A stretch of DNA of 64,000 nucleotides from Verrucomicrobiota bacterium (lineage in GTDB: Bacteria; Verrucomicrobiota; Verrucomicrobiia; Opitutales; Opitutaceae), in contig JACRQG010000046.1 of assembly GCA_016222805.1 (NCBI GenBank), positions 186,001 through 250,000 on the forward strand. Direction: 5' to 3'. Of this stretch, positions 1 through 64,000 are shown piece by piece. The notes beneath the pieces are model-generated. The model saw nothing but the letters and a program-made list of their open reading frames with translations. It did not search any database and was not told where the DNA came from. Each line of letters opens with the position of its first letter. Within the stretch, counting starts at the first letter, position 1. The position numbers were made by a program, and so were the translations under genes.

Positions 1-1486
1 GGTAGTCCGGATTGCGGGCCAGCCCCGCACTCGGGTTGCCCGGCGAAGCGTAGGCGAAGACGCCCTGGTTGACATCGATCTTCAGGGCGTTGCCACGGAT
101 GCCGTCGAGCGCGTCGACAAATCCGGAATCGTAGCGTTGCTGATCGAAACCAAGTTCGATTCCCGCCCGGCCACCGAACAACTCTTGGCGCAATGCCGCG
201 TTGAACGCCTGCAGCCGGCCCCACTGGTAACTCGCCCGGCCATCGATGTTGTTGTTGAAGAAATCGAACACCGTCGGGTCGATGAGGAAGAGCTGGTAGG
301 CGTCGAGGCCCCGCGGATCGCCATAGGCGGCCGCAATGTACTCCCGGCCGTTCTGCAGGGCGTACTGCCGGAACCGGAAGTCGTTCGCGCGCGCCGGATT
401 CGCCGCCGCCGGGTTGACGATGCCGCGGTTAAACACGCTGTCCGGCCACTGGTAGTACGCCGTCGCGGCGGTGCTCGCAGTGGGACCCGAGAGGGCCATT
501 AGCCGGCCACCGGTGCCGCTGTCGAACTGGATCAACGACGCCGTGGCCGGCAGGTCGCGGTAATCCGTGTTGTTCGGCACCGTGTAGGCCCCGGTGGTCG
601 AGAAGTGCGTGAGGTAGTCGCGCGGAGGATCCTGCCGCGGGAGGGTCGAGTCGATCCACCCCTTTTCAAAGCTCGCCACGATCGTGGTGCTGCGGAACGG
701 CCGATACGTCGCCGCCCCGTAGTAGCGGCGATCGTCGCGAAACGCCGGGTCCTGCTTGTACTTGGTCTGGTCGTTCAGCGCCGCCACACGAACCGCCAGC
801 CGGTCCTTCAGCACGACGCGATTAAAGTCGAGCGAGGTGCGGATGCTCCCGAAGTTGTCCGTGCGAAAAGCCACCTTGTGCTCGTTGCGCCACCCCGCCT
901 CGGAAGGGCTGTGGTCGATGATGCCGGCGGGCGAACCGAGACCGACCAGCACGCTGTTGGCGCCGCGGTTGATCTCGATCCGGGCCGTGTTGTAGCTGTC
1001 GAAGGGGATCAGCGAGGGCACCAGGTTGCGCGAGCGCGAGGCGCTGGTCATGCCCCGGATGCGCGTTGGCGACGATTCGGCGCGGCGGTTCTCGTCGCTG
1101 CCGACAAAGGCGGTGGATTCGGTCGAGTCGCCGCCGAAAAAGTTGCCGCCGGCCCCGCCCGCCACCTCGGTCGAAGTGGTGTACTGGAGGAGCTCGGTGT
1201 CATTGGTGATGCCGGCGTCCTCGAGAAACTCCGGCGTGATTGCCTGGATCGAGGCCGCGATGTCGCGCAGCGAGGTGTTGATGCGCGTGCCCGATAGGGT
1301 GCTGGTCGCGCGGTAACCGGTGTCACGGTCCGCCTGCACGGCAAAGGGGCTCAGTTCGACGATCTCAGAGGACGTCCGGACAGCGGAGGGAGTGCCGGAA
1401 ACTGGAACGGCCTGGCCGGACGCACCGGGCGACACCTGCAGCAGCACAGCCAGCGCGAGGCAGGGGGGAAGCGTGGGGGGTTTCAT
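1..1486 (-). CDS. TonB-dependent receptor, N-terminal ~495 residues (cut by window edge)
   Basis: Outer-membrane TonB-dependent receptor, probably for uptake of a glycan fragment or other large ligand. The ATG at 1486 starts a signal peptide (hydrophobic LALAVLLQV). An 'ELSPFAV' box follows at residues 44-50, just before the plug domain. The plug shows typical features: 'SIQAITPEFLEDAGI', an 'IRGM' element and 'RIEINRGANSVLVGLGSPAGIID'. The reading frame is open to base 1, so most of the barrel lies outside the window. It starts 6 bases after the stop of the preceding minus-strand gene and is probably the distal gene of the long operon. There is no carboxypeptidase-like N-terminal domain, unlike the receptors at 12176 and 33777. 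The substrate cannot be told from sequence. Confidence 0.92.
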   Translation of the reverse strand, partial: MKPPTLPPCLALAVLLQVSPGASGQAVPVSGTPSAVRTSSEIVELSPFAVQADRDTGYRATSTLSGTRINTSLRDIAASIQAITPEFLEDAGITNDTELLQYTTSTEVAGGAGGNFFGGDSTESTAFVGSDENRRAESSPTRIRGMTSASRSRNLVPSLIPFDSYNTARIEINRGANSVLVGLGSPAGIIDHSPSEAGWRNEHKVAFRTDNFGSIRTSLDFNRVVLKDRLAVRVAALNDQTKYKQDPAFRDDRRYYGAATYRPFRSTTIVASFEKGWIDSTLPRQDPPRDYLTHFSTTGAYTVPNNTDYRDLPATASLIQFDSGTGGRLMALSGPTASTAATAYYQWPDSVFNRGIVNPAAANPARANDFRFRQYALQNGREYIAAAYGDPRGLDAYQLFLIDPTVFDFFNNNIDGRASYQWGRLQAFNAALRQELFGGRAGIELGFDQQRYDSGFVDALDGIRGNALKIDVNQGVFAYASPGNPSAGLARNPDY

Positions 1487-1492
1487 GGAGAA

Positions 1493-2260
1493 TCAACGGG
1501 GGGACGAGGGAAGTGGCGCCGGAGTCGTGGGCCGTCGGGTCTCCTCGCCGGGGTGGCCGCGCCGGACGAGGGCGGCGTCGAACTCCGCGAGCAGCACCGC
1601 GCGCACCGGCAGAATGGTCGCCAGGCGGTGGCCGACTCGCGCGACCTCGTCGACGTCGGCCAGGGTCCAGTGATCGGCGCGATCCAGCCGCGCTCCGAGG
1701 CGATCCGCTTCCGCCAGCAGGCTTTCGCGACTGAGTTCACGGAAGCGATCCCGCTGGCGCATCAACACCGCCCTGATTTCCGCGGTCGGAGGCAGAACCT
1801 CCAGCCGCGGGGCCAGGGCTGCGCCCAACGCGGCCTGGTGCTCGGCGGAGGAAGACCCGACCGCGGTGGCCGCCCGGGCCACGACGATGGCCTCCGTGAG
1901 CAGACCGGAGAATGACCGTTCCGCCGGCGGCGTGACGGTCTCGCGGATCCAGGTCGCCGCCGCCAGGGCACGGGCATCCGATCCGAGATACAGCCCGAGA
2001 TGCACCTGCAGCGCCCGCAACCGGGCGAGGGTCTCGCCGGTCGGAGCCGGGGTCGCCGCCAACGCCCGCTCGACATCGGCCGCCACTCGCTCAGCGAACG
2101 GGCGAAACCTCGCGGCTTCGGTGACCAGCTCCCGCACTTCCCCGGGTCGCGACCAGACGAGGTCGGACGCGCGCAGGTGAGCCACCCGCGCCCCGGCCAT
2201 CACCAGCACGAGTACAACGACCCAACGTGCCGAAAAGACTCTAGGTCGCGGCGGCATCAC
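1493..2260 (-). CDS. Secreted helical protein of unknown function
   Basis: 255 residues, family not recognised. An N-terminal hydrophobic segment (residues ~11-24, VVVLVLVMAGARVA) looks like a signal peptide or anchor. The rest is Ala/Arg/Leu-rich and probably all-helical, with no Cys and no visible catalytic motif; the C-terminus is Pro-rich and low in complexity. Its start overlaps the end of the DJ-1-like gene by 20 bases and its stop is 6 bases before the TonB receptor start. That suggests translational coupling and a role, perhaps structural or accessory, linked to the receptor. Reality of the gene rests on the operon position and a continuous open frame with sensible codon use. Confidence 0.6.
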   Translation of the reverse strand: MMPPRPRVFSARWVVVLVLVMAGARVAHLRASDLVWSRPGEVRELVTEAARFRPFAERVAADVERALAATPAPTGETLARLRALQVHLGLYLGSDARALAAATWIRETVTPPAERSFSGLLTEAIVVARAATAVGSSSAEHQAALGAALAPRLEVLPPTAEIRAVLMRQRDRFRELSRESLLAEADRLGARLDRADHWTLADVDEVARVGHRLATILPVRAVLLAEFDAALVRRGHPGEETRRPTTPAPLPSSPR

Positions 2261-2810
2261 GTGCTTTCACCAGCAAGGCAATCCACGCGCCCATGTAATG
2301 TCCGTGGTCATGAAAGGTGCGTCCGCTGACGAGGTTTCCATCCACGACGCAGGGCTGGTTGACGTAGATCCCGCCACACACCTCCAGATCGAACCGACAC
2401 TTGCCGACGGTCGCCATCCGTCGGCCCTGCACACATCCCGCCCGCGCCGGAATCTCCACGCCATGGCAGACACTGGCGATCGGCTTGTGCTGCGCAAAGA
2501 ACCACCGCGTCACCCGGATCAGATCCGGGTCGTCCCGGATGTACTCGGGAGCCCGCCCGCCACTGAAGAAGATCCCCAGATACTCCTCGGGCTTGATGTC
2601 GGCGAACGCGATGTCCGCCTCGATCGTATAACCCTCCCATTCCTTGGTAATGGTCCAGCCCGGCTTCACCTCGTGCATCACCATCTGATACCTGCGCTTT
2701 TCGGGCGCAGCCACGACAGGCTGGAAACCCGCCTCCTGCAGCCGGAAGAAGGGATAGAGGGTGTCGACGGTCTCCGACGCGTCGCCGACGATGAGGAGGA
2801 CTTTGTTCAT
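2241..2810 (-). CDS. DJ-1/PfpI family protein (class I glutamine amidotransferase-like)
   Basis: 189-residue single-domain protein of the DJ-1/ThiJ/PfpI superfamily. The start 'MNKVLLIVGDASETVDTLYP' is the usual first strand and loop, and 'FFSGGRAPEYI' is the conserved Gly-rich stretch. The nucleophile-elbow Cys is C115 followed by H116 ('SVCHGVEI'). Members include protease/deglycase-like enzymes, isonitrile hydratases and proteins of unknown role; this one is closest in layout to PfpI-type proteins. No signal peptide, so it is cytoplasmic. It lies between a propeller gene (57-base gap) and the small secreted protein (20-base overlap). A role in handling reactive carbonyl products of sugar oxidation is only a guess from the neighbouring oxidoreductases. 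Confidence 0.85.
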   Translation of the reverse strand: MNKVLLIVGDASETVDTLYPFFRLQEAGFQPVVAAPEKRRYQMVMHEVKPGWTITKEWEGYTIEADIAFADIKPEEYLGIFFSGGRAPEYIRDDPDLIRVTRWFFAQHKPIASVCHGVEIPARAGCVQGRRMATVGKCRFDLEVCGGIYVNQPCVVDGNLVSGRTFHDHGHYMGAWIALLVKARDAAAT

Positions 2811-2867
2811 GATTGGGAAGGAAGTGCCTGAACCGTCAGTGCGCCGGAGATCGGATGCCCGCGGCGC

Positions 2868-4301
2868 TCATTCGAAGCGGAAAGAATAGAGCTTCGTCCT
2901 GTTCGTGTACTCAATTGGCGCACAATCCTCGACGGCAAACCCCGGTACCGGTCGGCCGTCCGCGCCGACCAGGCCGACCCGCAGCTCGCCGAGCGCACCG
3001 GTGTCGAGATTGAGGAGCAGCTGCCGACCCGCTACCTTCACCGGCACCGTGCGCGCCGAACCTGCGGTGGTGCCGGTGTCGAGCGACACGAAACCATCCA
3101 CGCGCTGCACCCAGCGCACGATGAATCCGTCGGTCTTGCGCTTTCTCGCCTCGATGTCGCCGTGCGCGCTCTCGAATTCCGTGCCGTACTGCCAAATCTC
3201 GTCGCGCCGCACGACGAGCCCCGTGCCCATGAAGACCATGTTTTTCTTCTCCGGAGCGGCGATGCCGGGCGGCGCGTACGCTGGGCGGTCGTAGCGGTGC
3301 CATTTGAGGCTGTCACGGCTGCCGGCGAACTGAACCTCGGTCGGGCCGACGGAACTCTTCATGCCTGGCTGCCGCCGCTCGTCGTTCGCAGCCCAACGGC
3401 GCAGGAACGTGGGGAAAGCCACGTACCAGTGCGGGTCCAGGACGTAGGGCTGCGCGGACAGGTTGTAGATGTCCGTGCGCACAGGGTCCTCCCCGTCGCA
3501 GATCAAAATTGTGGGAATCTCCTGGTTGAAATACTGGCGGCGATTGCTGCGGTCAGGCCGCACGGACGTGGGCACGGTCAGGCTCGGCAGTGCCAGCCGA
3601 TTGACCTTGCGGTAGCCATCCGTGGTCCAGCCACGCACGATCACGACGTACTCCTTCCGGAGCTCGTCCCACCAGACGACGTTCTGCGTGTCGCTGCCGG
3701 CTTCGATCAGCGGCTGGGGATCACGCTGCCAGTGCAAGCCGTCGGGCGAGTGGTGGCGAAAGATACTCGTCGGCACCGGCACCGCCTTGTCCGCCGTCTT
3801 CGCCTTGCCGGTGGAAACATAGATGTAGCGCTGCTCGGGCGGCATGTTCGGGTCGCGGAACACCACGCCCTCGAGGCTGTGCACGCCAACGAGGTTGTTG
3901 GCCCGCGAGCCCTTGTACTCGTACACGCCGAGGTCGGGCTTGCTCCAGGTAATGCCGTCGGTGGATTCGGCATAGGCGAGGTTGGCCTGGCCGCCCGCGC
4001 CCCAGTCGTCGCGACAAACGTACCACATCCGGAGCTTCCCGCCCTCATCGCGCACGGTGAGGAAGAACGAGATCATGTGCCGCTCCCACGGCCGGTCAGG
4101 GGAAATCACCGTTTCGCGGCGCTGTGCGGGGTTGGCCTTCAGCACGGCACCCTCGGTGGTGGCCAAGATCGCCGGGTCGAGGAACAGGTGGCGTTTGGCA
4201 TCGAATGCCGCCGAAACCCCGGGGGCGGCACCGAAGCACCAAAAAGCGGCAATGCCCATGGCCTGGCGGCAGAGGGATCGGATCGGCAGGGGCGCGGTCA
4301 T
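2868..4301 (-). CDS. Secreted glycoside-hydrolase-like beta-propeller protein, paralogue 1
   Basis: 477 residues with a signal peptide (cleavage near 'GVSAAFDA'). The repeated 'YAESTDGITWSKPDLG' and 'HSPDGLHW' blocks look like blades of a GH32/GH43-type five-bladed propeller, but no catalytic acids can be assigned with confidence. Shared with the copies at 6778 and 10667: 'NPAQRRETVI', 'DRPWE', 'LRMWY', 'RANNLVGVHSLEGVVFRDP', 'SDTQNV', 'EDPVRTDIYN', 'LDPHWYVAFP', 'RWVQRVDGFVSLDTG' and the C-terminal 'LLNLDTGALGELRVGL'. The last domain is shorter than in its paralogues: about 28 residues are missing between 'EDC' and the terminal 'KLYSFRFE'. Its start overlaps the isomerase stop by 4 bases (ATGA), so translation is coupled. 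Confidence 0.82.
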   Translation of the reverse strand: MTAPLPIRSLCRQAMGIAAFWCFGAAPGVSAAFDAKRHLFLDPAILATTEGAVLKANPAQRRETVISPDRPWERHMISFFLTVRDEGGKLRMWYVCRDDWGAGGQANLAYAESTDGITWSKPDLGVYEYKGSRANNLVGVHSLEGVVFRDPNMPPEQRYIYVSTGKAKTADKAVPVPTSIFRHHSPDGLHWQRDPQPLIEAGSDTQNVVWWDELRKEYVVIVRGWTTDGYRKVNRLALPSLTVPTSVRPDRSNRRQYFNQEIPTILICDGEDPVRTDIYNLSAQPYVLDPHWYVAFPTFLRRWAANDERRQPGMKSSVGPTEVQFAGSRDSLKWHRYDRPAYAPPGIAAPEKKNMVFMGTGLVVRRDEIWQYGTEFESAHGDIEARKRKTDGFIVRWVQRVDGFVSLDTGTTAGSARTVPVKVAGRQLLLNLDTGALGELRVGLVGADGRPVPGFAVEDCAPIEYTNRTKLYSFRFE

Positions 4302-5290
4302 GACCGCCCTTTCCTGTGGCGCTCGGGCCGGACGAGGCCGGCCCGGTCCATCAGCGGCGCCAGCCGCTCATAGCAAACCTTCGTGGCCGATACCGCCTGG
4401 TAGCCGGGGTGGCGGTGCACGTGCGCACTCACCTCCACGTTCACAAAGCCGGAGTAGCCGAGTTCGCGTAGTAACCGGAAATAGGCTAGGTAGTCCGTCT
4501 TCCCGTCGCCGGGCAGCAGATAGGCATGCTTCTCCGAGGTGCCCTCGGAGTCTTTCACGACGATGAGCGGCGCGTAGGCGATCAACTGCCGCAGGCATTC
4601 CTCGAGTGGGTAACCTTCCACAAAGAAATGACTGTAGTCGAAGACGATCCGGATGCGCGGGCTGCCGACGGCGTTGATCAGCCAGAGGACGCGCTCAACG
4701 CTCTGCACCGCGTCCCCTGCGTGTGGCTTGAAGGTGAGCGTCGTCTTGCCGTCCTCCAGGATCGGAACCCAGGTGCGCAGGTCGTCGGCCATCGCCTCCC
4801 GCACTTTCTCCCACTCGGCCTTCTTTTGTCCGAGAATGGTGTCGAGGTACGGCGGGCGACCGGGCACGAGATCGTTGCCGAGCTCGACCGCGCGCTTCAA
4901 GCGGTCGAGGTTCTTCGCGCGGGCGTCCGCCGTGGCCCGTAGCGGGATGCTCTCGAGCAACGCAGGCACCGCCAGGCCGGAATCCTCGATTTGCCGCCGC
5001 AGCACGCGGCGGTCGTTCGCCGTCAGCCTGGCTGGATCGGTCGCCCAGCCCGCCATGATCGCCAGCTGCACGCCGTCGTAGCCCGTCTCCGTGATCAGGC
5101 GGAGCGCGTCGGGCGTTGGGAGGTTCTTCATCCCGTAGGTGCCGATGGCCAGCCCGACCGTCGGCCGGGTCTGGCGCGCGGCCGCCGTCCGCGCCGCAGA
5201 GGCGAGCGCCGCGAGACCGGCGACGGTGAAAAGGCGCGAGAAGGCGCGCCGGCTCAGGGGAGCAGCACCGGAGAGCAGCGGTTCGTTCAT
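4298..5290 (-). CDS. Sugar phosphate isomerase/epimerase-like TIM barrel with Tat-like signal
   Basis: Xylose isomerase-like/AP-endonuclease-2 type TIM barrel, 330 residues from the ATG at 5290. The open frame extends upstream, but that extension would overlap the preceding gene. N-terminus 'PLSRRAFSRLFTVAGLAALA' is a twin-arginine-like signal, so it probably acts in the periplasm. Typical barrel elements: 'GLAIGTYGMKNL', 'ETGYDGVQL', 'LTFKPHAGDAVQSVERVLWL', 'IVFDYSHFFVEG', 'FVNVEVSAHVHRHPGY', which supply the metal-binding His/Glu/Asp set of the family. It lies 32 bases after the Gfo/Idh gene and overlaps the propeller gene by 4 bases. Oxidoreductase plus barrel protein is a common pairing in keto-glycoside and inositol-type pathways. 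Confidence 0.85.
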   Translation of the reverse strand: MNEPLLSGAAPLSRRAFSRLFTVAGLAALASAARTAAARQTRPTVGLAIGTYGMKNLPTPDALRLITETGYDGVQLAIMAGWATDPARLTANDRRVLRRQIEDSGLAVPALLESIPLRATADARAKNLDRLKRAVELGNDLVPGRPPYLDTILGQKKAEWEKVREAMADDLRTWVPILEDGKTTLTFKPHAGDAVQSVERVLWLINAVGSPRIRIVFDYSHFFVEGYPLEECLRQLIAYAPLIVVKDSEGTSEKHAYLLPGDGKTDYLAYFRLLRELGYSGFVNVEVSAHVHRHPGYQAVSATKVCYERLAPLMDRAGLVRPERHRKGRS

Positions 5291-5322
5291 GTTCGATATG
5301 GGCAGTCTCGTTGGCGGTTTCC

Positions 5323-6756
5323 TCAGGCCCGCAGGGCATCGATCTCCCAGCCTGGGCGGTACTGGCGTCGCACGAGAGCGGTGGCGGCCGGATCGTTGAA
5401 ACGCAGCCCGGCGGCGTCCCACACCAGGCGGCGTCCCGGGACGCGCTGGGCGATCGTGCCAAGCATCACCGTCTCATTGAGCGGGCCGGCGACGTCGAAC
5501 GAGGAGTTGGCCGGGCGGCCGGCGAGGATCGCATTGGGCCACTCCAGATAATGATCGAGTTTTTCGGCGGCCAGATCCGCAAACATCTGCTTGAGCGGCC
5601 CGACGGTGTAGTCATGGAACTTCTCCTGCGGGTATAGACGCGGCGGCGAGCCAGGCGAGGCGTGCAGGATCCCCTGATCACCAATGAAGAGGGACCCACC
5701 GCCGGGGATCTTGAATCCCTCGGGCAGCTTGCTCTGGTCGATCGGCTGCTCCTTTTTTACCCCATCCGACCAGGTGTAGCGGAAGCCTTCGTGGGTGTAG
5801 GGGGTGGTGGGGAACTCGTACACCACAGTACTCGCATCCGGATACACGAGTTCGTCCTGGCCGCTGATCTCGGCGCGGAGCGCAGTCGGTGCCCCCAGGT
5901 CGAGCGCCCAGACCACCACGTCCATGACGTGGCAGCCCATGTCGCCCAGTGAACCTGTCCCATATTCTTTCCAGGCTCGCCAGTTGAAGTTGTGGTAGAG
6001 GTGCGCCTTGTACGACCGGGGCTGTCCGACGCCGATCCACTCGTTCCAGTGGATGTCCTTCGGCACGGGATCCTCTCCAACCGCCAGCGCCTTGATATTC
6101 GGGAGCCAGACCGGCTTGGTGGTGAGGAAAGAGTGCGCCTCCCGAACCTTTCCGATGACGCCACTTCGGATGACCTGCACGGCACAGCGATACCCCGTGC
6201 TGGAGTGATACTGGTTGCCCATGTGCGTGACGACGCCCTTCGCTCGCGCAACTTCGCGCAAGACACGCGACTCGTGCACGGTCTGCGTCAGCGGCTTCTG
6301 GACGAACACGTGTTTGCCCATCGCCAGGGCCGTGAGTGCCACAGTGGCGTGCATATGGTCCGGCGTGGAGACGGTGACCGCGTCGAAATCCTCCCGCTCG
6401 AACATCCGGCGATAGTCCGCGTAGAGCTTCGCCTTGGGGAACATCCGGGCGGCGGCGCCGATGCCGAGCGACCGCGCCCGCTGCACCGCCGTGAGGTTGG
6501 GCGGCTGCTCGCCGCCGTCGCGATGGTCGATGTCGCAAAGGGCGACAATGTCGTGGAACCGGCCCTCACCGCTCACGCCGCGCAGGTCGTCCCACCCTTT
6601 GCCCGCGGCGCCCACACAGGCGATGCGGAGTCGCCGGAGGCGCGAACTCGCGCGGGCGCGCCCCGGAAGGGCGCCGGCGAGTCCGACCCAGGCGGCGGCG
6701 GACAGCCCAAACTGACGGCGGGTGAGCGGACTGGTGGAAGTGACGTTCTTCATCAT
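5323..6756 (-). CDS. Gfo/Idh/MocA family oxidoreductase with Tat signal
   Basis: 477-residue NAD(P)-dependent sugar oxidoreductase. The N-terminus 'LTRRQFGLSAAAWVGLAGAL' is a clear Tat signal, so the cofactor-loaded enzyme is probably exported. The Rossmann loop is 'CVGAAGKGW' (G49-G54), followed by 'VALCDID', 'VSTPDHMHA' and 'VQKPLTQTVHE', which stands where most relatives have EKPL. The C-terminal half shows 'GTGSLGDMGCHVMD' and 'GDQGILHASPGSPPRLYP', usual for the secreted Verrucomicrobia/Planctomycetes branch. 'GAGG' spacing is good: a GAGG lies 7 bases before the first ATG. Likely oxidises a sugar hydroxyl (for example C3 of a glycoside). It sits between a propeller gene and the TIM-barrel gene, with gaps of 21 and 32 bases. 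Confidence 0.9.
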   Translation of the reverse strand: MMKNVTSTSPLTRRQFGLSAAAWVGLAGALPGRARASSRLRRLRIACVGAAGKGWDDLRGVSGEGRFHDIVALCDIDHRDGGEQPPNLTAVQRARSLGIGAAARMFPKAKLYADYRRMFEREDFDAVTVSTPDHMHATVALTALAMGKHVFVQKPLTQTVHESRVLREVARAKGVVTHMGNQYHSSTGYRCAVQVIRSGVIGKVREAHSFLTTKPVWLPNIKALAVGEDPVPKDIHWNEWIGVGQPRSYKAHLYHNFNWRAWKEYGTGSLGDMGCHVMDVVVWALDLGAPTALRAEISGQDELVYPDASTVVYEFPTTPYTHEGFRYTWSDGVKKEQPIDQSKLPEGFKIPGGGSLFIGDQGILHASPGSPPRLYPQEKFHDYTVGPLKQMFADLAAEKLDHYLEWPNAILAGRPANSSFDVAGPLNETVMLGTIAQRVPGRRLVWDAAGLRFNDPAATALVRRQYRPGWEIDALRA

Positions 6757-6777
6757 TGGAATCCTCGGAACGGCGCC

Positions 6778-8238
6778 CTATTCGAACCGGAAGGAATAGA
6801 GCCTCGCGCGCGCTGAGTGGAATTCGAGTTGCACGGCGCGGCCGCGGAGGGCCGAGAGGTCGGTGCGACCCGCCCACGAGACGACCGCGCCCAGCGAGTT
6901 CGTTTGCAGTGGATCGCACTGCGCCGCCGTAAAGCCCGGAAGGGCCCCGCCGTCGCGATCCAGGAGGCTCACGCGCATCTCGCCCAGCGCACCGGTGTCG
7001 AGATTGAGGAGCAACCTGTCCCCCGTAATCTGGACCGGCACGGTGCGCAGCCACCCCGCGCGATCTCCGGTGTTGGCCGAGACAAAGCCGTCGACGCGCT
7101 GGACCCAGCGCACGATCGCGCCGTCAGTCTTCTGGTGCCGTGCGGCCATATCGCCGTGCTCGCTTTCGAATTCGGTCCCGTACTGCCAGATCTCACCGCC
7201 CCGGACGACCAGGCCGGTGCCCATGAAGGTCATGTTCTTCTTTTCGGGCGCCGTCAGCCCGGGCGGGGCGTACGGAGCACGGTCATAGCGATGCCAGGCG
7301 ATGCCATCGCGGCTGCCGACAAACTGCACTTCGACCGGGCCGCGGTGGCTGCCCTTGTGTCCCGGGGCGTCGGTCGCCGCGGAACGGCGCAGGAACGCGG
7401 GGAAACCGACGTACCAAGACGGATCCAGCGGATAGGGCTGGGCGGCGATGTTGTAGATGTCGGTCCGCGCCGGATCCTGGTCGTCGCACTGCAGCACGGT
7501 GGGAATCTCGTCGAAGAAGTAGTCCCCCACCCCGCGTTTCGTAGGCACGACCGGGAACGGATCCCGCAGGTTCGGCAGCTCAACGCGCATCACCTTGCGC
7601 CGCCTGGGATCCGGATTCCACCCGCGCAGGTAGACGACATAGCGGCCGAGGTTCTCGTCCCAGAAGGTGACGTTCTGCGTGTCGCTGCCGGCGCGAATCA
7701 GCGGCGTCGGGTCGCCCGCCCAGCGCAGGCCATCCGGCGAATGAAACCGGAAGAGTCCGGTGGGGCCGCTGGCGTCGCCGGGAGGTTTTGAGGTCGTGAC
7801 ATAGGTATAGCGTTCGGCGGCCGGAGCGTGGGGGTCCCGGAACACCACGCCCTCGAGACGCTTCAGACCCACGAGATTGTTGGCACGGCTCCCGTGGTAA
7901 TCGACGATGCCGAGATCCGGCTTGGTCCAGTGCACGCCGTCGGCGGATTCCGCGTAGGCCACATTGGCCTGGTTGTCCTTGTCGCGGCAGATGTACCACA
8001 TCCGGAGTCTTCCCTCCTCTTCCCGCACGGTAAGGAAGAAACTGATCATGAGCTGTTCCCACGGACGGTCGGCCCGGATGACCGTCTCGCGCCGTTGCGC
8101 CGGGTTGACCGCGATGCGGACCTGTTCGGACTCCCCAACGATTTCGGGGGTGAGAAAAAGGTAACGAGGCACCGCCGGCGCTCCGCAGGCGGAAGCCAGG
8201 ATCAAGGGGAGGAACGGGAGAACGAGCGGAACACGCAT
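6778..8238 (-). CDS. Secreted glycoside-hydrolase-like beta-propeller protein, paralogue 2
   Basis: 486 residues from the ATG at 8238; an upstream extension of the frame would run into the TonB receptor gene and is rejected. The signal 'LPFLPLILASACGAP' could be a lipobox (ASA/C), so this copy may be a lipoprotein. It carries the full family pattern: 'NPAQRRETVIRADRPWEQ', 'LRMWYICRD', 'YAESADGVHWTKPDLGI', 'SDTQNVTFWD', 'QDPARTDIYN', 'LDPSWYVGFP', 'EKKNMTFMGTGLVVRGGEIW' and C-terminal 'LLNLDTGALGEMRVSLLDRDG ... LYSFRFE'. Unlike paralogue 1 it keeps the complete last domain ('SWAGRTDLSALRGRAVQLEF'). It lies 32 bases after the receptor gene and 21 before the Gfo/Idh gene. Enzymatic activity is plausible but not shown by any motif I can assign. 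Confidence 0.82.
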   Translation of the reverse strand: MRVPLVLPFLPLILASACGAPAVPRYLFLTPEIVGESEQVRIAVNPAQRRETVIRADRPWEQLMISFFLTVREEEGRLRMWYICRDKDNQANVAYAESADGVHWTKPDLGIVDYHGSRANNLVGLKRLEGVVFRDPHAPAAERYTYVTTSKPPGDASGPTGLFRFHSPDGLRWAGDPTPLIRAGSDTQNVTFWDENLGRYVVYLRGWNPDPRRRKVMRVELPNLRDPFPVVPTKRGVGDYFFDEIPTVLQCDDQDPARTDIYNIAAQPYPLDPSWYVGFPAFLRRSAATDAPGHKGSHRGPVEVQFVGSRDGIAWHRYDRAPYAPPGLTAPEKKNMTFMGTGLVVRGGEIWQYGTEFESEHGDMAARHQKTDGAIVRWVQRVDGFVSANTGDRAGWLRTVPVQITGDRLLLNLDTGALGEMRVSLLDRDGGALPGFTAAQCDPLQTNSLGAVVSWAGRTDLSALRGRAVQLEFHSARARLYSFRFE

Positions 8239-8270
8239 GGCGGACGAAGGTAATCGCACGATTGCGACTC

Positions 8271-10625
8271 CTACCACGTGCGACCAACCGAGAGGCGGAA
8301 GTTGCGATGGTTCGTCACGCCGACGGCGGTTTCGTTGACGCTCGGGCGCAGGGCGAGGTGATCCAGGACGTTCTCGATTCGAAACCCGAAGCGGTAGCTC
8401 TTCCAGCGGTAGCCGAGCACGGCGTTGTGGATGGCGCCAGGGAGCATCCGCCAGTTGGTGCGGGTGCTCAGGATGCTCTCTCCCCACCAGGTGTAGCTCC
8501 AGAGCAGCGACGCATTCCGGAGCGGGCCGCGTTGCACCTCGTAACGGGCGAGGGCGGAAAAGGTCTGGTCCGGCTGCCCATAGGGAATCGTGCCGTCCGC
8601 CTGCCGGGCGGTGCGATCGCCGTAGGACAGGACAGTGTTCAGTCCGGGCATGACGTGGTAGCTGAGGTCCACTTCCCAGCCATGGGTGGTGCGTTTCCCC
8701 TTCGGCACCGAGTAACTGCGGTTTACCACCCCGGTGACCGTCCCGTCCTCGTCGACCTGGCTCAGCAGCACGTTGTTTTCGTCCATGTCGTAAACCGATG
8801 CCGTCGCCACCAGCCGGCTCTTGAGGAGGTCGACCTTCACCCCGTATTCCCGAATCGACACAATGCGGTTGGGAAACTTCTGGCCGAACGTCGCGAGACG
8901 CTGGTCCAGTGTGTACACAGGGATGAAGGTCTCGTTGGCGTTGTAGAACAACGCGACGTCGCCGGTCTCGCCGGCATAGGCCTTGTAGAGCGCCCCGTAG
9001 CCGTCCGACCAGGAGCGATCCGTCGTGACGGTCGCGGCGGCGGTGTTGACCTGGTTGGAGGTCTCATTGTCGGTGAAGCGGGCCCCCGCGACGAGGAAGG
9101 CGCGGTTCTGCCAGAACGACAGACGTTCCTGGAAACCATAGGCGGTCTGGTCGCCCTCCACCTTCGTGGTGTTCTGGAGGGTGGACCCCGTGGCGTTGGC
9201 CACCACCCGCTCCGGGGTGATTCCGGCGAGTGCGATCCGGTTGAGGGGATACAACCAGACCCGCCCCACGGTGCCCACGCGTTCCGCGCCGAGGGCCTCC
9301 AACGCCGCGGCGGTGGTCACCGTGTAGACGCGGCCGTTGATTCCCGGGGTTGCCACCTGCTCGAGCCGGTTGTAGGTCGCAAAGACCAGGAGCTTGTGCT
9401 GGGTCGGCCCGAGTTTGAAGGCGAAGCCGAAGTCGGTGGCGTAGGTGGAACTCTCCGTCGTGTTGCTGGTGCCGGTCGTCTGCAGCCCGGGCCGGTAAAA
9501 GCCGCCGAGGTTGCCCAACACGCGGGAGAAATCGAAGGTACGCCCGTCCGTGCCGATGATGGCGCCGGCCTTGTCGACGTAGACATCGGAACCCGAGGTC
9601 GTGACCAGCGAACCGGAGTCGAACTGCTGGATCGTCCGCCCGAGCAGGCGCACGTCGAGGCGAAGCGGACCGAGGTCGAACCGCTTCGTCGCCCCCAGTT
9701 CGTAGTTGTCGGTGTTCACCTGGGAGTAGTTGGTGACGACGTTATGCGCCATCCCGTTGTCCATGATTTCCGGATGCGGGTGGGCGATGCCGTCGCCATT
9801 GGACTGAAAGGTCTTGGTGATGCGACGGAGCCGCGGGCTGCGGTCGCGGATGAAACCGGTCCACGCCCACAGCTCGATGCCCTGATCGGTGCGATACCGC
9901 ACCATGGGGTTGATCGCGAGAAAGCCCTTGTCCTTGAACAGCTCGCCGGGGTGGTTGAGCGGCCCGTGCGTGAGCATGTAGGAGGCGGCCAGACGGTAGC
10001 CAAACTTCTTCTTCGCCCCGAGGTGACCGGAGGTGTCGAGGTCGCCCCGGTAAAAGCCGTACGAGCCGGCCATCACGCCGACCTTGGTCCGCGGACGGCT
10101 GAGGGGCCGCTTGCTGACGAGGTTGAGCATGCCACCCGGCGTGTGCTGCCCGTAAAGGATGCCCGCCGGCCCCTTCACGTATTCGATGCGCTCCACGAAC
10201 GCGTAGTTGAAGCCCCCCTTGTTGCCAAAGAGAAGGTCCGTGAAGCCGTCACGTTGCGCACTGGCGGAAGTGTAGCCGCGGGAGGAGAACTGGTTGGTCT
10301 CCGCGGACGTCGTCTCGGCCAGGGCGGAGACGCCGCCAATAAGGCTCAGCGTGTCCTCCACCCCGACGGCGAGGACATCCTCGATCAAGGTCTCGTTCAG
10401 CACGATGACGTTGGTCGGAATCTCCGTGATCGGAACCGCCAGGCGCGAAGCGGAGGTCGCCGAGGTGGTGGCATAGCCCTGGACCGCGCCCGCCGAGACC
10501 TCAAAGGGAGAAAGCTGCACGGTTTCGTCCTGGGCGGGCTTGCGGTCGACCGGCACGATCTGAGCGGTGGCGAAGCCAGCCAGGATCAAACACCCGGCCG
10601 CAACGCGGGAAGGGAGCGTATGCAT
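8271..10625 (-). CDS. TonB-dependent receptor (siderophore-receptor-like architecture)
   Basis: 784 residues, complete. Signal peptide (CLILAGFATAQ) and a 'QLSPFEV' box at residues 37-43, matching 'ELSPFAV' of the receptor at the left edge. The plug has 'EIPTNVIVLNETLIEDV', 'FSSRGYTSASAQRDGF', 'VERIEYVKGPAGILYGQHTPGGMLNLV', the typical FhuE/FpvA-like layout. The barrel ends in an aromatic residue ('FRLSVGRTW'), as expected for BAM-dependent folding. It is followed after 32 bases by propeller paralogue 2 and preceded 41 bases upstream by propeller paralogue 3. Despite the siderophore-like plug, the company of sugar enzymes favours an organic ligand, perhaps a glycan piece. Confidence 0.93.
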   Translation of the reverse strand: MHTLPSRVAAGCLILAGFATAQIVPVDRKPAQDETVQLSPFEVSAGAVQGYATTSATSASRLAVPITEIPTNVIVLNETLIEDVLAVGVEDTLSLIGGVSALAETTSAETNQFSSRGYTSASAQRDGFTDLLFGNKGGFNYAFVERIEYVKGPAGILYGQHTPGGMLNLVSKRPLSRPRTKVGVMAGSYGFYRGDLDTSGHLGAKKKFGYRLAASYMLTHGPLNHPGELFKDKGFLAINPMVRYRTDQGIELWAWTGFIRDRSPRLRRITKTFQSNGDGIAHPHPEIMDNGMAHNVVTNYSQVNTDNYELGATKRFDLGPLRLDVRLLGRTIQQFDSGSLVTTSGSDVYVDKAGAIIGTDGRTFDFSRVLGNLGGFYRPGLQTTGTSNTTESSTYATDFGFAFKLGPTQHKLLVFATYNRLEQVATPGINGRVYTVTTAAALEALGAERVGTVGRVWLYPLNRIALAGITPERVVANATGSTLQNTTKVEGDQTAYGFQERLSFWQNRAFLVAGARFTDNETSNQVNTAAATVTTDRSWSDGYGALYKAYAGETGDVALFYNANETFIPVYTLDQRLATFGQKFPNRIVSIREYGVKVDLLKSRLVATASVYDMDENNVLLSQVDEDGTVTGVVNRSYSVPKGKRTTHGWEVDLSYHVMPGLNTVLSYGDRTARQADGTIPYGQPDQTFSALARYEVQRGPLRNASLLWSYTWWGESILSTRTNWRMLPGAIHNAVLGYRWKSYRFGFRIENVLDHLALRPSVNETAVGVTNHRNFRLSVGRTW

Positions 10626-10666
10626 GGTGAAGGGGAATCAGGTGGGGTACGGGGCAGGGAACGGAG

Positions 10667-12163
10667 TCACTCGAACCGAAAGGAATACAGCTTCGTGCGG
10701 GTGGAGCGGAACTCGACGCACACCTCGCGGCCCTGCAGCGACTCCAGGTCGCCTCCGTCGGCCCAGGTCACCTGCGCACCGGTGGCGTTGATCTGCAGGA
10801 TACGGCAATCATCGGCACCCCGGCCGGCGATCGGCGCACCGTCTCGGTCGAGCAGCCCGACGCGCATTTCTCCCAACGCCCCGGTGTCGAGGTTCAACCG
10901 CAAGCTCCGGCCGTCGACCCGGACCGGCCGCGTGCGGGCCGTCCCCAGCCGAAGGCCCGTGTCGAGGGACACAAACCCGTCGACACGCTGCACCCAGCGG
11001 AAGACCGCGCCGTCCGCCTGCCGTTGCCGCCCCGGCGTATCTCCGTGTGTGGTGCGGTAGCCGGTGCCGTAGTGCCAGATCTCATCGCCGCGAATGACGA
11101 ACCCGGTTCCGAGGTAAACCATGTTCTCCATCTCCGAGCCCGGCAGCCCCGGGCGGACATAGGGCGCGCGGGAATACCGCTCCCATTTCACGCCGTCGCG
11201 GCTGGCGATGAAGTGCGTCTCGGTGCGCCCGTCGTTGCGGTGGGTGGACTTCGGCGCATGGCGATAGAGCGAGGGGAATCCGACATACCACTCCGGGGCG
11301 AGCGGGTAGCGCTGGATGGCGTTGGTGTAGACATCCGTATCGGCCGGGTCCTGGGCGTCGCAGGCGAAAACCACCGGAAGTTCGTCAGTGATCAAGGGCG
11401 CTCGTCCGGGGTCGCCCGCATGGCGCCCTTTGCCGCCCGGGACGACCGGAAGCGGCTGGTCCAGCCGCTCCGCCTCGGTCCGCACCAACCGCCGCCACTG
11501 GTTGCGCGGATCCAGCCGATCCCAGCCACGGAGGAAGAGCACGTACCGGCCCAGGGCCGGGTCCCAGAGGGTCACGTTCTGCGAGTCGCCTTCAAAGGGC
11601 AGCAGTGGTTGGCTGTCGCGCCGCCACCGCAGGCCGTCGGGGGACGTGAACCGGTAGATGCCTCCGCCGCGATAGACCGACGAAACGTACACGTAACGCT
11701 CGGCCTCGGTCCGCGCTTGCGGGTCGCGGAAGACGTTGCCCTCGAGGCTGGAAACACCCACGAGGTTGTTCGCCTGCCCGCTGGAGTGAGTGACAATCCC
11801 GAGCTCCGGCTTGGTCCAGTGCACGCCGTCCGTCGATTCGGCGTAAGCCAGGTGGGCCACCTGCGTGGATTCGCGGGTGTCGTACCACATCCGCAGGCGT
11901 TCCCCTTCATCGACCACGCTGACGTAAAACGTGATCATGAAACTCTCCCAAGGCCGGTCGCGGCGCAGCACAATCTCCCCCGCCGAGGGAGGGTTGATCG
12001 TGAGCGAAGTTTCCGTGTTCGCCGCGAGCAGCGCCGAGTCGAGCCACAGGTGGCGGGTTCCGGCGCCGGCGGCGGGAGCAAACCACAGCAGGACAGCCAA
12101 CCCGGCCGATCCCGCCGTCATGCGGCGGAGGCGCAGGGCGAAGTTGGAGGAATCCCGGCGCAT
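10667..12163 (-). CDS. Secreted glycoside-hydrolase-like beta-propeller protein, paralogue 3
   Basis: 498 residues from ATG 12163, or 484 from the ATG at 12121, which places the hydrophobic signal (SAGLAVLLWFAPAAGAG) at the very N-terminus and may be the real start. Family features: 'DRPWESFMITFYVS', 'LRMWYDTRES', 'YAESTDGVHWTKPELGI', 'QANNLVGVSSLEGNVFRDP', 'GDSQNVTLWD', 'QDPADTDVYTNAIQRYPLAPEWYVGFP', 'RWVQRVDGFVSLDTG', then 'LRLNLDTGALGEMRVGLLDRDG' and terminal 'TKLYSFRFE'. The last domain is complete. It is more diverged from paralogues 1 and 2 than these are from each other, so the triplication is not recent. It starts 12 bases after the large TonB receptor gene. Confidence 0.8.
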   Translation of the reverse strand: MRRDSSNFALRLRRMTAGSAGLAVLLWFAPAAGAGTRHLWLDSALLAANTETSLTINPPSAGEIVLRRDRPWESFMITFYVSVVDEGERLRMWYDTRESTQVAHLAYAESTDGVHWTKPELGIVTHSSGQANNLVGVSSLEGNVFRDPQARTEAERYVYVSSVYRGGGIYRFTSPDGLRWRRDSQPLLPFEGDSQNVTLWDPALGRYVLFLRGWDRLDPRNQWRRLVRTEAERLDQPLPVVPGGKGRHAGDPGRAPLITDELPVVFACDAQDPADTDVYTNAIQRYPLAPEWYVGFPSLYRHAPKSTHRNDGRTETHFIASRDGVKWERYSRAPYVRPGLPGSEMENMVYLGTGFVIRGDEIWHYGTGYRTTHGDTPGRQRQADGAVFRWVQRVDGFVSLDTGLRLGTARTRPVRVDGRSLRLNLDTGALGEMRVGLLDRDGAPIAGRGADDCRILQINATGAQVTWADGGDLESLQGREVCVEFRSTRTKLYSFRFE

Positions 12164-12175
12164 CTGGAACGACGC

Positions 12176-15148
12176 TCAAAACCGGCCCCGCACGCCAAAA
12201 CTCAGGATCATGCCCTTTTCCGAGTACGCCTGGAGGTGATGACGTACGCCGTAGTACAACCGCTGAGGCTCGTTGAAGAGGTTGTACGCATCGATGTAGG
12301 TCTCGAGGGACGGACGGAAGGCGTAGCTGAGACTCAGCGTCGTGTTGCGGAAGGGCCGCTTGTAGAGCAACCGGGCCGCGGACGCATTGTAGGTGAAAAG
12401 GTACTCGCCCGTGTGGTTGACCAGCAGGTTGGTGCGGAACCGGCCGTAGGCGTAACGGACGCCGGCGTTCCAGGAGGTCGGCACGAACTCCGCCAGTGAA
12501 CTCACCGCCTGGGTCACTCCGGTGCCGTAGTCTCCCCGGGTGTTGAGGCGGGTATAGTTGCCAAAGATCCCGAATCCCCTCACCCACTTTGGCCCGATGG
12601 AAACCTGCTGCTGGTAGTTCAACTCCAGCCCGCGGATCCGGGCGCGTCCGCCGTTGAACTGCGTCGTGACCGTGTAGCCGGAATACTGCCCGTTGAACCC
12701 GTTGTCATTGCCGGTGCCAATCACGCCCCCCGAACTGGTGAAGATGAACTTATCCAGGTCTTTCTGGAAAACTCCCACGGCGATCAGGCCGAGCTGCCGG
12801 AAGTAGTACTCCAGGCTCAAATCCCAGTTCTCGGCCGTCTGCGGCTGCAATCCCGGGTTGCTCATCGTCACGGTCCGGGCCGTATCGTTGACGGATTCCG
12901 TCGGGATGAGATTCGAGAACTGCGGGCGCGCAATGCCGGTCGAGTAACTGGCGCGCGCAATCAAGCGCGGCTGGAACGTGTAGGTGAGGTGCAGGCTCGG
13001 CAGGGTGTTCGAGTACGAACCCTCGCGGGTGCGCCAGGCGTATTCGGCGGCGGCGCGCTGCACGGGGTTCGCGATGGTGGGCAGGGTGCGGTTGATCACC
13101 CAGGCCTGGGCCTCGACCTCGGTCCGCTCCACCCGGACGCCGCCGAGCAGCGTCAATCGTCCGGCGCGCACCTGGCCCAACCCATAGGCGGCCGAGACAT
13201 CTTCGTAGACGCGGTTCGTGCCGGCGAACTTCTGGCTTTCGCGATAATACACGTCCTCCACCCAGCGCGCCGGCGTGTCCTTGATGCTCTGGGCCAGCGA
13301 ACCGATGTGGATGAAAGGCAGGTTCCCGAGCGCAAAGGCGCCGCTCCGGCGCAGGTTCGGATCGTAGAACGGAGCCAGGCTGTCGTCGGCCCCGCCCACC
13401 ACTCCGTCGGGACCGGCGTAGGTGTACCGCGTGTTGTTCCACGTCGTGCTGATCGAATCCTGCCGCCGGTAGCTGATTCCGGCCTTAAGGAAGGCCGGCA
13501 GGCCCACCGGCAGTTCGTAACGCGCATCCGCCTTGCCGGCATACACGTGCGCCGCGCGCCGTCCGCCGGTCTGGGTCAGGACGCTGCTGCGGTAATTGTT
13601 GATGTCATACACGCTCGGTCCCCCCGTCTGCGTGAAGCGGGGAAACTCGCGCGATTGGGCCATGTCCAGAATCCATCCCACTCCGGAGATGGTGCTGGTG
13701 AGGCTGCCGCCGGACTTGTCCTTGGTGTCCTGGCCGCTGGTCTGGTCGAGCACGCCCGTCGCCAGGTTGAGATCGGTGTTGAGCTGCCAGCGATCCCGCT
13801 TGTGTTCACCCACGAGTTGCAGCGTCCGCTGGCGCTGGAGCTGGCCGATGCTGTTGACGAGCATCTGAAACTGCGACGCGGCGATGGCCCGGGCCTCGGT
13901 GCGGGTGTCGGTGTAATTGGGCAGGATGGCGCCGGTACCGGTGGGATTGCCGGCGGCATCCAGCGCCGCGACCGTCTGGCCGGTGAGCGCGCGGGACTCG
14001 TTGTACTGGTGCCCGCCAAAGGCGGTGTAGTCGTTGGCGGTGCCCCGGAGGCTCAGCCGGGTGTACTCGTTCCATTGGAAGTCCACCCGCCCGCTGAGGG
14101 TCTCCAGATGCCGGTTGAAGAAGTAGTCCGAAGCCTGGTAGCTCCAGAGATAGGCGGGACTCGCATTGGTCGACTGGTAGTCCCGGATGGTGCGCAGATA
14201 ATCCCCGACGCTCTCGAAGTAGTTCGCGTTCACGGCCACCCCGAGATTTCGGTCACCGCCCAACACGCTGAAGACCCCCTGGTAGCCCACGGACAGGTCC
14301 GGATGCAACGGGCGATCCCGCCGCATCGGATTGTGGGGGGCAAAGGGCGGGGCCCAGCGCGCCCCGAAACGATAGTTGAACTCGTGCCCGCGGGCGGTGT
14401 TGAGCGGCGACCGCGTCTTCATGTTCAGGGTCCCGCCGATGGACGAGGCGTCCATGTCCGGCGTGATCCCCTTCACCACCTCGAACTCCTCAAACTGGGC
14501 CGTGACGTTGGTGGTGAACCGAACCTGGCGGGTTGCCGCGCTGGAGACCGGGGCGAGCAGGCCGCCGTCCATCGTCACTGCATTGAGGGACGAAGCGATG
14601 CCGCGTACCGCCACGGCGCTGACTTCGTTATCTTCCGTGACCGTCGCCGTCACTCCGGGCAGGCGCATGAAGACTTCGCCCGGATTCTGGTTGGCAAGGC
14701 TTCCAAAGGCGTCAGTGGCGGCGGCGGACAGGGCGTTGGCGGCGTTTTTCTGCCGAGTAATCGCCGCGGCGTGTCCACTGGCCTCCGCGGTTACCTGCAC
14801 GGTCTCGAGCAGGAGAATGTCGGATTTCAAACGAAACTCGACCCGGGTCGGCGACGCGCCGGTCCCGACGCGCACCGTCCGCGTCTCCGGATCCAGCCCG
14901 ATGTAGGTGACAGTGACGGCGTATTCGCCCGGCGGGAGGCCGACAAAATCAAACCGGCCGTTCTCATCCGTCCGGCCGCTGCGCCCCGCCTGCGGCAGAT
15001 CGATGGCGGCGCCATTCAGGAGCGCTCCGGTCACGGCGTGGCGCACGGTGCCGGTGAGCCGCGCGCCTTCCTGCGCCGGCAGCGGCACGGCCAGGATCAC
15101 CAGGACGGAGAGGAAGTTGAAACCGAGGGAGAGCGGGGAAGTCTTCAT
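12176..15148 (-). CDS. TonB-dependent receptor with carboxypeptidase-like N-terminal domain
   Basis: 990 residues. Order: signal peptide (FLSVLVILAVPLPAQ); carboxypeptidase-regulatory-like beta-sandwich (~28-108; 'LTGTVRHAVTGALLNGAAIDL', 'TDENGRFDFVGLPPGEYAV'); plug with 'PGEVFMRLPGVTATV', 'VAVRGIASSLNAVTMDGG', 'VVKGITPDMDASSIGGTLNM'; then the barrel, ending 'MILSFGVRGRF'. The layout matches the TonB-dependent receptors of sugar-utilising Proteobacteria and Verrucomicrobia. Barrel motifs 'ARASYSTGIARPQFSNLIP' and 'NPGLQPQTAENWDLSLEYYF' are the classic C-terminal signature of that group. It is 50 bases downstream of the FAD oxidoreductase and 12 bases upstream of propeller paralogue 3. No SusD-like partner is present anywhere in the window. 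Confidence 0.93.
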   Translation of the reverse strand: MKTSPLSLGFNFLSVLVILAVPLPAQEGARLTGTVRHAVTGALLNGAAIDLPQAGRSGRTDENGRFDFVGLPPGEYAVTVTYIGLDPETRTVRVGTGASPTRVEFRLKSDILLLETVQVTAEASGHAAAITRQKNAANALSAAATDAFGSLANQNPGEVFMRLPGVTATVTEDNEVSAVAVRGIASSLNAVTMDGGLLAPVSSAATRQVRFTTNVTAQFEEFEVVKGITPDMDASSIGGTLNMKTRSPLNTARGHEFNYRFGARWAPPFAPHNPMRRDRPLHPDLSVGYQGVFSVLGGDRNLGVAVNANYFESVGDYLRTIRDYQSTNASPAYLWSYQASDYFFNRHLETLSGRVDFQWNEYTRLSLRGTANDYTAFGGHQYNESRALTGQTVAALDAAGNPTGTGAILPNYTDTRTEARAIAASQFQMLVNSIGQLQRQRTLQLVGEHKRDRWQLNTDLNLATGVLDQTSGQDTKDKSGGSLTSTISGVGWILDMAQSREFPRFTQTGGPSVYDINNYRSSVLTQTGGRRAAHVYAGKADARYELPVGLPAFLKAGISYRRQDSISTTWNNTRYTYAGPDGVVGGADDSLAPFYDPNLRRSGAFALGNLPFIHIGSLAQSIKDTPARWVEDVYYRESQKFAGTNRVYEDVSAAYGLGQVRAGRLTLLGGVRVERTEVEAQAWVINRTLPTIANPVQRAAAEYAWRTREGSYSNTLPSLHLTYTFQPRLIARASYSTGIARPQFSNLIPTESVNDTARTVTMSNPGLQPQTAENWDLSLEYYFRQLGLIAVGVFQKDLDKFIFTSSGGVIGTGNDNGFNGQYSGYTVTTQFNGGRARIRGLELNYQQQVSIGPKWVRGFGIFGNYTRLNTRGDYGTGVTQAVSSLAEFVPTSWNAGVRYAYGRFRTNLLVNHTGEYLFTYNASAARLLYKRPFRNTTLSLSYAFRPSLETYIDAYNLFNEPQRLYYGVRHHLQAYSEKGMILSFGVRGRF

Positions 15149-15198
15149 GGGGGATGGCAGCCAATTTGGGAGGCGAAGGGAGCGGGCGGGGGGCCGGG

Positions 15199-16686
15199 CT
15201 AACGGACCCAGGCTGTCTCGCTGGCGGAGACCGGATCCTTGTCACCCGTGGTGGGTGGTTCGTTGAACGGCAGTTGCCCGACCTCCTCGATGGCGCGTCG
15301 GTCCGGCTCACCCACGGTGCGGCCAATCTCCGCTCCCTGCCCCACCAGCGTGTCCTGCAGCAGCGGGAGGGATACCTCCCGTACGGCGACGCTTTGCTTC
15401 ACCGCCAGGGCCGCCAGCGTCCCCACCGCCTGCCCCTGGCCCATGCAGATCGGAATCACCCGCGTCGAGGCCACCGCCTCGTGGGTGGCGGAGAGGCACT
15501 TGCCGGCCATCAGCAGGCCATCGACGCCCCGCGCGATGAGACTGCGCACCGGGATGGTGTAAGCGCGCACATTGTGCGAATCGACCCACGTGCCGGCCGG
15601 TCGGTGAATGTCGATGTGGTAGCCGCCCATGCTCACGGCATCCTCAAACTGGCGCCCGGCGATCAGATCCTCCGCCGTCAACAGATAGTCGCCCGAAACG
15701 CGGCGGCTTTCCCGAATCCCGAGCATCGGGGCGATTTCCCGCAGGTTGGCACCCGCAAAACCCGGCACGTGACGCTGGAAGAACCGCACCAAGCCGGGAA
15801 TCTGTCCGTAGACCCGGGTATAGGCGTCGGTGACGCTGTGCACGTTGGTGGGGTCCAGCCCGAGCACGCGCGTCATGACGACCAGGAACTCGTCCGGTTG
15901 GTGCAACTTCACACCGACGATCCGGGTCTGCGGCACGTCGAGCTCCCCGGCGAGCCGCGCCTTCTCCACGAGGGCGGCATAACCGCCGCAGACGATGACC
16001 TGCATGCGGTCGATCCGCCGCATCATCTTCTCCCACAGCTCGGGGAAGGGCGAGAGCCACTCGCGGTAGTTGTTCGCCGGCACCTTGCACCCCGCGACAA
16101 ACGCCGCGCGATCGACGCCGCCGAGTTTGAAGACGAGCGTCGGCGCCTGCACGAGGCCGTCACCCGTGCGGCCTTTGGCCCACGCCACGCCGCCGCGGGC
16201 GGCGACGTCGCCGTCGCCGCTGCAATCGATGGTCACCGCCGCCTCAATTCGCTGGCGACCGGATTTGTTCTCCACCACGACGCCCGTGATGCGGTCGCTT
16301 TCGCGAAGGGTCTCCACCACCTGAGTGTGGAGCAGAAGGTTCACCCCGGCTTCGCGGGCCAGCTGCATCGCGAGGATCTTCCACCAGTGCGAATCGATGC
16401 TGATCGCCGAGGCGCATTTCGGATCGAGTTCAAACGCGCTCGCCGCCCCCTGGGCCTGCAGGCGTTGCGCGAATTCGAGCGCCAGTCCCTTGACGATTAG
16501 CCGGTAGTCGCGGTCGTGGAAACCCAGCCACGGCAGCGTCGTCGAGATTCCTCCCAGGAAACCCGCGTTTTCCACCAGCAGAGTATCGGCGCCGTTGCGC
16601 GCCGCGGCGATCGCCGCGGTCAGTCCGGCCGCACCGGATCCAACAACGAGGACTTGCGAACGAAGGGTCGTGACAGGAGCGGTCAT
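15199..16686 (-). CDS. FAD-dependent oxidoreductase (FAD_oxidored family)
   Basis: 495 residues. The N-terminal dinucleotide-binding motif is 'VLVVGSGAAGLTAAIAAARNGADTLLVE', with 'GFLGGISTTLP' after it. 'TIDCSGDGDVAARGG' is the second FAD-contact element, and 'IPVRSLIARGVDGLLMAGKCLSATHEA' with 'MGQGQAVGTLAALA' closes the fold. This is the family often seen beside glycan-degrading genes, with largely unknown substrates. There is no signal peptide, in contrast to the Tat-like FAD protein at 17060. It is the first gene of the long minus-strand run; its upstream 370 bases hold repeats. A substrate cannot be assigned. The leader just before the ATG is pyrimidine-rich (CTTCCTGCTTCC), with no Shine-Dalgarno. 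Confidence 0.88.
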   Translation of the reverse strand: MTAPVTTLRSQVLVVGSGAAGLTAAIAAARNGADTLLVENAGFLGGISTTLPWLGFHDRDYRLIVKGLALEFAQRLQAQGAASAFELDPKCASAISIDSHWWKILAMQLAREAGVNLLLHTQVVETLRESDRITGVVVENKSGRQRIEAAVTIDCSGDGDVAARGGVAWAKGRTGDGLVQAPTLVFKLGGVDRAAFVAGCKVPANNYREWLSPFPELWEKMMRRIDRMQVIVCGGYAALVEKARLAGELDVPQTRIVGVKLHQPDEFLVVMTRVLGLDPTNVHSVTDAYTRVYGQIPGLVRFFQRHVPGFAGANLREIAPMLGIRESRRVSGDYLLTAEDLIAGRQFEDAVSMGGYHIDIHRPAGTWVDSHNVRAYTIPVRSLIARGVDGLLMAGKCLSATHEAVASTRVIPICMGQGQAVGTLAALAVKQSVAVREVSLPLLQDTLVGQGAEIGRTVGEPDRRAIEEVGQLPFNEPPTTGDKDPVSASETAWVR

Positions 16687-16740
16687 GGAAGCAGGAAGAG
16701 GGGCGTAGCGAGTGATGGACCGAAAGCGTGAGGGCAGGCT

Positions 16741-16794
16741 GTGGTCAGGGATCGGTGGTCAGTAATCAGTGGTCAGTGCGCGGTGAGCAGTGGC
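16741..16794. repeat. Degenerate GTGGTCAGT repeat
   Basis: Irregular tandem copies of GTGGTCAG/TAATCAGT/GTGGTCAGT over about 54 bases. It lies 55-108 bases upstream of the FAD oxidoreductase start. Simple-sequence origin by slippage is likely; no function is evident. Confidence 0.6.
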
Positions 16795-16804
16795 CGGGAA
16801 GCCG

Positions 16805-16877
16805 GGGTCTGTTGGTCCGTTAGTCTCCTGGTCCCTTGGTCCTTTAGTCCCTTGGTCTTTTGGTCCCTTGGTCCCTG
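16805..16877. repeat. TCCCTTGGTC-type tandem repeat, block A
   Basis: Roughly seven imperfect 9-11 base units around TCCCTTGGTC / TCCTTTAGTC / TCTTTTGGTC. The same unit recurs at 17044-17083 and at 57011-57057, so it is an interspersed simple repeat and not a local accident. It is strongly strand-asymmetric (C/T plus GG on the plus strand). Confidence 0.75.
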
Positions 16878-16898
16878 AGCCGCAGAAATTCAGTGGAA

Positions 16899-17025
16899 AA
16901 CCACGAAGGGACACGAATCGACACGAAGCACCGGCCTGCGCGGCGCGTTCACCTTAGGGTGGGTGGCAAGACCTCCGTTTTCGCAGGGTATTTCCATTCG
17001 TGTTTGTTCGTGTCCATTCGTGGTT
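16899..17025. repeat. Interspersed inverted repeat, 29-base arms (copy 1)
   Basis: Left arm 16899-16927 and right arm 16997-17025 are inverted copies matching at 25 of 29 positions. Both arms are built from AACCACGAA, GGACACGAA and ACACGAA units, that is, each arm is itself a short tandem repeat. The 69-base centre is unrelated. A transcript could form a long hairpin. A sister element with related arms (AACCACG.ATG.ACACCAATG) is at 20541-20611. Confidence 0.8.
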
Positions 17026-17043
17026 CTATTGCCCGGATCCGGC

Positions 17044-17083
17044 TCAGTCCCTTGGTCCCTCAGTCCCTCTTCCCCTCACTCCC
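17044..17083. repeat. TCCCTTGGTC-type repeat, block B, overlapping a coding end
   Basis: Units CAGTCCCTTGGTCCCTCAGTCCCTC continue from the gap across the stop codon (17060-17062) of the FAD oxidoreductase on the minus strand. The last residues of that protein (KGSEGKRD) are therefore encoded by repeat sequence. Confidence 0.65.
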
Positions 17084-18883
17084 TTTGGCCGGCCCTCCCA
17101 GCCTCCACGCCTCGCCGAAGTAAAACGTGTCGGCGTCCTTCAACTCGAGGTTGTGGTGGCTGTAGTACGATCGCGCCGTGGTCATGCGCCCGGCGGGCCA
17201 ATCGAGTTCCACGCCCTGGCGCACCAACTCGCGCTGGAAGTCGGCCAGATGAGCGGGCGTATTACGGACCTGCCGTGGCCGCAGGTTGTGCTGCAGACAA
17301 AAGGCGGCGACCGCGCCCGCGGACTCCCCGATATTCCACTCCGTCGGGTGGACACGGAAGGCCCCGTTGGTGACCGCGGTGACGCCGAGGTTCTTTCCCG
17401 CCGGCAGCAGGTTCTCCACCCGCACCGGAATCAGCGCCCCGAGGGGAATCTGCTGCAGCCAGTGTTTGCCGTGGGCGACCTCGGTGATGCTGCCGCCGCC
17501 GCCCCGCGCGGTCCGGTGGATGTCGACGCGATAGCCGCTGACCCCGACGGTGTCCGCGAACTTCACCGGACCGGTGGCATTACCCGGCGAGTCCGTGCGA
17601 AAGTGCTGCTCCCGCACGGTGAACTCCGCCTGCAGCCGGCGTGCCTCCCGCACATACGGGAAAGGCGCGAGTCCGTCGGGTGTATCGAACACCTCGGTGC
17701 AGGGGCGCAGCCCCGGGTAGCCCTTTCTCCCGGTCGCCGGATTGGGCGCCTCGGTCTGCAGCCAGTGAATCACGCTCAGGCTCAATTGCCGGGCCGCCGC
17801 GAGGTGCTGGCGGCGCTCCGCCTCTCCTACCCCGCAGAGGGGGCCGAGGTGATACTCGTTGGCGTGCCAGATCGCCACGGTGCGGTCGCTCGGATAAGCC
17901 CCGGCGACGAAGTTCTCGCGGCACCGAATCCGCCGGAAGCTCCAGGTGCTCGCAACGTAGGCACCCGGCCGCACCGCCCGGGCAAAATGATCCTGTTTCA
18001 CGCCGAACAGATCCGGGAGCGTGAACTTCGGCTCGGCACCGCGGGAACTCTGCGCCGCCCGCCAGAAGGCGTAGTCGCGGGGTCGGGCGATGACATGGTT
18101 CTCTCCCGGGCGGTGTTCGAGCGCGAAGACATGGGTGAACACCATCTGCTCCCGCGGCTGGGCCCCCACTTCGGACGCCAGCGGCTCGCCGGTGACCGCA
18201 CGCGCCTCGGCCCCGACAACCGATTCGATTCGCCCCAGTTCCAGGACATCACCGAGTTCGGTTCCGTCCAGGAAGTACTCCCCGGTTGCGACTGTGTCGG
18301 CGCCGGAATCCTCGTCCCGCAGCGTCACGGCCCGCACACGGTCTCCGTCCAGTGCGACCGCCACCGGTCGATGTCGCAACCAGAGGCGCACCCGGCCGGA
18401 CGCGAGGTGGGGTGCCAGCATCTCGTACAAGACCGCGAGTCCCACGCGCGGCTCGAAGCACAGCTTGCTCACCCAGCCGGCCCCGGGGTTGAGAGTCGCG
18501 TCGCCCCGCGCGGCCGCACTCAACGGCGTGTGGCGACGGTAATACGCACGCACTCCCGCACGGAATTCGGCGTAGCTGCGCGTTCGGCCATACTCCTCCG
18601 CCCAGGGATGTTCGTCGAGCGGCACACCCTGGGCGGTGGCTTGACCGCCAATCCAAGAGGTCTCCTCGGTGAGCAAGACGCTGCGTCCCATCCGTGCGGC
18701 GGCCAAGGCGGCGGCCACCCCGCCCAGGCTGGCTCCGATCACCACCACCTCCGCACGCGCCTCCCGACCCGGCGCGGCGGCACCCGCAATCGCCGCCTCC
18801 AGCCGCGGGCGCAGGCCCAGGGGAAGGAGGCCGGCTCCCGCCGCCAGGCTGGTTCTAAGGAAGCTCCGCCGGCGCCAGATCAT
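17060..18883 (-). CDS. FAD-dependent oxidoreductase with Tat-like signal
   Basis: 607 residues from the ATG at 18883, chosen because it directly precedes 'IWRRRSFLRTSLAAGAG', a twin-arginine-like export signal; a longer upstream frame lacks coding character. FAD motif 'VVVIGASLGGVAAALAAARMGRSVLLTEE', then 'WIGGQATAQGVP' and 'YFLDGTELGDVLELG'. The C-terminal part ('YRVDIHRTARGG', 'IPLGALIPVRVENLLPAGKNLGVT', 'GESAGAVAAFCL') is the FAD_oxidored ending, as in the protein at 15199, but with large insertions. Probably periplasmic and acts on a sugar or uronate-type substrate, unknown. Its last eight or so residues derive from the repeat that covers the stop codon. Confidence 0.85.
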   Translation of the reverse strand: MIWRRRSFLRTSLAAGAGLLPLGLRPRLEAAIAGAAAPGREARAEVVVIGASLGGVAAALAAARMGRSVLLTEETSWIGGQATAQGVPLDEHPWAEEYGRTRSYAEFRAGVRAYYRRHTPLSAAARGDATLNPGAGWVSKLCFEPRVGLAVLYEMLAPHLASGRVRLWLRHRPVAVALDGDRVRAVTLRDEDSGADTVATGEYFLDGTELGDVLELGRIESVVGAEARAVTGEPLASEVGAQPREQMVFTHVFALEHRPGENHVIARPRDYAFWRAAQSSRGAEPKFTLPDLFGVKQDHFARAVRPGAYVASTWSFRRIRCRENFVAGAYPSDRTVAIWHANEYHLGPLCGVGEAERRQHLAAARQLSLSVIHWLQTEAPNPATGRKGYPGLRPCTEVFDTPDGLAPFPYVREARRLQAEFTVREQHFRTDSPGNATGPVKFADTVGVSGYRVDIHRTARGGGGSITEVAHGKHWLQQIPLGALIPVRVENLLPAGKNLGVTAVTNGAFRVHPTEWNIGESAGAVAAFCLQHNLRPRQVRNTPAHLADFQRELVRQGVELDWPAGRMTTARSYYSHHNLELKDADTFYFGEAWRLGGPAKGSEGKRD

Positions 18884-19111
18884 GGCGCGGCCGGGAATGC
18901 CGGAATTGGGGGGCTGGGGTGGGCAGGGCATCGCGGGCCGGCCGGAACGGACGGGGCCCGGCCGTCGAAATGGTCGCGTCCCGGTCCCGCAGGCCAACGC
19001 CGGAGTCCTGGCCTTTTTTTGAGACCAAGGGGCAAAAGGGTCCGCCCCCCGGGTGCGGTGGGCGGTCGTGGCCCGTCCGGGCCAGCGAGACCGATCCTCT
19101 CTTTTGGCGAA

Positions 19112-20419
19112 TCAACCGGCCGCGTTTGTCCGGCGCTGCACTGCGCGGGCCAGATCCCGATCGAGGAACTTCAGGTAGGCCAGCAGCAGTCCGCCGGCCA
19201 CCAGCGCGATGATAATCGGCACGAGGCCGAAGACGGTCTGAAAGCCCAACGACTCCCGGTACCGGCCCACCGCGAGTGCTCCCACCCCGCCACAAAGGGA
19301 ATTGAGGCAGTTGGAGATCCCGATGGCCGTCGAGCGTTTCTCCGGAGTCACGAGCTCGAAGATTAAGGGATGGCTGTTGAGTTCCCCGAAGGCGCGGCAC
19401 AGCTGGAACAGAAACGCGCTGCCGAGCACGATCGCCGGGCCGGTGGCCACCGAAAACAGAATCGGCCACGGGAGCGCCAACACGTAGAAACCCAGAAGGA
19501 GCGCCATCCGCCGCTTGGGCTGCCTGGCGCCGACGTAATCCGACAGCAGGCCGCCGCCGAGCGCCCCCAGAAACACCGGACCGGTGATGGCCAGATTACC
19601 GAAGAAACCCGACTGCGTCAGGTTCATCTTGAAACTCTCGTAGAGGAACAGCGGCAGCCAGGTGATGAGCATCCACGCGCCAAGCGAGAAGATCGCCACC
19701 GCCACCATGATCGCGACCACCGAGGGCGTCCGCAGGATCTCCGCGACCGTCGCCCCCAGGCTCGCCTGCACCCGCGGCGCGGCGGGTCCGCCCGCGCCGT
19801 CGCTCGTCCCCACCGGGATGTCGCGCAGGAACAACGCCTGGAGCAGGGCGAGCGCGAGGCCCGCCCCGCCCAGCACGATCAGCGTCGGCCGCCATCCGTA
19901 ATGGTCACCGATCCAGCCCGCGCCGGCGCCGCCCACGATCGGTCCGAGGTTCATGCCGATGACGAGCGCCGCCACCGCCTTGGCCCGCGTCGCGGTGGTA
20001 TGGTAGTCGGCCACGAGGGCCAGGGCCGCGGGAATGTAGAACGCCTCCGTCACCGCCAACAGCACCCGCGTCGTCATCAACTGCGCGGGCGAGGCGGCCA
20101 GACCCGCCGCCACGGTCACCAGGCTCCAGAGCGTCAGGCACCCGACGATGACTTTCTGCCGCGACAGACGATCCCCAAAGAACCCGGCCAACGGGGAACA
20201 AAGGGCATAGGTCCAAAGGAAGACGGTCATCAGCGCGCCGACAAACAGATCGGACAGCATCAGTTCCTTCCGGATGAGCGGCATCACGGAGAAGATGACC
20301 ACGCGATCCTCGAGGTTCAGGAACCCCGAGAAGAAAAGCAGACCAACCACGACCCACTTGTAGCCGGGGCTGCGCGCCAGCGCTTCCCTCCAGGCCCGGA
20401 ATCCGTTTCCGCCGCTCAT
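19112..20419 (-). CDS. MFS transporter
   Basis: 435 residues from the ATG at 20419. Major facilitator with the expected hydrophobic segments and the loop-2/3 motif 'GFFGDRLSRQKVIVG' (canonical G-x-L-aD-r-x-G-r-r type). 'NLEDRVVIFSVMPLIRKEL' in helix 1 resembles the anion:cation symporter and hexuronate carriers. The second half has 'GGGLLSDYVGARQPKRRM'. It probably imports a sugar acid or small glycoside made by the periplasmic enzymes nearby. It is separated from the FAD oxidoreductase by 228 bases that hold a GC-rich hairpin, so it may be its own unit. Substrate cannot be derived from sequence. Confidence 0.88.
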   Translation of the reverse strand: MSGGNGFRAWREALARSPGYKWVVVGLLFFSGFLNLEDRVVIFSVMPLIRKELMLSDLFVGALMTVFLWTYALCSPLAGFFGDRLSRQKVIVGCLTLWSLVTVAAGLAASPAQLMTTRVLLAVTEAFYIPAALALVADYHTTATRAKAVAALVIGMNLGPIVGGAGAGWIGDHYGWRPTLIVLGGAGLALALLQALFLRDIPVGTSDGAGGPAAPRVQASLGATVAEILRTPSVVAIMVAVAIFSLGAWMLITWLPLFLYESFKMNLTQSGFFGNLAITGPVFLGALGGGLLSDYVGARQPKRRMALLLGFYVLALPWPILFSVATGPAIVLGSAFLFQLCRAFGELNSHPLIFELVTPEKRSTAIGISNCLNSLCGGVGALAVGRYRESLGFQTVFGLVPIIIALVAGGLLLAYLKFLDRDLARAVQRRTNAAG

Positions 20420-20540
20420 GATCGCCCCCCCGATCCCGGGCCCACCCACCCCCGCCCGGCGGTCCCGCCCCGCAGGCTCGTTGGCATGAAGATCGTGGGA
20501 GCCATGCACATCCTAGCGAAGCACGGCCTCAGACCTCTTC

Positions 20541-20611
20541 AACCACGATGAACACCAATGGACACAGGTGAGGCGGTCTTCATCCGGGTTCATTGGTGTC
20601 CATCCGTGGTT
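20541..20611. repeat. Interspersed inverted repeat (copy 2)
   Basis: Left arm 20541-20563 pairs with right arm 20588-20611 at 21 of 24 positions with one gap; the loop is 24 bases. Arms are AACCACG.ATGAACACCAATGGAC and its complement, related to the arms of the element at 16899-17025. It lies in the 245-base gap between the MFS gene start and the dehydrogenase stop, where no other feature is visible. Confidence 0.75.
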
Positions 20612-20664
20612 CGCTGTTTTTGGGAACTCGACTTGTCCACGCTACGATTCGGGTTTCGAGGATT

Positions 20665-21684
20665 TTAGGCTCCGGCGAGCTGCGCCGCGGTCAGCTCATT
20701 CAGCAGCGGCCGGCCGCCCGCGTAGCGCACGAGATTGAGCGTGAAGATCTCCCAGAGCCGGATTCGGAACTTGGGACTCAGGCTCGAGCCGGAGATGTGC
20801 GGGGTGAAGATCACGTTGGGAAAGGCCCAGAGAGGGTGATCGGGCGGCATCGGGTAATGGTAGTGGGTGTCGATCGCCGCGCCGGCGATCCAATTCTCCC
20901 GCAGGGCGCGCAGCAGCGCCTCCTCGCGCACGATCGGGCCGCGCGCCGGATTCAACAAGTACGCCGTGCGCGGCAAGGCCCGCAGTTCCCGCTCTCCAAT
21001 CAGGCCCTCCGTCGCCTTGGTCAACGGCATCGCCACCACGAGAAAATCCAGCCCGGCGAGAAACTTACTTTCCTCTCCGTTCCGGAAGACCCGGTGCGGC
21101 AGCACCCCCTCGGGATCACCGGTGCCCGGGACGCCATACACCTCGCCCACCGGGCCCACGCCGTGGCGCGTCAGGACATGCACCTGCAGACCGAACTGGC
21201 GCGCGAGCCGTGCTGTCTCGCGGCCGATGCCACCATAGCCCCACAGCCCGACCGTCAGCCCCCGAACCTCGCGCTGGAAGCGAGCCCCGCGATCCCACAC
21301 CCGGGCCTCCTGGTGGCGCATCATCTGCGGGAGATCGCGGACCAGGTTGACCATCATCGCCAGATTCCACTCCGCAATCGGCACATCGAAACAGCCGCGG
21401 GCGTTGGTAGCTCGGATCCCCCGGGCCGGAAGACCCAGGCCGAAAAGCTGCGTGTAACCGGTGGAGGCTATCTGCACCCACTTCAGGGCGCGCAGATCCG
21501 CGATATTCTGCGGTGGAAACGTGCAGAAGAGCACCTCGACGTCGCACAGGCGCGCCGGGTCGAGCGCGCGCACGTGCTCGGCCGGCGTGTCAATCACGTC
21601 GACGGCATAGGCCATCGATCCCTGCAGGCTGGCGAGAGCCGCAGGCTCCGCCGCCACGTCGACGAGGATCTTGATGGGCTTCAC
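20665..21684 (-). CDS. D-isomer-specific 2-hydroxyacid dehydrogenase-like protein, catalytic Glu replaced
   Basis: 339 residues. NAD-binding motif 'GYGGIG' at 149-154, substrate-binding Arg in 'NPARGPIV' (R248), general-base His in 'TPHISG' (H296). The Glu that normally precedes the Pro in 'DVFxxEP' is Tyr here ('IDTHYHYPMP', Y277), so the usual His-Glu relay is missing. Compare the protein at 57859, which keeps it (VREP). The gene starts inside the stop of the dehydratase gene at 21681 (ATGA, 4-base overlap), pointing to a shared pathway: the dehydratase would make a 2-keto-3-deoxy acid and this protein could reduce a keto acid. It may have changed specificity or lost activity. Confidence 0.85.
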   Translation of the reverse strand: MKPIKILVDVAAEPAALASLQGSMAYAVDVIDTPAEHVRALDPARLCDVEVLFCTFPPQNIADLRALKWVQIASTGYTQLFGLGLPARGIRATNARGCFDVPIAEWNLAMMVNLVRDLPQMMRHQEARVWDRGARFQREVRGLTVGLWGYGGIGRETARLARQFGLQVHVLTRHGVGPVGEVYGVPGTGDPEGVLPHRVFRNGEESKFLAGLDFLVVAMPLTKATEGLIGERELRALPRTAYLLNPARGPIVREEALLRALRENWIAGAAIDTHYHYPMPPDHPLWAFPNVIFTPHISGSSLSPKFRIRLWEIFTLNLVRYAGGRPLLNELTAAQLAGA

Positions 21685-22895
21685 GTCGACAGGACCTTGC
21701 CCGGCACGCTGTTGAACTCCCCGCTGCCCGGCTGGAACGGATACCGGCGCTTGATTTCGTCCGTCAGCACCACGCCCAAACCCGGCCGGTCGGGCGGCAG
21801 CACGTAACCGTCCTTCATCACCAGGCCGCCATCGATCACGTCAGCATGCAGGCCCGCGTAGTCCGGCGCCACCTCAAGGATGCAGGTGTTGGGCGCGGCG
21901 AATCCCGCATGGATGTTCTGCATGAGCGAGCCGCCCGCGCCCCACGCGTGGGTGGCCACCTGGCGGCCGCGATCCGCCATCATCCGCGCCACTTTCATGA
22001 ACTCCCCCAGTCCGCCGGTGAACGAGGCGTCCGGCTGCCCGATGTCGAACGACTCCTCCTCCGCAAACACCCGCCACTCGTAGGCCGCCGTGAGGCACTC
22101 GCCGCCGGCGATCGGCACCGTGGTCGCGCGGCAGAGCTCCGCGTAGCCCCAGGGATCCGTGTACGGCAGGGGTTCCTCGAAGAAGAACAGATCGTACGGC
22201 TCCGTCGCCTTGGCCGCAGCGACGGCAATCTCCAGCGTCCACGTCTCGCCCGGGCTGTTGCCCATGTGCCCGTCGAGCATGAGCCATGCGTCCGGCCCGG
22301 CATGCGTCCGCATGAAGGCGAGCTTGTCGGCCTCGAAGTCCGCGGCCTCGGCCGGCGTCATCGGCGTGTACCAGCCCCGGCCGGGCGTCAGGCTGCCCGT
22401 CGCGACTTTCAGGCCGCGAAAGCCCAGGGAGAAATAGTGATCGATCTTTCGCGCGAGCTTGTCCTTGGGATAGTTGCTCGGTCCGCCCGTGGCATAGGCC
22501 GGCAGCCGCTCGTGACGGCACCCGCCGAGGAGCACGTGCACCGGCAGGCCGAGCTGCTTGCCCTTCAGATCCCACAACGCCGCCTCGATGCCATTGAGCA
22601 CCGAGGCGCCCAGGCCCACGCGGCACCAGAAGTTCCCGCAATGGTACATCCGCCGCCAGAGTTCGGGAATATCCTCCACCGTCTGCCCGATCACGATCGG
22701 GGCAAAAAAATCCACAATCGCGGGCACAGCCTCCGGGCAGAAGTACCCGGCGTAGGTTTCGCCGATGCCGGTGTGCGGGCCGTCGGTCAGGACTTCGATG
22801 AAGGCGGCGCTGCGCAACTGCCGCGCTTCGCGGAGAAAGGGGTCGTGGGTGCACGGCCCGGTGAGGAGCGTGGTGCGGACGGCGGTGATCATCAT
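21681..22895 (-). CDS. Mandelate racemase/muconate lactonizing-type sugar-acid dehydratase (enolase superfamily)
   Basis: 404 residues from the ATG at 22895 (another ATG follows directly at 22892). Enolase-superfamily barrel: Lys in 'GFRGLKVATG' (K163), metal ligands in 'LMLDGHMG' (D208, with H210), 'FFFEEPL' (E240) and 'AGGECL' (E266), and the general base in 'ATHAWG' (H316). This arrangement fits acid-sugar dehydratases of the MR subgroup (for example galactonate or rhamnonate dehydratase); the exact sugar is open. It is transcribed divergently from the GntR/LacI-type regulator with 68 bases between starts, so the operator at 22948-22964 could control both. It overlaps the dehydrogenase gene by 4 bases. 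Confidence 0.9.
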   Translation of the reverse strand: MMITAVRTTLLTGPCTHDPFLREARQLRSAAFIEVLTDGPHTGIGETYAGYFCPEAVPAIVDFFAPIVIGQTVEDIPELWRRMYHCGNFWCRVGLGASVLNGIEAALWDLKGKQLGLPVHVLLGGCRHERLPAYATGGPSNYPKDKLARKIDHYFSLGFRGLKVATGSLTPGRGWYTPMTPAEAADFEADKLAFMRTHAGPDAWLMLDGHMGNSPGETWTLEIAVAAAKATEPYDLFFFEEPLPYTDPWGYAELCRATTVPIAGGECLTAAYEWRVFAEEESFDIGQPDASFTGGLGEFMKVARMMADRGRQVATHAWGAGGSLMQNIHAGFAAPNTCILEVAPDYAGLHADVIDGGLVMKDGYVLPPDRPGLGVVLTDEIKRRYPFQPGSGEFNSVPGKVLST

Positions 22896-22947
22896 CGCGA
22901 GACGGCAAAGTGCCGGGGCGCAAAGAGAATTGAAAGGTGGTCGCGCC

Positions 22948-22964
22948 TGCCAAAACTGCTGGCA
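22948..22964. promoter_or_regulatory. Proposed operator TGCCAAAACTGCTGGCA
   Basis: A 17-base element with inverted half-sites TGCCA/TGGCA. It lies between the divergent dehydratase and regulator genes, and its last base is the A of the regulator ATG at 22964. An almost identical element (14 of 17 positions) lies at 36953-36969 before the TonB receptor operon. Two such matches, both in front of genes of the same locus, favour a real operator for the adjacent regulator. Binding is inferred. Confidence 0.7.
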
Positions 22965-24067
22965 TGTTGGCGCCCCGAGGAAATCCGTCATGGGAAGTCG
23001 CCCGCGGCAGCCTGGCCGCCCGCGCCGCCGCGTTGCTGCGCGACGCGATCCATGCGGGAGAGCTCCGGGATCCGCTCCCGGGCGAGCATGAACTTGCCCG
23101 CCGCCTTGAAATCAGCCGCCCCTCCGTCGGCGCCGCCCTGGCCACGCTGGCGGCCGAAGGTCTGATCATCGTGCGCCAGGGCTGCCGCTCGCGCCTCGCC
23201 CCGCGGGCCCGGCGGCGCGCCCCCGCCCTGCCGGCCTCCGCCTGCATCGTGCTGCCGTCGTCCACGGATGAGATGTACCAGAGGCAGGATCACATCCGGC
23301 TCGAATTGCGGGCCCGCTTCGCCAGCCGCGGGATCAAATGGAACGAGGTCGCCTGCCCGCCGCTGTTTGGCCAACGGCCGGAGAAACACCTGCCAAAGCT
23401 GGTGGCCAGCCGTCAGCACACCTGCTGGATTCTGCGCATGGCGCCGGAGAAGACCCAGCGGGTGTTCGCGGACGCCGGACTGCCAACGCTCAACATCGGC
23501 ACCTGTTATCCCGGCATCCAGCTGCCCTCCGTGGATGCGGATTTCGACGCCGTGGGCTTTCACGCGGCGAGTACGATCCTGGCCCGCGGGCATACCCGCA
23601 TCGGCCTTATCCTCCCCTTGGAACGCCGGGCCGGGGACGACGCCTGCCGGCTGGGATTTCGACGCCGGATCGGTCAGGCGTCTCCCGGGACGGAGCTGAC
23701 CGAAATCGCCGCCCCGGAAGATCCCGGCCGGTTTCGCGCTCGCCTCGACCCGATTCTCCGCGCCCCGCGCCGGCCGACGGTTCTCTTCACGATGCGCCAG
23801 CCGCTGACGCTCGTCACGCTGCTGCACGTGCTGGCCTCGGGCCTGCAAGTGCCGCAGGAGATCTCCCTGGTGTCGCGCGACAGTCATCCGCTGTTTGAAG
23901 CCGCCATTCCCGAGCTCACACGCTACGAAGGCGCCACCTCCGCGCTCGCCAACCGCATCGTGCGCATCACCGCCAACCTGCTCGCCGGCCGGCACGTCGC
24001 CCCGCGGCCGTCGCTGGTCACGCCCGTGTTTGTGCCCGGAGGAACCCTCGCCGACCTGCGGCGCTGA
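22964..24067 (+). CDS. GntR-type winged-helix / LacI-type sensor hybrid transcriptional regulator
   Basis: 367 residues from ATG 22964; a GTG at 22937 would add nine residues and place the operator inside the gene. N-terminal GntR winged helix (~10-75): 'LAARAAALLRDAIHAGEL', 'PLPGEHELARRLEISRPSVGAALATL', 'GLIIVRQG'. The remainder is a periplasmic-binding-protein-like sensor of the LacI/GalR kind ('ASTILARGHTRIGLILPLE', 'VPQEISLVSRDSHPLF'). This AraR-like combination usually senses a sugar or sugar derivative. It is convergent with the SIAE-type esterase gene (7-base gap) and divergent from the dehydratase. The shared 17-base operators suggest it controls itself, the dehydratase and the operon from 36866. 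Confidence 0.87.
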   Translation: MLAPRGNPSWEVARGSLAARAAALLRDAIHAGELRDPLPGEHELARRLEISRPSVGAALATLAAEGLIIVRQGCRSRLAPRARRRAPALPASACIVLPSSTDEMYQRQDHIRLELRARFASRGIKWNEVACPPLFGQRPEKHLPKLVASRQHTCWILRMAPEKTQRVFADAGLPTLNIGTCYPGIQLPSVDADFDAVGFHAASTILARGHTRIGLILPLERRAGDDACRLGFRRRIGQASPGTELTEIAAPEDPGRFRARLDPILRAPRRPTVLFTMRQPLTLVTLLHVLASGLQVPQEISLVSRDSHPLFEAAIPELTRYEGATSALANRIVRITANLLAGRHVAPRPSLVTPVFVPGGTLADLRR

Positions 24068-24074
24068 GCCGGCC

Positions 24075-25673
24075 CTACTTCAGCCCGTGGGTGGACTCCG
24101 GCCACTCATCCGTTCGAAACGGCGACGCCGGCAGGCCAGCGCGATTGAAGAGATTCCCGTCGGGATCATCCGCCCAGGCGTAACGAACCGCAACCGGCAT
24201 CGGCACCTGAGGGCTGCGCACGATAACGGTGTCACCCTCGATGCCGGCCTCCGCCGGATGAAACCTCCGATCCTCGCCCGCGACCGCAAAACCCCGCAGT
24301 CCCTCGCCTCCGCGCGTCGCGAGACCTGATCCGCCCGTCGCGAAACGGACCATCGCCGCCCCTCCCTCGAAGCGCAGGCCCGCATAGCTCGGCCCGGACG
24401 ACACGACTTCCTGGCCGTAAACCTTGGCCAGCGCCAGCCGCGCCAGCCGCTCGCCCACCGGACGCTTGTTCCGCGGGTGAATGTGATCCTCCCCCGCGTC
24501 CAGCGCGACCGCCAGGTGGGTGTGCGGCACAGTCTGCGCCGTCCGCAGTTGCGCTTCCCGCAACTCCGCCCACGCGGAAATGCCAACCACCTTCGGCGGC
24601 TGGCCGGGCACGCCAAGGCGCGGCAACTGGACGATCAAGAACGGCATCTCCTCCCGCCCCCACCCCGACCGCCAATCGTGGATCATCGCCGGCAGGAGTC
24701 GCTGGTACAGCCACGCCTTGGACGCGTTGCCTTCTCCCTGATACCAGAGCGCGCCGCTGACGGAGACCGGGAACAGCGGCGCGATGCGGGCGTGGAAGAG
24801 GCCCGCCGGCAGATTGCGATGGCCGGCATGCCAATAGGGAGGAATGGGCTTGGCGTCCGCCGGCGAACCATCGCGCCGCCAGGCTTGCAGCCGCTCCTCG
24901 TATTTCTGCTGCTCCGCCGGAAACGCCTCCATGCCCTGCCGCACCCACGCCAGGTGTGGGGCGAAGTCCGGATCGGAAGCCAGGGCCGCCGGGCTCATCC
25001 ACGCCTGGATGTGGGTACCGCCCCAGGAGGTATCGATCAACCCCACCGGCCGCCGCAGCGCCCGATGCAAGTGCTCGCCGAAAAAGTAGGCCACCCCGGA
25101 AAAATCGCCAGCCGTCGCCGGCGAGCAGACCTTCCACTCTCCCTCCACGTCTTCGCGCGGCCCGGGCGACGAGGCGTTCTTCGTGCGCGAAACGAGAAAG
25201 TAACGTATCCCCGGATGCTGCGCTGCCTGAATCTCCGCCTCGGAGTCCAGCACCCCGCGGTCATCCTTGTGTTTGTACGCCATGGTCATCGCCATGTTTG
25301 ACTGACCGGCGCAGATCCACACCTCGCCGCAGAGGACGTCGCGAATGCGAATCGTGTTGGTCGAGCGCAGGGTAATCTCGTGTGGGCCGGCCTCCGCCGG
25401 CGGGGCCATCGTCGTCCGCCAGCGTCCCGCCGTATCGGCGGTCACGCGGTGTGCGCTCTGCCGCCAGCTGACCGCGATCTCCACCGGCTCTGCGGGTTGG
25501 GCCCTGCCCCAGATCACGACGGGAGCGCCCGCCTGCAACACGAGGTGGTCGCTGAAAAACGAAGAGACGCTCACCTCGGCCCGCGGAGCCACCCCTCCGG
25601 CGGCCAGCGCGCCCCCAAGCCAGGCCACCCGGAGAAGTCGCGCGGTGCTCACCCTTCGCCTCTCGCGATTCAT
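24075..25673 (-). CDS. Sialate O-acetylesterase-like secreted esterase (SGNH-type)
   Basis: 532 residues from the ATG at 25673. Signal peptide (LLRVAWLGGALAAGGVAPRAE), N-terminal beta domain ('FFSDHLVLQAGAPVVIWG'), then the esterase domain with the Ser motif 'WICAGQSNMAM', the block 'GLIDTSWGGTHIQAWMS', 'GALWYQGEGNA' and the C-terminal Asp-His pair region 'LDAGEDHIHPRNK'. Such proteins remove acetyl groups from sialic acid or plant/algal polysaccharides. It overlaps the fusion gene by 4 bases (ATGA) and is the last gene of the operon from 36866. Its presence implies that the substrate carries O-acetyl or similar esters. Confidence 0.88.
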   Translation of the reverse strand: MNRERRRVSTARLLRVAWLGGALAAGGVAPRAEVSVSSFFSDHLVLQAGAPVVIWGRAQPAEPVEIAVSWRQSAHRVTADTAGRWRTTMAPPAEAGPHEITLRSTNTIRIRDVLCGEVWICAGQSNMAMTMAYKHKDDRGVLDSEAEIQAAQHPGIRYFLVSRTKNASSPGPREDVEGEWKVCSPATAGDFSGVAYFFGEHLHRALRRPVGLIDTSWGGTHIQAWMSPAALASDPDFAPHLAWVRQGMEAFPAEQQKYEERLQAWRRDGSPADAKPIPPYWHAGHRNLPAGLFHARIAPLFPVSVSGALWYQGEGNASKAWLYQRLLPAMIHDWRSGWGREEMPFLIVQLPRLGVPGQPPKVVGISAWAELREAQLRTAQTVPHTHLAVALDAGEDHIHPRNKRPVGERLARLALAKVYGQEVVSSGPSYAGLRFEGGAAMVRFATGGSGLATRGGEGLRGFAVAGEDRRFHPAEAGIEGDTVIVRSPQVPMPVAVRYAWADDPDGNLFNRAGLPASPFRTDEWPESTHGLK

Positions 25674-28003
25674 GCCAGCCGCGTGAAGCCGCGCTGCCCG
25701 CGCGGCACCCCGGACTCCTCGGCCAGGCGCCCCGCCGAGATGACCTCCTCCAAGCGGGTCCACGACGCCTCCATCGCCTCGAGCAGTTGTGCGTAGTGGG
25801 CCTCTGCGTGCGCCAGCATGAGATAGTGGTAGGTGCCCACCAATACGCCGTGCGTCCGCATCTGCCGTACGTGCAGCGCCTGCGCCAGCGGAGCGTCGGG
25901 CCCGAGGTCAAAACCGATCGATGGCGTCGCCGGCATCCCGCTCACGACGACGCGGCAGAGGGGATGGCGCGCCGCCAACTCGCGCAGACCCGCCTGCAGC
26001 TTCTCGCCGCGCGTCCAGATCGACTCTTGCACGCGCAGCCGCGGCACCTTCTCCAGCACGGCCAGCGCCGCCGCCGGCCCGACCCCGTCCGTCCAGTAGC
26101 TGGACGAAATGAAGCTCCCCTCTCCCGCCTGCATGACCGGCTCGCGGCCCACCACCACTCCAAAGGGAAAACCGTTGCTCATGGCCTTCGCGTAAACCGC
26201 GAGATCCGGCTCGATCCCGAGTCGTGCCATCGCCCCCGGAAATCCATAGCGCAGGCCGCTCGTGACTTCGTCCACCACGAACACCGCCCCGGCCGCCCGA
26301 CAGCGTGCCCCAATCTTTCCAACGAAGTCATCCTGCGGCCACTGCGCGCGCATCGGCTCCATCACCACCGCGGCGAGATTGCCGCCGAGCTGCTGCAATG
26401 CGCGCTCGAACGACGCGAAGTCATTGTAGCGGAAAGGCACCGCCGTGCCGCGCAACTCCCGCGGCACGCCCCGGGGCTCGAGACCGGGCAGGAGGTGGCC
26501 GTTGAGGGCGTCGGTCTCGCCCAGATTGGCGGCGAGGTACCAGTCGTGCCAGCCATGATACCCGCAGAACGCGACCCCGCTCCGGCCGGTCGCCGCCCGC
26601 GCGATGCGCACCGCCATGGCCATCGCGTCCCCGCCCCCGCGCGCATAACGGACCTTGCCGGCCCAGGGGTGCAGGGCGAGCAACTGCTCGGCCAACTCCA
26701 CCTCCTGCGGATTCACCAACGAGCAATAGGTACCGAGGGAGACCCGGCGGCGCACGGCCGCCGACACGTCGCGGTCGGCGTAACCCAGCAGGATCGCGCC
26801 GATGCCCCCCGCAAAATCGACGTAGCGCCGGCCGTCGAGACCCCAGACTTCGCAGCCCGCGCACCGCGAAAAGTACGACGGCCACTGCTTCGCATCGAAC
26901 ATCTCCGCCCGTTTCGAGAGGAGTCCCGTGCCACCCGAGATCACCGTGCGCGCCCGCTGCCACAACTCCGGCCCAGTCGGTGAGACCGGCGATGCGGAAG
27001 CTGGCAGGTGCGGGGCCAGCAGGCGGCACGCGTTGTGCAGGAAGATGTCGGCGATGTCGCCCCGCGTGAGTCCGGCATCCTCGCACGCCTCGCGCAGGCA
27101 GGTCAGCGATTCGAGTCCCACGAGCGCCATGGCACTCGTGGTTGGCGCCTGGTAGTCCGCCCGCAGCAGTTCGGGGTGCAGCCAGAAGAAGAAGTCGCCC
27201 GTCGTCACGCAGCGCCCGCGCAGCTCGCTGACCGCGAAGTCGGACCCCCACAACACGCGTCGTGGCCCGAGCACCGCCAGGGCCGCCCGGAAGGCCTCCG
27301 TCTCGCAGATGGCAGACGTGTCCACGACCGCGTGGTCGAGATCCGCGATTGCGTGCAGCCCCGCGCGGGCGTGGCGGTAGTTGAAGCTCCGCGCCACGTG
27401 CGCGAGGATCAGTCGCACCTCCGGATACCGGCGGGCCAATCGGCGCAACGAACGCTGGTTCTGCGGGTCCGCAATCGCTTCGTCGCGCACGAGGTGCAGC
27501 ATCAGGCAGCCCCGCACCTCGTGGAGGATCTCCCACATCCAATCCGGGGCAAACTCCTCCACGGACGCGTTCATCGTGTCCGGCCGTCCCGCATAGCAGT
27601 GGTAAACCTTGATCCCACAGAATCGTCCGCTCCGCAGCGCCGCCGCCACCTGTTCGCGGTCATCCGCCGGTGAGGCGAGCAGTAGCGCCCGACTCAACGG
27701 CGAACCGCGGTCTCGGACCTCGGCCTCCACCCAGGCGTTGATCGCCGGCCGATCGGCCGACTTCTGCGGCATGCCGAAGTACAGGCCGTGAATCGTCCGG
27801 TTGGGCATGACTCGCTGCAGCGCCTGCCGGTGCTCCGCGCAGCCCAGCGGCCCCTGCCCCTCCAGGAACGGCCAGGCTCCCCGGGCGAAGTGATCCGGAT
27901 GGTAAGGATGGGCGTGGATGTCGTAGACCTCCTGTGGCAGGAAATCCGCCAGCCGGGCGGCGATGACGTGGTCGCGGTCGGTCAGCTGCGAGACGTAGTT
28001 CAT
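25670..28003 (-). CDS. Amidohydrolase / class III aminotransferase fusion protein
   Basis: 777 residues from the ATG at 28003, which fits the domain start; the frame is open further upstream but overlaps the next gene. N-terminal half (~1-330) is an amidohydrolase-2-type TIM barrel: 'VYDIHAH' (D28, H30, H32), K132 in 'GIKVYHCY', H170, H202 ('ILAHVA') and D255 ('LWGSDF'). C-terminal half (~345-777) is a class III PLP aminotransferase of the glutamate-1-semialdehyde aminomutase type: 'WGLDGRRYVDFAGGIGA', 'CGYHGWHDW' (phosphate side), D578 in 'VVDEVTSG' and the PLP lysine K606 in 'YAKAMSNGFPFG'. No signal peptide. Both active sites look intact. It sits between a propeller gene and the esterase; substrate unknown. 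Confidence 0.88.
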   Translation of the reverse strand: MNYVSQLTDRDHVIAARLADFLPQEVYDIHAHPYHPDHFARGAWPFLEGQGPLGCAEHRQALQRVMPNRTIHGLYFGMPQKSADRPAINAWVEAEVRDRGSPLSRALLLASPADDREQVAAALRSGRFCGIKVYHCYAGRPDTMNASVEEFAPDWMWEILHEVRGCLMLHLVRDEAIADPQNQRSLRRLARRYPEVRLILAHVARSFNYRHARAGLHAIADLDHAVVDTSAICETEAFRAALAVLGPRRVLWGSDFAVSELRGRCVTTGDFFFWLHPELLRADYQAPTTSAMALVGLESLTCLREACEDAGLTRGDIADIFLHNACRLLAPHLPASASPVSPTGPELWQRARTVISGGTGLLSKRAEMFDAKQWPSYFSRCAGCEVWGLDGRRYVDFAGGIGAILLGYADRDVSAAVRRRVSLGTYCSLVNPQEVELAEQLLALHPWAGKVRYARGGGDAMAMAVRIARAATGRSGVAFCGYHGWHDWYLAANLGETDALNGHLLPGLEPRGVPRELRGTAVPFRYNDFASFERALQQLGGNLAAVVMEPMRAQWPQDDFVGKIGARCRAAGAVFVVDEVTSGLRYGFPGAMARLGIEPDLAVYAKAMSNGFPFGVVVGREPVMQAGEGSFISSSYWTDGVGPAAALAVLEKVPRLRVQESIWTRGEKLQAGLRELAARHPLCRVVVSGMPATPSIGFDLGPDAPLAQALHVRQMRTHGVLVGTYHYLMLAHAEAHYAQLLEAMEASWTRLEEVISAGRLAEESGVPRGQRGFTRLA

Positions 28004-28032
28004 GGAGCGGGGCGAAGTCGGCGGTGGGCGGG

Positions 28033-29535
28033 TCAGGGCGTGAACCGCAGCGCGAAGACATCCGCATCTTTTAAGACGAAGCGCAGGCGCACCGGCCGGC
28101 CGGCGAGCGCGCCCAGGTCGGAACGGCCCCGCCATTGCACGACGCGCTCCAGTTCGTTGCCAATCTGCTCCTGGCAGTCCGCCAGCGCATAGCCGGGGAA
28201 CGGCCGTCCGTCGGCATCCTGCACCTCGACCTTTACTCCGCCGGCAGCCGACGTCGCGAAGTTCAGGGTCAGCGCGCGGCCAGCGAAGATCAGCGGCTTG
28301 CTCAGCATCTCCCCGCCGTGGTAGTCGGCGCGCAGCGACGCGAAGCCGTCGAGCCGCAGCGAATACCGCCGCAGGTGCGCGGTCGGCTGGGCGTAGTCCT
28401 GGTTCACATAAAGAGACATTTCCGTCGGGCCCGTCGGCACGACGTTCAGCGCGGGGTAGTTCGTCCGCGACACCCAGTTCTGCGCGCCGATGCCGCCGCG
28501 GATGAATCCCTCCAGGAAAGTGCGATCGTAGAAACCCGCGTGCGCCGCCCCTTCCCCGGGGCGCGTCGTCATGAAGATCGCGTCCGAAGTGTCCTTGAAA
28601 TAGCCGGGGTTCACCTGGATGGCCGCCGCCTGCTCGTCCGTCAGCACGCGACGCCGCGGCATGAAGCGCGCCGCGATTGCCACGTAGAGGTGCGGGGCGC
28701 GGAAGTAGGGACTCGTCTGGTTGGTGTAGAGGTGTTCGATCGGCGCGGGGCCCGCCGGATGCCGGTACTCCAGCAGGACCGGCGGCGACCAGTGCGTGAA
28801 GTCGGCGCTGTCGCTGCGGACGATGCGGCGGATGCTGTTTTCGAACACCCGGAAATAGCACAGGTATCGCCCTTCGGTCGCCGACCAGAAGGGCACGTTC
28901 TGCGAGTCGAACATGTACTTGTAGGGAACCATCGCCTTGGTGATCACCGGCCCCGCCCCCATCCGCTGCCAGCGCAGGCCGTCCGCGGACTTCCAGGCGA
29001 TCAACCCGCTCTCCATCGTGCCACCGAGGGCCTTGAAACGCTCGTCCGCCGGCACGCCCGGTCGCTCATCGAGAAACGGGGAGAAGTTGTGCGAGGCGGG
29101 CGGCGCATCGGCCAGGACGATGTTGTTCCGGGTCGAACCGTGGGCGGCGAACTGCGTGAGCTCCGGCCGCGTCCAGGTCACGCCGTCGCGGGACTCCGCG
29201 CGGCACGTGACCTCGCTGTTGCTGCCGTCGCGGTCCGCCACGGGCTTACCCCGGTAGTAGGCGTAGAGGCGGTCGCCATCACGCACGACAGTGGTGTAGC
29301 CGCAAAACGGTCCTTCCCATGGCTGGTCGAAGCGGAGCACCACCCCCTCGTCGCGCGGGGAGTGCAGGTGCAACCGCGCGCCGGTCAGCTTCTCAATCAG
29401 AAAGTGGTCCACGAACAACTCCCGCCGCGACCCGATGTCGAGGGGGGCAGTCGCACCCTGGAGGCTGCCGGGCGCAAGCAGCAGCAGGTGGCCGAGGGCG
29501 ACCCAGAGGAAGCGGAGACGAGGGAGAATGACCAT
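28033..29535 (-). CDS. Secreted glycoside-hydrolase-like beta-propeller protein, paralogue 4 (diverged)
   Basis: 500 residues from the ATG at 29535, at the signal 'LRFLWVALGHLLLLAPGSLQG'. Shares the family plan with paralogues 1-3: 'RRELFVDHFLIEKL', 'FDQPWEGPFCGYTTVV', 'RAESRDGVTWTRPEL', 'WKSADGLRWQRM', 'SQNVPFWSATEGRYLCYFR', 'EHLYTNQTSPYFRAPHLYVAIAARF' and the C-terminal 'LTLNFATSAAGGVKVEVQDADG', 'WRGRSDLGALAGRPVRLRF'. Sequence identity to paralogues 1-3 is clearly lower. It lies 29 bases before the fusion gene and 37 bases after paralogue 5. Function is presumed glycoside hydrolase or binding protein, but no catalytic residues are assigned. Confidence 0.8.
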   Translation of the reverse strand: MVILPRLRFLWVALGHLLLLAPGSLQGATAPLDIGSRRELFVDHFLIEKLTGARLHLHSPRDEGVVLRFDQPWEGPFCGYTTVVRDGDRLYAYYRGKPVADRDGSNSEVTCRAESRDGVTWTRPELTQFAAHGSTRNNIVLADAPPASHNFSPFLDERPGVPADERFKALGGTMESGLIAWKSADGLRWQRMGAGPVITKAMVPYKYMFDSQNVPFWSATEGRYLCYFRVFENSIRRIVRSDSADFTHWSPPVLLEYRHPAGPAPIEHLYTNQTSPYFRAPHLYVAIAARFMPRRRVLTDEQAAAIQVNPGYFKDTSDAIFMTTRPGEGAAHAGFYDRTFLEGFIRGGIGAQNWVSRTNYPALNVVPTGPTEMSLYVNQDYAQPTAHLRRYSLRLDGFASLRADYHGGEMLSKPLIFAGRALTLNFATSAAGGVKVEVQDADGRPFPGYALADCQEQIGNELERVVQWRGRSDLGALAGRPVRLRFVLKDADVFALRFTP

Positions 29536-29572
29536 CGGAGTCGGCGGGGGAGTGAGACGGAGGAAGCGTGCT

Positions 29573-31135
29573 TCAGTCGGCCACGTACACGGCATAGACC
29601 CGGGCTGTACTGCCGACCGGAAACGTCACCTTGATCGCCACCGGCCGGTCCGCCGGCAAGTCGACAGAGCGGTTGCCCGGCCAGACCACGTCGACGGCGA
29701 GTCCGCTGGCGGACACGACCGCGGCGGCCGCACCCGAGTACCCGGGCAGTGCGCGATCCCGGGCGTCGAGCAGTTCCACCCGCAGCGGTGCGCCGCCGGT
29801 CACCCCATCGACATTGAGGCGTAGCTTCGCGCCGCGACCGGCCGTGAGCGGCGCCGTGACGAAATGCGCCGGGTTGTCGTCCTCCTTCGGCGTGAGGTGG
29901 CCGAAGCCGTCGCGGCGCAGGGTCGCCAGGCCGATCTCCATGGACTTCAGCTTCGCCCCGGTGTCCCAGTGCGAGTACCAGAGCATCGTGTGCTCGCCCT
30001 CATTGACGAAGGCATGGCCCTGGAGGAGCGCGATGTCGTCCCACTCCCCTTCCCGGCCGCGGGAGATGACCTTGAAGTCCGCCACCGGCTCGCGGAAGTG
30101 GATGCCGTCGTTGCTCAGGATCAGGCCGAGATCGACGCGCACGCCGAGCAGGTGCGGGGCCCCTTTCGGCGGCGGAGTCGGCGCGTCCTGCCACTGGCCG
30201 TAGAGCCCGATCAGCACGTTGCCGCGATTCCAGATCCCCGCCCCCATGTGCGTCTGCTGCCCGGTCACCCGGGGGTTGGCGAGTTGCCCCGGCCGGGCGA
30301 AGGCCAACGCCTTGGCCTGCGACCAGTGCACGAAATCCGGCGACCGGTAGGTCAGCATGAGACGGCCGGCATCGGTGCCATCGTTGCGTCCCGCCCAGGG
30401 AGCGATCAGCTGCCCGGGCGTGTAGTAGAAGTCACCGAAGCGGTAGAGGCCGGAGGCCTCGAAGCGCTCACCGCCGGCATTGGCCGGGCGGTCGCCAACC
30501 ACCCGCCACGTCAACCCATCCGCGCTGGTCGCGGTCACCGTCGCGCAGATCCGCTTCTCCTTCACCCCGAGGTTGCTCATGCCGCCCGGGATGTCCTCGT
30601 ACGGCACATGGGCGATGAAGGCCGCCTTGTAGCGCCGGCTCGGGTCCGGGTCGGCGGGGTCGTGCATGACCGAGAGGAAGTCGTTCACGCGGGTCAGCGA
30701 GAACGGCACACCTTCGATCAGGCAGATGTTGTTCTTCCGGCCGCCATTGAACTCGACGAGGCCGAGTTCCGGTTTGTTCCAGTGCACACCGTCCTCGCTT
30801 TCCGCGTAGCACATCGGCCGCCACATGCCCGGAGCCTGGCCCTTCAGGATCTGGGTTTCGAACATCCCGAGGTACCACATGCGGAACTTGCCGCCGACCT
30901 TGAGGACCGAGCCGTACAAGATCGCGTGCCCGTGATCCGGCGCGCCCGCGGGGCCGCGCCGCAGGACCGGATTGGCCGGGTGCTTGGTCGCGGGCACCAG
31001 GGTGAGCTTCAGGTTGTGCTGCCAGGGAATGCTGTGGTCGTCGAAGGCGAAGAGCACGCGCTCCGCGGCCGGAGCCGGGAGGAGAAGCCGGCCACCGAGG
31101 AAGAAACAGGCGGAAGCAAGGAGGCGTAGTTTCAT
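29573..31135 (-). CDS. Secreted glycoside-hydrolase-like beta-propeller protein, paralogue 5 (most diverged)
   Basis: 520 residues from the ATG at 31135; signal 'LLASACFFLGGRLLLPAPAAE'. Propeller-type repeats: 'GKFRMWYLGMFE', 'YAESEDGVHWNKPELGLVEFNGG', 'TATSADGLTWRVV', 'LTYRSPDFVHWSQ', 'LILSNDGIHFREP', 'GEHTMLWYSHWDTG'. The C-terminus keeps the closing beta-domain pattern in weaker form ('KLRLNVDGVTGGAPLRVELLDARD', 'RPVAIKVTF'). It is 38 bases downstream of the M14/esterase gene and 37 upstream of paralogue 4. It resembles predicted GH43/GH32-like proteins with 'DGxxWxKPxLG' blades. Its greater distance from the others suggests a different target. Confidence 0.78.
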   Translation of the reverse strand: MKLRLLASACFFLGGRLLLPAPAAERVLFAFDDHSIPWQHNLKLTLVPATKHPANPVLRRGPAGAPDHGHAILYGSVLKVGGKFRMWYLGMFETQILKGQAPGMWRPMCYAESEDGVHWNKPELGLVEFNGGRKNNICLIEGVPFSLTRVNDFLSVMHDPADPDPSRRYKAAFIAHVPYEDIPGGMSNLGVKEKRICATVTATSADGLTWRVVGDRPANAGGERFEASGLYRFGDFYYTPGQLIAPWAGRNDGTDAGRLMLTYRSPDFVHWSQAKALAFARPGQLANPRVTGQQTHMGAGIWNRGNVLIGLYGQWQDAPTPPPKGAPHLLGVRVDLGLILSNDGIHFREPVADFKVISRGREGEWDDIALLQGHAFVNEGEHTMLWYSHWDTGAKLKSMEIGLATLRRDGFGHLTPKEDDNPAHFVTAPLTAGRGAKLRLNVDGVTGGAPLRVELLDARDRALPGYSGAAAAVVSASGLAVDVVWPGNRSVDLPADRPVAIKVTFPVGSTARVYAVYVAD

Positions 31136-31173
31136 GGGGAGGCAGTGGGCAGGACTGGTCAGGCTTGAAAGGC

Positions 31174-33756
31174 TCACGGTGACGCGGGCCCAGGCCGCAG
31201 AAAGTCGACCAGAGCCTCCTGGAGGTTGGCGTGCCCGGTCCGGCCATCCCCGCGGTAGCGCAACTCGACCTTTACGCCGAGCGGCTGCAGTGCTCGCGCG
31301 AGCATGAGGCCCGACACGGCGGAGTGCGTTGGATCCGTCTGCGGCTCCCCGGGCACCGGCGGCTTGTCCTGGTTCGGAAACTCCAAAAAGACCGGCGGAT
31401 CGTCGCGGCTGGCGAATTCGATCGGGGAAAAGCGGCGGATCTGCGGCAGGTGCGCCTCGCGCGCGGCGAGGAACGGCGCAAACGACTCCGCGCGGGACGA
31501 CCCGGCGTAACCGAAGGCGTGCGCGCCGAACACGCTATTCGGGATCCACTCGCGCAGCTGCTGGGGGTCGAGCGAGACGACCGGGGACTTCGCGGCCACG
31601 GCCGCGAGTCGCGTGGACGCCCGGGCGATCGGATCCGCGCCCTGCGGATCTGCCATGTCGTCGTGCAACGCCAGCCAGAGCACGGCGCAGCCGCCGGCGC
31701 TTACCCCGGAACCGGCAATGCGCGCCGGGTCCACCTTCCACTCGGGCGCCTTCGCCCGCACGAACTGCAACGCACGACGGGCATCCCCGAGCGGCCACTC
31801 CACCGGCGGCGACACGCCCGCCGCGTGGGCATCGACGAGGAAGCGGTAGTTCACCGCCGCGACCGAAATCCCGGCTTTGAGCAGCGCCCGCACGTCGAGG
31901 TGGCGGTGGATTTCGCTCTTGTCGTCGGCGGCCCAGCCGCCGCCATGCACATAAAACACCAGGGGCGTGGGCTCCGCCGAACTCGCCTGCCAGAAGTCGA
32001 GGGTCTGGCGAAAGTGGGGACCGTAGGGCACCTCGGACCATGTCGGCGGAGTGGCGTCGGCCTCCGCCGTCCCCTGCTCCCGCTGCACCTCGGGCGGCGG
32101 CATCCATCCGGTGCGGTGCTGCTGGACCGGTTCGTAGCGGCAAGTCACAAAGAACAACCCGGTGCGGCGGGCGCGGTCCGGCGGCACATGGATCTGGACC
32201 TGGGTAAACCCGTCCGCGGGCCAACTCTCGTAACCGTCCGTCGGACTCGGCGCGAGGCCCTCGCCGTTCAACTCGACCTGCAGCCCGCGCACCTCGACAG
32301 CGGGCAGGCGCAGGCGAAAGCCGATGCCGTGCTGCAGCGACCCGGCATCGTTGTCCTTTGCCAGGAGCAACGCCGGTGCGGGGGTGTCGAGCCCCAGCTT
32401 GATTTCCGGCCCCGCTTCCAGGAAGCGCTCGAGCGCCCCGGCGGCGTGGCCGAACTGCTCGCGCAGGTTCCGCCGCAGACCCGGCAGGTCGGCGGGCGCG
32501 AGCGCCCGTTTGGCGTCCGCCGTCACCGCGCAGACGAAGGACGCCCGCCCCACCGTCTGCGGATACAGGAATCCCACCGCGAAGTCCGCCTGCCGATTCC
32601 ATAGTTCCACCCGGCTGCGCCGCCGTTCCGCGGCCGTCGCCCCATAGGCCGTGACAAAATGACCGACAAAGGACTTCACCCGGTTGACCGGGTAGCCCTC
32701 CGTCCGCTCATCCAGCCAAATCCCGTTCCCGATGCGCAACAGGCCGCGCGCCCGCGCCACCGCGCTCTGCTCCCACGCCACCTCCAGGGTCGCGGTCATC
32801 GTGTGGTACTTCGCGTATCCGTAGTGGGCGCTGTAGAACAACGCCGACCCACTCCAGGTCTTCTTCGCCAACGGGGCGAACTCCGGGCCGCCGAACACCC
32901 GCTGCGCATCCGCCTCGAAGCGGTCGGATGGGAACCCCGCCTCGCGACCCGCAGCGATCATCGCCTCGGTCACGCGCCAGTCCCACGGTCGCAGCGCATA
33001 GTTGGAATAGGCACTGCCGGTGATCTCCGTCATGATCTGACCGTGATACATCCGCCGCGCCCCGAGTTGGTCTGGCGCATACTCCTGGAGGCCGGTGCCG
33101 TGAAGATCGAGGTGCACGTCAGGCTGGTACTGATCGAACACCGACACTACCGCCGCCAGTTCCGGCGCCTCCTCGGGCTTGAGGAGGGTGAGCGATTTCA
33201 CATCCCAGACTTTGCCCGCCGCTCCCGTCCCGGTGTAGGGATCCACTTTGTGATCGTTGCGGAATCGATCCGTATGGAAAAGGGCCAGGGGATTCACCAC
33301 CGGCATCGCCAGCACGACCTGCCGCCGGCGGGTCAGCACCGCGTCGGGATCATCGCCCAGCAGCCACTCGATCAGGGCCAGCGCGCCGGTCGTGCCGCTG
33401 CGCTCCGGACCGCTGTGCAGCGCCGTCACGAGGCAAACCTGCTTGTCCGTGTCGGGGACCGTGCGATCCGTGATCCTGAGCAGCCAGACCGGCAGGCTCC
33501 GACCGCTCAGCCCGCGCGCCTCGAGGGTCACCCACTGCGGGTGCCGCTGCCGCCAGAACCGCAGCGTGCCCTCGTACTCCGCCTGCGTCAGGCGGTGCAT
33601 GGGCGGATAGGCCGTCGCCACCTCCGCCGCACGCCCCGTGGCCGGCGCCAGCGCCAGCCACGCGGCTGCGGCGAGGGCCCGGCGCGCCCCTCCTGCTCGC
33701 GCGGACACCGCGCCGCGCCCGGGGGGCCGCGCATCGTGGTTCGAATCCCGGGTCAT
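31174..33756 (-). CDS. M14 carboxypeptidase-like / alpha-beta hydrolase fusion protein
   Basis: 860 residues from the ATG at 33756, preceded by a GAGG; a signal or anchor segment lies at ~24-44 (ARRALAAAAWLALAPATGRAA). N-terminal half is a zinc carboxypeptidase M14: 'ALHSGPERSG' (ligands H114, E118), third ligand H219 in 'HLDLHGTG', and a probable catalytic Glu in 'TATLEVAWE' (E325 or E329). After a beta-rich linker comes an esterase/lipase-like domain (~560-860): oxyanion motif 'HGGGW' (604-608), nucleophile S686 in 'GSGVSAGG', Asp region 'DDPPVFLEF', and His in 'TGHANLQEAL'. Both active sites appear complete. The first gene after the TonB receptor (20-base gap), so exported hydrolase of a conjugate (amide plus ester) is a reasonable inference. 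Confidence 0.85.
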   Translation of the reverse strand: MTRDSNHDARPPGRGAVSARAGGARRALAAAAWLALAPATGRAAEVATAYPPMHRLTQAEYEGTLRFWRQRHPQWVTLEARGLSGRSLPVWLLRITDRTVPDTDKQVCLVTALHSGPERSGTTGALALIEWLLGDDPDAVLTRRRQVVLAMPVVNPLALFHTDRFRNDHKVDPYTGTGAAGKVWDVKSLTLLKPEEAPELAAVVSVFDQYQPDVHLDLHGTGLQEYAPDQLGARRMYHGQIMTEITGSAYSNYALRPWDWRVTEAMIAAGREAGFPSDRFEADAQRVFGGPEFAPLAKKTWSGSALFYSAHYGYAKYHTMTATLEVAWEQSAVARARGLLRIGNGIWLDERTEGYPVNRVKSFVGHFVTAYGATAAERRRSRVELWNRQADFAVGFLYPQTVGRASFVCAVTADAKRALAPADLPGLRRNLREQFGHAAGALERFLEAGPEIKLGLDTPAPALLLAKDNDAGSLQHGIGFRLRLPAVEVRGLQVELNGEGLAPSPTDGYESWPADGFTQVQIHVPPDRARRTGLFFVTCRYEPVQQHRTGWMPPPEVQREQGTAEADATPPTWSEVPYGPHFRQTLDFWQASSAEPTPLVFYVHGGGWAADDKSEIHRHLDVRALLKAGISVAAVNYRFLVDAHAAGVSPPVEWPLGDARRALQFVRAKAPEWKVDPARIAGSGVSAGGCAVLWLALHDDMADPQGADPIARASTRLAAVAAKSPVVSLDPQQLREWIPNSVFGAHAFGYAGSSRAESFAPFLAAREAHLPQIRRFSPIEFASRDDPPVFLEFPNQDKPPVPGEPQTDPTHSAVSGLMLARALQPLGVKVELRYRGDGRTGHANLQEALVDFLRPGPASP

Positions 33757-33776
33757 GCCTCGATGCTTCAACCCAC

Positions 33777-36700
33777 CTAGAAGGACCCCTTGATCCCGAG
33801 GTTGAAGTCGGCGCCGAACTTGAACCGCCGGATGACCTTCGCCCATTCGGGCACCGCCACGGTGGTCGAATACCGTTCCGTGATCGCCTCCGCATCGAAC
33901 AGGTTGATCGCCGAGGCGTAGAACGAGAACCGCTTCGAGAAACGGTACTCGAAGTCCGCACCGACCAGCGTGCGCGGGGCGAACCAGTTGTAGGTGTTGG
34001 CGGGAATCGCGGCGGAGGGCGCCTGCAGCGCGCTCCGGACGCGCGACTTCTGGTTCACATTGAACCGGGCCGAGTACTTCGGGCGCGAATAACTCACACC
34101 CCAGTTGAGTGTACGCGGGGTATAGCCGGTGAAGTCGGCCGTGTTCGCACCCTTCAGCCGCAGTTCCGTGTAGTTGAAGTGCGCCTGCAGGCCCCGGGCC
34201 CAGGCGGGCAGGAAGAACAGGTCCTGCTTGTAGCTGATCTCGAAGCCGTTCACCTCGGCGTCGCCGACGTTCTGCTTCGTGATGATGTTGTAGCCCGTGT
34301 ACTGGTCGGGGAACTCTTCCGGGATATCGTACTGTGCCAGCGTGGCCGGCGTCGCCGCCGTCTGCAGCACGCCGAAGAAGTCCTTGATCCGCTTCGAAAA
34401 GACCCCGACGGTCCCCACGCCGCCCTTCACGTTGTAGGTCTCCAGGGACAAGTCGTAGCCATCCGAGGTCCATGGCTTCAACGCGGTGTTGACCACGTTG
34501 ATCGTGCGGGTGACCGCCGACGGATCGGAGATGGTCACGCCGGGGATGATTTCCGCGAGGTTCGGCCGGCCCATGGTGCGCGCAAACGCCGCGCGCAGCA
34601 GGATGTCCTCGGTCACGGCCAGGGTGGAGTTCAGGCTGGGATAATACCCCGCATAGTCGCTCAGGGTCCGGGAGCCGCGGTTCTTGTAGAGGAGAAGCTG
34701 CCGCGCCTGTGCGTCGGTGGTGATCGGAATCAGGCGTCCCTGTGCGTCGCGCACCAGCCTCCCGGCGGAGTCCTTCACGTACACGGCGCTCGGGTCGGTG
34801 AGCGGTCCCTTGCCCTCGTCCTCGGTTTTTTCATACCGCACGCCGCCGACCAGCCAGAGCCGGTTGTGGAGGAACTTCGCATCCGCCCGCACGTATCCCG
34901 CGGTGATGGTTTCCTGGAGGTTCTTGGAAAACAGCACGTTTTGCGCGTACGAGGTACCATCCTGCAGCACGAAATAACCGGGGTTCGAGCGGTAGAGGTC
35001 GTAAAGTTTGACCGTGCTGATCCACTGCATCGTCCGCCCGGGATAGTAGGGCATCGCCGTGGCCGAGTACTCGCGATCGACCAGGTCGTAGTTTTTCGCC
35101 AGCCGATCCGCCGCCGTGCCCGTCGGCCGGAAGCTCCAGCGCTTGAAGTCCCGGCGGAGGTCGCGTTCCTGGTGATTGTAGGCGGCCCCCACCCTCATGG
35201 TGAACAGTGACAGCGGACCCACGGCACCGAACTCGCGGGTCAGATCGAGTTTCAGCGCGTCCTTGGCGTCGGTCACGTTGTATCCGCCATACGAGCTGTC
35301 CACGCTGTTGATCGTGTAGTTGCCGCCCTCGAAGATATCCACCGGATTGCCGGCGCGGTCGAAGGCGCTCACCTCCATGGGCTGGGCCGAGCCGCGGTTG
35401 ATGGCCTGGCCGCGCAGCACGAGATTGGGGAGGTTGATGTTCGCATCGCCGAAGTAGCCGCGCTCGACATCCCGGTAGCCGATGCGATCGCGCCCGGCCG
35501 AACCGTTGAACTCGGCCCGCCAGGGACCGCGGTGGTAGCGATAGTTGAAGTTGTACTGGCCGGTGCGTTGGAATCGATGCGCGGTCGGAAAGCTCAGCGC
35601 GGCGCTGCCGACGCCGGTGGCCGCCCCCTGCACGAACGTCTCCCCGCCGGTGGCCCCGGCGCCGTACAGCAGCCGCAGGCGGTTGTCGTTCACCTTGAAG
35701 ACGCCGTCGACCCAGAGGACATTCGCCCGGAACGTACTGTGCGCACCGAGGCGCCATTCCGCGGTCAGCGCGACATCGGAGGCCTGGGTGATGCGCTCGC
35801 CGGGAACGATGTCCGTCATCGAGAGGGCCAGCGTGGCCAGGTCGCGGTTGGAAAAGACCTCGCGGTAGCGGTTGAACCGCGACGTGTGGCCGGCCGCAAA
35901 GGCGAAGGCCAGCGACTTGTTCACCGGCAGTTCGTAGTTGAGGTTGAAGCCGGGCTGGAAGGGTCCGGTCGACAGATCCGGCCGGCTCCCCTGCCGCCGG
36001 TGCAGCCCGGTGGTTTCGAAACCACGGCTGTTGAAGGTCGCGTACGCCTTGTAGGAGAAGAGCGGGCTCTTCCGCTCGAAGCCGCTCTTGCTGATCACGT
36101 TCACTGCCCCGCCCTGGGCATTGGCCGGCAGATCCGGCGTCGGCACCTTCGTCACCTCGACCCGGCTGATGTTGTTGAGCCGGTAGGCGTCGAGTTCCAC
36201 ATTGCGGCCGGTGCCGCCCGAGGTGCCGTTGGCCACCTCGCCGCCGTCGATCGTCACGAGTGTGCCGCTGCTCGGCAGGCCGCGCACCGAGATGCCGCGC
36301 GCCACCGTCGAGGAGTACTCGATGCTGATCCCGGGCATGTACTTGAGAAGCTCCGCGGCGTTGCCGTCGCCGCTGTCGCCAAATTCTCCCACCGCGACGA
36401 CGTTGCGGATGTTCGCGGCATGCTTGCGCTCATTGAGCGAAATCGCCTGCGCGCTCATCCGCTCCGCCGCCACCGAAACGGCATCCAGCAGCACGACTCC
36501 GCCCTCGGACGCACCGGGCTCGAGGTCGAAATCGCGTCGCACCACCTGCCCGGCCCCGACCGTCACCTTGGCCGACTGCGAAGCGAGTCCGGCATACGTG
36601 GCCACCAGAGTCACCTCACCCGCGGGCACGCGGGACAACTGGTAGGCACCGCCGCCGTCCGTGAACGTTTCCAGGTTCGTGCCGGCGACCGCGACGCGCG

Positions 36701-36866
36701 CGTTGCTCACGTAGTTGCCGACCGCCACGTTGAAGACCCGTCCCTGGATTTCCCCGGGATCCGCCGCCGCCAGGCGGCCTGCCGTCCAGCCCAACCAGAG
36801 CAAGGCGATCCCGCCGAATTGCCAGCGGACGCCGGCCGATCTGTCGTTTTGGGTCCTCATGAGCAT
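33777..36866 (-). CDS. TonB-dependent receptor with carboxypeptidase-like N-terminal domain, first gene of the catabolic operon
   Basis: 1029 residues from the ATG at 36866, which has an AGGAG 10 bases upstream (a second ATG is at 36860). Order: signal (FGGIALLWLGWTAGRLAAA), carboxypeptidase-like domain ('IQGRVFNVAVGNYVSNARVAV', 'TDGGGAYQLSRVPAGEVTL'), plug ('ELLKYMPGISIEYSS', 'ISVRGLPSSGTLVTIDGG', 'VEVTKVPTPDLPANAQGGAVNV'), barrel ending 'FGADFNLGIKGSF'. It belongs to the same receptor group as the gene at 12176. The 193-base gap upstream contains the 17-base operator, so this is the promoter-proximal gene of the unit TonB receptor to esterase (36866 to 24075). Its substrate is presumably the regulator's ligand source. 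Confidence 0.93.
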   Translation of the reverse strand: MLMRTQNDRSAGVRWQFGGIALLWLGWTAGRLAAADPGEIQGRVFNVAVGNYVSNARVAVAGTNLETFTDGGGAYQLSRVPAGEVTLVATYAGLASQSAKVTVGAGQVVRRDFDLEPGASEGGVVLLDAVSVAAERMSAQAISLNERKHAANIRNVVAVGEFGDSGDGNAAELLKYMPGISIEYSSTVARGISVRGLPSSGTLVTIDGGEVANGTSGGTGRNVELDAYRLNNISRVEVTKVPTPDLPANAQGGAVNVISKSGFERKSPLFSYKAYATFNSRGFETTGLHRRQGSRPDLSTGPFQPGFNLNYELPVNKSLAFAFAAGHTSRFNRYREVFSNRDLATLALSMTDIVPGERITQASDVALTAEWRLGAHSTFRANVLWVDGVFKVNDNRLRLLYGAGATGGETFVQGAATGVGSAALSFPTAHRFQRTGQYNFNYRYHRGPWRAEFNGSAGRDRIGYRDVERGYFGDANINLPNLVLRGQAINRGSAQPMEVSAFDRAGNPVDIFEGGNYTINSVDSSYGGYNVTDAKDALKLDLTREFGAVGPLSLFTMRVGAAYNHQERDLRRDFKRWSFRPTGTAADRLAKNYDLVDREYSATAMPYYPGRTMQWISTVKLYDLYRSNPGYFVLQDGTSYAQNVLFSKNLQETITAGYVRADAKFLHNRLWLVGGVRYEKTEDEGKGPLTDPSAVYVKDSAGRLVRDAQGRLIPITTDAQARQLLLYKNRGSRTLSDYAGYYPSLNSTLAVTEDILLRAAFARTMGRPNLAEIIPGVTISDPSAVTRTINVVNTALKPWTSDGYDLSLETYNVKGGVGTVGVFSKRIKDFFGVLQTAATPATLAQYDIPEEFPDQYTGYNIITKQNVGDAEVNGFEISYKQDLFFLPAWARGLQAHFNYTELRLKGANTADFTGYTPRTLNWGVSYSRPKYSARFNVNQKSRVRSALQAPSAAIPANTYNWFAPRTLVGADFEYRFSKRFSFYASAINLFDAEAITERYSTTVAVPEWAKVIRRFKFGADFNLGIKGSF

Positions 36867-36952
36867 AGGGGTAATTCTCCTGCGAGTGCCAAACCGGAAC
36901 CACGCGGGACCCAAGGTACCGCGGGGCAGCCCGGATGAAAGCGCGGGCCACC

Positions 36953-36969
36953 TGCCAAAAACACTGGCA
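36953..36969. promoter_or_regulatory. Proposed operator TGCCAAAAACACTGGCA
   Basis: A 17-base element with half-sites TGCCA/TGGCA, 87 bases upstream of the TonB receptor ATG at 36866. It matches 14 of 17 positions with 22948-22964 at the regulator gene. A lone half-site TGCCAAA lies nearer the gene at 36887-36893. An exact promoter could not be picked. Regulation of the operon by the hybrid regulator is inferred. Confidence 0.7.
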
Positions 36970-37059
36970 AGTCGGTCGGAGGGTCCCGGGATCGGCGCCG
37001 CCGTCCGGCGATGCGGGCCAACGAGAGCCGTCCGGGGCCCCGCGGCTGGAGACGCCCGC

Positions 37060-38520
37060 TCAGGAACCGGGTCGGCCCGATCGCCCGGCGCGGGCGTGGA
37101 GCGCCGCCAGCATCTCCTCCAGCCGCGCCGTAATCTTCTCCGCCGCCGGCACCTCGAGGTAGCTGCTCCGGGCCCGCCAGGTTTCGTAGCCGCCGGCCGC
37201 GTGATGCTCGGCCGTCGGCAGGTAGCCGTTGTATCCATTAGCCAGCGACACCGTGAAGTGCCGGGTGAAGGGGGTCTGCCGCTTCAGCCGCAGTCCGATC
37301 TCGACGAAGACCTCGCACGGCACCGCCGCCACGCTCAAATCGCCGATGCGATGGACCTGCAGGGTCACGGGCACCGTGTCGGGGTATTCCGCCAGCTGGA
37401 TCGTCTCGCGGGCATAGATCGCCTTGCGGTCGCCCCACTGGCCATCCGGATCCCGGGGGGTCGCCGCCAGCACCCGCCGGGCCTGCTCCACTTCCGCCGC
37501 GGTGCCCTTGCGCACGGCCAGGGTCAGCTCCGCCTCCTCCGTGTCGAGTGGGGCCTCCTTCCGCCAGCGAATCGTCTCGTACGCGGCCATGGCGGCGTCC
37601 GCCACGCTGCGGGCCACGAGCTTGATTTGCTCGCCCGGGGCCCGGCGGGGACGCACCGGTTGCGCGAAGTTCACGTTGTTGATGTTGCCGCTGGTGCCGT
37701 TCGACATGAGGCCGACGAAGGCGGGCTTGCCCGCGTACCGGGCATCTCCGGCGCCCAGACGCGCTCCGATCTCCCGGGCGAACTCCCCGAAGTAATCGGC
37801 GCTGATCGCGGGATTTCCTCCGACGTAGTGCAGGCTGTAGTTGGCGAGCAGCCCGATCGGCCGGCCATCGGCGAGGCTGCGGGCCACCAGGATCGCGACG
37901 TCCGGGTCGACCGGGCCGGCCGGCACCGAGGTCTTCGGATTCGCGTTGCCCGGGTTCATCCACGCCCGGTCCGCCATGCCCCCGAAGGGGTTTTCGTAGG
38001 AGGCACCGGCCTTGACCCACCACCGCCGGTTGAAGACCTGCGTCGGGTCGCTGCCAAAGGCCCAGCCAATCTCTGCCGGCTCCAGGTTTCGCAGCGCCTG
38101 CAGGATCCCCCGGGCAATGCGCGGCGGCAGTTCGCGCACGTACTCGGGATCCGGATCGCTCTGGAAGGCCGGGGTCATCGCCGCCGCCGAGTGCGTGTGC
38201 GTCGCCGACAGCAGCAGCTCCGACGGGCCCAGTCCCGTCTCGGCCGCCACGAGGCGTTTCACCTCCTGCACAATCTCCCGCGGCATCAGGCAGGCATCCA
38301 CGACGCAAAATACCAGCGCCCGCCGGCCATCGTGCAGCGCCAGCACCCGCGCCTGCATCGGATCATGGATGCTCCCCGCGAAGTTCCCCTTCATGCTGCC
38401 GTTGACGGGCGCCGGAAAGCGCGTCGGTGAAATATCTTGGGCGTACGCCCCGGCGCGCATCGCCGCTGCAGCCGGGGCGGCCAGCGCCAGCCCGAGGCTG
38501 AGCCAGAGAAGAAGTTTCAT
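37060..38520 (-). CDS. Neutral/alkaline ceramidase-like secreted hydrolase
   Basis: 486 residues with a clear signal (LLLWLSLGLALAAPAAAA). The neutral/alkaline non-lysosomal ceramidase N-terminal fold shows 'RAGAYAQDISP', 'VLALHDGRRALVFCVVDACLM', 'LLLSATHTHSAAAM' (metal-binding His pair), 'LANYSLHYVGG' and 'GTSGNINNVNF'. True ceramidases have a C-terminal immunoglobulin-like domain of their own, while this protein has only 'VEIGLRLKRQTPFT' and 'SLANGYNGYLPTAEHHAAGGYE', so it is shorter than the enzyme family and may act on another amide or ester. It is followed by the operator gap and the TonB receptor operon, all on the minus strand, and may be read together with it from its own promoter. 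Confidence 0.83.
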   Translation of the reverse strand: MKLLLWLSLGLALAAPAAAAMRAGAYAQDISPTRFPAPVNGSMKGNFAGSIHDPMQARVLALHDGRRALVFCVVDACLMPREIVQEVKRLVAAETGLGPSELLLSATHTHSAAAMTPAFQSDPDPEYVRELPPRIARGILQALRNLEPAEIGWAFGSDPTQVFNRRWWVKAGASYENPFGGMADRAWMNPGNANPKTSVPAGPVDPDVAILVARSLADGRPIGLLANYSLHYVGGNPAISADYFGEFAREIGARLGAGDARYAGKPAFVGLMSNGTSGNINNVNFAQPVRPRRAPGEQIKLVARSVADAAMAAYETIRWRKEAPLDTEEAELTLAVRKGTAAEVEQARRVLAATPRDPDGQWGDRKAIYARETIQLAEYPDTVPVTLQVHRIGDLSVAAVPCEVFVEIGLRLKRQTPFTRHFTVSLANGYNGYLPTAEHHAAGGYETWRARSSYLEVPAAEKITARLEEMLAALHARAGRSGRPGS

Positions 38521-38655
38521 GGGGTGCAGGGGTGGTGCGGACTGATTCCGCCTCCGCGGCAGGGTCGGCCGGGGGGCGGGAAGGCGTCAAGTCGTCCGGT
38601 CGCGGTCGACCGAACCGGGATTGCGTTTTTCCGCCGGTTGCGCGAAGCTCCTGCC

Positions 38656-39426
38656 GTGCCCACCTTCAGGCGTCTCCCCCGCTTGTTGCTCGCCACGGTC
38701 GCCTTCGCCTTGCCGGGGCACGCCGCCGTGGTGATTCACGAATACGCGCTTCAGGGCACGCTGGCCGACAATCTCGGCGGATCACCGCTCACTGGCATGG
38801 GCGGCCAGATCACCGCCCTGGGTTACGTGTTTGCCGCCAACCAGGGGCTTACGCTGACCAGTCCGTTGCTCAATCCGGCGCATTACTCGCTCGAGTTCTC
38901 CTTCCGCTTCGATGACGTCAATGGCTACCGAAAGCTCGTCGATTTTCACGACCGCGTCGACGACGGCGGCTTCTACATCCTCAACGGAGCCCTGAACTTC
39001 TACCCGGTGATTACCGCCAACACGGCGGACTTCACCCCAAACACCACGTTTCACGTCGTGCTCACCCGTGACGGTGCCAGCGGCATCGTGAACGGCTATG
39101 TCAACGGTCAGTTGCGGTTCACGTTCAACGACACGGGCCCGGGCGCGACCTTCACCTCCACCGGCAACAAGGTGACGTTTTTCGCCGACGACTTTGCCAC
39201 CAGCCAGGGCGAAGCCTCCGGCGGATCCGTGAACTACATCCGCGTGTACAACGGTGCGCTTACGGCCACCGAAGTCGGCACGCTGTTCGCCACCGGCGCC
39301 CCGTCCGTCGTGCCGGAGCCCCGGGTGGTGCTCCTCCTCGCCGGCGGCAGCCTGGCCCTCCTGGCGCGCCGGGCGGGAACCGAGGGGAGACCGGGCCGCC
39401 CAGGCCGGCGCCCGCGGGACCGCTGA
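38656..39426 (+). CDS. Secreted LamG-like protein with PEP-CTERM sorting tail
   Basis: 256 residues from a GTG at 38656; the frame stays open upstream, but that part overlaps the opposite ceramidase gene and lacks a signal. Signal 'LPRLLLATVAFALPGHAAV'. A LamG/concanavalin-type jelly roll follows ('HYSLEFSFRFDDVNGYRKLVDF', 'HVVLTRDGASGIVNGYVNGQLRF', 'NYIRVYNGALTATEVGTLF'). The tail has the order VPEP, hydrophobic helix (RVVLLLAGGSLALLARR) and basic end, which is the PEP-CTERM signal for exosortase processing. No exosortase is in this window. Likely surface or matrix protein binding a glycan; no catalytic motif. Confidence 0.82.
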   Translation: MPTFRRLPRLLLATVAFALPGHAAVVIHEYALQGTLADNLGGSPLTGMGGQITALGYVFAANQGLTLTSPLLNPAHYSLEFSFRFDDVNGYRKLVDFHDRVDDGGFYILNGALNFYPVITANTADFTPNTTFHVVLTRDGASGIVNGYVNGQLRFTFNDTGPGATFTSTGNKVTFFADDFATSQGEASGGSVNYIRVYNGALTATEVGTLFATGAPSVVPEPRVVLLLAGGSLALLARRAGTEGRPGRPGRRPRDR

Positions 39427-39489
39427 GCCCGGGATCGCCGGGGAACTTGCGCGGAACCTTTCCTTCGCCCAAGTTTCGTCACCGTTGCC

Positions 39490-40131
39490 ATGGCCCGCCT
39501 TGCCACCCATTTCCTGTTCTCCGCGACCTTTGCCGTGATGGCGGGCCCCGACCTCCGGGCACAGACGGCGCCACCCGCCTCCCCGATCCTGAACGCCGCT
39601 CCGGCGGACACTCCGGCCCCCTCCTCCTCGTCGCCGCGGCGATCGCGGGCCATTTCAGGCGAAGCGGCTGCCGCCCTCGCCGCCGCGGCTCCGAAATACA
39701 CGCCCCCGCCCCCGAAGCCGCCACCCAAGCCCGAGGAGGAAATGGTCGACATGCGCGAGGTGGACAAACCCAAGAACGCCATTGTCCGGCTCCCGAAGTA
39801 TATCGTGCAGGAGAAGAAGCCCGCCGTGTTCCGGGAGCGCGACATCCACACCGAAAAGGGGCTCACGGACATCGCGATGCGCCGGTACATGTCGGAGGCG
39901 GACCGGGCGCTCAACCGCTGGACGCTGCCGCTGTTCGGCATCTCGAAGGAGGCCCGGGCCCGTGCCATGTACGAGGAGGACGAACGGCTGCAGAACATGA
40001 GCGATCTGCGCGATGCCGGCGTCAACGCCACGCGATCGGATCCGGCCGCTGGGTCTTACATTCTGCGCGAGTCCCAGAAGACCTTCCTGCGATCGAGCGA
40101 CTTCGGCTGGAATGGCGGCGGACCGCGCTGA
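39490..40131 (+). CDS. Periplasmic or surface protein with proline-rich linker, unknown function
   Basis: 213 residues. Signal 'FLFSATFAVMAGPDLRAQ', a Pro/Ser/Ala-rich stretch, then the spacer 'YTPPPPKPPPKPEEE', which resembles TonB-like periplasm-spanning linkers. The C-terminal ~110 residues ('IVRLPKYIVQEKKPAVFRERDIHTEKGL', split here into motifs 'RLPKYIVQEKKP' and 'FRERDIHTEKGL') look conserved and charged, without Cys or membrane helix. 63 bases downstream of the PEP-CTERM gene. Family not recognised; a role at the cell envelope is the only safe statement. Confidence 0.65.
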   Translation: MARLATHFLFSATFAVMAGPDLRAQTAPPASPILNAAPADTPAPSSSSPRRSRAISGEAAAALAAAAPKYTPPPPKPPPKPEEEMVDMREVDKPKNAIVRLPKYIVQEKKPAVFRERDIHTEKGLTDIAMRRYMSEADRALNRWTLPLFGISKEARARAMYEEDERLQNMSDLRDAGVNATRSDPAAGSYILRESQKTFLRSSDFGWNGGGPR

Positions 40132-40147
40132 CGGTCCGGTTCCCCGC

Positions 40148-40498
40148 TCACGAGGCGCGCGGCGGGGTGGTGGGCTCGGAGAGTGCGCGGGCCAGTACTT
40201 CCCATTCGGCTTCGAGGCTGAGGCTGGCCGCGGGGCGGGGCCGGCCGGCGCGGGCATACCAGTAACCGGCATTGGCCAGGTCCCCTTCCTTCCGGTGCAG
40301 GTAGGCATGAACCCAGGATCCGTCCCGCGACTCATCCGCCTGGGCGCAGGCATGGGCGGCAGACCAGTCTCCGCGGGCATCGTGCCACAACGCCCGAAGC
40401 GCGCCACTCCATGCGGGCGGCGGTACCGCATCGCGAGCCAGCGACTGTTGCAGCGCTTGAAATGACATTTGCGCCAGCGTGCCCGGCGGGTTTCTCAT
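40148..40498 (-). CDS. Small conserved-looking TPR-like protein, unknown function
   Basis: 116 residues from ATG 40498, with a GGAG 11 bases upstream; a GTG at 40507 is the alternative. Helical, with the pattern 'WSGALRALWHDARGDWSAAHACAQ' broken as 'ALWHDARGDW' plus 'GSWVHAYLHRKEGDLANAGYWYARAG', which resembles a pair of TPR-like helix hairpins. No signal peptide. Divergent from birA (38 bases between starts). Trp/Tyr/His-rich positions look constrained, so this is probably a real gene and not a shadow, although no function can be given. Confidence 0.68.
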   Translation of the reverse strand: MRNPPGTLAQMSFQALQQSLARDAVPPPAWSGALRALWHDARGDWSAAHACAQADESRDGSWVHAYLHRKEGDLANAGYWYARAGRPRPAASLSLEAEWEVLARALSEPTTPPRAS

Positions 40499-40536
40499 TT
40501 CAACCACAACTCCTCCGTTTGCCCGCCGCCTCGCCG

Positions 40537-41334
40537 ATGTCCAATGCCGAACTCGTGATTCTCCGCGAATTGCTCGCGCGAGAACCTCACTGGGTCTCCG
40601 GTTCCACCCTGGCCGCCAAGCTGGGTGTCAGCCGGGTCGCGGTCTGGCAGCACATGGAAAAGCTCCGCGCCGCCGGCTTCCGCTTCGAGGCCCAGCGCGC
40701 CCGCGGGTACCGCATCGCCGCCCGCCCGGAAACCCTGCACGCCGGGCTGATCGATGCGCAGCTCAAGGTGCGCCCGCGCGGGTTCTCGCTGCTGCTGCTC
40801 GACGAGGTCGACAGCACCAACGACGAGGCCGCCCGGCAGCTCGCCGCCGGACGCCCGGCGCCGTTCGTGGTCCTCGCCCGGCGCCAGACCCGCGGTCGGG
40901 GCCGCTTTGGGCGCACCTGGTTCAGCGCCTCGCCCGGCAATCTCTACGCGAGCTTCGGGTTTCGGCCGCACCTCGCGCCGGATCGCATGCCGAAGTTCAC
41001 GCTCTGGATGGGAGTCAACCTTTGCGAACTCCTCGCGAACCTCACCGACAAGGCCCCGGGGATCAAGTGGCCCAACGACCTCCTCTACGGCGACAGGAAG
41101 GCCGGCGGCATGCTCACCGAGGCCCGGGTCGACGCCGACCAGATTCGCGACCTCGTCTTCGGGGTGGGGATCAACGTGCACGCCCCGACGGCGGGCTGGC
41201 CCGCCGAACTGGCCCACCGCGCCGTGGCCCTGGACGAAGCCGCTGGCCGGCCCGTGGATCTGAACCGGCTGGCCGCCGCGCTCGTCGGGCGGGTGGTGCT
41301 GGCGTATCACCGCTTCTTCGATGGCCAGCACTAG
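40537..41334 (+). CDS. birA: Biotin--protein ligase/repressor, ends at in-frame TAG before its C-terminal domain
   Basis: 265 residues from ATG 40537. N-terminal winged helix ('TLAAKLGVSRVAVWQHMEKLRAAGF'), then the ligase core with 'LLDEVDSTNDEA', the biotinyl-AMP loop 'RGRGRFGRTW' (from G120) and 'GIKWPNDLLYGDRKAGGML'. BirA attaches biotin to the carrier subunit of acetyl-CoA carboxylase and can act as a repressor. Translation stops at TAG 41332-41334, and the same frame continues with what is plainly the missing C-terminal BPL_C domain (41338-41529). E. coli BirA is 321 residues, the joined frame would be about 330. The catalytic core is complete, so partial activity is plausible; some ligases lack the last domain. 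Confidence 0.9.
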   Translation: MSNAELVILRELLAREPHWVSGSTLAAKLGVSRVAVWQHMEKLRAAGFRFEAQRARGYRIAARPETLHAGLIDAQLKVRPRGFSLLLLDEVDSTNDEAARQLAAGRPAPFVVLARRQTRGRGRFGRTWFSASPGNLYASFGFRPHLAPDRMPKFTLWMGVNLCELLANLTDKAPGIKWPNDLLYGDRKAGGMLTEARVDADQIRDLVFGVGINVHAPTAGWPAELAHRAVALDEAAGRPVDLNRLAAALVGRVVLAYHRFFDGQH

Positions 41335-41337
41335 CCC

Positions 41338-41529
41338 GTGTTCGCCGACCTCTGGAATCGCTACGACATGCTGCGGGGACGCGAAATCACCCTGCACGAG
41401 GGAGGACGGCGGCATGCCGGGCGGGTGAGCGGCCTGGATGACGAAGGCGCCCTCCTCGTCCGGGACAACCGCGACCGCCTCCACCGCTTCCGCGCCGGCG
41501 AGGTCACTCTCGCCAAGGGAGGCGGCTGA
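41338..41529 (+). CDS. Detached C-terminal (BPL_C-like) domain of BirA behind an in-frame amber codon
   Basis: 63 residues if read from the GTG at 41338, three bases after the TAG of birA and in the same frame. 'LWNRYDMLRGREITLHEGGRRHAG', here noted as 'WNRYDMLRGR' then 'GRVSGLDDEGALLV', and 'RFRAGEVTLAK' are the ordered elements of the SH3-like biotin ligase C-terminal domain. Either the TAG is a sequencing error or recent mutation, or it is read through, or this piece is translated on its own by restart at GTG. There is no Shine-Dalgarno before the GTG. The sequence itself shows no decay, which argues for a young or artefactual stop. Confidence 0.55.
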   Translation: MFADLWNRYDMLRGREITLHEGGRRHAGRVSGLDDEGALLVRDNRDRLHRFRAGEVTLAKGGG

Positions 41530-41611
41530 GGGCGATCGACCGGCCGCCCCCCCGCCGGTTTGTGCTGTCGCTTTGGCTGAACATTCTTTCACATTTCCGG
41601 TTCAAAACCAC

Positions 41612-42631
41612 ATGCCCGATCTGCCGACCGCCATCGAAGTTTCGCACCTCGTGAAATCCTACGGCGGGGTGATGGCGGTGAACGACATCAGCTTTACCGT
41701 CGCCCGGGGGGAGATCGTCGGCTTCCTCGGGCCAAATGGCGCGGGCAAGTCGACCACCATGCGGATCCTGACCGGCTATCTGCCCGCCACTTCCGGCAGC
41801 GTGATGATCGCCGGACTTCCGGTCGCGACACAGCCGGACGAGGTCAAGCGCCGCATCGGCTACATGCCGGAGAACAACCCCCTGCCGGAGGACATGCGGG
41901 TGTCCGAGTACATGTACTTCCGCGGCCGCCTCAAGGAGGTCCCCCGGCGCAAGCTCAGCCCGCGCATCGATGAGGTCCTGGAGATCTGCGACCTGAAGCG
42001 CGTCCGCCACAAGATCATCGGGCAACTCTCCAAGGGCTATCGCCAGCGGGTGGGCATCGCCGAGGCCATCCTGGCCGAGCCGCCCGTCATCATCATGGAC
42101 GAGCCGACCATCGGCCTCGATCCCCACCAGATCCTGATCGTGCGTGATCTCATCGGCAGCCTCCGCGGCCGGATGACGGTGATCATCTCGTCGCACATCC
42201 TGCCCGAAATCGAGATGACCTGCGACCGCGTCCTGATCATCAACCAGGGCCGCATCGTCGCACAGGGCACGCCCGCCCACCTGCGCCGGGAGATCTTCGG
42301 GCACTCTTCGTATCGCCTGGAACTGGCCGGGGATCTCACCTCCCTCCCGGCCGTGCTGGCCGCCGTGGACGAGTCGCTGCGGAGCACCGCCGTGGGGGAT
42401 CCCGACGCAGACGGTTTCCGCCAGGTCACCCTCACCACCAGCCGCGACGGGGAACTCGGCGAACCCCTGCTCTCCGCGCTTCTGGGCCGCGGCTTCCGGG
42501 TCCGAGCGCTGAGCCGTGAGCATCCCACGCTCGAAGACGTGTTCCTGGCCGCCACCCGCCGGAGCTGGGACGTCGTTTCCGCCCCGGGAAGCCCGCGCGG
42601 CCGGGAAACGCCGCCGCCCCCGCCGACCTGA
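41612..42631 (+). CDS. ABC transporter ATP-binding protein (GldA-like)
   Basis: 339 residues from ATG 41612. Walker A 'GPNGAGKST' (40-48), signature 'LSKGYRQRV', Walker B 'VIIMDEP' and the switch 'SSHILPE'. The ABC domain is followed by a ~100-residue C-terminal extension that ends Pro-rich (ETPPPPPT). It is the motor of the ABC-2 type unit that follows (permease, GldG-like protein, DUF4340 protein). The three-part unit resembles the Gld/ABC_transp_aux systems of Bacteroidetes, Verrucomicrobia and Planctomycetes, whose exported cargo is not settled. First gene of the operon; 82 bases separate it from the BirA C-terminal piece. Confidence 0.92.
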   Translation: MPDLPTAIEVSHLVKSYGGVMAVNDISFTVARGEIVGFLGPNGAGKSTTMRILTGYLPATSGSVMIAGLPVATQPDEVKRRIGYMPENNPLPEDMRVSEYMYFRGRLKEVPRRKLSPRIDEVLEICDLKRVRHKIIGQLSKGYRQRVGIAEAILAEPPVIIMDEPTIGLDPHQILIVRDLIGSLRGRMTVIISSHILPEIEMTCDRVLIINQGRIVAQGTPAHLRREIFGHSSYRLELAGDLTSLPAVLAAVDESLRSTAVGDPDADGFRQVTLTTSRDGELGEPLLSALLGRGFRVRALSREHPTLEDVFLAATRRSWDVVSAPGSPRGRETPPPPPT

Positions 42632-42682
42632 GCGCGCCATCCGCATGCCTTCCCTTTCCCGACCTTCCTTTCCGCGTCGCGC

Positions 42683-43444
42683 ATGAAACACCTGCCCACG
42701 CTCCTCAGTCACGAATTGCGGATGCTGCTCGTCAGCCCCGCCACCTATGTCGCCGCCACCCTCTTCCTCGGCTTCATGGGACTGATCTTCACCAAGATCC
42801 TCGAAATCTACTCCGGCGCCCCGCAGGAAACCTCCCCCGCCATCGTCTATTTCCAGCTCTTCTGGCTGCCCGTCTGCGTGATGGTCCCGCTGCTCACGAT
42901 GAAGTGCCTCGCCGAGGAACGCCGGCTCGGCACGATCGAGACGCTGCTCACCACGCCGGTGACCACCAGCGAAGTCGTGCTGGCGAAGTTCGCCGCCGCC
43001 TACCTGCTCTACACCACCCTGTGGGCCTCCACCCTCGGCTTCTTCTATTTCCTGAAGCGCTTTTCCGGCGACGACCGGTTCCTGGATCCCGGGCCGCTCC
43101 TCGGCGGCTTCCTCTTCATCGCGGTCTCGGGCCTGCTCTTCGTCGCCATCGGCGTCCTGGCGAGTTCCGTCACCCGCAACCAGTCGGTGGCCGGCATCCT
43201 TGGCTGCGTGGCACTCGCCACCCTCATCCTCGGGGGCAACGCCCTCTCCGACTCCACCTGGCTCGAACAGGGGCTCTTCCGCCCGCTGAAGTCGATCGTC
43301 GACTACGGCCACATCTTCGCGCACCGCGATGACTTTGCCCGCGGCGTCATCGACGTCCGCCATCTGCTGTTCTATGCCAGCGGCACCGCCCTGGCGCTCA
43401 TCTTCAGCATCCTCAGCGTCGAGGCGAAGCTCCTGCACGCATGA
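42683..43444 (+). CDS. ABC-2 type permease (GldF-like)
   Basis: 253 residues with six hydrophobic segments, the first near 'LLVSPATYVAATLFLGFMGL'. Motif 'MKCLAEERRLGTIETLLTTPVTTSEVVLAKFAAAYLL', listed here as 'EERRLGTIETLLTTPVTTSE' and 'VVLAKFAAAYLL', is the hallmark of ABC-2 permeases of the GldF group. It forms the channel with the ATPase upstream. Its stop overlaps the GldG-like start by 4 bases (ATGA), so the two are coupled. The leader before the ATG is pyrimidine-rich and has no Shine-Dalgarno. Confidence 0.9.
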   Translation: MKHLPTLLSHELRMLLVSPATYVAATLFLGFMGLIFTKILEIYSGAPQETSPAIVYFQLFWLPVCVMVPLLTMKCLAEERRLGTIETLLTTPVTTSEVVLAKFAAAYLLYTTLWASTLGFFYFLKRFSGDDRFLDPGPLLGGFLFIAVSGLLFVAIGVLASSVTRNQSVAGILGCVALATLILGGNALSDSTWLEQGLFRPLKSIVDYGHIFAHRDDFARGVIDVRHLLFYASGTALALIFSILSVEAKLLHA

Positions 43445-44919
43445 CGCTCTTCACCAGTTTCCGCGCCGCCCGCTGGCTCCGCACGCTCAACCTCGTGCTG
43501 CAGGCCTTCCTGTTCCTCACCTTCTTCGCCGGCCTGAATTATGTCGCGAAATACCAGCCCTGGCGCTTCGACCTCACCCGCACCCGGCAGTTTTCGCTGT
43601 CACCGGAAACGCTGTCCTATGTGCGCAACCTGTCGCGCCCGGTCCATGTCGTGCTCACCCTCTCGCCGGAAAGCGACAGCGCCGACGTGCGCGGCTTGAT
43701 CGACGAATACGTCAACGCCACCGCGGAGCACCCGGCCGGACGGATCACCAAGGAGGTCCTCGACGTCTACCAGAACCGCCGGCGGGCGGAGGAACTCGGC
43801 GTCGATCAGGCCGATCTCCTCGTGCTGATTTCCGGGGACAAGCGCCGCGTCGTCACGGTCAACGAGCTCTACACCCTGAAGAACAAGCAGCGGGAGTCGT
43901 TTCACGGGGAGCAGGTCCTGACCGCGGCGATCCTCGACGTGTCCTCGCCCGGCCGGCAGAAGATCTACTTTGTCGTCGGCCACTCGGAGCTCCGCCTCGG
44001 CGACGCCGATCCCAACCGCGGCCTCACCTCCGTGCGCGATCAGCTGAAGCTGCGGAACTTCGAGATCGAGGAGGTCGACCTCACCGTCACCCGCCGGATT
44101 CCCCCGGATGCCGCGCTCCTCATCATCGTGGCGCCGCAAAGCCGCTACTCCCGGCCGGAGCAGGAACTGCTGCGCCAGCACCTGGCCGCCAATGCCGGGC
44201 GCCTGATCATCTTTCTCGGCCCGGGGCAGAGCGCGGCCGCGCTGGGCCTCGACGACCTCCTCCTCGACTGGGGCGTGCTGGTGCACGACGACTGGATCTG
44301 CGACACGGGAGCGGAAAACGTCTCCGAGAACGGCGATCTTCTCATCCGCGCCTACGCCCAGCACCCGATCACCAAGACCCTGCTCGAGTACGCGGCGCAT
44401 CTCAGCCTCGGGGCGGCCCGCACCGTGATTCCCGATCCGGGCCGGTCTCTCGGCGGCGGGCTCTCGACCGTCACGCTGGCCGCCACCTCACTGACGGCCT
44501 GGGGCGAACGCAGCCTGCGGGCGGGCAGCCTGCCGCGCTACGATCCTGGAATCGACACCCGCCCGATTCCCGGGATGGACCCCCCGGACCGCCTGGGCAT
44601 CGCCGTCGCGTCCGAGCGCCTCGGGGTCCGGGACAACCTCCCGTTCAGTGTGCGCGGCGGCAAGCTGGTCGTCTTCGGGACCGGCGACCTGATCGCGAAT
44701 TCCCGGGTCGATCGCGGCAACCTCGCGATCTTCCTCAACGCGGTGAACTGGACCGTCGATCGCGACCGCCAGCTCAGCATTCCTCCGCGCCCGGTGGAGC
44801 GGTTCCAGCTCACGCTGAGCGCCGCCGACTTCACCCGGCTGCGCTACACGCTCCTGCTCGTGTTGCCCGGCAGCACCCTGCTGCTCGGCCTGCTGGTCTA
44901 CTGGACACGCCGGGCCTGA
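43441..44919 (+). CDS. GldG-like ABC auxiliary membrane protein
   Basis: 492 residues. Membrane segment near the N-terminus ('LVLQAFLFLTFFAGLNYV'), large periplasmic-type domain of the ABC_transp_aux family ('FDLTRTRQFSLSPETLSYV', 'DLLVLISGDKRRVV', 'VVGHSELRLGDADP', 'LLIIVAPQSRYSRPEQELL', 'FLGPGQSAAALGLDDLLLDWGV'), and a C-terminal membrane anchor ('LLLVLPGSTLLLGLLVYW'). It is the usual partner of GldF-type permeases. The stop is followed by a 165-base gap before the DUF4340 gene, with nothing clear in it. Confidence 0.9.
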   Translation: MTLFTSFRAARWLRTLNLVLQAFLFLTFFAGLNYVAKYQPWRFDLTRTRQFSLSPETLSYVRNLSRPVHVVLTLSPESDSADVRGLIDEYVNATAEHPAGRITKEVLDVYQNRRRAEELGVDQADLLVLISGDKRRVVTVNELYTLKNKQRESFHGEQVLTAAILDVSSPGRQKIYFVVGHSELRLGDADPNRGLTSVRDQLKLRNFEIEEVDLTVTRRIPPDAALLIIVAPQSRYSRPEQELLRQHLAANAGRLIIFLGPGQSAAALGLDDLLLDWGVLVHDDWICDTGAENVSENGDLLIRAYAQHPITKTLLEYAAHLSLGAARTVIPDPGRSLGGGLSTVTLAATSLTAWGERSLRAGSLPRYDPGIDTRPIPGMDPPDRLGIAVASERLGVRDNLPFSVRGGKLVVFGTGDLIANSRVDRGNLAIFLNAVNWTVDRDRQLSIPPRPVERFQLTLSAADFTRLRYTLLLVLPGSTLLLGLLVYWTRRA

Positions 44920-45084
44920 TCCACACGTTTCCACCGTGCCGATGACGCTCCTCCGCGAACCAACCGTCCTCCCTCCGGACCAGACCCTCTGGCGGCGCCC
45001 CACCCGGTGCCAGCGGGCGCGGCCCGGCGCAGCTCGCACGTCTCCACCGCCGGCCCTTGCGGGCTAGTTCGCCGCCTCCCCGTC

Positions 45085-47094
45085 ATGCGCACCAAAGTCA
45101 CGCTCGTCCTGATCTTCCTGAACGTCGCGCTGTTCTTCTTCATCTTCAAGTTCGAGCACCAGTGGCGCACCGCCGACGCCGCCCGCGAGGCCCGGCGCAA
45201 GGTCCTCGGTCCGGAGGCCGCCAACATCCAGTCCGTCGAGGTCGTCTCTGCCACCACCGCCGCGAATTTCCGGCTGATCCGCGAGCGCGACGCCTGGTTC
45301 CTCACGAAACCACTCGATCGCTGGCCGGCCAATCCGCACGCCGTCTCCACCATCCTCTACGGACTGCAGTTGCTGGAGCACGAGACGAGTTTCACCGTCA
45401 AGGACCTGGAGCGAAACAACCAGACCCTGGCGGACTTCGGGCTCGATCCCGCCAAGCCCCGGCTCACGGTCACCTTCACTTCCGGCGACGCCGCCGCCGG
45501 CAGCCAGGCCCCGCGCCAGTCCACGTCGCTGCGAATCGGGGATTCGACTCCGGACGGCAAGCGCCTCTACGTCCTGTCGCCCGATGGCACCCGGGTGCAC
45601 GTCGTCAATCGCAGCCTCGCCGACAGCCTCTCGGTCCCGATGGAGCAGCTGCGCTCGGACACGCTCTTCGGCGTCGGCGTCTTCGAGGCCCGGTCGCTCA
45701 GCCTGCAGATTGCGCAGCGGACCCCGGAGGCGGGAGCGACGACCGGCGTGGGACGCGTGCGGATCCGACGCGACGGCACGCGCTGGACCTTCGACGCCCC
45801 GATCACCGCGCGCGCCAGCCGGACCGCGATGGAGATCGCGATCAAGGACCTGAATGCTCTGCGCGCCAAGGCGTTCCCCGCGAGCGCAGTGTCGCCCGCC
45901 CCGTCGGCCGCCCCTTCCATGCGCATCGCCCTCGAGGGCACGAACAGCCGGCTCGAGGTGTTGTTCCTCGGGGAGCCGGTGCCTGCCGCTCCGGGACCCG
46001 CCCGAGCCGCCGGCGCACCCGCCGCCACTGCCACTGAATTCTACGCCCAGCTCGAAGGCCGGCGCGCCTTGTTCACGGTCGAGGTGCCCCACGCCCTGCT
46101 CGACGTGCTCCGGGGCGCGCAGGAGAGTCTCCGCGAGAAACACATCCTCGACTTCGACGCCGCGGCCATCACCGCCATCGCGATCGCTTCGCCGCTCCAG
46201 CCCAACCTGGAGCCGTTTGACCTGAAACGCATCATCGACACACCCGCCGGGGCGCCGCGCGATGCGACCCGCGAATGGCAACTTGTGCGACGCGGCGAGA
46301 ATCCCGCCGGGCCGCGCACGATGCCGGCCGATCCCGCGGCGATGCAGCGGCTCCTCGCCCAGCTCGCGGGCCTCAGCGCCCGGCGGTTCAAGAGCGACGC
46401 CCCGACCAGCGCCGATCTCGAAGGCTGGGGCTTCAACCGCCCGATCCGCGAAATCACGCTGGCCACCGGCGGGGGCGCCCCGCCCACGGTCCTGCGCCTC
46501 GGCACCGACGCCAACCGCAACGTCTACGCCCGGGTCGGCACGGCGAACGATCCCGGAAACTCCATCTACGAGGTACCCCGGGAGATCCTGGACGAGTTCC
46601 CCCTCGCGCCGACGGCCTGGCGCGATCGGGCCGTGCTCGAGCCGCTGCCCGCGACGGCGCGTTTCAGCGCCTTGAAGCTGGGGGATCTGGAGACCAAACA
46701 AGTTGTCTACCAGACCGCCTTCAACGCCGCGGGCGAGGCGGCCAGCTCCCCGCGCGATCCCAAGGCGCTGCAGGCCCTTCTCGGTGCCCTCCGCAGCCTG
46801 CGCGCCCGCGAGTATCTCCCGGGCGGCTTCACCGAGAGGATTACCGCCGGCGGCGACGAGCGGTCCTGGCGCTACCTGCTGGAGGCGACGGTCGCCGTGC
46901 CCGGAAGTGCCGGCACCGAGCAGACCAGCAACCTTGCGGTTCATCTCACCGAACGCGTGGGAGGAGTTCAACAATACGCCGGGCTCAAGGAGCTCAACAC
47001 GGTGTTCCAACTGGAGCAGCCGGTCGTCGACGCCCTCTGGTCGCTCATCTACGGTCCGCGCGATCCGGGACCGCCGCCCGAAAAGAAACCGTGA
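45085..47094 (+). CDS. DUF4340 domain-containing membrane-anchored protein
   Basis: 669 residues from ATG 45085; the upstream part of the open frame is Arg/Pro-rich and not coding-like. A single N-terminal membrane helix ('LVLIFLNVALFFFIFKFE') is followed by a long beta-rich periplasmic region with two DUF4340-type halves ('WFLTKPLDRWPANPHAV', 'DFGLDPAKPRLTVTF', 'VLRLGTDANRNVYARV'). DUF4340 proteins nearly always follow GldG-like genes, and their role is unknown. The order ATPase, permease, GldG-like, DUF4340 is complete here. Pyrimidine-rich leader (CGCCTCCCCGTC) precedes the ATG. Confidence 0.87.
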   Translation: MRTKVTLVLIFLNVALFFFIFKFEHQWRTADAAREARRKVLGPEAANIQSVEVVSATTAANFRLIRERDAWFLTKPLDRWPANPHAVSTILYGLQLLEHETSFTVKDLERNNQTLADFGLDPAKPRLTVTFTSGDAAAGSQAPRQSTSLRIGDSTPDGKRLYVLSPDGTRVHVVNRSLADSLSVPMEQLRSDTLFGVGVFEARSLSLQIAQRTPEAGATTGVGRVRIRRDGTRWTFDAPITARASRTAMEIAIKDLNALRAKAFPASAVSPAPSAAPSMRIALEGTNSRLEVLFLGEPVPAAPGPARAAGAPAATATEFYAQLEGRRALFTVEVPHALLDVLRGAQESLREKHILDFDAAAITAIAIASPLQPNLEPFDLKRIIDTPAGAPRDATREWQLVRRGENPAGPRTMPADPAAMQRLLAQLAGLSARRFKSDAPTSADLEGWGFNRPIREITLATGGGAPPTVLRLGTDANRNVYARVGTANDPGNSIYEVPREILDEFPLAPTAWRDRAVLEPLPATARFSALKLGDLETKQVVYQTAFNAAGEAASSPRDPKALQALLGALRSLRAREYLPGGFTERITAGGDERSWRYLLEATVAVPGSAGTEQTSNLAVHLTERVGGVQQYAGLKELNTVFQLEQPVVDALWSLIYGPRDPGPPPEKKP

Positions 47095-47115
47095 GCCGCG
47101 CCCTGCGGGCCGTCC

Positions 47116-49938
47116 ATGGACAACTGGCTCAAGTACTGTGCGTTTGGGGCACGCGCCTGTGCCTCGTATGCCTGCGCCTGCGTCCTCTGGTCGCTGTGGC
47201 TCGTGCTGTTGGCAACGCTGGGGATCCAGCTCTATGTCGCGTCCCGGCACGAACTCGCCGTACCGGGCTTCCTGCTTCGCCGCATCGAACAGCGCCTCGC
47301 CGAGTCCGGTGTGCGGGCCACCTTCGCCCGCACTTCCTTCGACCCCCAGGGCCGGATTCTCATGGAAGGCGTCCGCGTCTTTCTGCCGTCCTTCCCCGAG
47401 CCGGTCCTCACCGCCCGGGCGGTCTTTCTCCGCCTTAACCCGCGGATGCTAATCGCCGGGGGGCTGGAAGCGGAGGAACTGCAGGTGATGTCGGCGGCGC
47501 TGATCGCGCCCGCCCAATTCACCCCTTCGGGGCGTCCGGAGGAACTCGTGGGGGCGCTCGACGCGACCCTCGCGCCGGTGGATCATGAACTGCTGGTGCG
47601 ACAGCTCACCGCCCAGATTGGCACGCTGCCCCTTTCAATCACGGGCCGCCTCCCGCTTCGCCGCTCCGACGGCGGCCAGCCCGGACCGGCGATCAACGAG
47701 TTTCTCAACCGCCAGTTCGCCACCGTCTGCCGTCGGGCACTGGAATTTCAGGCGCAGCTCGCCCACGTCGAACGCCCCTTCCTCGATCTATACCTCGCCA
47801 CCGACGATCGCGGCCAGGTGCAGCTGGCCGCCGCCGCCAACGCCCGCCTCGTCCGCCTGCCTGCCCCCCTGGCCGCCGAGGCTGACTTCCCGGTCGCTCG
47901 GACGCAGCTGCGACTGGGACCCTCCGTCCAGCCGATCCACGTGGCCGTGACCGCCGCGGAAATCCGGCGCCCGCCGGAAGGCAGCGCGCGGGATATCCGC
48001 GCCGACGTCTCCCTGGAGCTGGACGCGGCGACGTTCAAGGTGACACCGCGCAGCGCCCGGCTCGCGCTCTCCGCCGTGGAGGTCGCCGGAGTCGAGGGAC
48101 GCTCGGTTTCGGCCGAGCTCCAACCCGGACCGCTGCCGCGCCTCGCAGCCCAGGCGACGTTGCGCCTGCTGGACGCCCCGCTCTCCGTCGCGGTGGAAGC
48201 GAACTTCGATTCCCGCACGGCCGACCTGCGCTTCGCCGGCGACATTTCGCCGCGAGTCCTCGATGTCATCAGCCGCCGGGTCGGAACCAACGTCCGCCGT
48301 TTCTACGACTTCGATACCCTCGAAGCCAAGGACGGCCATGCCCGCTTCGGCCCCGATTGGAAGTTCAGCCGGCTCTCCGCCCGCGTCCGCGTGCCGCGGA
48401 TGAATTCCTATGGCGTGGTGATGGAGGACGGCCGGGCCGCCGTGGAACTGGAGCCCGGCCGCTTCTATTCACCGGAGGCCTTCGCGCGCGTCGGCGAGAA
48501 CCACGCCCACGGCAGCTACGAGCACAATCTCCGCACGCAGGAGTTCCGGTTCCTGCTCACAGGCCGCCTCCGGCCGCTCGACATCGGGCGCTGGTTCGGA
48601 CCGTGGTGGCCGAATTTCTTCCGCCAGTTCGAATTCCCCGCGGCGCCGCCCGACGCCAGCGTGGATGTGCAGGGAGTGTGGCGCCAGGGCCGGCAATCGC
48701 GGATCTTCGTCTTCGCCGAGACCCCGCACGCCATCATTCGCGACACCCCGCTCGAGGCGCTGCGCACCCGCCTCTTCATCCGTCCGGGCTGGGTCGACGG
48801 CCTGGAAGCGTTTGCGATGCGCGATGGTGGAGAGGCCGAGGGCACCTTTGCGTACCGCGCGAACTCCGACCTGGTCTGGGACTCGCTCGACCTCGATCTC
48901 TCCTCGAGCTTCGACCTCTCCGTCGCGAGCGGTCTGATGGGACCGGCCGGGGCGAAATCCCTGGCGCCCTTCCGGGCCGCCACCGCACCGACGGTACGCG
49001 TGCGCGGCACGTTGCACGGGCCCGGCGCCGCGCCCGGCGCGGAGGACCGGCTTTTTATCGAGGCCCGCACCATGGGGGAGTTCCGGTTGCACGACTTTCC
49101 GGTGCAGGACGCCGCGTTCACCGCCCAACTGCAGGGACATGACGTCAACGTGGAGCGTTTCAACGCCGAGTTCGCCGGGGGCAAGGTCTCGGGCAACGCC
49201 CGGGTCTGGGGCAACGGCCCGGGGCGGCGAGTGGGCTTCAACGTCTCGCTCGACGGCATCAACCTCGGCCAGGCCGTCACCACGCTGCAGGGGTTTCTCG
49301 CCCAACGTCGCGGCGCCCCGCCGCCTCCGCCCGATCGTTTCGTCCAGGCTCGCGCCAACCTCCACCTCAACATTTCCGCCTCCGCGGAGGGCGCCTACGA
49401 CAACCCCTTCAGTTTTCGCGGCGACGGCAACGCCTACCTGCAGGGCGCGGAGCTCGGCCAGGTGCCCCTGCTCGGCCTGCTGTCGGAGCTGTTCACCTTT
49501 ACTTCCCTTCGCTTCACGGAGGCGCGGGGCAATTTCAAGATCGACGGCCCCAAGCTCGCGTTTCCCAAGATCGAGTTGCGCGGCGCCAACTCGGCCATCG
49601 ACGCCCACGGCGACTTCGCCCTCGACCGCCGCGAACTCAACTTCGTCGCCAAGGTTTTCCCGTTTTCCGAAAGCGGCAACGTGCTCAAGACCGTGGTCGG
49701 GGCCGTCCTGACCCCCCTGTCCAACGTCCTCGAGGTGAAGCTGACCGGCACCTTCGAGAAGCCGCACTGGGCCTTCGTGATGGGTCCGACGAACCTGCTG
49801 CGCGCGATCGCGGAGGGCGGTGAGAGCCCGAAGGCTCCCGCGACTCCCGAAAAGCCGCGGCCCGACGCCGAAGCTGCCAAAGGCCGGACCGATGCTTCCC
49901 CTCCGCCGACCCCTCCCGCGCGCCCGGAGAATCCCTGA
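47116..49938 (+). CDS. Large AsmA-like membrane-anchored protein
   Basis: 940 residues. One N-terminal membrane helix (~23-40, 'VLWSLWLVLLATLGIQLYV'), then a very long beta-rich region with AsmA/YhdP-like features: 'TARAVFLRLNPRMLIAGG' near the N-terminus and a C-terminal AsmA-type block ('FRGDGNAYLQGAELGQVPLLGLLSELF', noted here as 'YLQGAELGQVPLLGLLSEL', followed by 'GNFKIDGPKLAFPKIELRG', 'NVLEVKLTGTFEKPHW'). Ends in a Pro-rich tail. Such proteins form lipid-transport grooves between the inner and outer membrane. It starts 21 bases after the DUF4340 gene and may be cotranscribed with the ABC unit, which would place that unit in envelope biogenesis. Confidence 0.8.
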   Translation: MDNWLKYCAFGARACASYACACVLWSLWLVLLATLGIQLYVASRHELAVPGFLLRRIEQRLAESGVRATFARTSFDPQGRILMEGVRVFLPSFPEPVLTARAVFLRLNPRMLIAGGLEAEELQVMSAALIAPAQFTPSGRPEELVGALDATLAPVDHELLVRQLTAQIGTLPLSITGRLPLRRSDGGQPGPAINEFLNRQFATVCRRALEFQAQLAHVERPFLDLYLATDDRGQVQLAAAANARLVRLPAPLAAEADFPVARTQLRLGPSVQPIHVAVTAAEIRRPPEGSARDIRADVSLELDAATFKVTPRSARLALSAVEVAGVEGRSVSAELQPGPLPRLAAQATLRLLDAPLSVAVEANFDSRTADLRFAGDISPRVLDVISRRVGTNVRRFYDFDTLEAKDGHARFGPDWKFSRLSARVRVPRMNSYGVVMEDGRAAVELEPGRFYSPEAFARVGENHAHGSYEHNLRTQEFRFLLTGRLRPLDIGRWFGPWWPNFFRQFEFPAAPPDASVDVQGVWRQGRQSRIFVFAETPHAIIRDTPLEALRTRLFIRPGWVDGLEAFAMRDGGEAEGTFAYRANSDLVWDSLDLDLSSSFDLSVASGLMGPAGAKSLAPFRAATAPTVRVRGTLHGPGAAPGAEDRLFIEARTMGEFRLHDFPVQDAAFTAQLQGHDVNVERFNAEFAGGKVSGNARVWGNGPGRRVGFNVSLDGINLGQAVTTLQGFLAQRRGAPPPPPDRFVQARANLHLNISASAEGAYDNPFSFRGDGNAYLQGAELGQVPLLGLLSELFTFTSLRFTEARGNFKIDGPKLAFPKIELRGANSAIDAHGDFALDRRELNFVAKVFPFSESGNVLKTVVGAVLTPLSNVLEVKLTGTFEKPHWAFVMGPTNLLRAIAEGGESPKAPATPEKPRPDAEAAKGRTDASPPPTPPARPENP

Positions 49939-49960
49939 TCGCCACCAACGGCGACCGGAT

Positions 49961-49997
49961 GCCGCCCTCCCCCACGTTTGGCGGCGGAAACTTCCGC
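49961..49997. terminator. Tandem hairpin after the AsmA-like gene
   Basis: GCCGCC (49961-49966) pairs with GGCGGC (49980-49985), and GCGGA-AACT-TCCGC (49984-49997) forms a second, partly overlapping stem. No T-run follows, so this may be a weak or rho-dependent end, or only a transcript structure. Confidence 0.35.
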
Positions 49998-50042
49998 GGT
50001 TCGACGTCTTGACTCACCCGCCTGAGCTTCGAGAACAGTGAC

Positions 50043-50693
50043 ATGTCCGTGCTTGCCCTGCTTCGCCAACGATTCGCCGTTCTCTTGCCGGTATTGCTGC
50101 TGGCCTGGGCCGGTTGCAGCCGACCCGACTCGACGCCAGGCGCCGTCGCCGCCCTGCCCGGCAATCCCAAGGTACCGGCCGGCGCCAAGAGTTCCGGTGG
50201 GCTGCACGCCGTGATGCAATTGGACAAGGGAGAGATTGAGTTTGAGCTGTTGGCCTCTGCGGCTCCGCAGGCGGTGGAAAACTTCCGCCTCCTGGCGGAG
50301 CACGGCTATTACGACGGCCTGACCTTTCACCGGATCCTCAAGGGCTTCATGATCCAGGGTGGCGATCCCATGGGCGACGGACGGGGCGGAGAGAGTGCCT
50401 GGGGAGGTACTTTCCCCGACGAGATTGACCGGACCTCGCCGCTGTACCGCGCGGGGTACAAGCGCGGCGTGGTCGCCATGGCCAACCGCGGTCCCAACAC
50501 CAACACGAGCCAGTTCTTCATCATGCACCAGGACTATTCCCTGCCCCCTTCCTACGTGATCTTCGCCAAGGTGGTGCGGGGTTTCGAGGTGCTCGACGCC
50601 ATCGCCGAGATGCCCACGACGCGCGGCCCGGACGGGGGCATGAGTCAGCCCCTGGCGCCCCCCGTCATCCGGAAGGTCACGATCAAGCCTTAG
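50043..50693 (+). CDS. Cyclophilin-type peptidyl-prolyl cis-trans isomerase, lipoprotein
   Basis: 216 residues. The N-terminus ends in a lipobox 'LAWAGC' (C25), so it is a membrane-anchored lipoprotein in the envelope. The cyclophilin domain has 'VENFRLLAEHGYYDGLTFHRIL', shown as 'NFRLLAEHGYYDGLTFHRI', 'FMIQGGDPMGDGRGG' (with the catalytic-site Arg region), 'GVVAMANRGPNTNTSQFFIMH' and 'VIFAKVVRGFEVLDAIAEM'. It helps fold exported proteins; with many large secreted proteins nearby this makes sense. The start at 50043 follows a TGAC-type gap of 104 bases. Confidence 0.92.
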   Translation: MSVLALLRQRFAVLLPVLLLAWAGCSRPDSTPGAVAALPGNPKVPAGAKSSGGLHAVMQLDKGEIEFELLASAAPQAVENFRLLAEHGYYDGLTFHRILKGFMIQGGDPMGDGRGGESAWGGTFPDEIDRTSPLYRAGYKRGVVAMANRGPNTNTSQFFIMHQDYSLPPSYVIFAKVVRGFEVLDAIAEMPTTRGPDGGMSQPLAPPVIRKVTIKP

Positions 50694-50719
50694 TACGTCC
50701 GGACGCGGCAAACCCGTGC

Positions 50720-50740
50720 TGTCCGGGGTTCGGCCGGACA
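50720..50740. terminator. Hairpin after the cyclophilin gene
   Basis: TGTCCGG (50720-50726) pairs with CCGGACA (50734-50740) around a 7-base loop, 27 bases after the cyclophilin stop. No T-run follows. The rest of the 261-base gap up to 50954 holds no gene that I can support. Confidence 0.45.
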
Positions 50741-50954
50741 ACCCGACCATGACACCCTGCCAGCGGGGGCGTTCTTTCGCCAGAACGGCGCCGCCTGAGG
50801 CCGTCGGTATTCTTTACAGATCGTCCCAAGGCGAATTCTCCGGCGTCGGGATGCGTAGAATCCATCAGATTGTCGAGCAGACGGATACAAGACTCGAACC
50901 CCGGGGTTGCTTGCGGGCATAGCAAATGCTAGTTTATTGCCAAAGCATAGACTT

Positions 50955-51767
50955 GTGAACCTTTCCTGGCTGAAGACTCGGCACCTCTTGGCAGCGGGCG
51001 CGACCCTCTTGTTCGCGCTCCCCACCTCGTCGTGGGCAGGCACCTACACTTTCCGGCCATCCCCCAACGACCTGTACGACTTGGACCACGGTTACGCGTA
51101 CACGTGGGGTATCACGTCGACCACGTCGGGCGGGCTCTATTCCACCTTGAAAAGCGAGCTGGCTCCAGGGGGCGGATACGACCTCACCAGCGCGAAGATC
51201 ACGATCTCCCAAATCTACAATTGGGATGTGCGGGATACTTCGAACACCCTTTTCATCAACCTGCTCGACAACCCCCGCACCGGAGTCCGCACGATCGCCG
51301 ATAACCCGGCGGACACGGGCGTCAACCAGGGTGCGGTCAGCAACTATTTCGACGGAAAGATCTCGACCAACTGGACCAGTGGCGGATGGAAGGCCTACGG
51401 CTACACCACGTCGGGTTCGCTTGTGTCCACGGGGGCAACGAACATCGACCTGGCGCAGTACCACGATGCCGACGGACCCACCACGGCGATCAACTACGTC
51501 TACAACTTTACCGGTGAGCAGCGCTCGACGCTGTTGGGTTACATCCTCAACGGGCATCTCGGCGGAACTGGATACGCCGATTTTGGCATCGGGTTCGATC
51601 CCGACTGCCACTATTACAACCTCGGGATCACCTTCGAGATTCTAACCACACCGGAACCGCCGGGCGTGGTCTATGTGACGGACCGGGCGGCGACCGTCGG
51701 ACTGCTGGTCCTCGGTCTGTTGGTGACGTTCCGCCACCACTCCCGGCGCCGCAGCACCCGGGTGTAG
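50955..51767 (+). CDS. Secreted protein with VPDSG/PEP-CTERM-like sorting tail
   Basis: 270 residues from GTG 50955 (an upstream TTG at 50907 in the same frame gives no better signal). Signal 'LLAAGATLLFALPTSSWAG'. Beta-rich, Tyr/Asn/Thr-rich body with no Cys pairs or catalytic motif. The tail 'VTDRAATVGLLVLGLLVTF' plus 'HHSRRRSTR' has the motif-helix-basic layout of exosortase substrates, with 'VTDRAAT' standing where VPDSG-type motifs stand. Verrucomicrobia commonly carry such proteins. Codon use is a little less GC-rich than in its neighbours. Convergent with trpS. Confidence 0.7.
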   Translation: MNLSWLKTRHLLAAGATLLFALPTSSWAGTYTFRPSPNDLYDLDHGYAYTWGITSTTSGGLYSTLKSELAPGGGYDLTSAKITISQIYNWDVRDTSNTLFINLLDNPRTGVRTIADNPADTGVNQGAVSNYFDGKISTNWTSGGWKAYGYTTSGSLVSTGATNIDLAQYHDADGPTTAINYVYNFTGEQRSTLLGYILNGHLGGTGYADFGIGFDPDCHYYNLGITFEILTTPEPPGVVYVTDRAATVGLLVLGLLVTFRHHSRRRSTRV

Positions 51768-51793
51768 ACGGCGTCCGCAACTGGGAGGAAGAC

Positions 51794-51814
51794 CGCAGGC
51801 GCCCGACGCCTGCG
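51794..51814. terminator. Bidirectional hairpin between converging genes
   Basis: Perfect 8-base stem CGCAGGCG / CGCCTGCG with a 5-base loop, followed on the plus strand by CCCTTTGCCCTTT. It lies midway between the VPDSG-type protein and trpS stops. Good candidate for a shared terminator. Confidence 0.65.
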
Positions 51815-51871
51815 CCCTTTGCCCTTTCACCTTCTCCGGCCAGCGGAGAGCAACCGTTGCCCGGCCCTACC

Positions 51872-52840
51872 CTATTCGATCCCGCACGCCCTGCGGGCAC
51901 GCTTCAGGACGACCGCGGCCACCGCCCGGGCCCGGGCAGCACCTTCACGCAACACGGTTTCGACGTGGTCGAGGTTCGCGGCGAGTTCCGCCCGCCGGGC
52001 GCGCGCGGTCGCGAAGTGGTTCCAATAGTGCTCGAACAGGGCCTTCTTCAGATCGCCATACCCGAGCCCGCCGGCGCGCAACCGATCCTCGTAATCGCGG
52101 CCGACCTCGGCCGGCGCAAACAGCTTCAGCAACTGGATCGCGAGATTCTTGTCGGCGTCCGGCTTGGGTTCGGCCGGAGCGCGCGAGTCCATGACGATGC
52201 TCATGATCTTCTTCCGCGTCGCCTTCTCGTCGCCAAAGATGTCGATGGTGTTGCCGTAGCTCTTGCTCATCTTCTGGCCATCGAGCCCCGGCACCACCGC
52301 GAGTTCGTCGCGGATCTCCGCCTCGGGCACAACGAAGGTCTCGCCATAGGTCTGGTTGAACTTGATCGCGATGTCGCGGGTCATCTCCAGGTGCTGCTTC
52401 TGGTCGCGGCCCACCGGCACGCGCTGCGAATCGTACAACAGGATGTCCGCGGCCATCAGCACCGGATAGGCGAACAGCCCGAAGTTGGGCGAAATGCCCT
52501 TGGCCGTCTTGTCCTTGTAGCTGTGCGCACGCTCGAGGAGGCCCATCGGCGTCAGGGTTCCCAACAGCCAGGAGAGTTCCACCACCTCCGGCACGTCGCT
52601 CTGCCGCCAGAACACGCTGTGCTTCGGATCCAAGCCGCAGGCGAGCCAATCCAGGGCGACGCCGAGCGTGTTCTTCCGTCGCTCGGCGGGATCGAACAGC
52701 GACGTCATCGAGTGGTAGTCCGCGATGAAGTAGAAGCTCTCGCCCCGGGCCTGCGCGTCGATCGCCGGGCGCATGGCACCGAAATAGTTGCCGATGTGAA
52801 GGGTGCCGGAAGGCTGGATACCGGTAAGCGTTCTGACCAT
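51872..52840 (-). CDS. trpS: Tryptophanyl-tRNA synthetase
   Basis: 322 residues. Class I synthetase with 'HIGN' at 15-18 and 'KMSKS' at 190-194. 'GIQPSGTLHIGNYFGAMRP', 'FIADYHSMTS', 'MGLLERAHSYKDK' and 'PVGRDQKQHLEMTRDIA' are the expected tryptophan and ATP site blocks. Length fits the bacterial family. The leader CTCTTTCTTCCC before the ATG is fully pyrimidine. Housekeeping gene, convergent with the secreted protein upstream on the map, and 47 bases downstream of the acyltransferase gene. Confidence 0.96.
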   Translation of the reverse strand: MVRTLTGIQPSGTLHIGNYFGAMRPAIDAQARGESFYFIADYHSMTSLFDPAERRKNTLGVALDWLACGLDPKHSVFWRQSDVPEVVELSWLLGTLTPMGLLERAHSYKDKTAKGISPNFGLFAYPVLMAADILLYDSQRVPVGRDQKQHLEMTRDIAIKFNQTYGETFVVPEAEIRDELAVVPGLDGQKMSKSYGNTIDIFGDEKATRKKIMSIVMDSRAPAEPKPDADKNLAIQLLKLFAPAEVGRDYEDRLRAGGLGYGDLKKALFEHYWNHFATARARRAELAANLDHVETVLREGAARARAVAAVVLKRARRACGIE

Positions 52841-52887
52841 GGGAAGAAAGAGTGTCGCCGGGAGATTTCCGCCGGGGCAAGCGCGTT

Positions 52888-53568
52888 TCAGTCCCGCCGG
52901 GGCAGCAGGTGCACCGACTGGCGCACGTGCGCGAGGGTGTTCTCCGGCAGGACCCCGCTGAAGGCGACCGTCGGCATCACCAGGGCCCGCCGCCCGAGGA
53001 TCGCGCCGGGGTTGAGCACGGCGTTGCAGCCCACTTCAGCCGCATCCCCCAGAATCGCGCCAAACTTGCGCAGTCCGGTGGCATGGACGGCCCCCGCCGA
53101 CTTGATCACGATTTCCTTCTGGTCCAGCCGCAGGTTGGAGCAAATCACGCCCGCGCCGAGATGCGCCCGGTTCCCGAGGATCGAATCGCCGACGTAGTTG
53201 AAATGCGGCACCTGCACTCCATCCAGCAGCAGACACTGCTTGAACTCACAGGCGTTCCCCAGCACGCAGCCCTCGCCGACAATCACGTGGCCCCGGATGA
53301 ACGCCCCCGGGCGAATCTCTGTGCCGGCGCCGATCCAGCTGGGCCCCAGCAAGGTGCCGTAGGACGGGAGTTTCACGCCTTTCCCCAGCCAGACCTTGCC
53401 CTCCACGTGCAACCCGGGCGGGCAGCCGGTCAGCGGAGGCGGTTCCGGCAGGGCCGCCAGCGCCGCACCGATTTCTTTCAACCATTCCCATGGCGGCAGA
53501 TCAGGACGGAAGTGCGGGGCAAAGTGCGCAAGGGAATCCGGCAGGGTGAAGTAGTCGGCCGCTTTCAT
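52888..53568 (-). CDS. Hexapeptide-repeat (left-handed beta-helix) acyl/nucleotidyl-type transferase
   Basis: 226 residues from the ATG at 53568, after which the frame reads 'MKAADYFTLPDSLAHFAPHF'; a longer version would have no coding pattern. LbH repeats run through the middle: 'LGPSWIGAGTEIRPGAFIRG', 'VIVGEGCVLGNACEFKQCLL', 'YVGDSILGNRAHLGAGVICS'. It resembles the GlmU/UDP-N-acetylglucosamine acyltransferase C-terminal type but lacks the uridyltransferase domain. Substrate not assigned. It precedes trpS on the same strand by 47 bases. Confidence 0.83.
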   Translation of the reverse strand: MKAADYFTLPDSLAHFAPHFRPDLPPWEWLKEIGAALAALPEPPPLTGCPPGLHVEGKVWLGKGVKLPSYGTLLGPSWIGAGTEIRPGAFIRGHVIVGEGCVLGNACEFKQCLLLDGVQVPHFNYVGDSILGNRAHLGAGVICSNLRLDQKEIVIKSAGAVHATGLRKFGAILGDAAEVGCNAVLNPGAILGRRALVMPTVAFSGVLPENTLAHVRQSVHLLPRRD

Positions 53569-53777
53569 CGCGCGCAAAGGGGTGGAGCAACCCGCACCTG
53601 AACGCAATGGAAACGACATCTCCAGCCACTTCCCGTCGCGCGGACCGCCCTCGCACGTGGTTTCCGCATACCCCCGGCCACCGCAACTTCCAGGTACCAG
53701 GCCGAAACGCGACCAAGCGCCAAACCACCGGCGGCGTTCCGGGGCCGCGGAGGCGGATACTCCGAATCGCGCCCGCT

Positions 53778-55664
53778 TCAGCGCCCGGCCCGGAAGTTGC
53801 CCACGGCTTCGCTGGTGCGCAGCGCCCGCCCGTAGACCCGCAGCGACCGCACCGCCGGATCGATCTTCAGTTCCTTCGCCCCATTGGCCGAGCGCAGGTG
53901 CGGGCTGAAGCGACCCCAGCCAAACTGGCGCTCCTCTCCGCCATCCTGCAGCACACCGTCGACCACGAAGGTGATGATCTTCGGCCCGCCATCGACCGTC
54001 ACCACCACGTGCCGCGGCTGGCCCGCCGCCAGCGTGCCGGCGTCACTTTCCCACGCCGATTCGGTCCGGCCGTCGTGCAGGGTAATCCGCAGCGCGCCGC
54101 GCGCCACCGTGCGCAACTCCAGGCCACGACCCTGCGCGTCGCGGTTGTCCAGCAGGACGCGGCCGGGCGCCGCGGCGCCTGCGTCCACCCAGAGGTCCAG
54201 GCTGAAACCGGCGCGCTGGTCCGCACCGCCGTGGTCGGCGCGCTTGGCGTCGCGCACCTGGAACTCCGGCAGCTTCGGCATCACTGCCGTCCGGGGCATG
54301 GACGCACCGTCGCGCGTAGGCAGCGTGAGGGCGAGACCGTCGCGCGCCACCGTGCGCGCCTCGAACTGCCCGAACAACCCCTGCACCAGGGCGGCCGGCA
54401 CTTCATGGACGCGCCCGACGTTCTTTTGCGTCTCGGTGACGAAGAATTTCCCGCCTTCTTCCACCAGGTCGGGGTAGCTCATCCGGATGAAGGGATCGTC
54501 GTCGTAGAGGAGAATCTCCGGCTGCGTCCACTCGATCACCTTTCCCTGCGGGGTGTCGCGCTCGACGCCCGCCATGAGCCAGGCAGGGTTGCGGTCGTTG
54601 TACGGGTTGCCCGTGGCGCCGGAGGTGTCGGCCTGCATCGCGGCGATGAACGGCCCGCCGTGGTTGTGAAACCAGTACAGGAACTTCCCGTTGTCGCAGC
54701 GCCAGACGAAGTTGGCCGCCCGCGGGTGCTTCACCCGGCGCCCGCCCGGGGCGTAGGTCTTGTAGGCCGGCGGCGTCCAGGTGCGGCCGCCGTCGCGGCT
54801 GTAGGCCTGCACCGGCCAGCCGTCGACCGTGCGATAGACACAGTAGAGCGAGCCGTCGCTCAGCGCCGCGATGCTCTGCTCCTCCGCGACCCGACCGCCG
54901 CCGGGCGGGGTGCGCAGACCCACGTCGCCGTCGGGCAGCGTCTCGAAGGTGATCTTCGCCGGGTTCCGCTCGGTCAGGAGATTGCGACTCTTCAGGAACG
55001 CGCCCTCCGACTGCGCGAAGAACCCCGGCCCCATCGCGCCAACCTTGTGCAGCACGAGGATCGCGGCGTCGCCCAGGATCAGCGGACGTCCGACGTTCCA
55101 GAAGAAGCGGATCCTCCCGCCGTAGATGTTCTGCCGGTCACACTCGAACTCCCGCATCGGGATCGGGTATCGTTGCGCCGACCAGGTACGACCGTGGTCG
55201 TCGGTGTACTTGAAGACATAGTACCCCAGTGAATCGACCCGGGCGTAGACGCCTTTGTCCTCGCGCTTCACCTCCCGTACATTGTCGGTGTTATGATTGT
55301 AGAAAGCGTAGATCCGGCCGCCCGGCACCTTCAGCAGCACGGCATAGCTGGCCTCGGGACCGTCGGCGGGCTCGAGCGGCACTGGCTTTTCCCAGGTGCG
55401 CCCGCGGTCGGTGCTGCGCATGGAGACCACGATCTGCCCGGGATCCCCCTCCTTTCCCGTGCCGGTGGTCATGACGCAGAGCCAGGCGCCGTCGTCGGTC
55501 TGCACAATGTACGGCTGATCGGCATAGCCGCGACTGGGGATGGTCGAGCCTTGGGTGAGGTTCCGCGGGTCGCCGCGGGGACCGGGTGCCGCCGGCCGGG
55601 CCGCGGCGCCAGACAGTGTGCCTGCAACGAGGGGCCAGAGTAGGAGGAGCAGTACCGGTTTCAT
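53778..55664 (-). CDS. Secreted sialidase-like (BNR repeat) protein with C-terminal LamG-like domain
   Basis: 628 residues; signal 'LLLLLWPLVAGTLSGAAA'. Three Asp-box repeats are visible: 'STDRGRTWEKP', 'TDDHGRTWSAQ' and 'SRDGGRTWTPP', in a six-bladed sialidase-like propeller, followed by a jelly-roll ('FSLDLWVDAGA', 'RHVVVTVDGGPKIITFVVDGV', 'SLRVYGRALRTSEAV'). 'FYNHNTDNV' and 'RQNIYGGRIRFFW' are typical of the large Verrucomicrobia exo-sialidase-like family, whose substrates are mostly unknown. It lies 51 bases after the MFS gene in a shared operon, so the carrier may import its product. Confidence 0.85.
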   Translation of the reverse strand: MKPVLLLLLWPLVAGTLSGAAARPAAPGPRGDPRNLTQGSTIPSRGYADQPYIVQTDDGAWLCVMTTGTGKEGDPGQIVVSMRSTDRGRTWEKPVPLEPADGPEASYAVLLKVPGGRIYAFYNHNTDNVREVKREDKGVYARVDSLGYYVFKYTDDHGRTWSAQRYPIPMREFECDRQNIYGGRIRFFWNVGRPLILGDAAILVLHKVGAMGPGFFAQSEGAFLKSRNLLTERNPAKITFETLPDGDVGLRTPPGGGRVAEEQSIAALSDGSLYCVYRTVDGWPVQAYSRDGGRTWTPPAYKTYAPGGRRVKHPRAANFVWRCDNGKFLYWFHNHGGPFIAAMQADTSGATGNPYNDRNPAWLMAGVERDTPQGKVIEWTQPEILLYDDDPFIRMSYPDLVEEGGKFFVTETQKNVGRVHEVPAALVQGLFGQFEARTVARDGLALTLPTRDGASMPRTAVMPKLPEFQVRDAKRADHGGADQRAGFSLDLWVDAGAAAPGRVLLDNRDAQGRGLELRTVARGALRITLHDGRTESAWESDAGTLAAGQPRHVVVTVDGGPKIITFVVDGVLQDGGEERQFGWGRFSPHLRSANGAKELKIDPAVRSLRVYGRALRTSEAVGNFRAGR

Positions 55665-55715
55665 TTTCGTTTGTTTGGTGAATTTCGTGGTGGCCCTCCA
55701 CCGACCGCCAAACGC

Positions 55716-56996
55716 TCAGTCGAAGATGCGCTCGTGCGGGTTGATCAGGGCCCAGCAGACGGCGCCCATCGCGTACAGGCCGCCGATGACAAAGAGCGCG
55801 GCATTCCAGTTGCCGGTTTGCCCGAGCAGGAACGTGACCAACAGCGGGCTCCCGATGCTGCCCACCTGACCGGCGGTATTCATCGCCGCGCTGACCACCC
55901 CGGCATGGCTGCCACCGATGTCGAGGCACGTGCTCCATGCCGCTGCGAGGATGAACATGCTGGCTCCCACCGCCACGGCCACCAGCCAGGCGGCCAGGAC
56001 GGCGTGCGTGACGACTCCGGCGAGAATCATCGCCGCCCCGGCGACGGCATACGCGAGCCCCCCCACTCCGGCCCGCCCCAGCCGAAGCCCGAAGTGCTTC
56101 GTCACCGTGTCGGTGGCGATTCCGCCGAGCAAGTCGCCCCCCACGCTGAGCAACAGGGGCAGGCCGGCGAAGAAGCCGAGCGCCACCGAGTCGAAACCGT
56201 GCTTCTCCTTCAGGAAAGTCGGCAGCCAGGTGATGCAAAAATAGAAGCCGAAGCTGTTCGGCAGGTACATCAGGCAAAGCGGCAGGGTGTTGCGGTGGCC
56301 AAAGAGCCGCCGCCAATACGCCCAGCCCTGTGGATGATCCGCCGCGGGGGATCGCCCCGCCTCGATCAGTTTCTTTTCCGCCGCATTCACCGCCGGGTGA
56401 TCGGCCGGTTCGTCGCGGAACCAGCGATGCCAGGCGATCGCCCAGGCGACTCCGAGCAGGCCGAACACGACGAACACCGCGCGCCAGTTTATCACCTGCA
56501 GCAGCGCCAGCACAATCATCGGGGTCACGCCTCCCGCCAGGTGCGCGCCACTGAAAAAGACGCCTTGAATCCGGCCGCGTTCCGTCTGCGGAATCCAACG
56601 CGAGAAGGTCCGCGCGGCGCTCGGCCACGCCCCCGCCTCTCCCGCCCCGAAAAGGAACCGCGTCACCAGCATCGCCCCGAAGTTCCAGGCGGCCGCCGTC
56701 AGCATCGTGAACGCCGACCACCACACCACGATGCGGGTCAAGACGAGTCGCGTCCCGCGCCGATCCGCCCACCACGCTGTCGGAATCTCAAACAACGCGT
56801 ACGCCAGCGCAAAGGCGCTGTAGATGGCGCTCATCTGCTCCTTGCTCAGCCGCAGGTCCGCCATGATTTGCGGTGCGAGCGTGCCGATGCACGCGCGGTC
56901 GAGGTACGTGACCATGGCGAGGCCCAGGCAGAATGCCACGACAAGGTACCGCACGCGAGTGGGGCGACCAGGAACGGCCGAAGCTGGGGGATTCAT
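55716..56996 (-). CDS. MFS transporter, anion:cation symporter type (DgoT/ExuT-like)
   Basis: 426 residues from the ATG at 56996. 'VTYLDRACIGTLAPQIMADL', 'SAIYSAFALAYALFEIPTAWWADRRGTR', shown in parts as 'FALAYALFEIPTAWWADR', and 'FGAGEAGAWPSAARTFSRWI' are hallmarks of the ACS family that carries galactonate, glucarate or hexuronates. 12 helices expected. Placed between the sialidase-like gene and the aldolase and dehydrogenase, and near a galactonokinase, it fits uptake of a sugar acid. The 83-base gap upstream is made of a TCCCTTGGTC-type repeat. Confidence 0.88.
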   Translation of the reverse strand: MNPPASAVPGRPTRVRYLVVAFCLGLAMVTYLDRACIGTLAPQIMADLRLSKEQMSAIYSAFALAYALFEIPTAWWADRRGTRLVLTRIVVWWSAFTMLTAAAWNFGAMLVTRFLFGAGEAGAWPSAARTFSRWIPQTERGRIQGVFFSGAHLAGGVTPMIVLALLQVINWRAVFVVFGLLGVAWAIAWHRWFRDEPADHPAVNAAEKKLIEAGRSPAADHPQGWAYWRRLFGHRNTLPLCLMYLPNSFGFYFCITWLPTFLKEKHGFDSVALGFFAGLPLLLSVGGDLLGGIATDTVTKHFGLRLGRAGVGGLAYAVAGAAMILAGVVTHAVLAAWLVAVAVGASMFILAAAWSTCLDIGGSHAGVVSAAMNTAGQVGSIGSPLLVTFLLGQTGNWNAALFVIGGLYAMGAVCWALINPHERIFD

Positions 56997-57010
56997 GAAC
57001 GTGGATTCCT

Positions 57011-57057
57011 GTAGTCTCTTGGGTCTTTGTCCCTTGGTCCCTGGACCCTTGGGTCTG
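57011..57057. repeat. TCCCTTGGTC-type repeat, block C
   Basis: Units GTCTCTTGGGTCTTTGTCCCTTGGTCCCTGGACCCTTGGGTC between the aldolase stop and the MFS start. Same unit as blocks at 16805 and 17044, 40 kb away. Confidence 0.7.
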
Positions 57058-57079
57058 TAACAACGAATCGCCCGCTCGT

Positions 57080-57841
57080 CTACCGGCCCGCCGCCGCCAG
57101 CGCCGCCCGGGCGCCTTCCTGCAGGAACACGTTGTCCAATCCGAGCGCGAGCATCGTGTAACCCTCTTCGAGAGCGCGGCGGATGCCGGCGGCGTCCGGA
57201 CGCACCAGGTGCATACCTGCGGCCTTCCGATGCTCGCGGCACACCGACCGGTACTGCGCCAAAGCCTCCACCATTCGCGGATGTTCCAGTTGTCCGGTAA
57301 TCCCCATCGAACCGCTGAGGTCCAGCGGACCGACAAAAACGCCGTCCACGCCTTCGACCGCCAGGATGGCGTCGAGGTTGGCCAGCGCGTCCTTGTGCTC
57401 GATCTGCAGGATCATCGCGATCTCGTCATTGGCCGAGGCGATGTACTTGGAAAAATCCGCGCCGTGGCTGTTGGCCCGGGAGTAGCCAAATCCCCGGACT
57501 CCCCGCGGCGGGTACTTTGCCTCGCGAACCGCGGCCTCCGCCTCGGCCACGGTCTTGACCATCGGGATAATCAGGCCCCCGGCACCGGCATCCAGCACGC
57601 GGTGAATCCAGATTGGGTCGTTGGCCGGCAGGCGCGCCACCGGCACGCATCCCGATCCGCCCAGCGCGCGAAAGAGAGCCGCGGTGCCTTCGAGATCAAT
57701 CGCACCGTGCTCCAGATCGACACACACCCAGTCGAAGCCCGCCCGGGCCAGCACCTCGGCCACTGCCGGATGGCCGATCTGGACCCAGCTCCCCAGGGTC
57801 ACCTCCCGTTGCAGCAATGCCCGACGCAGTTGGTTCTTCAT
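57080..57841 (-). CDS. HpcH/HpaI family 2-keto-3-deoxy acid aldolase
   Basis: 253 residues. 'LGSWVQIGHPAVAEVLARAGFDWVCVDLEHG', given as 'AGFDWVCVDLEHG', is the catalytic His/metal start; 'PVARLPANDPIWIHRVLDAGAGGLIIPMV' and 'MILQIEHKDALANLDAI' with 'GVDGVFVGPLDLSGSMGI' bring the Arg and metal ligands of class II HpcH/HpaI aldolases. The relatives split 2-keto-3-deoxy sugar acids (for example 2-keto-3-deoxy-L-rhamnonate) into pyruvate and an aldehyde. It follows the dehydrogenase by 17 bases. With the kinase at 59221 it could form two alternative exits from a keto-deoxy acid pool. Confidence 0.9.
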   Translation of the reverse strand: MKNQLRRALLQREVTLGSWVQIGHPAVAEVLARAGFDWVCVDLEHGAIDLEGTAALFRALGGSGCVPVARLPANDPIWIHRVLDAGAGGLIIPMVKTVAEAEAAVREAKYPPRGVRGFGYSRANSHGADFSKYIASANDEIAMILQIEHKDALANLDAILAVEGVDGVFVGPLDLSGSMGITGQLEHPRMVEALAQYRSVCREHRKAAGMHLVRPDAAGIRRALEEGYTMLALGLDNVFLQEGARAALAAAGR

Positions 57842-57858
57842 GAAGGGAAGTGGTTCAA

Positions 57859-58908
57859 TCAGACCTGTCGCCCGAGCACGTCGCGGTTCAGCAGGTCCAT
57901 CTCGGCATGCCGCCCCGCCTCGGCCAGCGCGACGTTTCGCAGGGCCCGTTGCGCCATGCGCGCACAGGCTTCCACTGTGCTGCTGCCGACATGCGGGGTG
58001 AGGATGACGTTGGGCAGCGTGCGAAGGTCCCTGCCCGGCGCCGCCGGCTCATACGGCTCGCGCACGAAGACATCGAGGGCCGCGCCAGCGATCCGGCCGG
58101 ATGCGAGGGCGTCGAACAACGCCCTTTCGTCGACCACCGCCCCGCGGGCGGTGTTCACGACCCAGCATCCGCGCTTCAGCAATGCCAGACGCGCATCATT
58201 CAGGAACTGACGCGTTTCGGGCAGGTTTGGAATGTGCAGGCTCACGAAATCCGCGTCCCGCACCGCCGCCGCAAAGTCGGTCGTCACCTCCGCAAAGCCA
58301 TGCTCGCGACAGAGTCCCTCCGCGCCCGCCGCGGTGCGCTTGCAGCCGATCACGCGCATCCCCAGTCCACGCGCGGCAATGCCCGCGACGCGGCTACCGA
58401 TCGGCCCGCAGCCAATCACCGCGAGCGTCTTGCCCTTCAACTCCACCCCGACGCGTCCCTGCCAGCGGCCGGCGGCCATCGCTCCCGCCACGACCACGGT
58501 GTGCCGCGCCGCGGCCAGCAGCAAACTCACCGTGTGCTCGGCCACCGAGTCGTCGAGTGCGCCCGGGGTGTTGGTGCAATACAGCCCGCGCGCCGTGGCC
58601 TGCGCCTTGTCGAGGTTGTCGTGCCCCACCCCGAACCGAGCGATCACCGCACCGGGCTGGAGCGCCGCATAGAGCGGTCCGGTGTAGGCCTCGACCCCGA
58701 CGATCACGTGCCGCGCCCCGTGGGCGCGCACTGCCGCAACCAACGCCGCCTCGGAAGCAGGCGCGGCCACGCACCGCAGGCCGTCGGTCGCCGCGGCCTC
58801 GAAGACGTGCGCTGCCTTGCCGAATTCGAGTTCGGACACGGCAACGGTAACCGGCCCCGCAAGCCGAACGGCGCGAGGCTGCAACGGGGAAGAATCAGCG
58901 GTAACCAT
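57859..58908 (-). CDS. D-3-phosphoglycerate dehydrogenase-like 2-hydroxyacid dehydrogenase
   Basis: 349 residues. NAD motif 'AVIGCGPIGSRVAG', substrate Arg in 'VVNTARGAVVDE', catalytic Glu in 'AALDVFVREPYEP' (the residue lost in the protein at 20665) and His in 'LTPHVGSS'. 'FGVGHDNLD' and 'NTPGALDDSVAEH' match the phosphoglycerate/hydroxypyruvate-type group. First gene of the run dehydrogenase, aldolase, MFS, sialidase-like. Reduces or oxidises a sugar-derived hydroxy acid; the substrate is not fixed. Confidence 0.88.
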   Translation of the reverse strand: MVTADSSPLQPRAVRLAGPVTVAVSELEFGKAAHVFEAAATDGLRCVAAPASEAALVAAVRAHGARHVIVGVEAYTGPLYAALQPGAVIARFGVGHDNLDKAQATARGLYCTNTPGALDDSVAEHTVSLLLAAARHTVVVAGAMAAGRWQGRVGVELKGKTLAVIGCGPIGSRVAGIAARGLGMRVIGCKRTAAGAEGLCREHGFAEVTTDFAAAVRDADFVSLHIPNLPETRQFLNDARLALLKRGCWVVNTARGAVVDERALFDALASGRIAGAALDVFVREPYEPAAPGRDLRTLPNVILTPHVGSSTVEACARMAQRALRNVALAEAGRHAEMDLLNRDVLGRQV

Positions 58909-59220
58909 GCAGGGAGGTGCCGACAGTGCAGCCCAGCCTCCCCGCCGTGGCGAATGCAGAAAGGGTTTCCAGTAAACCCGGACTGCGGCCGGCCTCCACG
59001 GGGGAAAGCCAAGGCCGAATCAGGTCACCGGGGGCCCGTCCTGCCGCCACCGCGGGCTGCCATCCCTGCCCGTCGCCACCCGTTTGCCGTAACTTCCGGC
59101 TGGAGTTGCCTGCCTCGCCGCCCGGCGTCAGGAATCAACCGTGCCCCTCGATCGCCCTCCGCCCCTGCACCGCCTGCCCAGCCGCGCGGCCCACGTCGCG
59201 GCGCCCCTCGCCCCGGTTGG
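58909..59220. other. 312-base gap between divergent dehydrogenase and kinase genes
   Basis: It must hold both divergent promoters, but no -35/-10 pair, palindromic operator or small gene stands out. A CT-rich leader lies just before the dehydrogenase ATG on the minus strand (CACCTCCCTGC). Confidence 0.5.
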
Positions 59221-60186
59221 ATGAACTCGCTGGAACGCTTCCTGGGTTGCGACTGGGGTTCCACCTCCTTCCGCCTGAGAGTGGTCGAGGCCGGCACGCG
59301 GCGCGTCCTCGCGGAACAGAGCGCGGCCAGCGGCATCAAGGCGTTCGCTCCGCTCCCGGCCGCAGACCGTGCCGCCGCGATGGCGCGGTTTATGGCGGAT
59401 CGTCTGGCCCAGTGGCCGGACCTGCCGGCAACCGTTCCCCTGATCATCTCCGGCATGGCGAGTTCGAGTGTCGGTTGGCGCGAACTGCCCTATGCGACGA
59501 CGCCCTTCCCACTCGACGGCACGGGCTGCGAGGTGGCGCACCTCGAGTTCCCCGATGGGCGAGGAGCACAGCGGTCCGCGCTCCTCGTTTCCGGGGTGCG
59601 GACGGCCGATGACGTCCTACGTGGCGAAGAATGCGCCCTGATCGGGGCGCACGCGCTGCGCCCCTGCGCAGCCGGGCGATCGACCTTGATGCTTCTCGCC
59701 GGGACCCACCCCAAACATGCATGGGTTGGCGACGGCAGGCTCCTTTCGTTTCGCACTCACCTCACCGGAGAGTTGTTCGACGCGTTGAGCCGCGCGACGC
59801 TGCTGGCGGCGTCAGTCGACCGGGAAGCCGCTTCGGGCGCTTTCGATCCGGAGGCCTTCCGGGAGGGCGTGATCCGGGTTCAAGCCGACGGACTAAGCGC
59901 GGCATTGTTCCAAGTGCGCGCCCGCCAGTTGTTGCAGGGCGTCGCCTCCGCGGCCAACACCTGGTATCTGAGCGGATTGCTCGTTGGCGCCGAACTGACG
60001 GAGGTGGCGGTGGGTGACGCGACTGACATGTTGCTCGTAGGGGACGAACGACGCGTCGACCTCTACCGGCAGGCCCTGCTCGCGCTCCAGCGGATCCCCC
60101 GCGGCCAACCGCCGCCGGCGATCGATCTCGCGACCGCGGTCATCGCCGGACAAGAGGCCATTCTGCGGCACGCGCCGGCCAAGTGA
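59221..60186 (+). CDS. dgoK: 2-dehydro-3-deoxygalactonokinase
   Basis: 321 residues from ATG 59221; the frame is open far upstream but overlaps other genes. N-terminus 'FLGCDWGSTSFRLRVVE' is the ATP-site start of DgoK; 'ISGMASSSVGWRELPY', 'SGVRTADDVLRGEE', 'LLAGTHPKHAWVGDG' and 'THLTGELFDALSR' are characteristic of the family. It phosphorylates 2-keto-3-deoxygalactonate at O6 in the De Ley-Doudoroff pathway. The usual partner dgoA aldolase is not adjacent, but an HpcH/HpaI aldolase is (57080) and an enolase-superfamily dehydratase starts at 63917. Confidence 0.9.
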   Translation: MNSLERFLGCDWGSTSFRLRVVEAGTRRVLAEQSAASGIKAFAPLPAADRAAAMARFMADRLAQWPDLPATVPLIISGMASSSVGWRELPYATTPFPLDGTGCEVAHLEFPDGRGAQRSALLVSGVRTADDVLRGEECALIGAHALRPCAAGRSTLMLLAGTHPKHAWVGDGRLLSFRTHLTGELFDALSRATLLAASVDREAASGAFDPEAFREGVIRVQADGLSAALFQVRARQLLQGVASAANTWYLSGLLVGAELTEVAVGDATDMLLVGDERRVDLYRQALLALQRIPRGQPPPAIDLATAVIAGQEAILRHAPAK

Positions 60187-60216
60187 AACGCAGGTCGGCG
60201 CACGTCAGCCCGGGAT

Positions 60217-60247
60217 CGGCCGAAAGGCCGGGCGGATTTGTCCGCCC
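60217..60247. terminator. Two joined hairpins after dgoK
   Basis: CGGCC-GAAA-GGCCG (60217-60230, GNRA-type loop) and GGGCGGA-TTTG-TCCGCCC (60230-60247) form two perfect stems sharing one base. They start 30 bases after the dgoK stop. No long T-run follows, so the end may be weak or rho-assisted. Confidence 0.55.
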
Positions 60248-60325
60248 TCGCGGCGGAGTTCAGGCCGATTTTCCCCTCGCCCGCGCCGCCCTCGCGCCTT
60301 ACGCCTCTCGCCGAGGAGCGATGCC

Positions 60326-61300
60326 ATGAAACGCAGAACAGTCATTAGAGGATTGGTGGGCGCAACAGTGTTGGGAGGCACGGGCGCGCGACTGCTGGCC
60401 GCCGCGCCATCGGAGGGTGAAATCCCGCGCCGGACCTTTGGCCGGACCGGCGAGAAACTCACGGTCATCGGCCTGGCCAGCGGTCGCTTCCAGATGTGCG
60501 GCTCCGAGGACGCGGCGGTCGCGCTCACCCGACGGGCCTACGAACTCGGCATCAACTATTTTGATACCGCGCGCCTCTACTGGAAGGGCAACTCCGAGCG
60601 CGTGTTCGGCCGGGCGATGAAGGAGTTCCGGAAGAAGGTCTTCCTCACGAGCAAGAGCGCCGAGCGTACCCGCGCGAAAGCGGAAGCGGACCTCGCCGCC
60701 TCCCTGGCGGCACTGCAGACGGACTACCTCGATCTCTGGCAGGTGCACCAGGTTGGCACGCTGGAGGAAGTGGAGCAGATCTTCGCGCCGGGCGGGGCGA
60801 TCGAGGCGTTTGTCGCGGCGAAACAGGCCGGCAAATGCCGCTTCATCGGCTTTACCGGGCACCGCGATCCCGAAGTGCACCTGGAACTGCTCAAACGGTT
60901 CGACCGCTGGGACACGATCCTGATGCCGCTGCACATCGCCGACCCGCTCTATCTCAGTTTCGAAAAGCAGGTGCTGCCGATCGCCGTGGCGCGCGGCATG
61001 GGCATCCAGGGAATGAAGAACTTCGGGAATGGCGGCCTGTTGAAGGAGTTCAGCGTTCGCGAATGCCTCGGTTACGTGCTGAGCCTGCCCGTGCACTGTA
61101 CCGCCCTGGGCTGCACGGCGATTCCGCAGCTCGAGGAGGACGTCCGCGTCGCCCGCTCGTTCGAACCGCTCGACGCGGCGCAGCGGCTGGCGCTCAACCA
61201 ACGCGCCGAGGGCATCAAGGGTCCCAAGCTCGAGAACTGGAAGAAGAACACCGACACCCGCCTGGGCCTGGCCGGCCAGCCGGAGTACGTCGGCGGATAG
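60326..61300 (+). CDS. Aldo/keto reductase with Tat-like signal
   Basis: 324 residues. 'KRRTVIRGLVGATVLGGTGAR' begins with twin Arg and a hydrophobic run, so it may be exported. The aldo/keto reductase tetrad is D80 and Y85 in 'YFDTARLYW', K110 in 'LTSKSAE' and H141 in 'WQVHQVG'. 'FGRTGEKLTVIGLASGRF' is the usual start. A NADPH-dependent periplasmic enzyme is unusual, but the long Tat-type leader in this family occurs in Verrucomicrobia and Planctomycetes. It lies 139 bases after dgoK, behind the hairpins, and may be its own unit. Carbonyl substrate unknown. Confidence 0.86.
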   Translation: MKRRTVIRGLVGATVLGGTGARLLAAAPSEGEIPRRTFGRTGEKLTVIGLASGRFQMCGSEDAAVALTRRAYELGINYFDTARLYWKGNSERVFGRAMKEFRKKVFLTSKSAERTRAKAEADLAASLAALQTDYLDLWQVHQVGTLEEVEQIFAPGGAIEAFVAAKQAGKCRFIGFTGHRDPEVHLELLKRFDRWDTILMPLHIADPLYLSFEKQVLPIAVARGMGIQGMKNFGNGGLLKEFSVRECLGYVLSLPVHCTALGCTAIPQLEEDVRVARSFEPLDAAQRLALNQRAEGIKGPKLENWKKNTDTRLGLAGQPEYVGG

Positions 61301-61307
61301 CTGCGGT

Positions 61308-61340
61308 GGCCGCGCTTGGGCCGAAGGCGAAAGCGCGGCC
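61308..61340. terminator. Bidirectional hairpin between aldo/keto reductase and sulfatase
   Basis: Perfect 10-base stem GGCCGCGCTT (61308-61317) / AAGCGCGGCC (61331-61340) with a 13-base loop, just after the reductase stop and before the converging sulfatase stop. No T-run in either direction; shared end is likely but not certain. Confidence 0.55.
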
Positions 61341-61439
61341 GCTTGGGAATGACGGAGGCGCCTGCCCGCGACTGGCGGACAACGCTCCAGCGCGGTCACA
61401 CCGACTGCTACCGCCCCAGATGGTCCTCCCGCTTTCCGT

Positions 61440-62810
61440 TCAGTCCTCCTTGAGTTTTCCCAACTGCCGCGTCTCCGCCTTCACTTCGGCGATGAACGCG
61501 CTGGCGAGGCGGTGCAACTCGTCGGTCTTGGCCGGGAGCACCTTCGCCAGGTCGTTCGCTTCGCTCAGGTCCTTGGAGAGATCAAACAGCTCCACCTGCC
61601 CGGTGGTCCAGTTCTTCACCAACTTGAAGTCGCCCGACCGGACCGCCGTCTGCGCCCGCCGGTCAATCGCCTGGTGAAAGAGCAGGTAGGGACGCGCCCT
61701 CCGCACCTCCCCCACTCCGCCGTTGTGCCAGACTTCGCGCAGGCTACCGCCATCCACGGTCGGCGGCAGCGGCTCCCGGTAACCGGCGAGGTCGGCCATC
61801 GTTGGCAACAGATCAAGGCCGGTCACCGGCACACGGCTCACGCTCCCCGGCTTGATTCCCGGGCCCATCACTATGAACGGCACCCGGATGCCACCTTCAT
61901 ACACGGTGCCCTTCCCCGCCCGGAGCGGGTGGTTCAAGCCCAGGCCTCGATCGACCGCGCCCGGAAGCGTGGGTCGTCCCCCGTTGTCCGACATGAAAAT
62001 CACGTAGGTGCGATTTTCCAGGCCCAGCTGTTTGACTTTCTCCATTAGCCGACCGAGCCCCGCGTCGAGATCCTCCGTCATCGCGGCAAACTCCGCGAGA
62101 TTGTGCTTCCGCCCGATCGGCCGCCCCTGGACTTTTGCCAGCGCCTCCCGGGTATGCTGAATCTGCAGGTGCACCGCGTAGTGCGACACCTGCAGGTAGA
62201 AGGGCCTTTGCTCGCGCGCCTGTTCGGCGAGGAACGCACCGGCCCGTTCGGTCAGCGAGTGGATCAGCTTGGGATCGCTGCGCTCAGTCCCGCCACCGGC
62301 ATCGCGCCCACCACCCGTGGCGTTGCTCGTCACGCCGTCGCTCACGTCGTAGCCCTGGTCCGCCGGACTGATGCCGTCGTAACGGTGATCCCACTTGCCG
62401 AGGTGCGCCGTGCGGTAACGTGCGTCGGCGGCCTTCAGCATCCGCGGGATGTTGAGTTGCCGCCGGTAGACGTCGGTCCAGCCCTTGCGATCCACCTGGT
62501 ATTCGTGCCGGGCCGGGGTCTGCGACACCTGGAGGCTGCGGCGCGTCGGGCAGCAGTACGGCGCCGGCGCATAGCCATCCGTGAAGAGCATGCCGCGCGC
62601 AGCCAGGCGTTCGAGTTGCGGCGTGCGATGATAGTCGCTGGCGGTCTCCGGCCGGCCGGGGATCATTTCCTGCGAGGTGCCCACCCAGCTTTGATCGTCG
62701 GAAAGGACCAGAATGAAGCTGGGTGGCAGCCCCGTCGACGGGGCCGCGACGGCCCGTCCAGCGACCAGGCTCGCTCCGAATAAAAGCAGTACGAGGAATC
62801 GTGATCTCAT
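61440..62810 (-). CDS. Secreted arylsulfatase-type sulfatase
   Basis: 456 residues; signal 'FLVLLLFGASLVAGRAVA'. Family S1 sulfatase: metal Asp pair in 'LVLSDDQSW', the formylglycine motif C-x-P-x-R at C86-R90 ('YCCPTRRSL'), 'LGKWDHRYDG', 'FYLQVSHYAVH', 'IFMSDNGGRP', 'RAGKGTVYEGGIRVP' and a C-terminal 'SEANDLAK' block. Needs a formylglycine-generating enzyme or anSME, not in this window. It removes sulfate from a polysaccharide, which fits a marine or gut-like glycan diet. Followed 22 bases downstream on the map by the LacI regulator, same strand. Confidence 0.93.
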   Translation of the reverse strand: MRSRFLVLLLFGASLVAGRAVAAPSTGLPPSFILVLSDDQSWVGTSQEMIPGRPETASDYHRTPQLERLAARGMLFTDGYAPAPYCCPTRRSLQVSQTPARHEYQVDRKGWTDVYRRQLNIPRMLKAADARYRTAHLGKWDHRYDGISPADQGYDVSDGVTSNATGGGRDAGGGTERSDPKLIHSLTERAGAFLAEQAREQRPFYLQVSHYAVHLQIQHTREALAKVQGRPIGRKHNLAEFAAMTEDLDAGLGRLMEKVKQLGLENRTYVIFMSDNGGRPTLPGAVDRGLGLNHPLRAGKGTVYEGGIRVPFIVMGPGIKPGSVSRVPVTGLDLLPTMADLAGYREPLPPTVDGGSLREVWHNGGVGEVRRARPYLLFHQAIDRRAQTAVRSGDFKLVKNWTTGQVELFDLSKDLSEANDLAKVLPAKTDELHRLASAFIAEVKAETRQLGKLKED

Positions 62811-62832
62811 GAAGGGGAGGTTTCCGGCGTCA

Positions 62833-63858
62833 TCAACGCGGGCGCACCGAGGAACCTGGCACCCAGTGCCCCCGGACCGCGACGATCTTCTCGTGCCGTG
62901 GAATGCCGTATTCGTTGGCCTGGAGTTGCCCGACCAGGAGGTCGGTGGCGGCCGCGCCGACCGCCTCGGGATCCGAGTCCAGGCCGGCGAGCGGCGCCAT
63001 GTCCTTGGACCAGTCGAGATGGACCAGACCGACTTCGTCCGGCACCCGCAGTCCCAGCCGGTCCACCCAGGCCGGAATCGGCTGGTCGGAGAAGAGAATC
63101 ACCTCCGGCCGGTGCGCCGCCTGCCATTCCCGAAAATGCGCCTCTTCATCGGCGGCGCGGGTGATGAGCGCCGGGACGCGCTGGGGCTCCGGCCGGTCGT
63201 TCTGATGGAGCAGAAAGGCCGCCAGCCAGGCCCGATCCACGCGCACGCTCAATGCCTCACTCAACACCAGCCCGATGCGCCGGTAGCGCCGGCGCGCAAG
63301 TTCCTGCAGCACGCGTTGCATGTCCTCATAGTGCGAAGACACCACGCGGTGTACCGGCGGATGATTCACCGTCAGTCCCTTCGCCACGCATGCGAAGTGT
63401 CGCCAACCCAATTGCAGGCGCCCGCCGGCCGCCGGCAGCGACTGGAGGATCAGCCCGCGAATGCCCCGCGCCCGCAGGATGCGCGTCATCCGCTCCGAGG
63501 ACATGCCCGGCTCGTGAAGCCAGAGTTCGTCGAGCGCATAACCCAGTTCCCGGGACCGGCGCTCCACGCCACGGTGAAATCGCTCAAGATTCGGCATGGC
63601 CCGCCACCCGTGGCGCGTCGGCCAGGCCGTGACAAACCCCAGCGTCGCCTGCACCGGTTTCTCGCGCAGCGTGCGCAGCCGGGCCATGAGCGAGGAGACG
63701 ACGGCGTCGACCCGGTACCCGCGTTCGGCCGCATAACGCCGGATCTTCCGCCGAGTCGACGCGGGCAGGCGGGGATCGTCGCGCAACGCCAGCGAGACCG
63801 TCGTGTGCGATACCCCGAGGCCGGCGGCGATTTCACGCAGGGAGACGCGGGCGCTCAT
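62833..63858 (-). CDS. LacI family transcriptional regulator
   Basis: 341 residues. Helix-turn-helix at ~5-25 ('SLREIAAGLGVSHTTVSLALRDDP'), hinge region to ~60, then the sugar-binding sensor ('RYRRIGLVLSEALSVRVDRAW', 'PEVILFSDQPIPAWVDRLGLRVPDEVGLVHLDW', noted here as 'GLRVPDEVGLVHLDW'). Divergent from the enolase-superfamily gene at 63917 with 58 bases between starts; ACGG-GAAA-CCGT (63867-63878) is a possible but weak operator. Followed by the sulfatase in the same direction, so it may control both. Sensed sugar unknown. Confidence 0.88.
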   Translation of the reverse strand: MSARVSLREIAAGLGVSHTTVSLALRDDPRLPASTRRKIRRYAAERGYRVDAVVSSLMARLRTLREKPVQATLGFVTAWPTRHGWRAMPNLERFHRGVERRSRELGYALDELWLHEPGMSSERMTRILRARGIRGLILQSLPAAGGRLQLGWRHFACVAKGLTVNHPPVHRVVSSHYEDMQRVLQELARRRYRRIGLVLSEALSVRVDRAWLAAFLLHQNDRPEPQRVPALITRAADEEAHFREWQAAHRPEVILFSDQPIPAWVDRLGLRVPDEVGLVHLDWSKDMAPLAGLDSDPEAVGAAATDLLVGQLQANEYGIPRHEKIVAVRGHWVPGSSVRPR

Positions 63859-63916
63859 TTTACGGGAAACCGTGTCTGCTCTTTACGCCCGGCCGAGGCC
63901 AGCCCAAACACCTCCC

Positions 63917-64000
63917 GTGCGCCTCACCCGCCTGGAAACCCTACACCTTCGGCCGCGCTGGCTGGTCGTGCGGTTGCACACCGACACCGGACTGGTCGGC
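63917..64000 (+). CDS. Enolase-superfamily (galactonate dehydratase-like) protein, first 28 codons
   Basis: Cut by the right edge. From GTG 63917, 'RLTRLETLHLRPRWLVVRL' followed by 'HTDTGLVG' is the N-terminal capping-domain strand pattern of mandelate racemase/muconate lactonizing-type dehydratases, close to the start of D-galactonate dehydratase. Exactly 28 codons are present. Divergent from the LacI regulator. Together with dgoK at 59221 it favours a galactonate-like pathway, but only the first strand can be read. Confidence 0.6.
   Translation, partial: MRLTRLETLHLRPRWLVVRLHTDTGLVG

What the first reader, a model, noticed from the sequence alone, without database searches (positions are those of the whole stretch)
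25670..28003. Amidohydrolase fused to a class III aminotransferase in one 777-residue protein
Both halves keep their active-site residues (D28, H30, H32, H202, D255; then D578, K606). I know of no standard fusion of these two families, and it sits in a glycan-type operon with an acetylesterase. One idea: the first half removes an N-acyl or lactone/amide group or decarboxylates, and the second moves an amino group, that is, metabolism of an amino or keto sugar acid by channelling.
Basis: partly seen in the sequence, partly recalled or inferred. Interest (0 to 1): 0.8.

Follow-up and report, generated by a model that had tools for sequence, protein, structure and literature searches.

The report
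Two-in-one enzyme for unusual amino-sugars
A real and widespread bacterial protein joins a metal-dependent hydrolase to an amine-removing enzyme, and its neighbours and relatives suggest that it helps take apart sialic-acid-like amino sugars that other bacteria build with a close relative of its second half.

Summary
Window 28003-25670 (minus strand) encodes one 777-residue protein, Amidohydro_2 plus Aminotran_3, with the expected catalytic residues. It is no artefact: 72 fused ORFs, window included, duplicates removed, occur in Verrucomicrobiota, Bacteroidota and Planctomycetota. The same two genes lie side by side, unfused, in seven further loci, once in reverse order.
The aminotransferase half belongs to a subfamily whose unfused members often sit in pseudaminic/nonulosonic-acid BIOSYNTHESIS clusters. 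At fused-type loci such genes were not found (0 of 73 stretches). Many of those loci instead carry transporters, SusD, sialidase-like propellers, an HpcH/HpaI aldolase or oxidoreductases. The window's own locus has none of these tested markers close by, but has MFS, receptor-like and sugar-acid genes.
Best reading: a catabolic enzyme in which the amidohydrolase frees an amine (probably N-deacylation) and the aminotransferase removes it, mirroring aminotransferase plus N-acyltransferase in synthesis. The nonulosonate-related catabolic role rests on genome context; the bond cut and the substrate are inferred. I saw no description of this enzyme in the paper listings searched.

The parts
25670..28003 (-). 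Amidohydrolase-aminotransferase fusion, 777 aa
26999..28003 (-). Amidohydrolase half (residues 1-335): TIM-barrel model with D28-x-H30-x-H32 at strand 1, K132 at the end of strand 4, H170 after strand 5, H202 after strand 6, D255 after the last strand
25673..26974 (-). Class III aminotransferase half (residues 344-777): D578, K606 and subfamily motifs FCGYHGWxDWYLAAN and C-terminal GFxRL
24075..25763 (-). SASA-type acetylesterase (true start uncertain, by reading probably close to 25673)
22937..24067 (+). GntR plus periplasmic-binding-domain regulator (cluster c32; a relative also lies on the contig of the split, reversed pair in L130)
21681..22991 (-). Enolase-superfamily sugar-acid dehydratase-like protein (cluster c30, 4 loci)
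20665..21684 (-). D-2-hydroxyacid dehydrogenase (cluster c11, 9 loci)
19112..20509 (-). MFS transporter (cluster c8, 12 loci)
28033..29595 (-). Protein of the c2 family (best relative 71% identical), weak BNR_2 match below the cut-off
29573..31177 (-). Second c2 family protein (cluster c2: 48 members at 28 loci)
31174..34473 (-). BD-FAE alpha/beta hydrolase with a Peptidase_M14-like stretch in one ORF (start probably too early; cluster c19, 7 loci)
33777..37238 (-). TonB-dependent receptor-like ORF (named by reading, not scanned)

Best explanation
The protein is a bifunctional enzyme of a catabolic pathway for an N-acylated, sialic-acid-like sugar (nonulosonic acid) or the amino-hexose that results when such a sugar is split. 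The TIM-barrel half, a metal-dependent hydrolase, removes the acyl group and frees an amine; the PLP half then transfers that amine away (probably to a 2-oxo acid such as 2-oxoglutarate), leaving a carbonyl for oxidoreductases of the locus. A retro-aldol enzyme (HpcH/HpaI or NAL/DHDPS type, where present) gives pyruvate. Shown here: the fusion, its conservation, the residue sets, the close kinship of the PLP half with aminotransferases of nonulosonate biosynthesis clusters, the absence of biosynthesis markers in the fused stretches examined and the presence of uptake and degradation genes at many of them. Inferred: order of steps, N-deacylation as the hydrolase reaction, metal use, identity of the sugar, passing of the free amine between the halves.
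For: Fusion recurs in three phyla with all ligands kept. Same pair as adjacent genes: L112, L122, L143, L150, L155, L156 (order AH-AT; 8-bp overlap in L143, 2-bp gaps in L150 and L156, 69 bp in L155) and L130 (order AT-AH). Unfused members of the same aminotransferase subfamily lie in nonulosonate clusters: L127 with PseI over its cut-off (450.5 vs 340.25 bits) plus cytidylyltransferase- and acetyltransferase-like genes, L126 with NeuB-, PseB- and cytidylyltransferase-like genes (below cut-offs), and both plasmid hits (2 of 2 at E 1e-40), one with pseB, pseC, AKR, GNAT, a cytidylyltransferase-aminotransferase fusion, pseG, pseI. Phylum sample of 288 genomes, 29 places: nonulosonate-synthesis markers beside 0 of 12 aminotransferases with an amidohydrolase partner and 9 of 17 without (Fisher p 0.0033; 0.0089 if the weak case L160 is not counted). 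83 of 111 fused-invariant aminotransferase positions are kept in at least 90% of 14 biosynthetic relatives, 33 of them absent from the 3 outgroup sequences. AKRs of five catabolic-type and seven biosynthetic loci form one clade (100/98). Catabolic-type genes in the 73 stretches: SDR 32, SSF 23, HpcH 14, PhyH 14, Gfo 10, BNR propeller 10, AKR 7, SusD 6, NAL-like 4. No PseI/NeuB match in the host genome (no positive control in that call). Published: class III aminotransferase and 'alpha/keto reductase' among pse genes of Aeromonas flagellar islands (PMC7874193, passages).
Against: No activity or structure is known to me for any member. The amidohydrolase half has its best fold matches among COG3618 proteins and COG2159 decarboxylases, not known N-deacylases, and its one NCBIfam hint is L-fucono-1,5-lactonase at E 0.0084, 15.7 bits against a cut-off of 400. 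The window itself has none of the tested SDR, SSF, HpcH, PhyH, Gfo, Asp-box BNR, SusD or NAL markers at E 1e-5 over its 64 kb, and its only AKR hit is 32 kb away; its neighbourhood (enolase-superfamily dehydratase, 2-hydroxyacid dehydrogenase, SASA) also fits a plain sugar-acid pathway. Each catabolic marker family occurs at fewer than half of the fused-type stretches. SDR is not discriminating: relatives also lie beside the aminotransferase in biosynthetic L141, L142, L148; L154 has a BNR hit and L160 a weak SSF hit. Five of 17 unfused aminotransferases have no marker of either kind and three have parts of the catabolic set without an amidohydrolase in the stretch. L111 keeps an amidohydrolase 74% identical to the window's with no fused aminotransferase. 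The five Bacteroidota AKRs tested fall outside the starred AKR clade.
Confidence: 0.45

Rival explanations
1. The first half is a sugar lactonase (COG3618-like): it opens a sugar lactone made by a dehydrogenase of the locus, and the aminotransferase removes a free amino group of the resulting amino-sugar acid.
For: Best PDB fold match is a COG3618 amidohydrolase (4dlf, E 1.4e-9, TM 0.59/0.68); weak L-fuconolactonase hit; the window locus has a sugar-acid dehydratase-like and a 2-hydroxyacid dehydrogenase gene.
Against: K132 at the end of strand 4 together with HxH, H, H, D, invariant in 72 of 72 (K132, H170, H202, D255) or 70 of 70 with letters, is the residue set of binuclear carboxylated-lysine hydrolases (recalled); identity to the lactonase-type structure is 13%.
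Confidence: 0.25
2. The first half is a decarboxylase, hydratase or C-C hydrolase of the COG2159 kind acting on a keto acid, and the aminotransferase acts on the product.
For: Profile search finds Amidohydrolase-2 proteins and gamma-resorcylate/salicylate decarboxylases; many decarboxylases and LigY in the fold search.
Against: Only short stretches match by sequence; no aromatic-ring genes among the 29 neighbour-cluster representatives annotated.
Confidence: 0.12
3. The PLP half is an aminomutase (glutamate-1-semialdehyde aminomutase type, moving an amino group within one molecule) rather than a transaminase.
For: The best NCBIfam match and many PDB matches are glutamate-1-semialdehyde aminomutases.
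Against: Far below the equivalog cut-offs (hemL 167.4 vs 527.3 bits; PRK06209 209.4 vs 486); the top PDB hit is the transaminase FumI.
Confidence: 0.1
4. The fusion makes, rather than breaks, a surface sugar.
For: Close kinship with biosynthetic aminotransferases.
Against: 0 of 73 fused-type stretches carry PseB, PseC, PseG, PseI/NeuB or cytidylyltransferase; 0 of 12 in the phylum sample; transporters, SusD and receptors at many loci instead.
Confidence: 0.06

Closest known systems
Class III aminotransferases of pseudaminic/nonulosonic-acid biosynthesis clusters (plasmid pSMR1-1 of Pseudosulfitobacter; Patescibacteria L127; by published gene order also Aeromonas flagellar islands)
   Same: Same subfamily: 83 of 111 fused-invariant positions kept in at least 90% of 14 biosynthetic relatives, same C-terminal FxRL-type tail, related AKR at several loci of both kinds
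   Different: They stand alone or are fused to a cytidylyltransferase, beside pse/neu genes; the window protein is fused to an amidohydrolase with no such genes near. Membership of the Aeromonas gene was not tested by sequence.
FumI, aminopentol aminotransferase (PDB 6hbs, 6hbv)
   Same: Top PDB hit by sequence (E 4e-39) and fold (E 3.4e-27) for the second half
   Different: 26% identity in the fold alignment; single domain; acts in fumonisin breakdown (recalled)
COG3618/COG2159 (Amidohydro_2) lactonases and decarboxylases, e.g. 4dlf, 2dvt, 3s4t
   Same: Same fold class for the first half
   Different: 11-16% identity among the 50 matches listed; not fused to a transaminase
Glutamate-1-semialdehyde aminomutase HemL
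   Same: Same PLP fold, 22-27% identity in the listed matches
   Different: Below the equivalog cut-off

Membership tests
Pfam Amidohydro_2 (PF04909) | Score over the gathering cut-off | tested here: met
   45.1 vs 26.4 bits
Pfam Amidohydro_2 (PF04909) | TIM barrel with HxH on strand 1, His after strand 5, His after strand 6, Asp after the last strand (feature set recalled) | tested here: met
Binuclear (carboxylated-lysine) amidohydrolases, definition recalled | Lys at the end of strand 4 bridging two metals | tested here: inconclusive
   K132 invariant and at the end of strand 4; metal content and carboxylation not testable
COG3618 lactonases | Closest relatives by sequence; lactone hydrolysis | tested here: inconclusive
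   best fold match 13% identity; NCBIfam L-fucono-1,5-lactonase model 15.7 vs 400 bits
Class III aminotransferases (PF00202) | Over cut-off, with PLP lysine and aspartate | tested here: met
   130.7 vs 30.5 bits; D578, K606 in 72 of 72
Glutamate-1-semialdehyde aminomutase (TIGR00713, PRK06209) | Equivalog cut-off | tested here: not met
   167.4 vs 527.3 and 209.4 vs 486 bits
Nonulosonic-acid biosynthesis enzymes | Located with PseB/C/G/I or NeuB and a CMP-sugar synthetase | tested here: not met
   0 of 73 stretches; no hit in the window at E 1e-5
Nonulosonate catabolism | Growth or activity on a nonulosonic acid | not testable with these tools
   context only

The most novel reading that the evidence does not exclude
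This is the signature enzyme of an undescribed pathway by which environmental Verrucomicrobiota, Planctomycetota, Bacteroidota and spirochaetes eat bacterial sialic-acid-like sugars (pseudaminic/legionaminic type, perhaps those with an extra amine such as the 8-amino nonulosonate of Flexibacter maritimus). It reverses the aminotransferase plus N-acyltransferase step of synthesis within one polypeptide, using an aminotransferase, and at some loci a reductase, shared with the makers.
Probability: 0.25. Interest if true: 0.85.

Novelty: new variant of a known kind. Interest (0 to 1): 0.62.

Why it matters
Bacterial nonulosonic acids coat flagella, capsules and lipopolysaccharides, but the titles and abstract starts listed by my searches (20 of 35 papers listed, 4 of 4) showed no breakdown pathway for the pseudaminic or legionaminic type; one 2026 paper speaks only of possible pseudaminidase-like activity of a neuraminidase (PMC13317340, passages). 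If the reading is right, the fusion is a genomic marker for such a pathway, helps give a function to a class III aminotransferase found in several pseudaminic clusters, and shows one enzyme subfamily used by both makers and eaters of such sugars.

Tried and rejected
Artefact (frameshift or mis-assembly): rejected, same fusion in 72 ORFs, window included, one duplicate contig removed. One single origin of the fusion: a tree holding all 72 fused aminotransferases together is rejected (AU p 0.000519), so there were several fusions or, as likely, fissions and losses; the tree cannot say which, and long branches are present. In the first tree one outgroup row, L029, was a wrong ORF; I dropped L029, L035, L024 and the short L047. 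The comparison of the amidohydrolase site with eight paralogues of the same genome failed because wrong reading frames were taken for most of L001-L008; only the rows L112, L122, L130, the C51 paralogue and c4 of that call are used. Viral search: 2 loci, L131 in a NeuB-like context, L132 a more distant aminotransferase. No match in phage records at E 1e-20. Known sialate lyase: the DHDPS-family gene of 4 Bacteroidota loci matches N-acetylneuraminate lyases in the PDB only weakly (E 1.1e-9) and reaches no NCBIfam cut-off. Sialidase: one c29 propeller matches an uncharacterised structure best (E 2.4e-12) and solved sialidases only in part (best 2.1e-8). The c2 family, including window genes, has no strict Asp box in 48 of 48 members. 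Shared tunnel: not examined, since no coordinates are given out. One of the five further fused loci, L136, is on a contig of the same length as L079 and is taken to be the same record, so it is not new evidence beyond. Literature (listings only unless passages are named): nothing on this fusion (0 papers; 16 listed; 4 listed); nothing on the aminotransferase's reaction (1 listed; 20 of 92 listed; 2 listed), with passages of PMC3694923, PMC7874193, PMC8397731, PMC3438082 and PMC7371886 seen; PMC8397731 and PMC3438082 gave nothing that bears on it.
Full report
WHAT IS THERE. The ORF is on the minus strand, 28003 to 25670, 777 residues, one stop. Pfam finds Amidohydro_2 (83-329) and Aminotran_3 (376-726), both over cut-off. 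AlphaFold2 with a 34-row alignment gives mean pLDDT 86.8 and pTM 0.84; the amidohydrolase half alone, with 17 rows, gives 92.8. In the half-model the conserved residues sit where the catalytic site of this superfamily lies (recalled): D28/H30/H32 at strand 1, K132 at the end of strand 4, H170 after strand 5, H202 after strand 6, D255 after the last strand. They are invariant in 72 fused sequences except that two rows have gaps at the first three. The lysine makes the set look like that of binuclear hydrolases with a carboxylated lysine (recalled definition); this could not be tested.

IT IS REAL AND WIDESPREAD. With five stretches fetched from the order search and the window, 85 stretches hold 73 fused ORFs; L110 and L043 are the same contig, leaving 72, whose aminotransferase parts all differ. 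Hosts are Verrucomicrobiota (Opitutaceae kin at up to 78%), Bacteroidota (Chitinophaga alhagiae, Membranihabitans, Arenibacter latericius) and Planctomycetota. In a draw of 288 genomes of the window's phylum, 27 have a match at E 1e-80 or better, at 29 places, 8 of them fused.

THE PAIR ALSO OCCURS AS SEPARATE NEIGHBOURS. L112 and L122 (Sphaerochaeta) have the amidohydrolase gene just before the aminotransferase gene; L130 has them in reverse order. In the phylum sample L143, L150, L155 and L156 have the amidohydrolase (26-31% identical) just before the aminotransferase, with an 8-bp overlap in L143, 2-bp gaps in L150 and L156 and 69 bp in L155. The reversed pair cannot come from simple splitting (inference). 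The window's genome holds a second, unfused amidohydrolase of this kind (L051:9392-10438, 32% identical) in a run of genes with an Aminotran_3 protein, an FGGY sugar kinase and an arabinose-isomerase-like protein. Against this, L111 has the amidohydrolase without a fused aminotransferase.

WHAT THE AMINOTRANSFERASE HALF IS KIN TO. Unfused relatives at 42-46% identity sit in nonulosonic-acid synthesis clusters. L127 (Patescibacteria) has a pseudaminic acid synthase over the PseI cut-off (450.5 vs 340.25 bits), a second synthase-like gene, a cytidylyltransferase-like gene and a hexapeptide acetyltransferase-like gene directly before the aminotransferase; L126 has PseB-, NeuB- and cytidylyltransferase-like genes, below their cut-offs. 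A tblastn of plasmids at E 1e-40 gave two hits, both in such clusters: Halorussus aquaticus, and Pseudosulfitobacter pseudonitzschiae with pseB, pseC, AKR, GNAT, the aminotransferase fused to a cytidylyltransferase, pseG and pseI. Papers (passages seen only): a class III aminotransferase and an 'alpha/keto reductase' lie among the pse genes of Aeromonas flagellar islands (PMC7874193); a cytidylyltransferase-aldo-keto reductase bifunctional gene follows PseC in a Vibrio cluster (PMC7371886); a glutamate-1-semialdehyde aminomutase-like gene lies between PseG-like and cytidylyltransferase genes in a Legionella O-antigen region (PMC3694923). I did not test those published genes by sequence. Of 111 positions invariant (95% or more) in fused aminotransferases, 83 are kept in at least 90% of 14 biosynthetic relatives, and 33 of those are absent from the three outgroup class III enzymes, including the C-terminal F773, R775, L776 (its 77 fused rows include L136, the same record as L079). 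This suggests the same kind of substrate.

SYNTHESIS VERSUS BREAKDOWN. Markers PseB, PseC, PseG, PseI/NeuB and cytidylyltransferase were found at 0 of 73 fused-type stretches (72 fused plus L111), against 6 of 18 unfused stretches: L126, L127, L131, L133, L134 and the more distant L132 (three of the 18, L045, L050 and L051, were fetched for an amidohydrolase). In the phylum sample: 5 further fetched fused loci 0 of 5 (L136 repeats L079); 4 split pairs 0 of 4; 17 aminotransferases without amidohydrolase in the stretch 9 of 17 (one, L160, only by 24-26% matches). Adding the window, G154 and G022 (0 of 3) gives 0 of 12 against 9 of 17, Fisher p 0.0033, or 0.0089 without L160. AKR, GNAT and SDR hits were not counted as synthesis markers. 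Of the other 8 unfused loci, three (L149, L151, L159) carry parts of the catabolic set and five carry no marker; some stretches are cut by contig ends, so a partner gene may be missed.

WHAT FUSED LOCI CARRY INSTEAD. In the 73 stretches (flanks up to 9 kb, often shorter; whole window): SDR 32, SSF symporter 23, HpcH/HpaI aldolase 14, PhyH 14, Gfo/Idh 10, BNR propeller 10, AKR 7 (8 with a distant one in the window), SusD 6, NAL/DHDPS-like 4. MFS transporters, a NanM-like Kelch protein, 2-hydroxyacid dehydrogenase and regulators recur too. Each marker family is at fewer than half of the loci. The order HpcH-AKR-Gfo-SDR lies near the fusion in five Bacteroidota loci (L059, L063, L065, L066, L067) and, rearranged, beside the split pair in Sphaerochaeta. 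The propellers of clusters c10 and c29 have 1-4 Asp boxes by a strict and 4-5 by a loose pattern, and one c29 member matches solved sialidases in part. The window itself has none of these markers at E 1e-5 except a distant AKR: its neighbours are MFS, two FAD oxidoreductases, 2-hydroxyacid dehydrogenase, enolase-superfamily protein, GntR-type regulator, SASA, c2 proteins and receptor-like ORFs. AKRs of five loci labelled catabolic by me (L041, L122, L143, L151, L159; L151 and L159 have no amidohydrolase in the stretch) and seven biosynthetic loci form one clade (100/98) apart from 11 of the 12 AKR matches of the window's genome; five Bacteroidota AKRs fall outside that clade but on the same side of the root (94/86); L063's AKR was not included. 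So the shared reductase is supported for the non-Bacteroidota loci only. The host genome shows no PseI/NeuB match (uncontrolled), so the sugar would come from outside.

MECHANISM. Synthesis of these sugars adds an amine by an aminotransferase and then acylates it (PseC then PseH, recalled). The fused loci hold a kindred aminotransferase with a hydrolase in place of the acyltransferase and, at some loci, an aldolase in place of the synthase. The simplest reading is the reverse path: remove the acyl group, remove the amine, handle the carbonyl with oxidoreductases, split off pyruvate. The top PDB relative, FumI, deaminates a CH3-CH(NH2)- end (recalled), which resembles the end of a nonulosonate bearing an 8-amine, a sugar reported from Flexibacter maritimus (PMC3210612, passages). 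That position is a guess.

LIMITS. The amidohydrolase half has no close characterised kin that I found: best fold matches are a COG3618 protein at 13% identity and COG2159 decarboxylases; profile search finds only short matches. So N-deacylation is less sure than the catabolic role. The window's own locus is among those without the commoner markers. Trees show that fusion state is not a single clade.

VERDICT. Observation confirmed; interpretation partly supported; a conserved two-domain enzyme, not described in the paper listings I searched, tied to nonulosonate chemistry by its aminotransferase half and to catabolism by the surroundings of its relatives.

Noticed in passing
L134:11266-13299; L126:10336-12000: In synthesis clusters the cytidylyltransferase is fused to the class III aminotransferase (677 aa) or to the aldo/keto reductase (554 aa), so the same small set of enzymes is joined in different combinations.
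   Followed up: partly
31174-34473 (-): BD-FAE alpha/beta hydrolase with a Peptidase_M14-like stretch in one ORF; cluster of 7 loci including the window.
   Followed up: no
L051:4766-12210 (same genome, contig C51): Second sugar locus with an unfused amidohydrolase of the same kind, an Aminotran_3 protein, an FGGY kinase and an arabinose-isomerase-like protein.
   Followed up: partly
L111:9001-10041: Opitutaceae locus with an amidohydrolase 74% identical to the window's half but no fused aminotransferase after it.
   Followed up: no
L063:7571-8584 and L069:5415-6437: Two protein families without any Pfam or NCBIfam match recur beside the fusion in Bacteroidota loci (clusters c20 and c23).
   Followed up: no
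6778-8487, 10667-12163, 28033-29595, 29573-31177 (all -): Four members of the propeller-like c2 family in one window, two of them in tandem upstream of the fusion; the family occurs at 28 loci and has no strict Asp box.
   Followed up: partly
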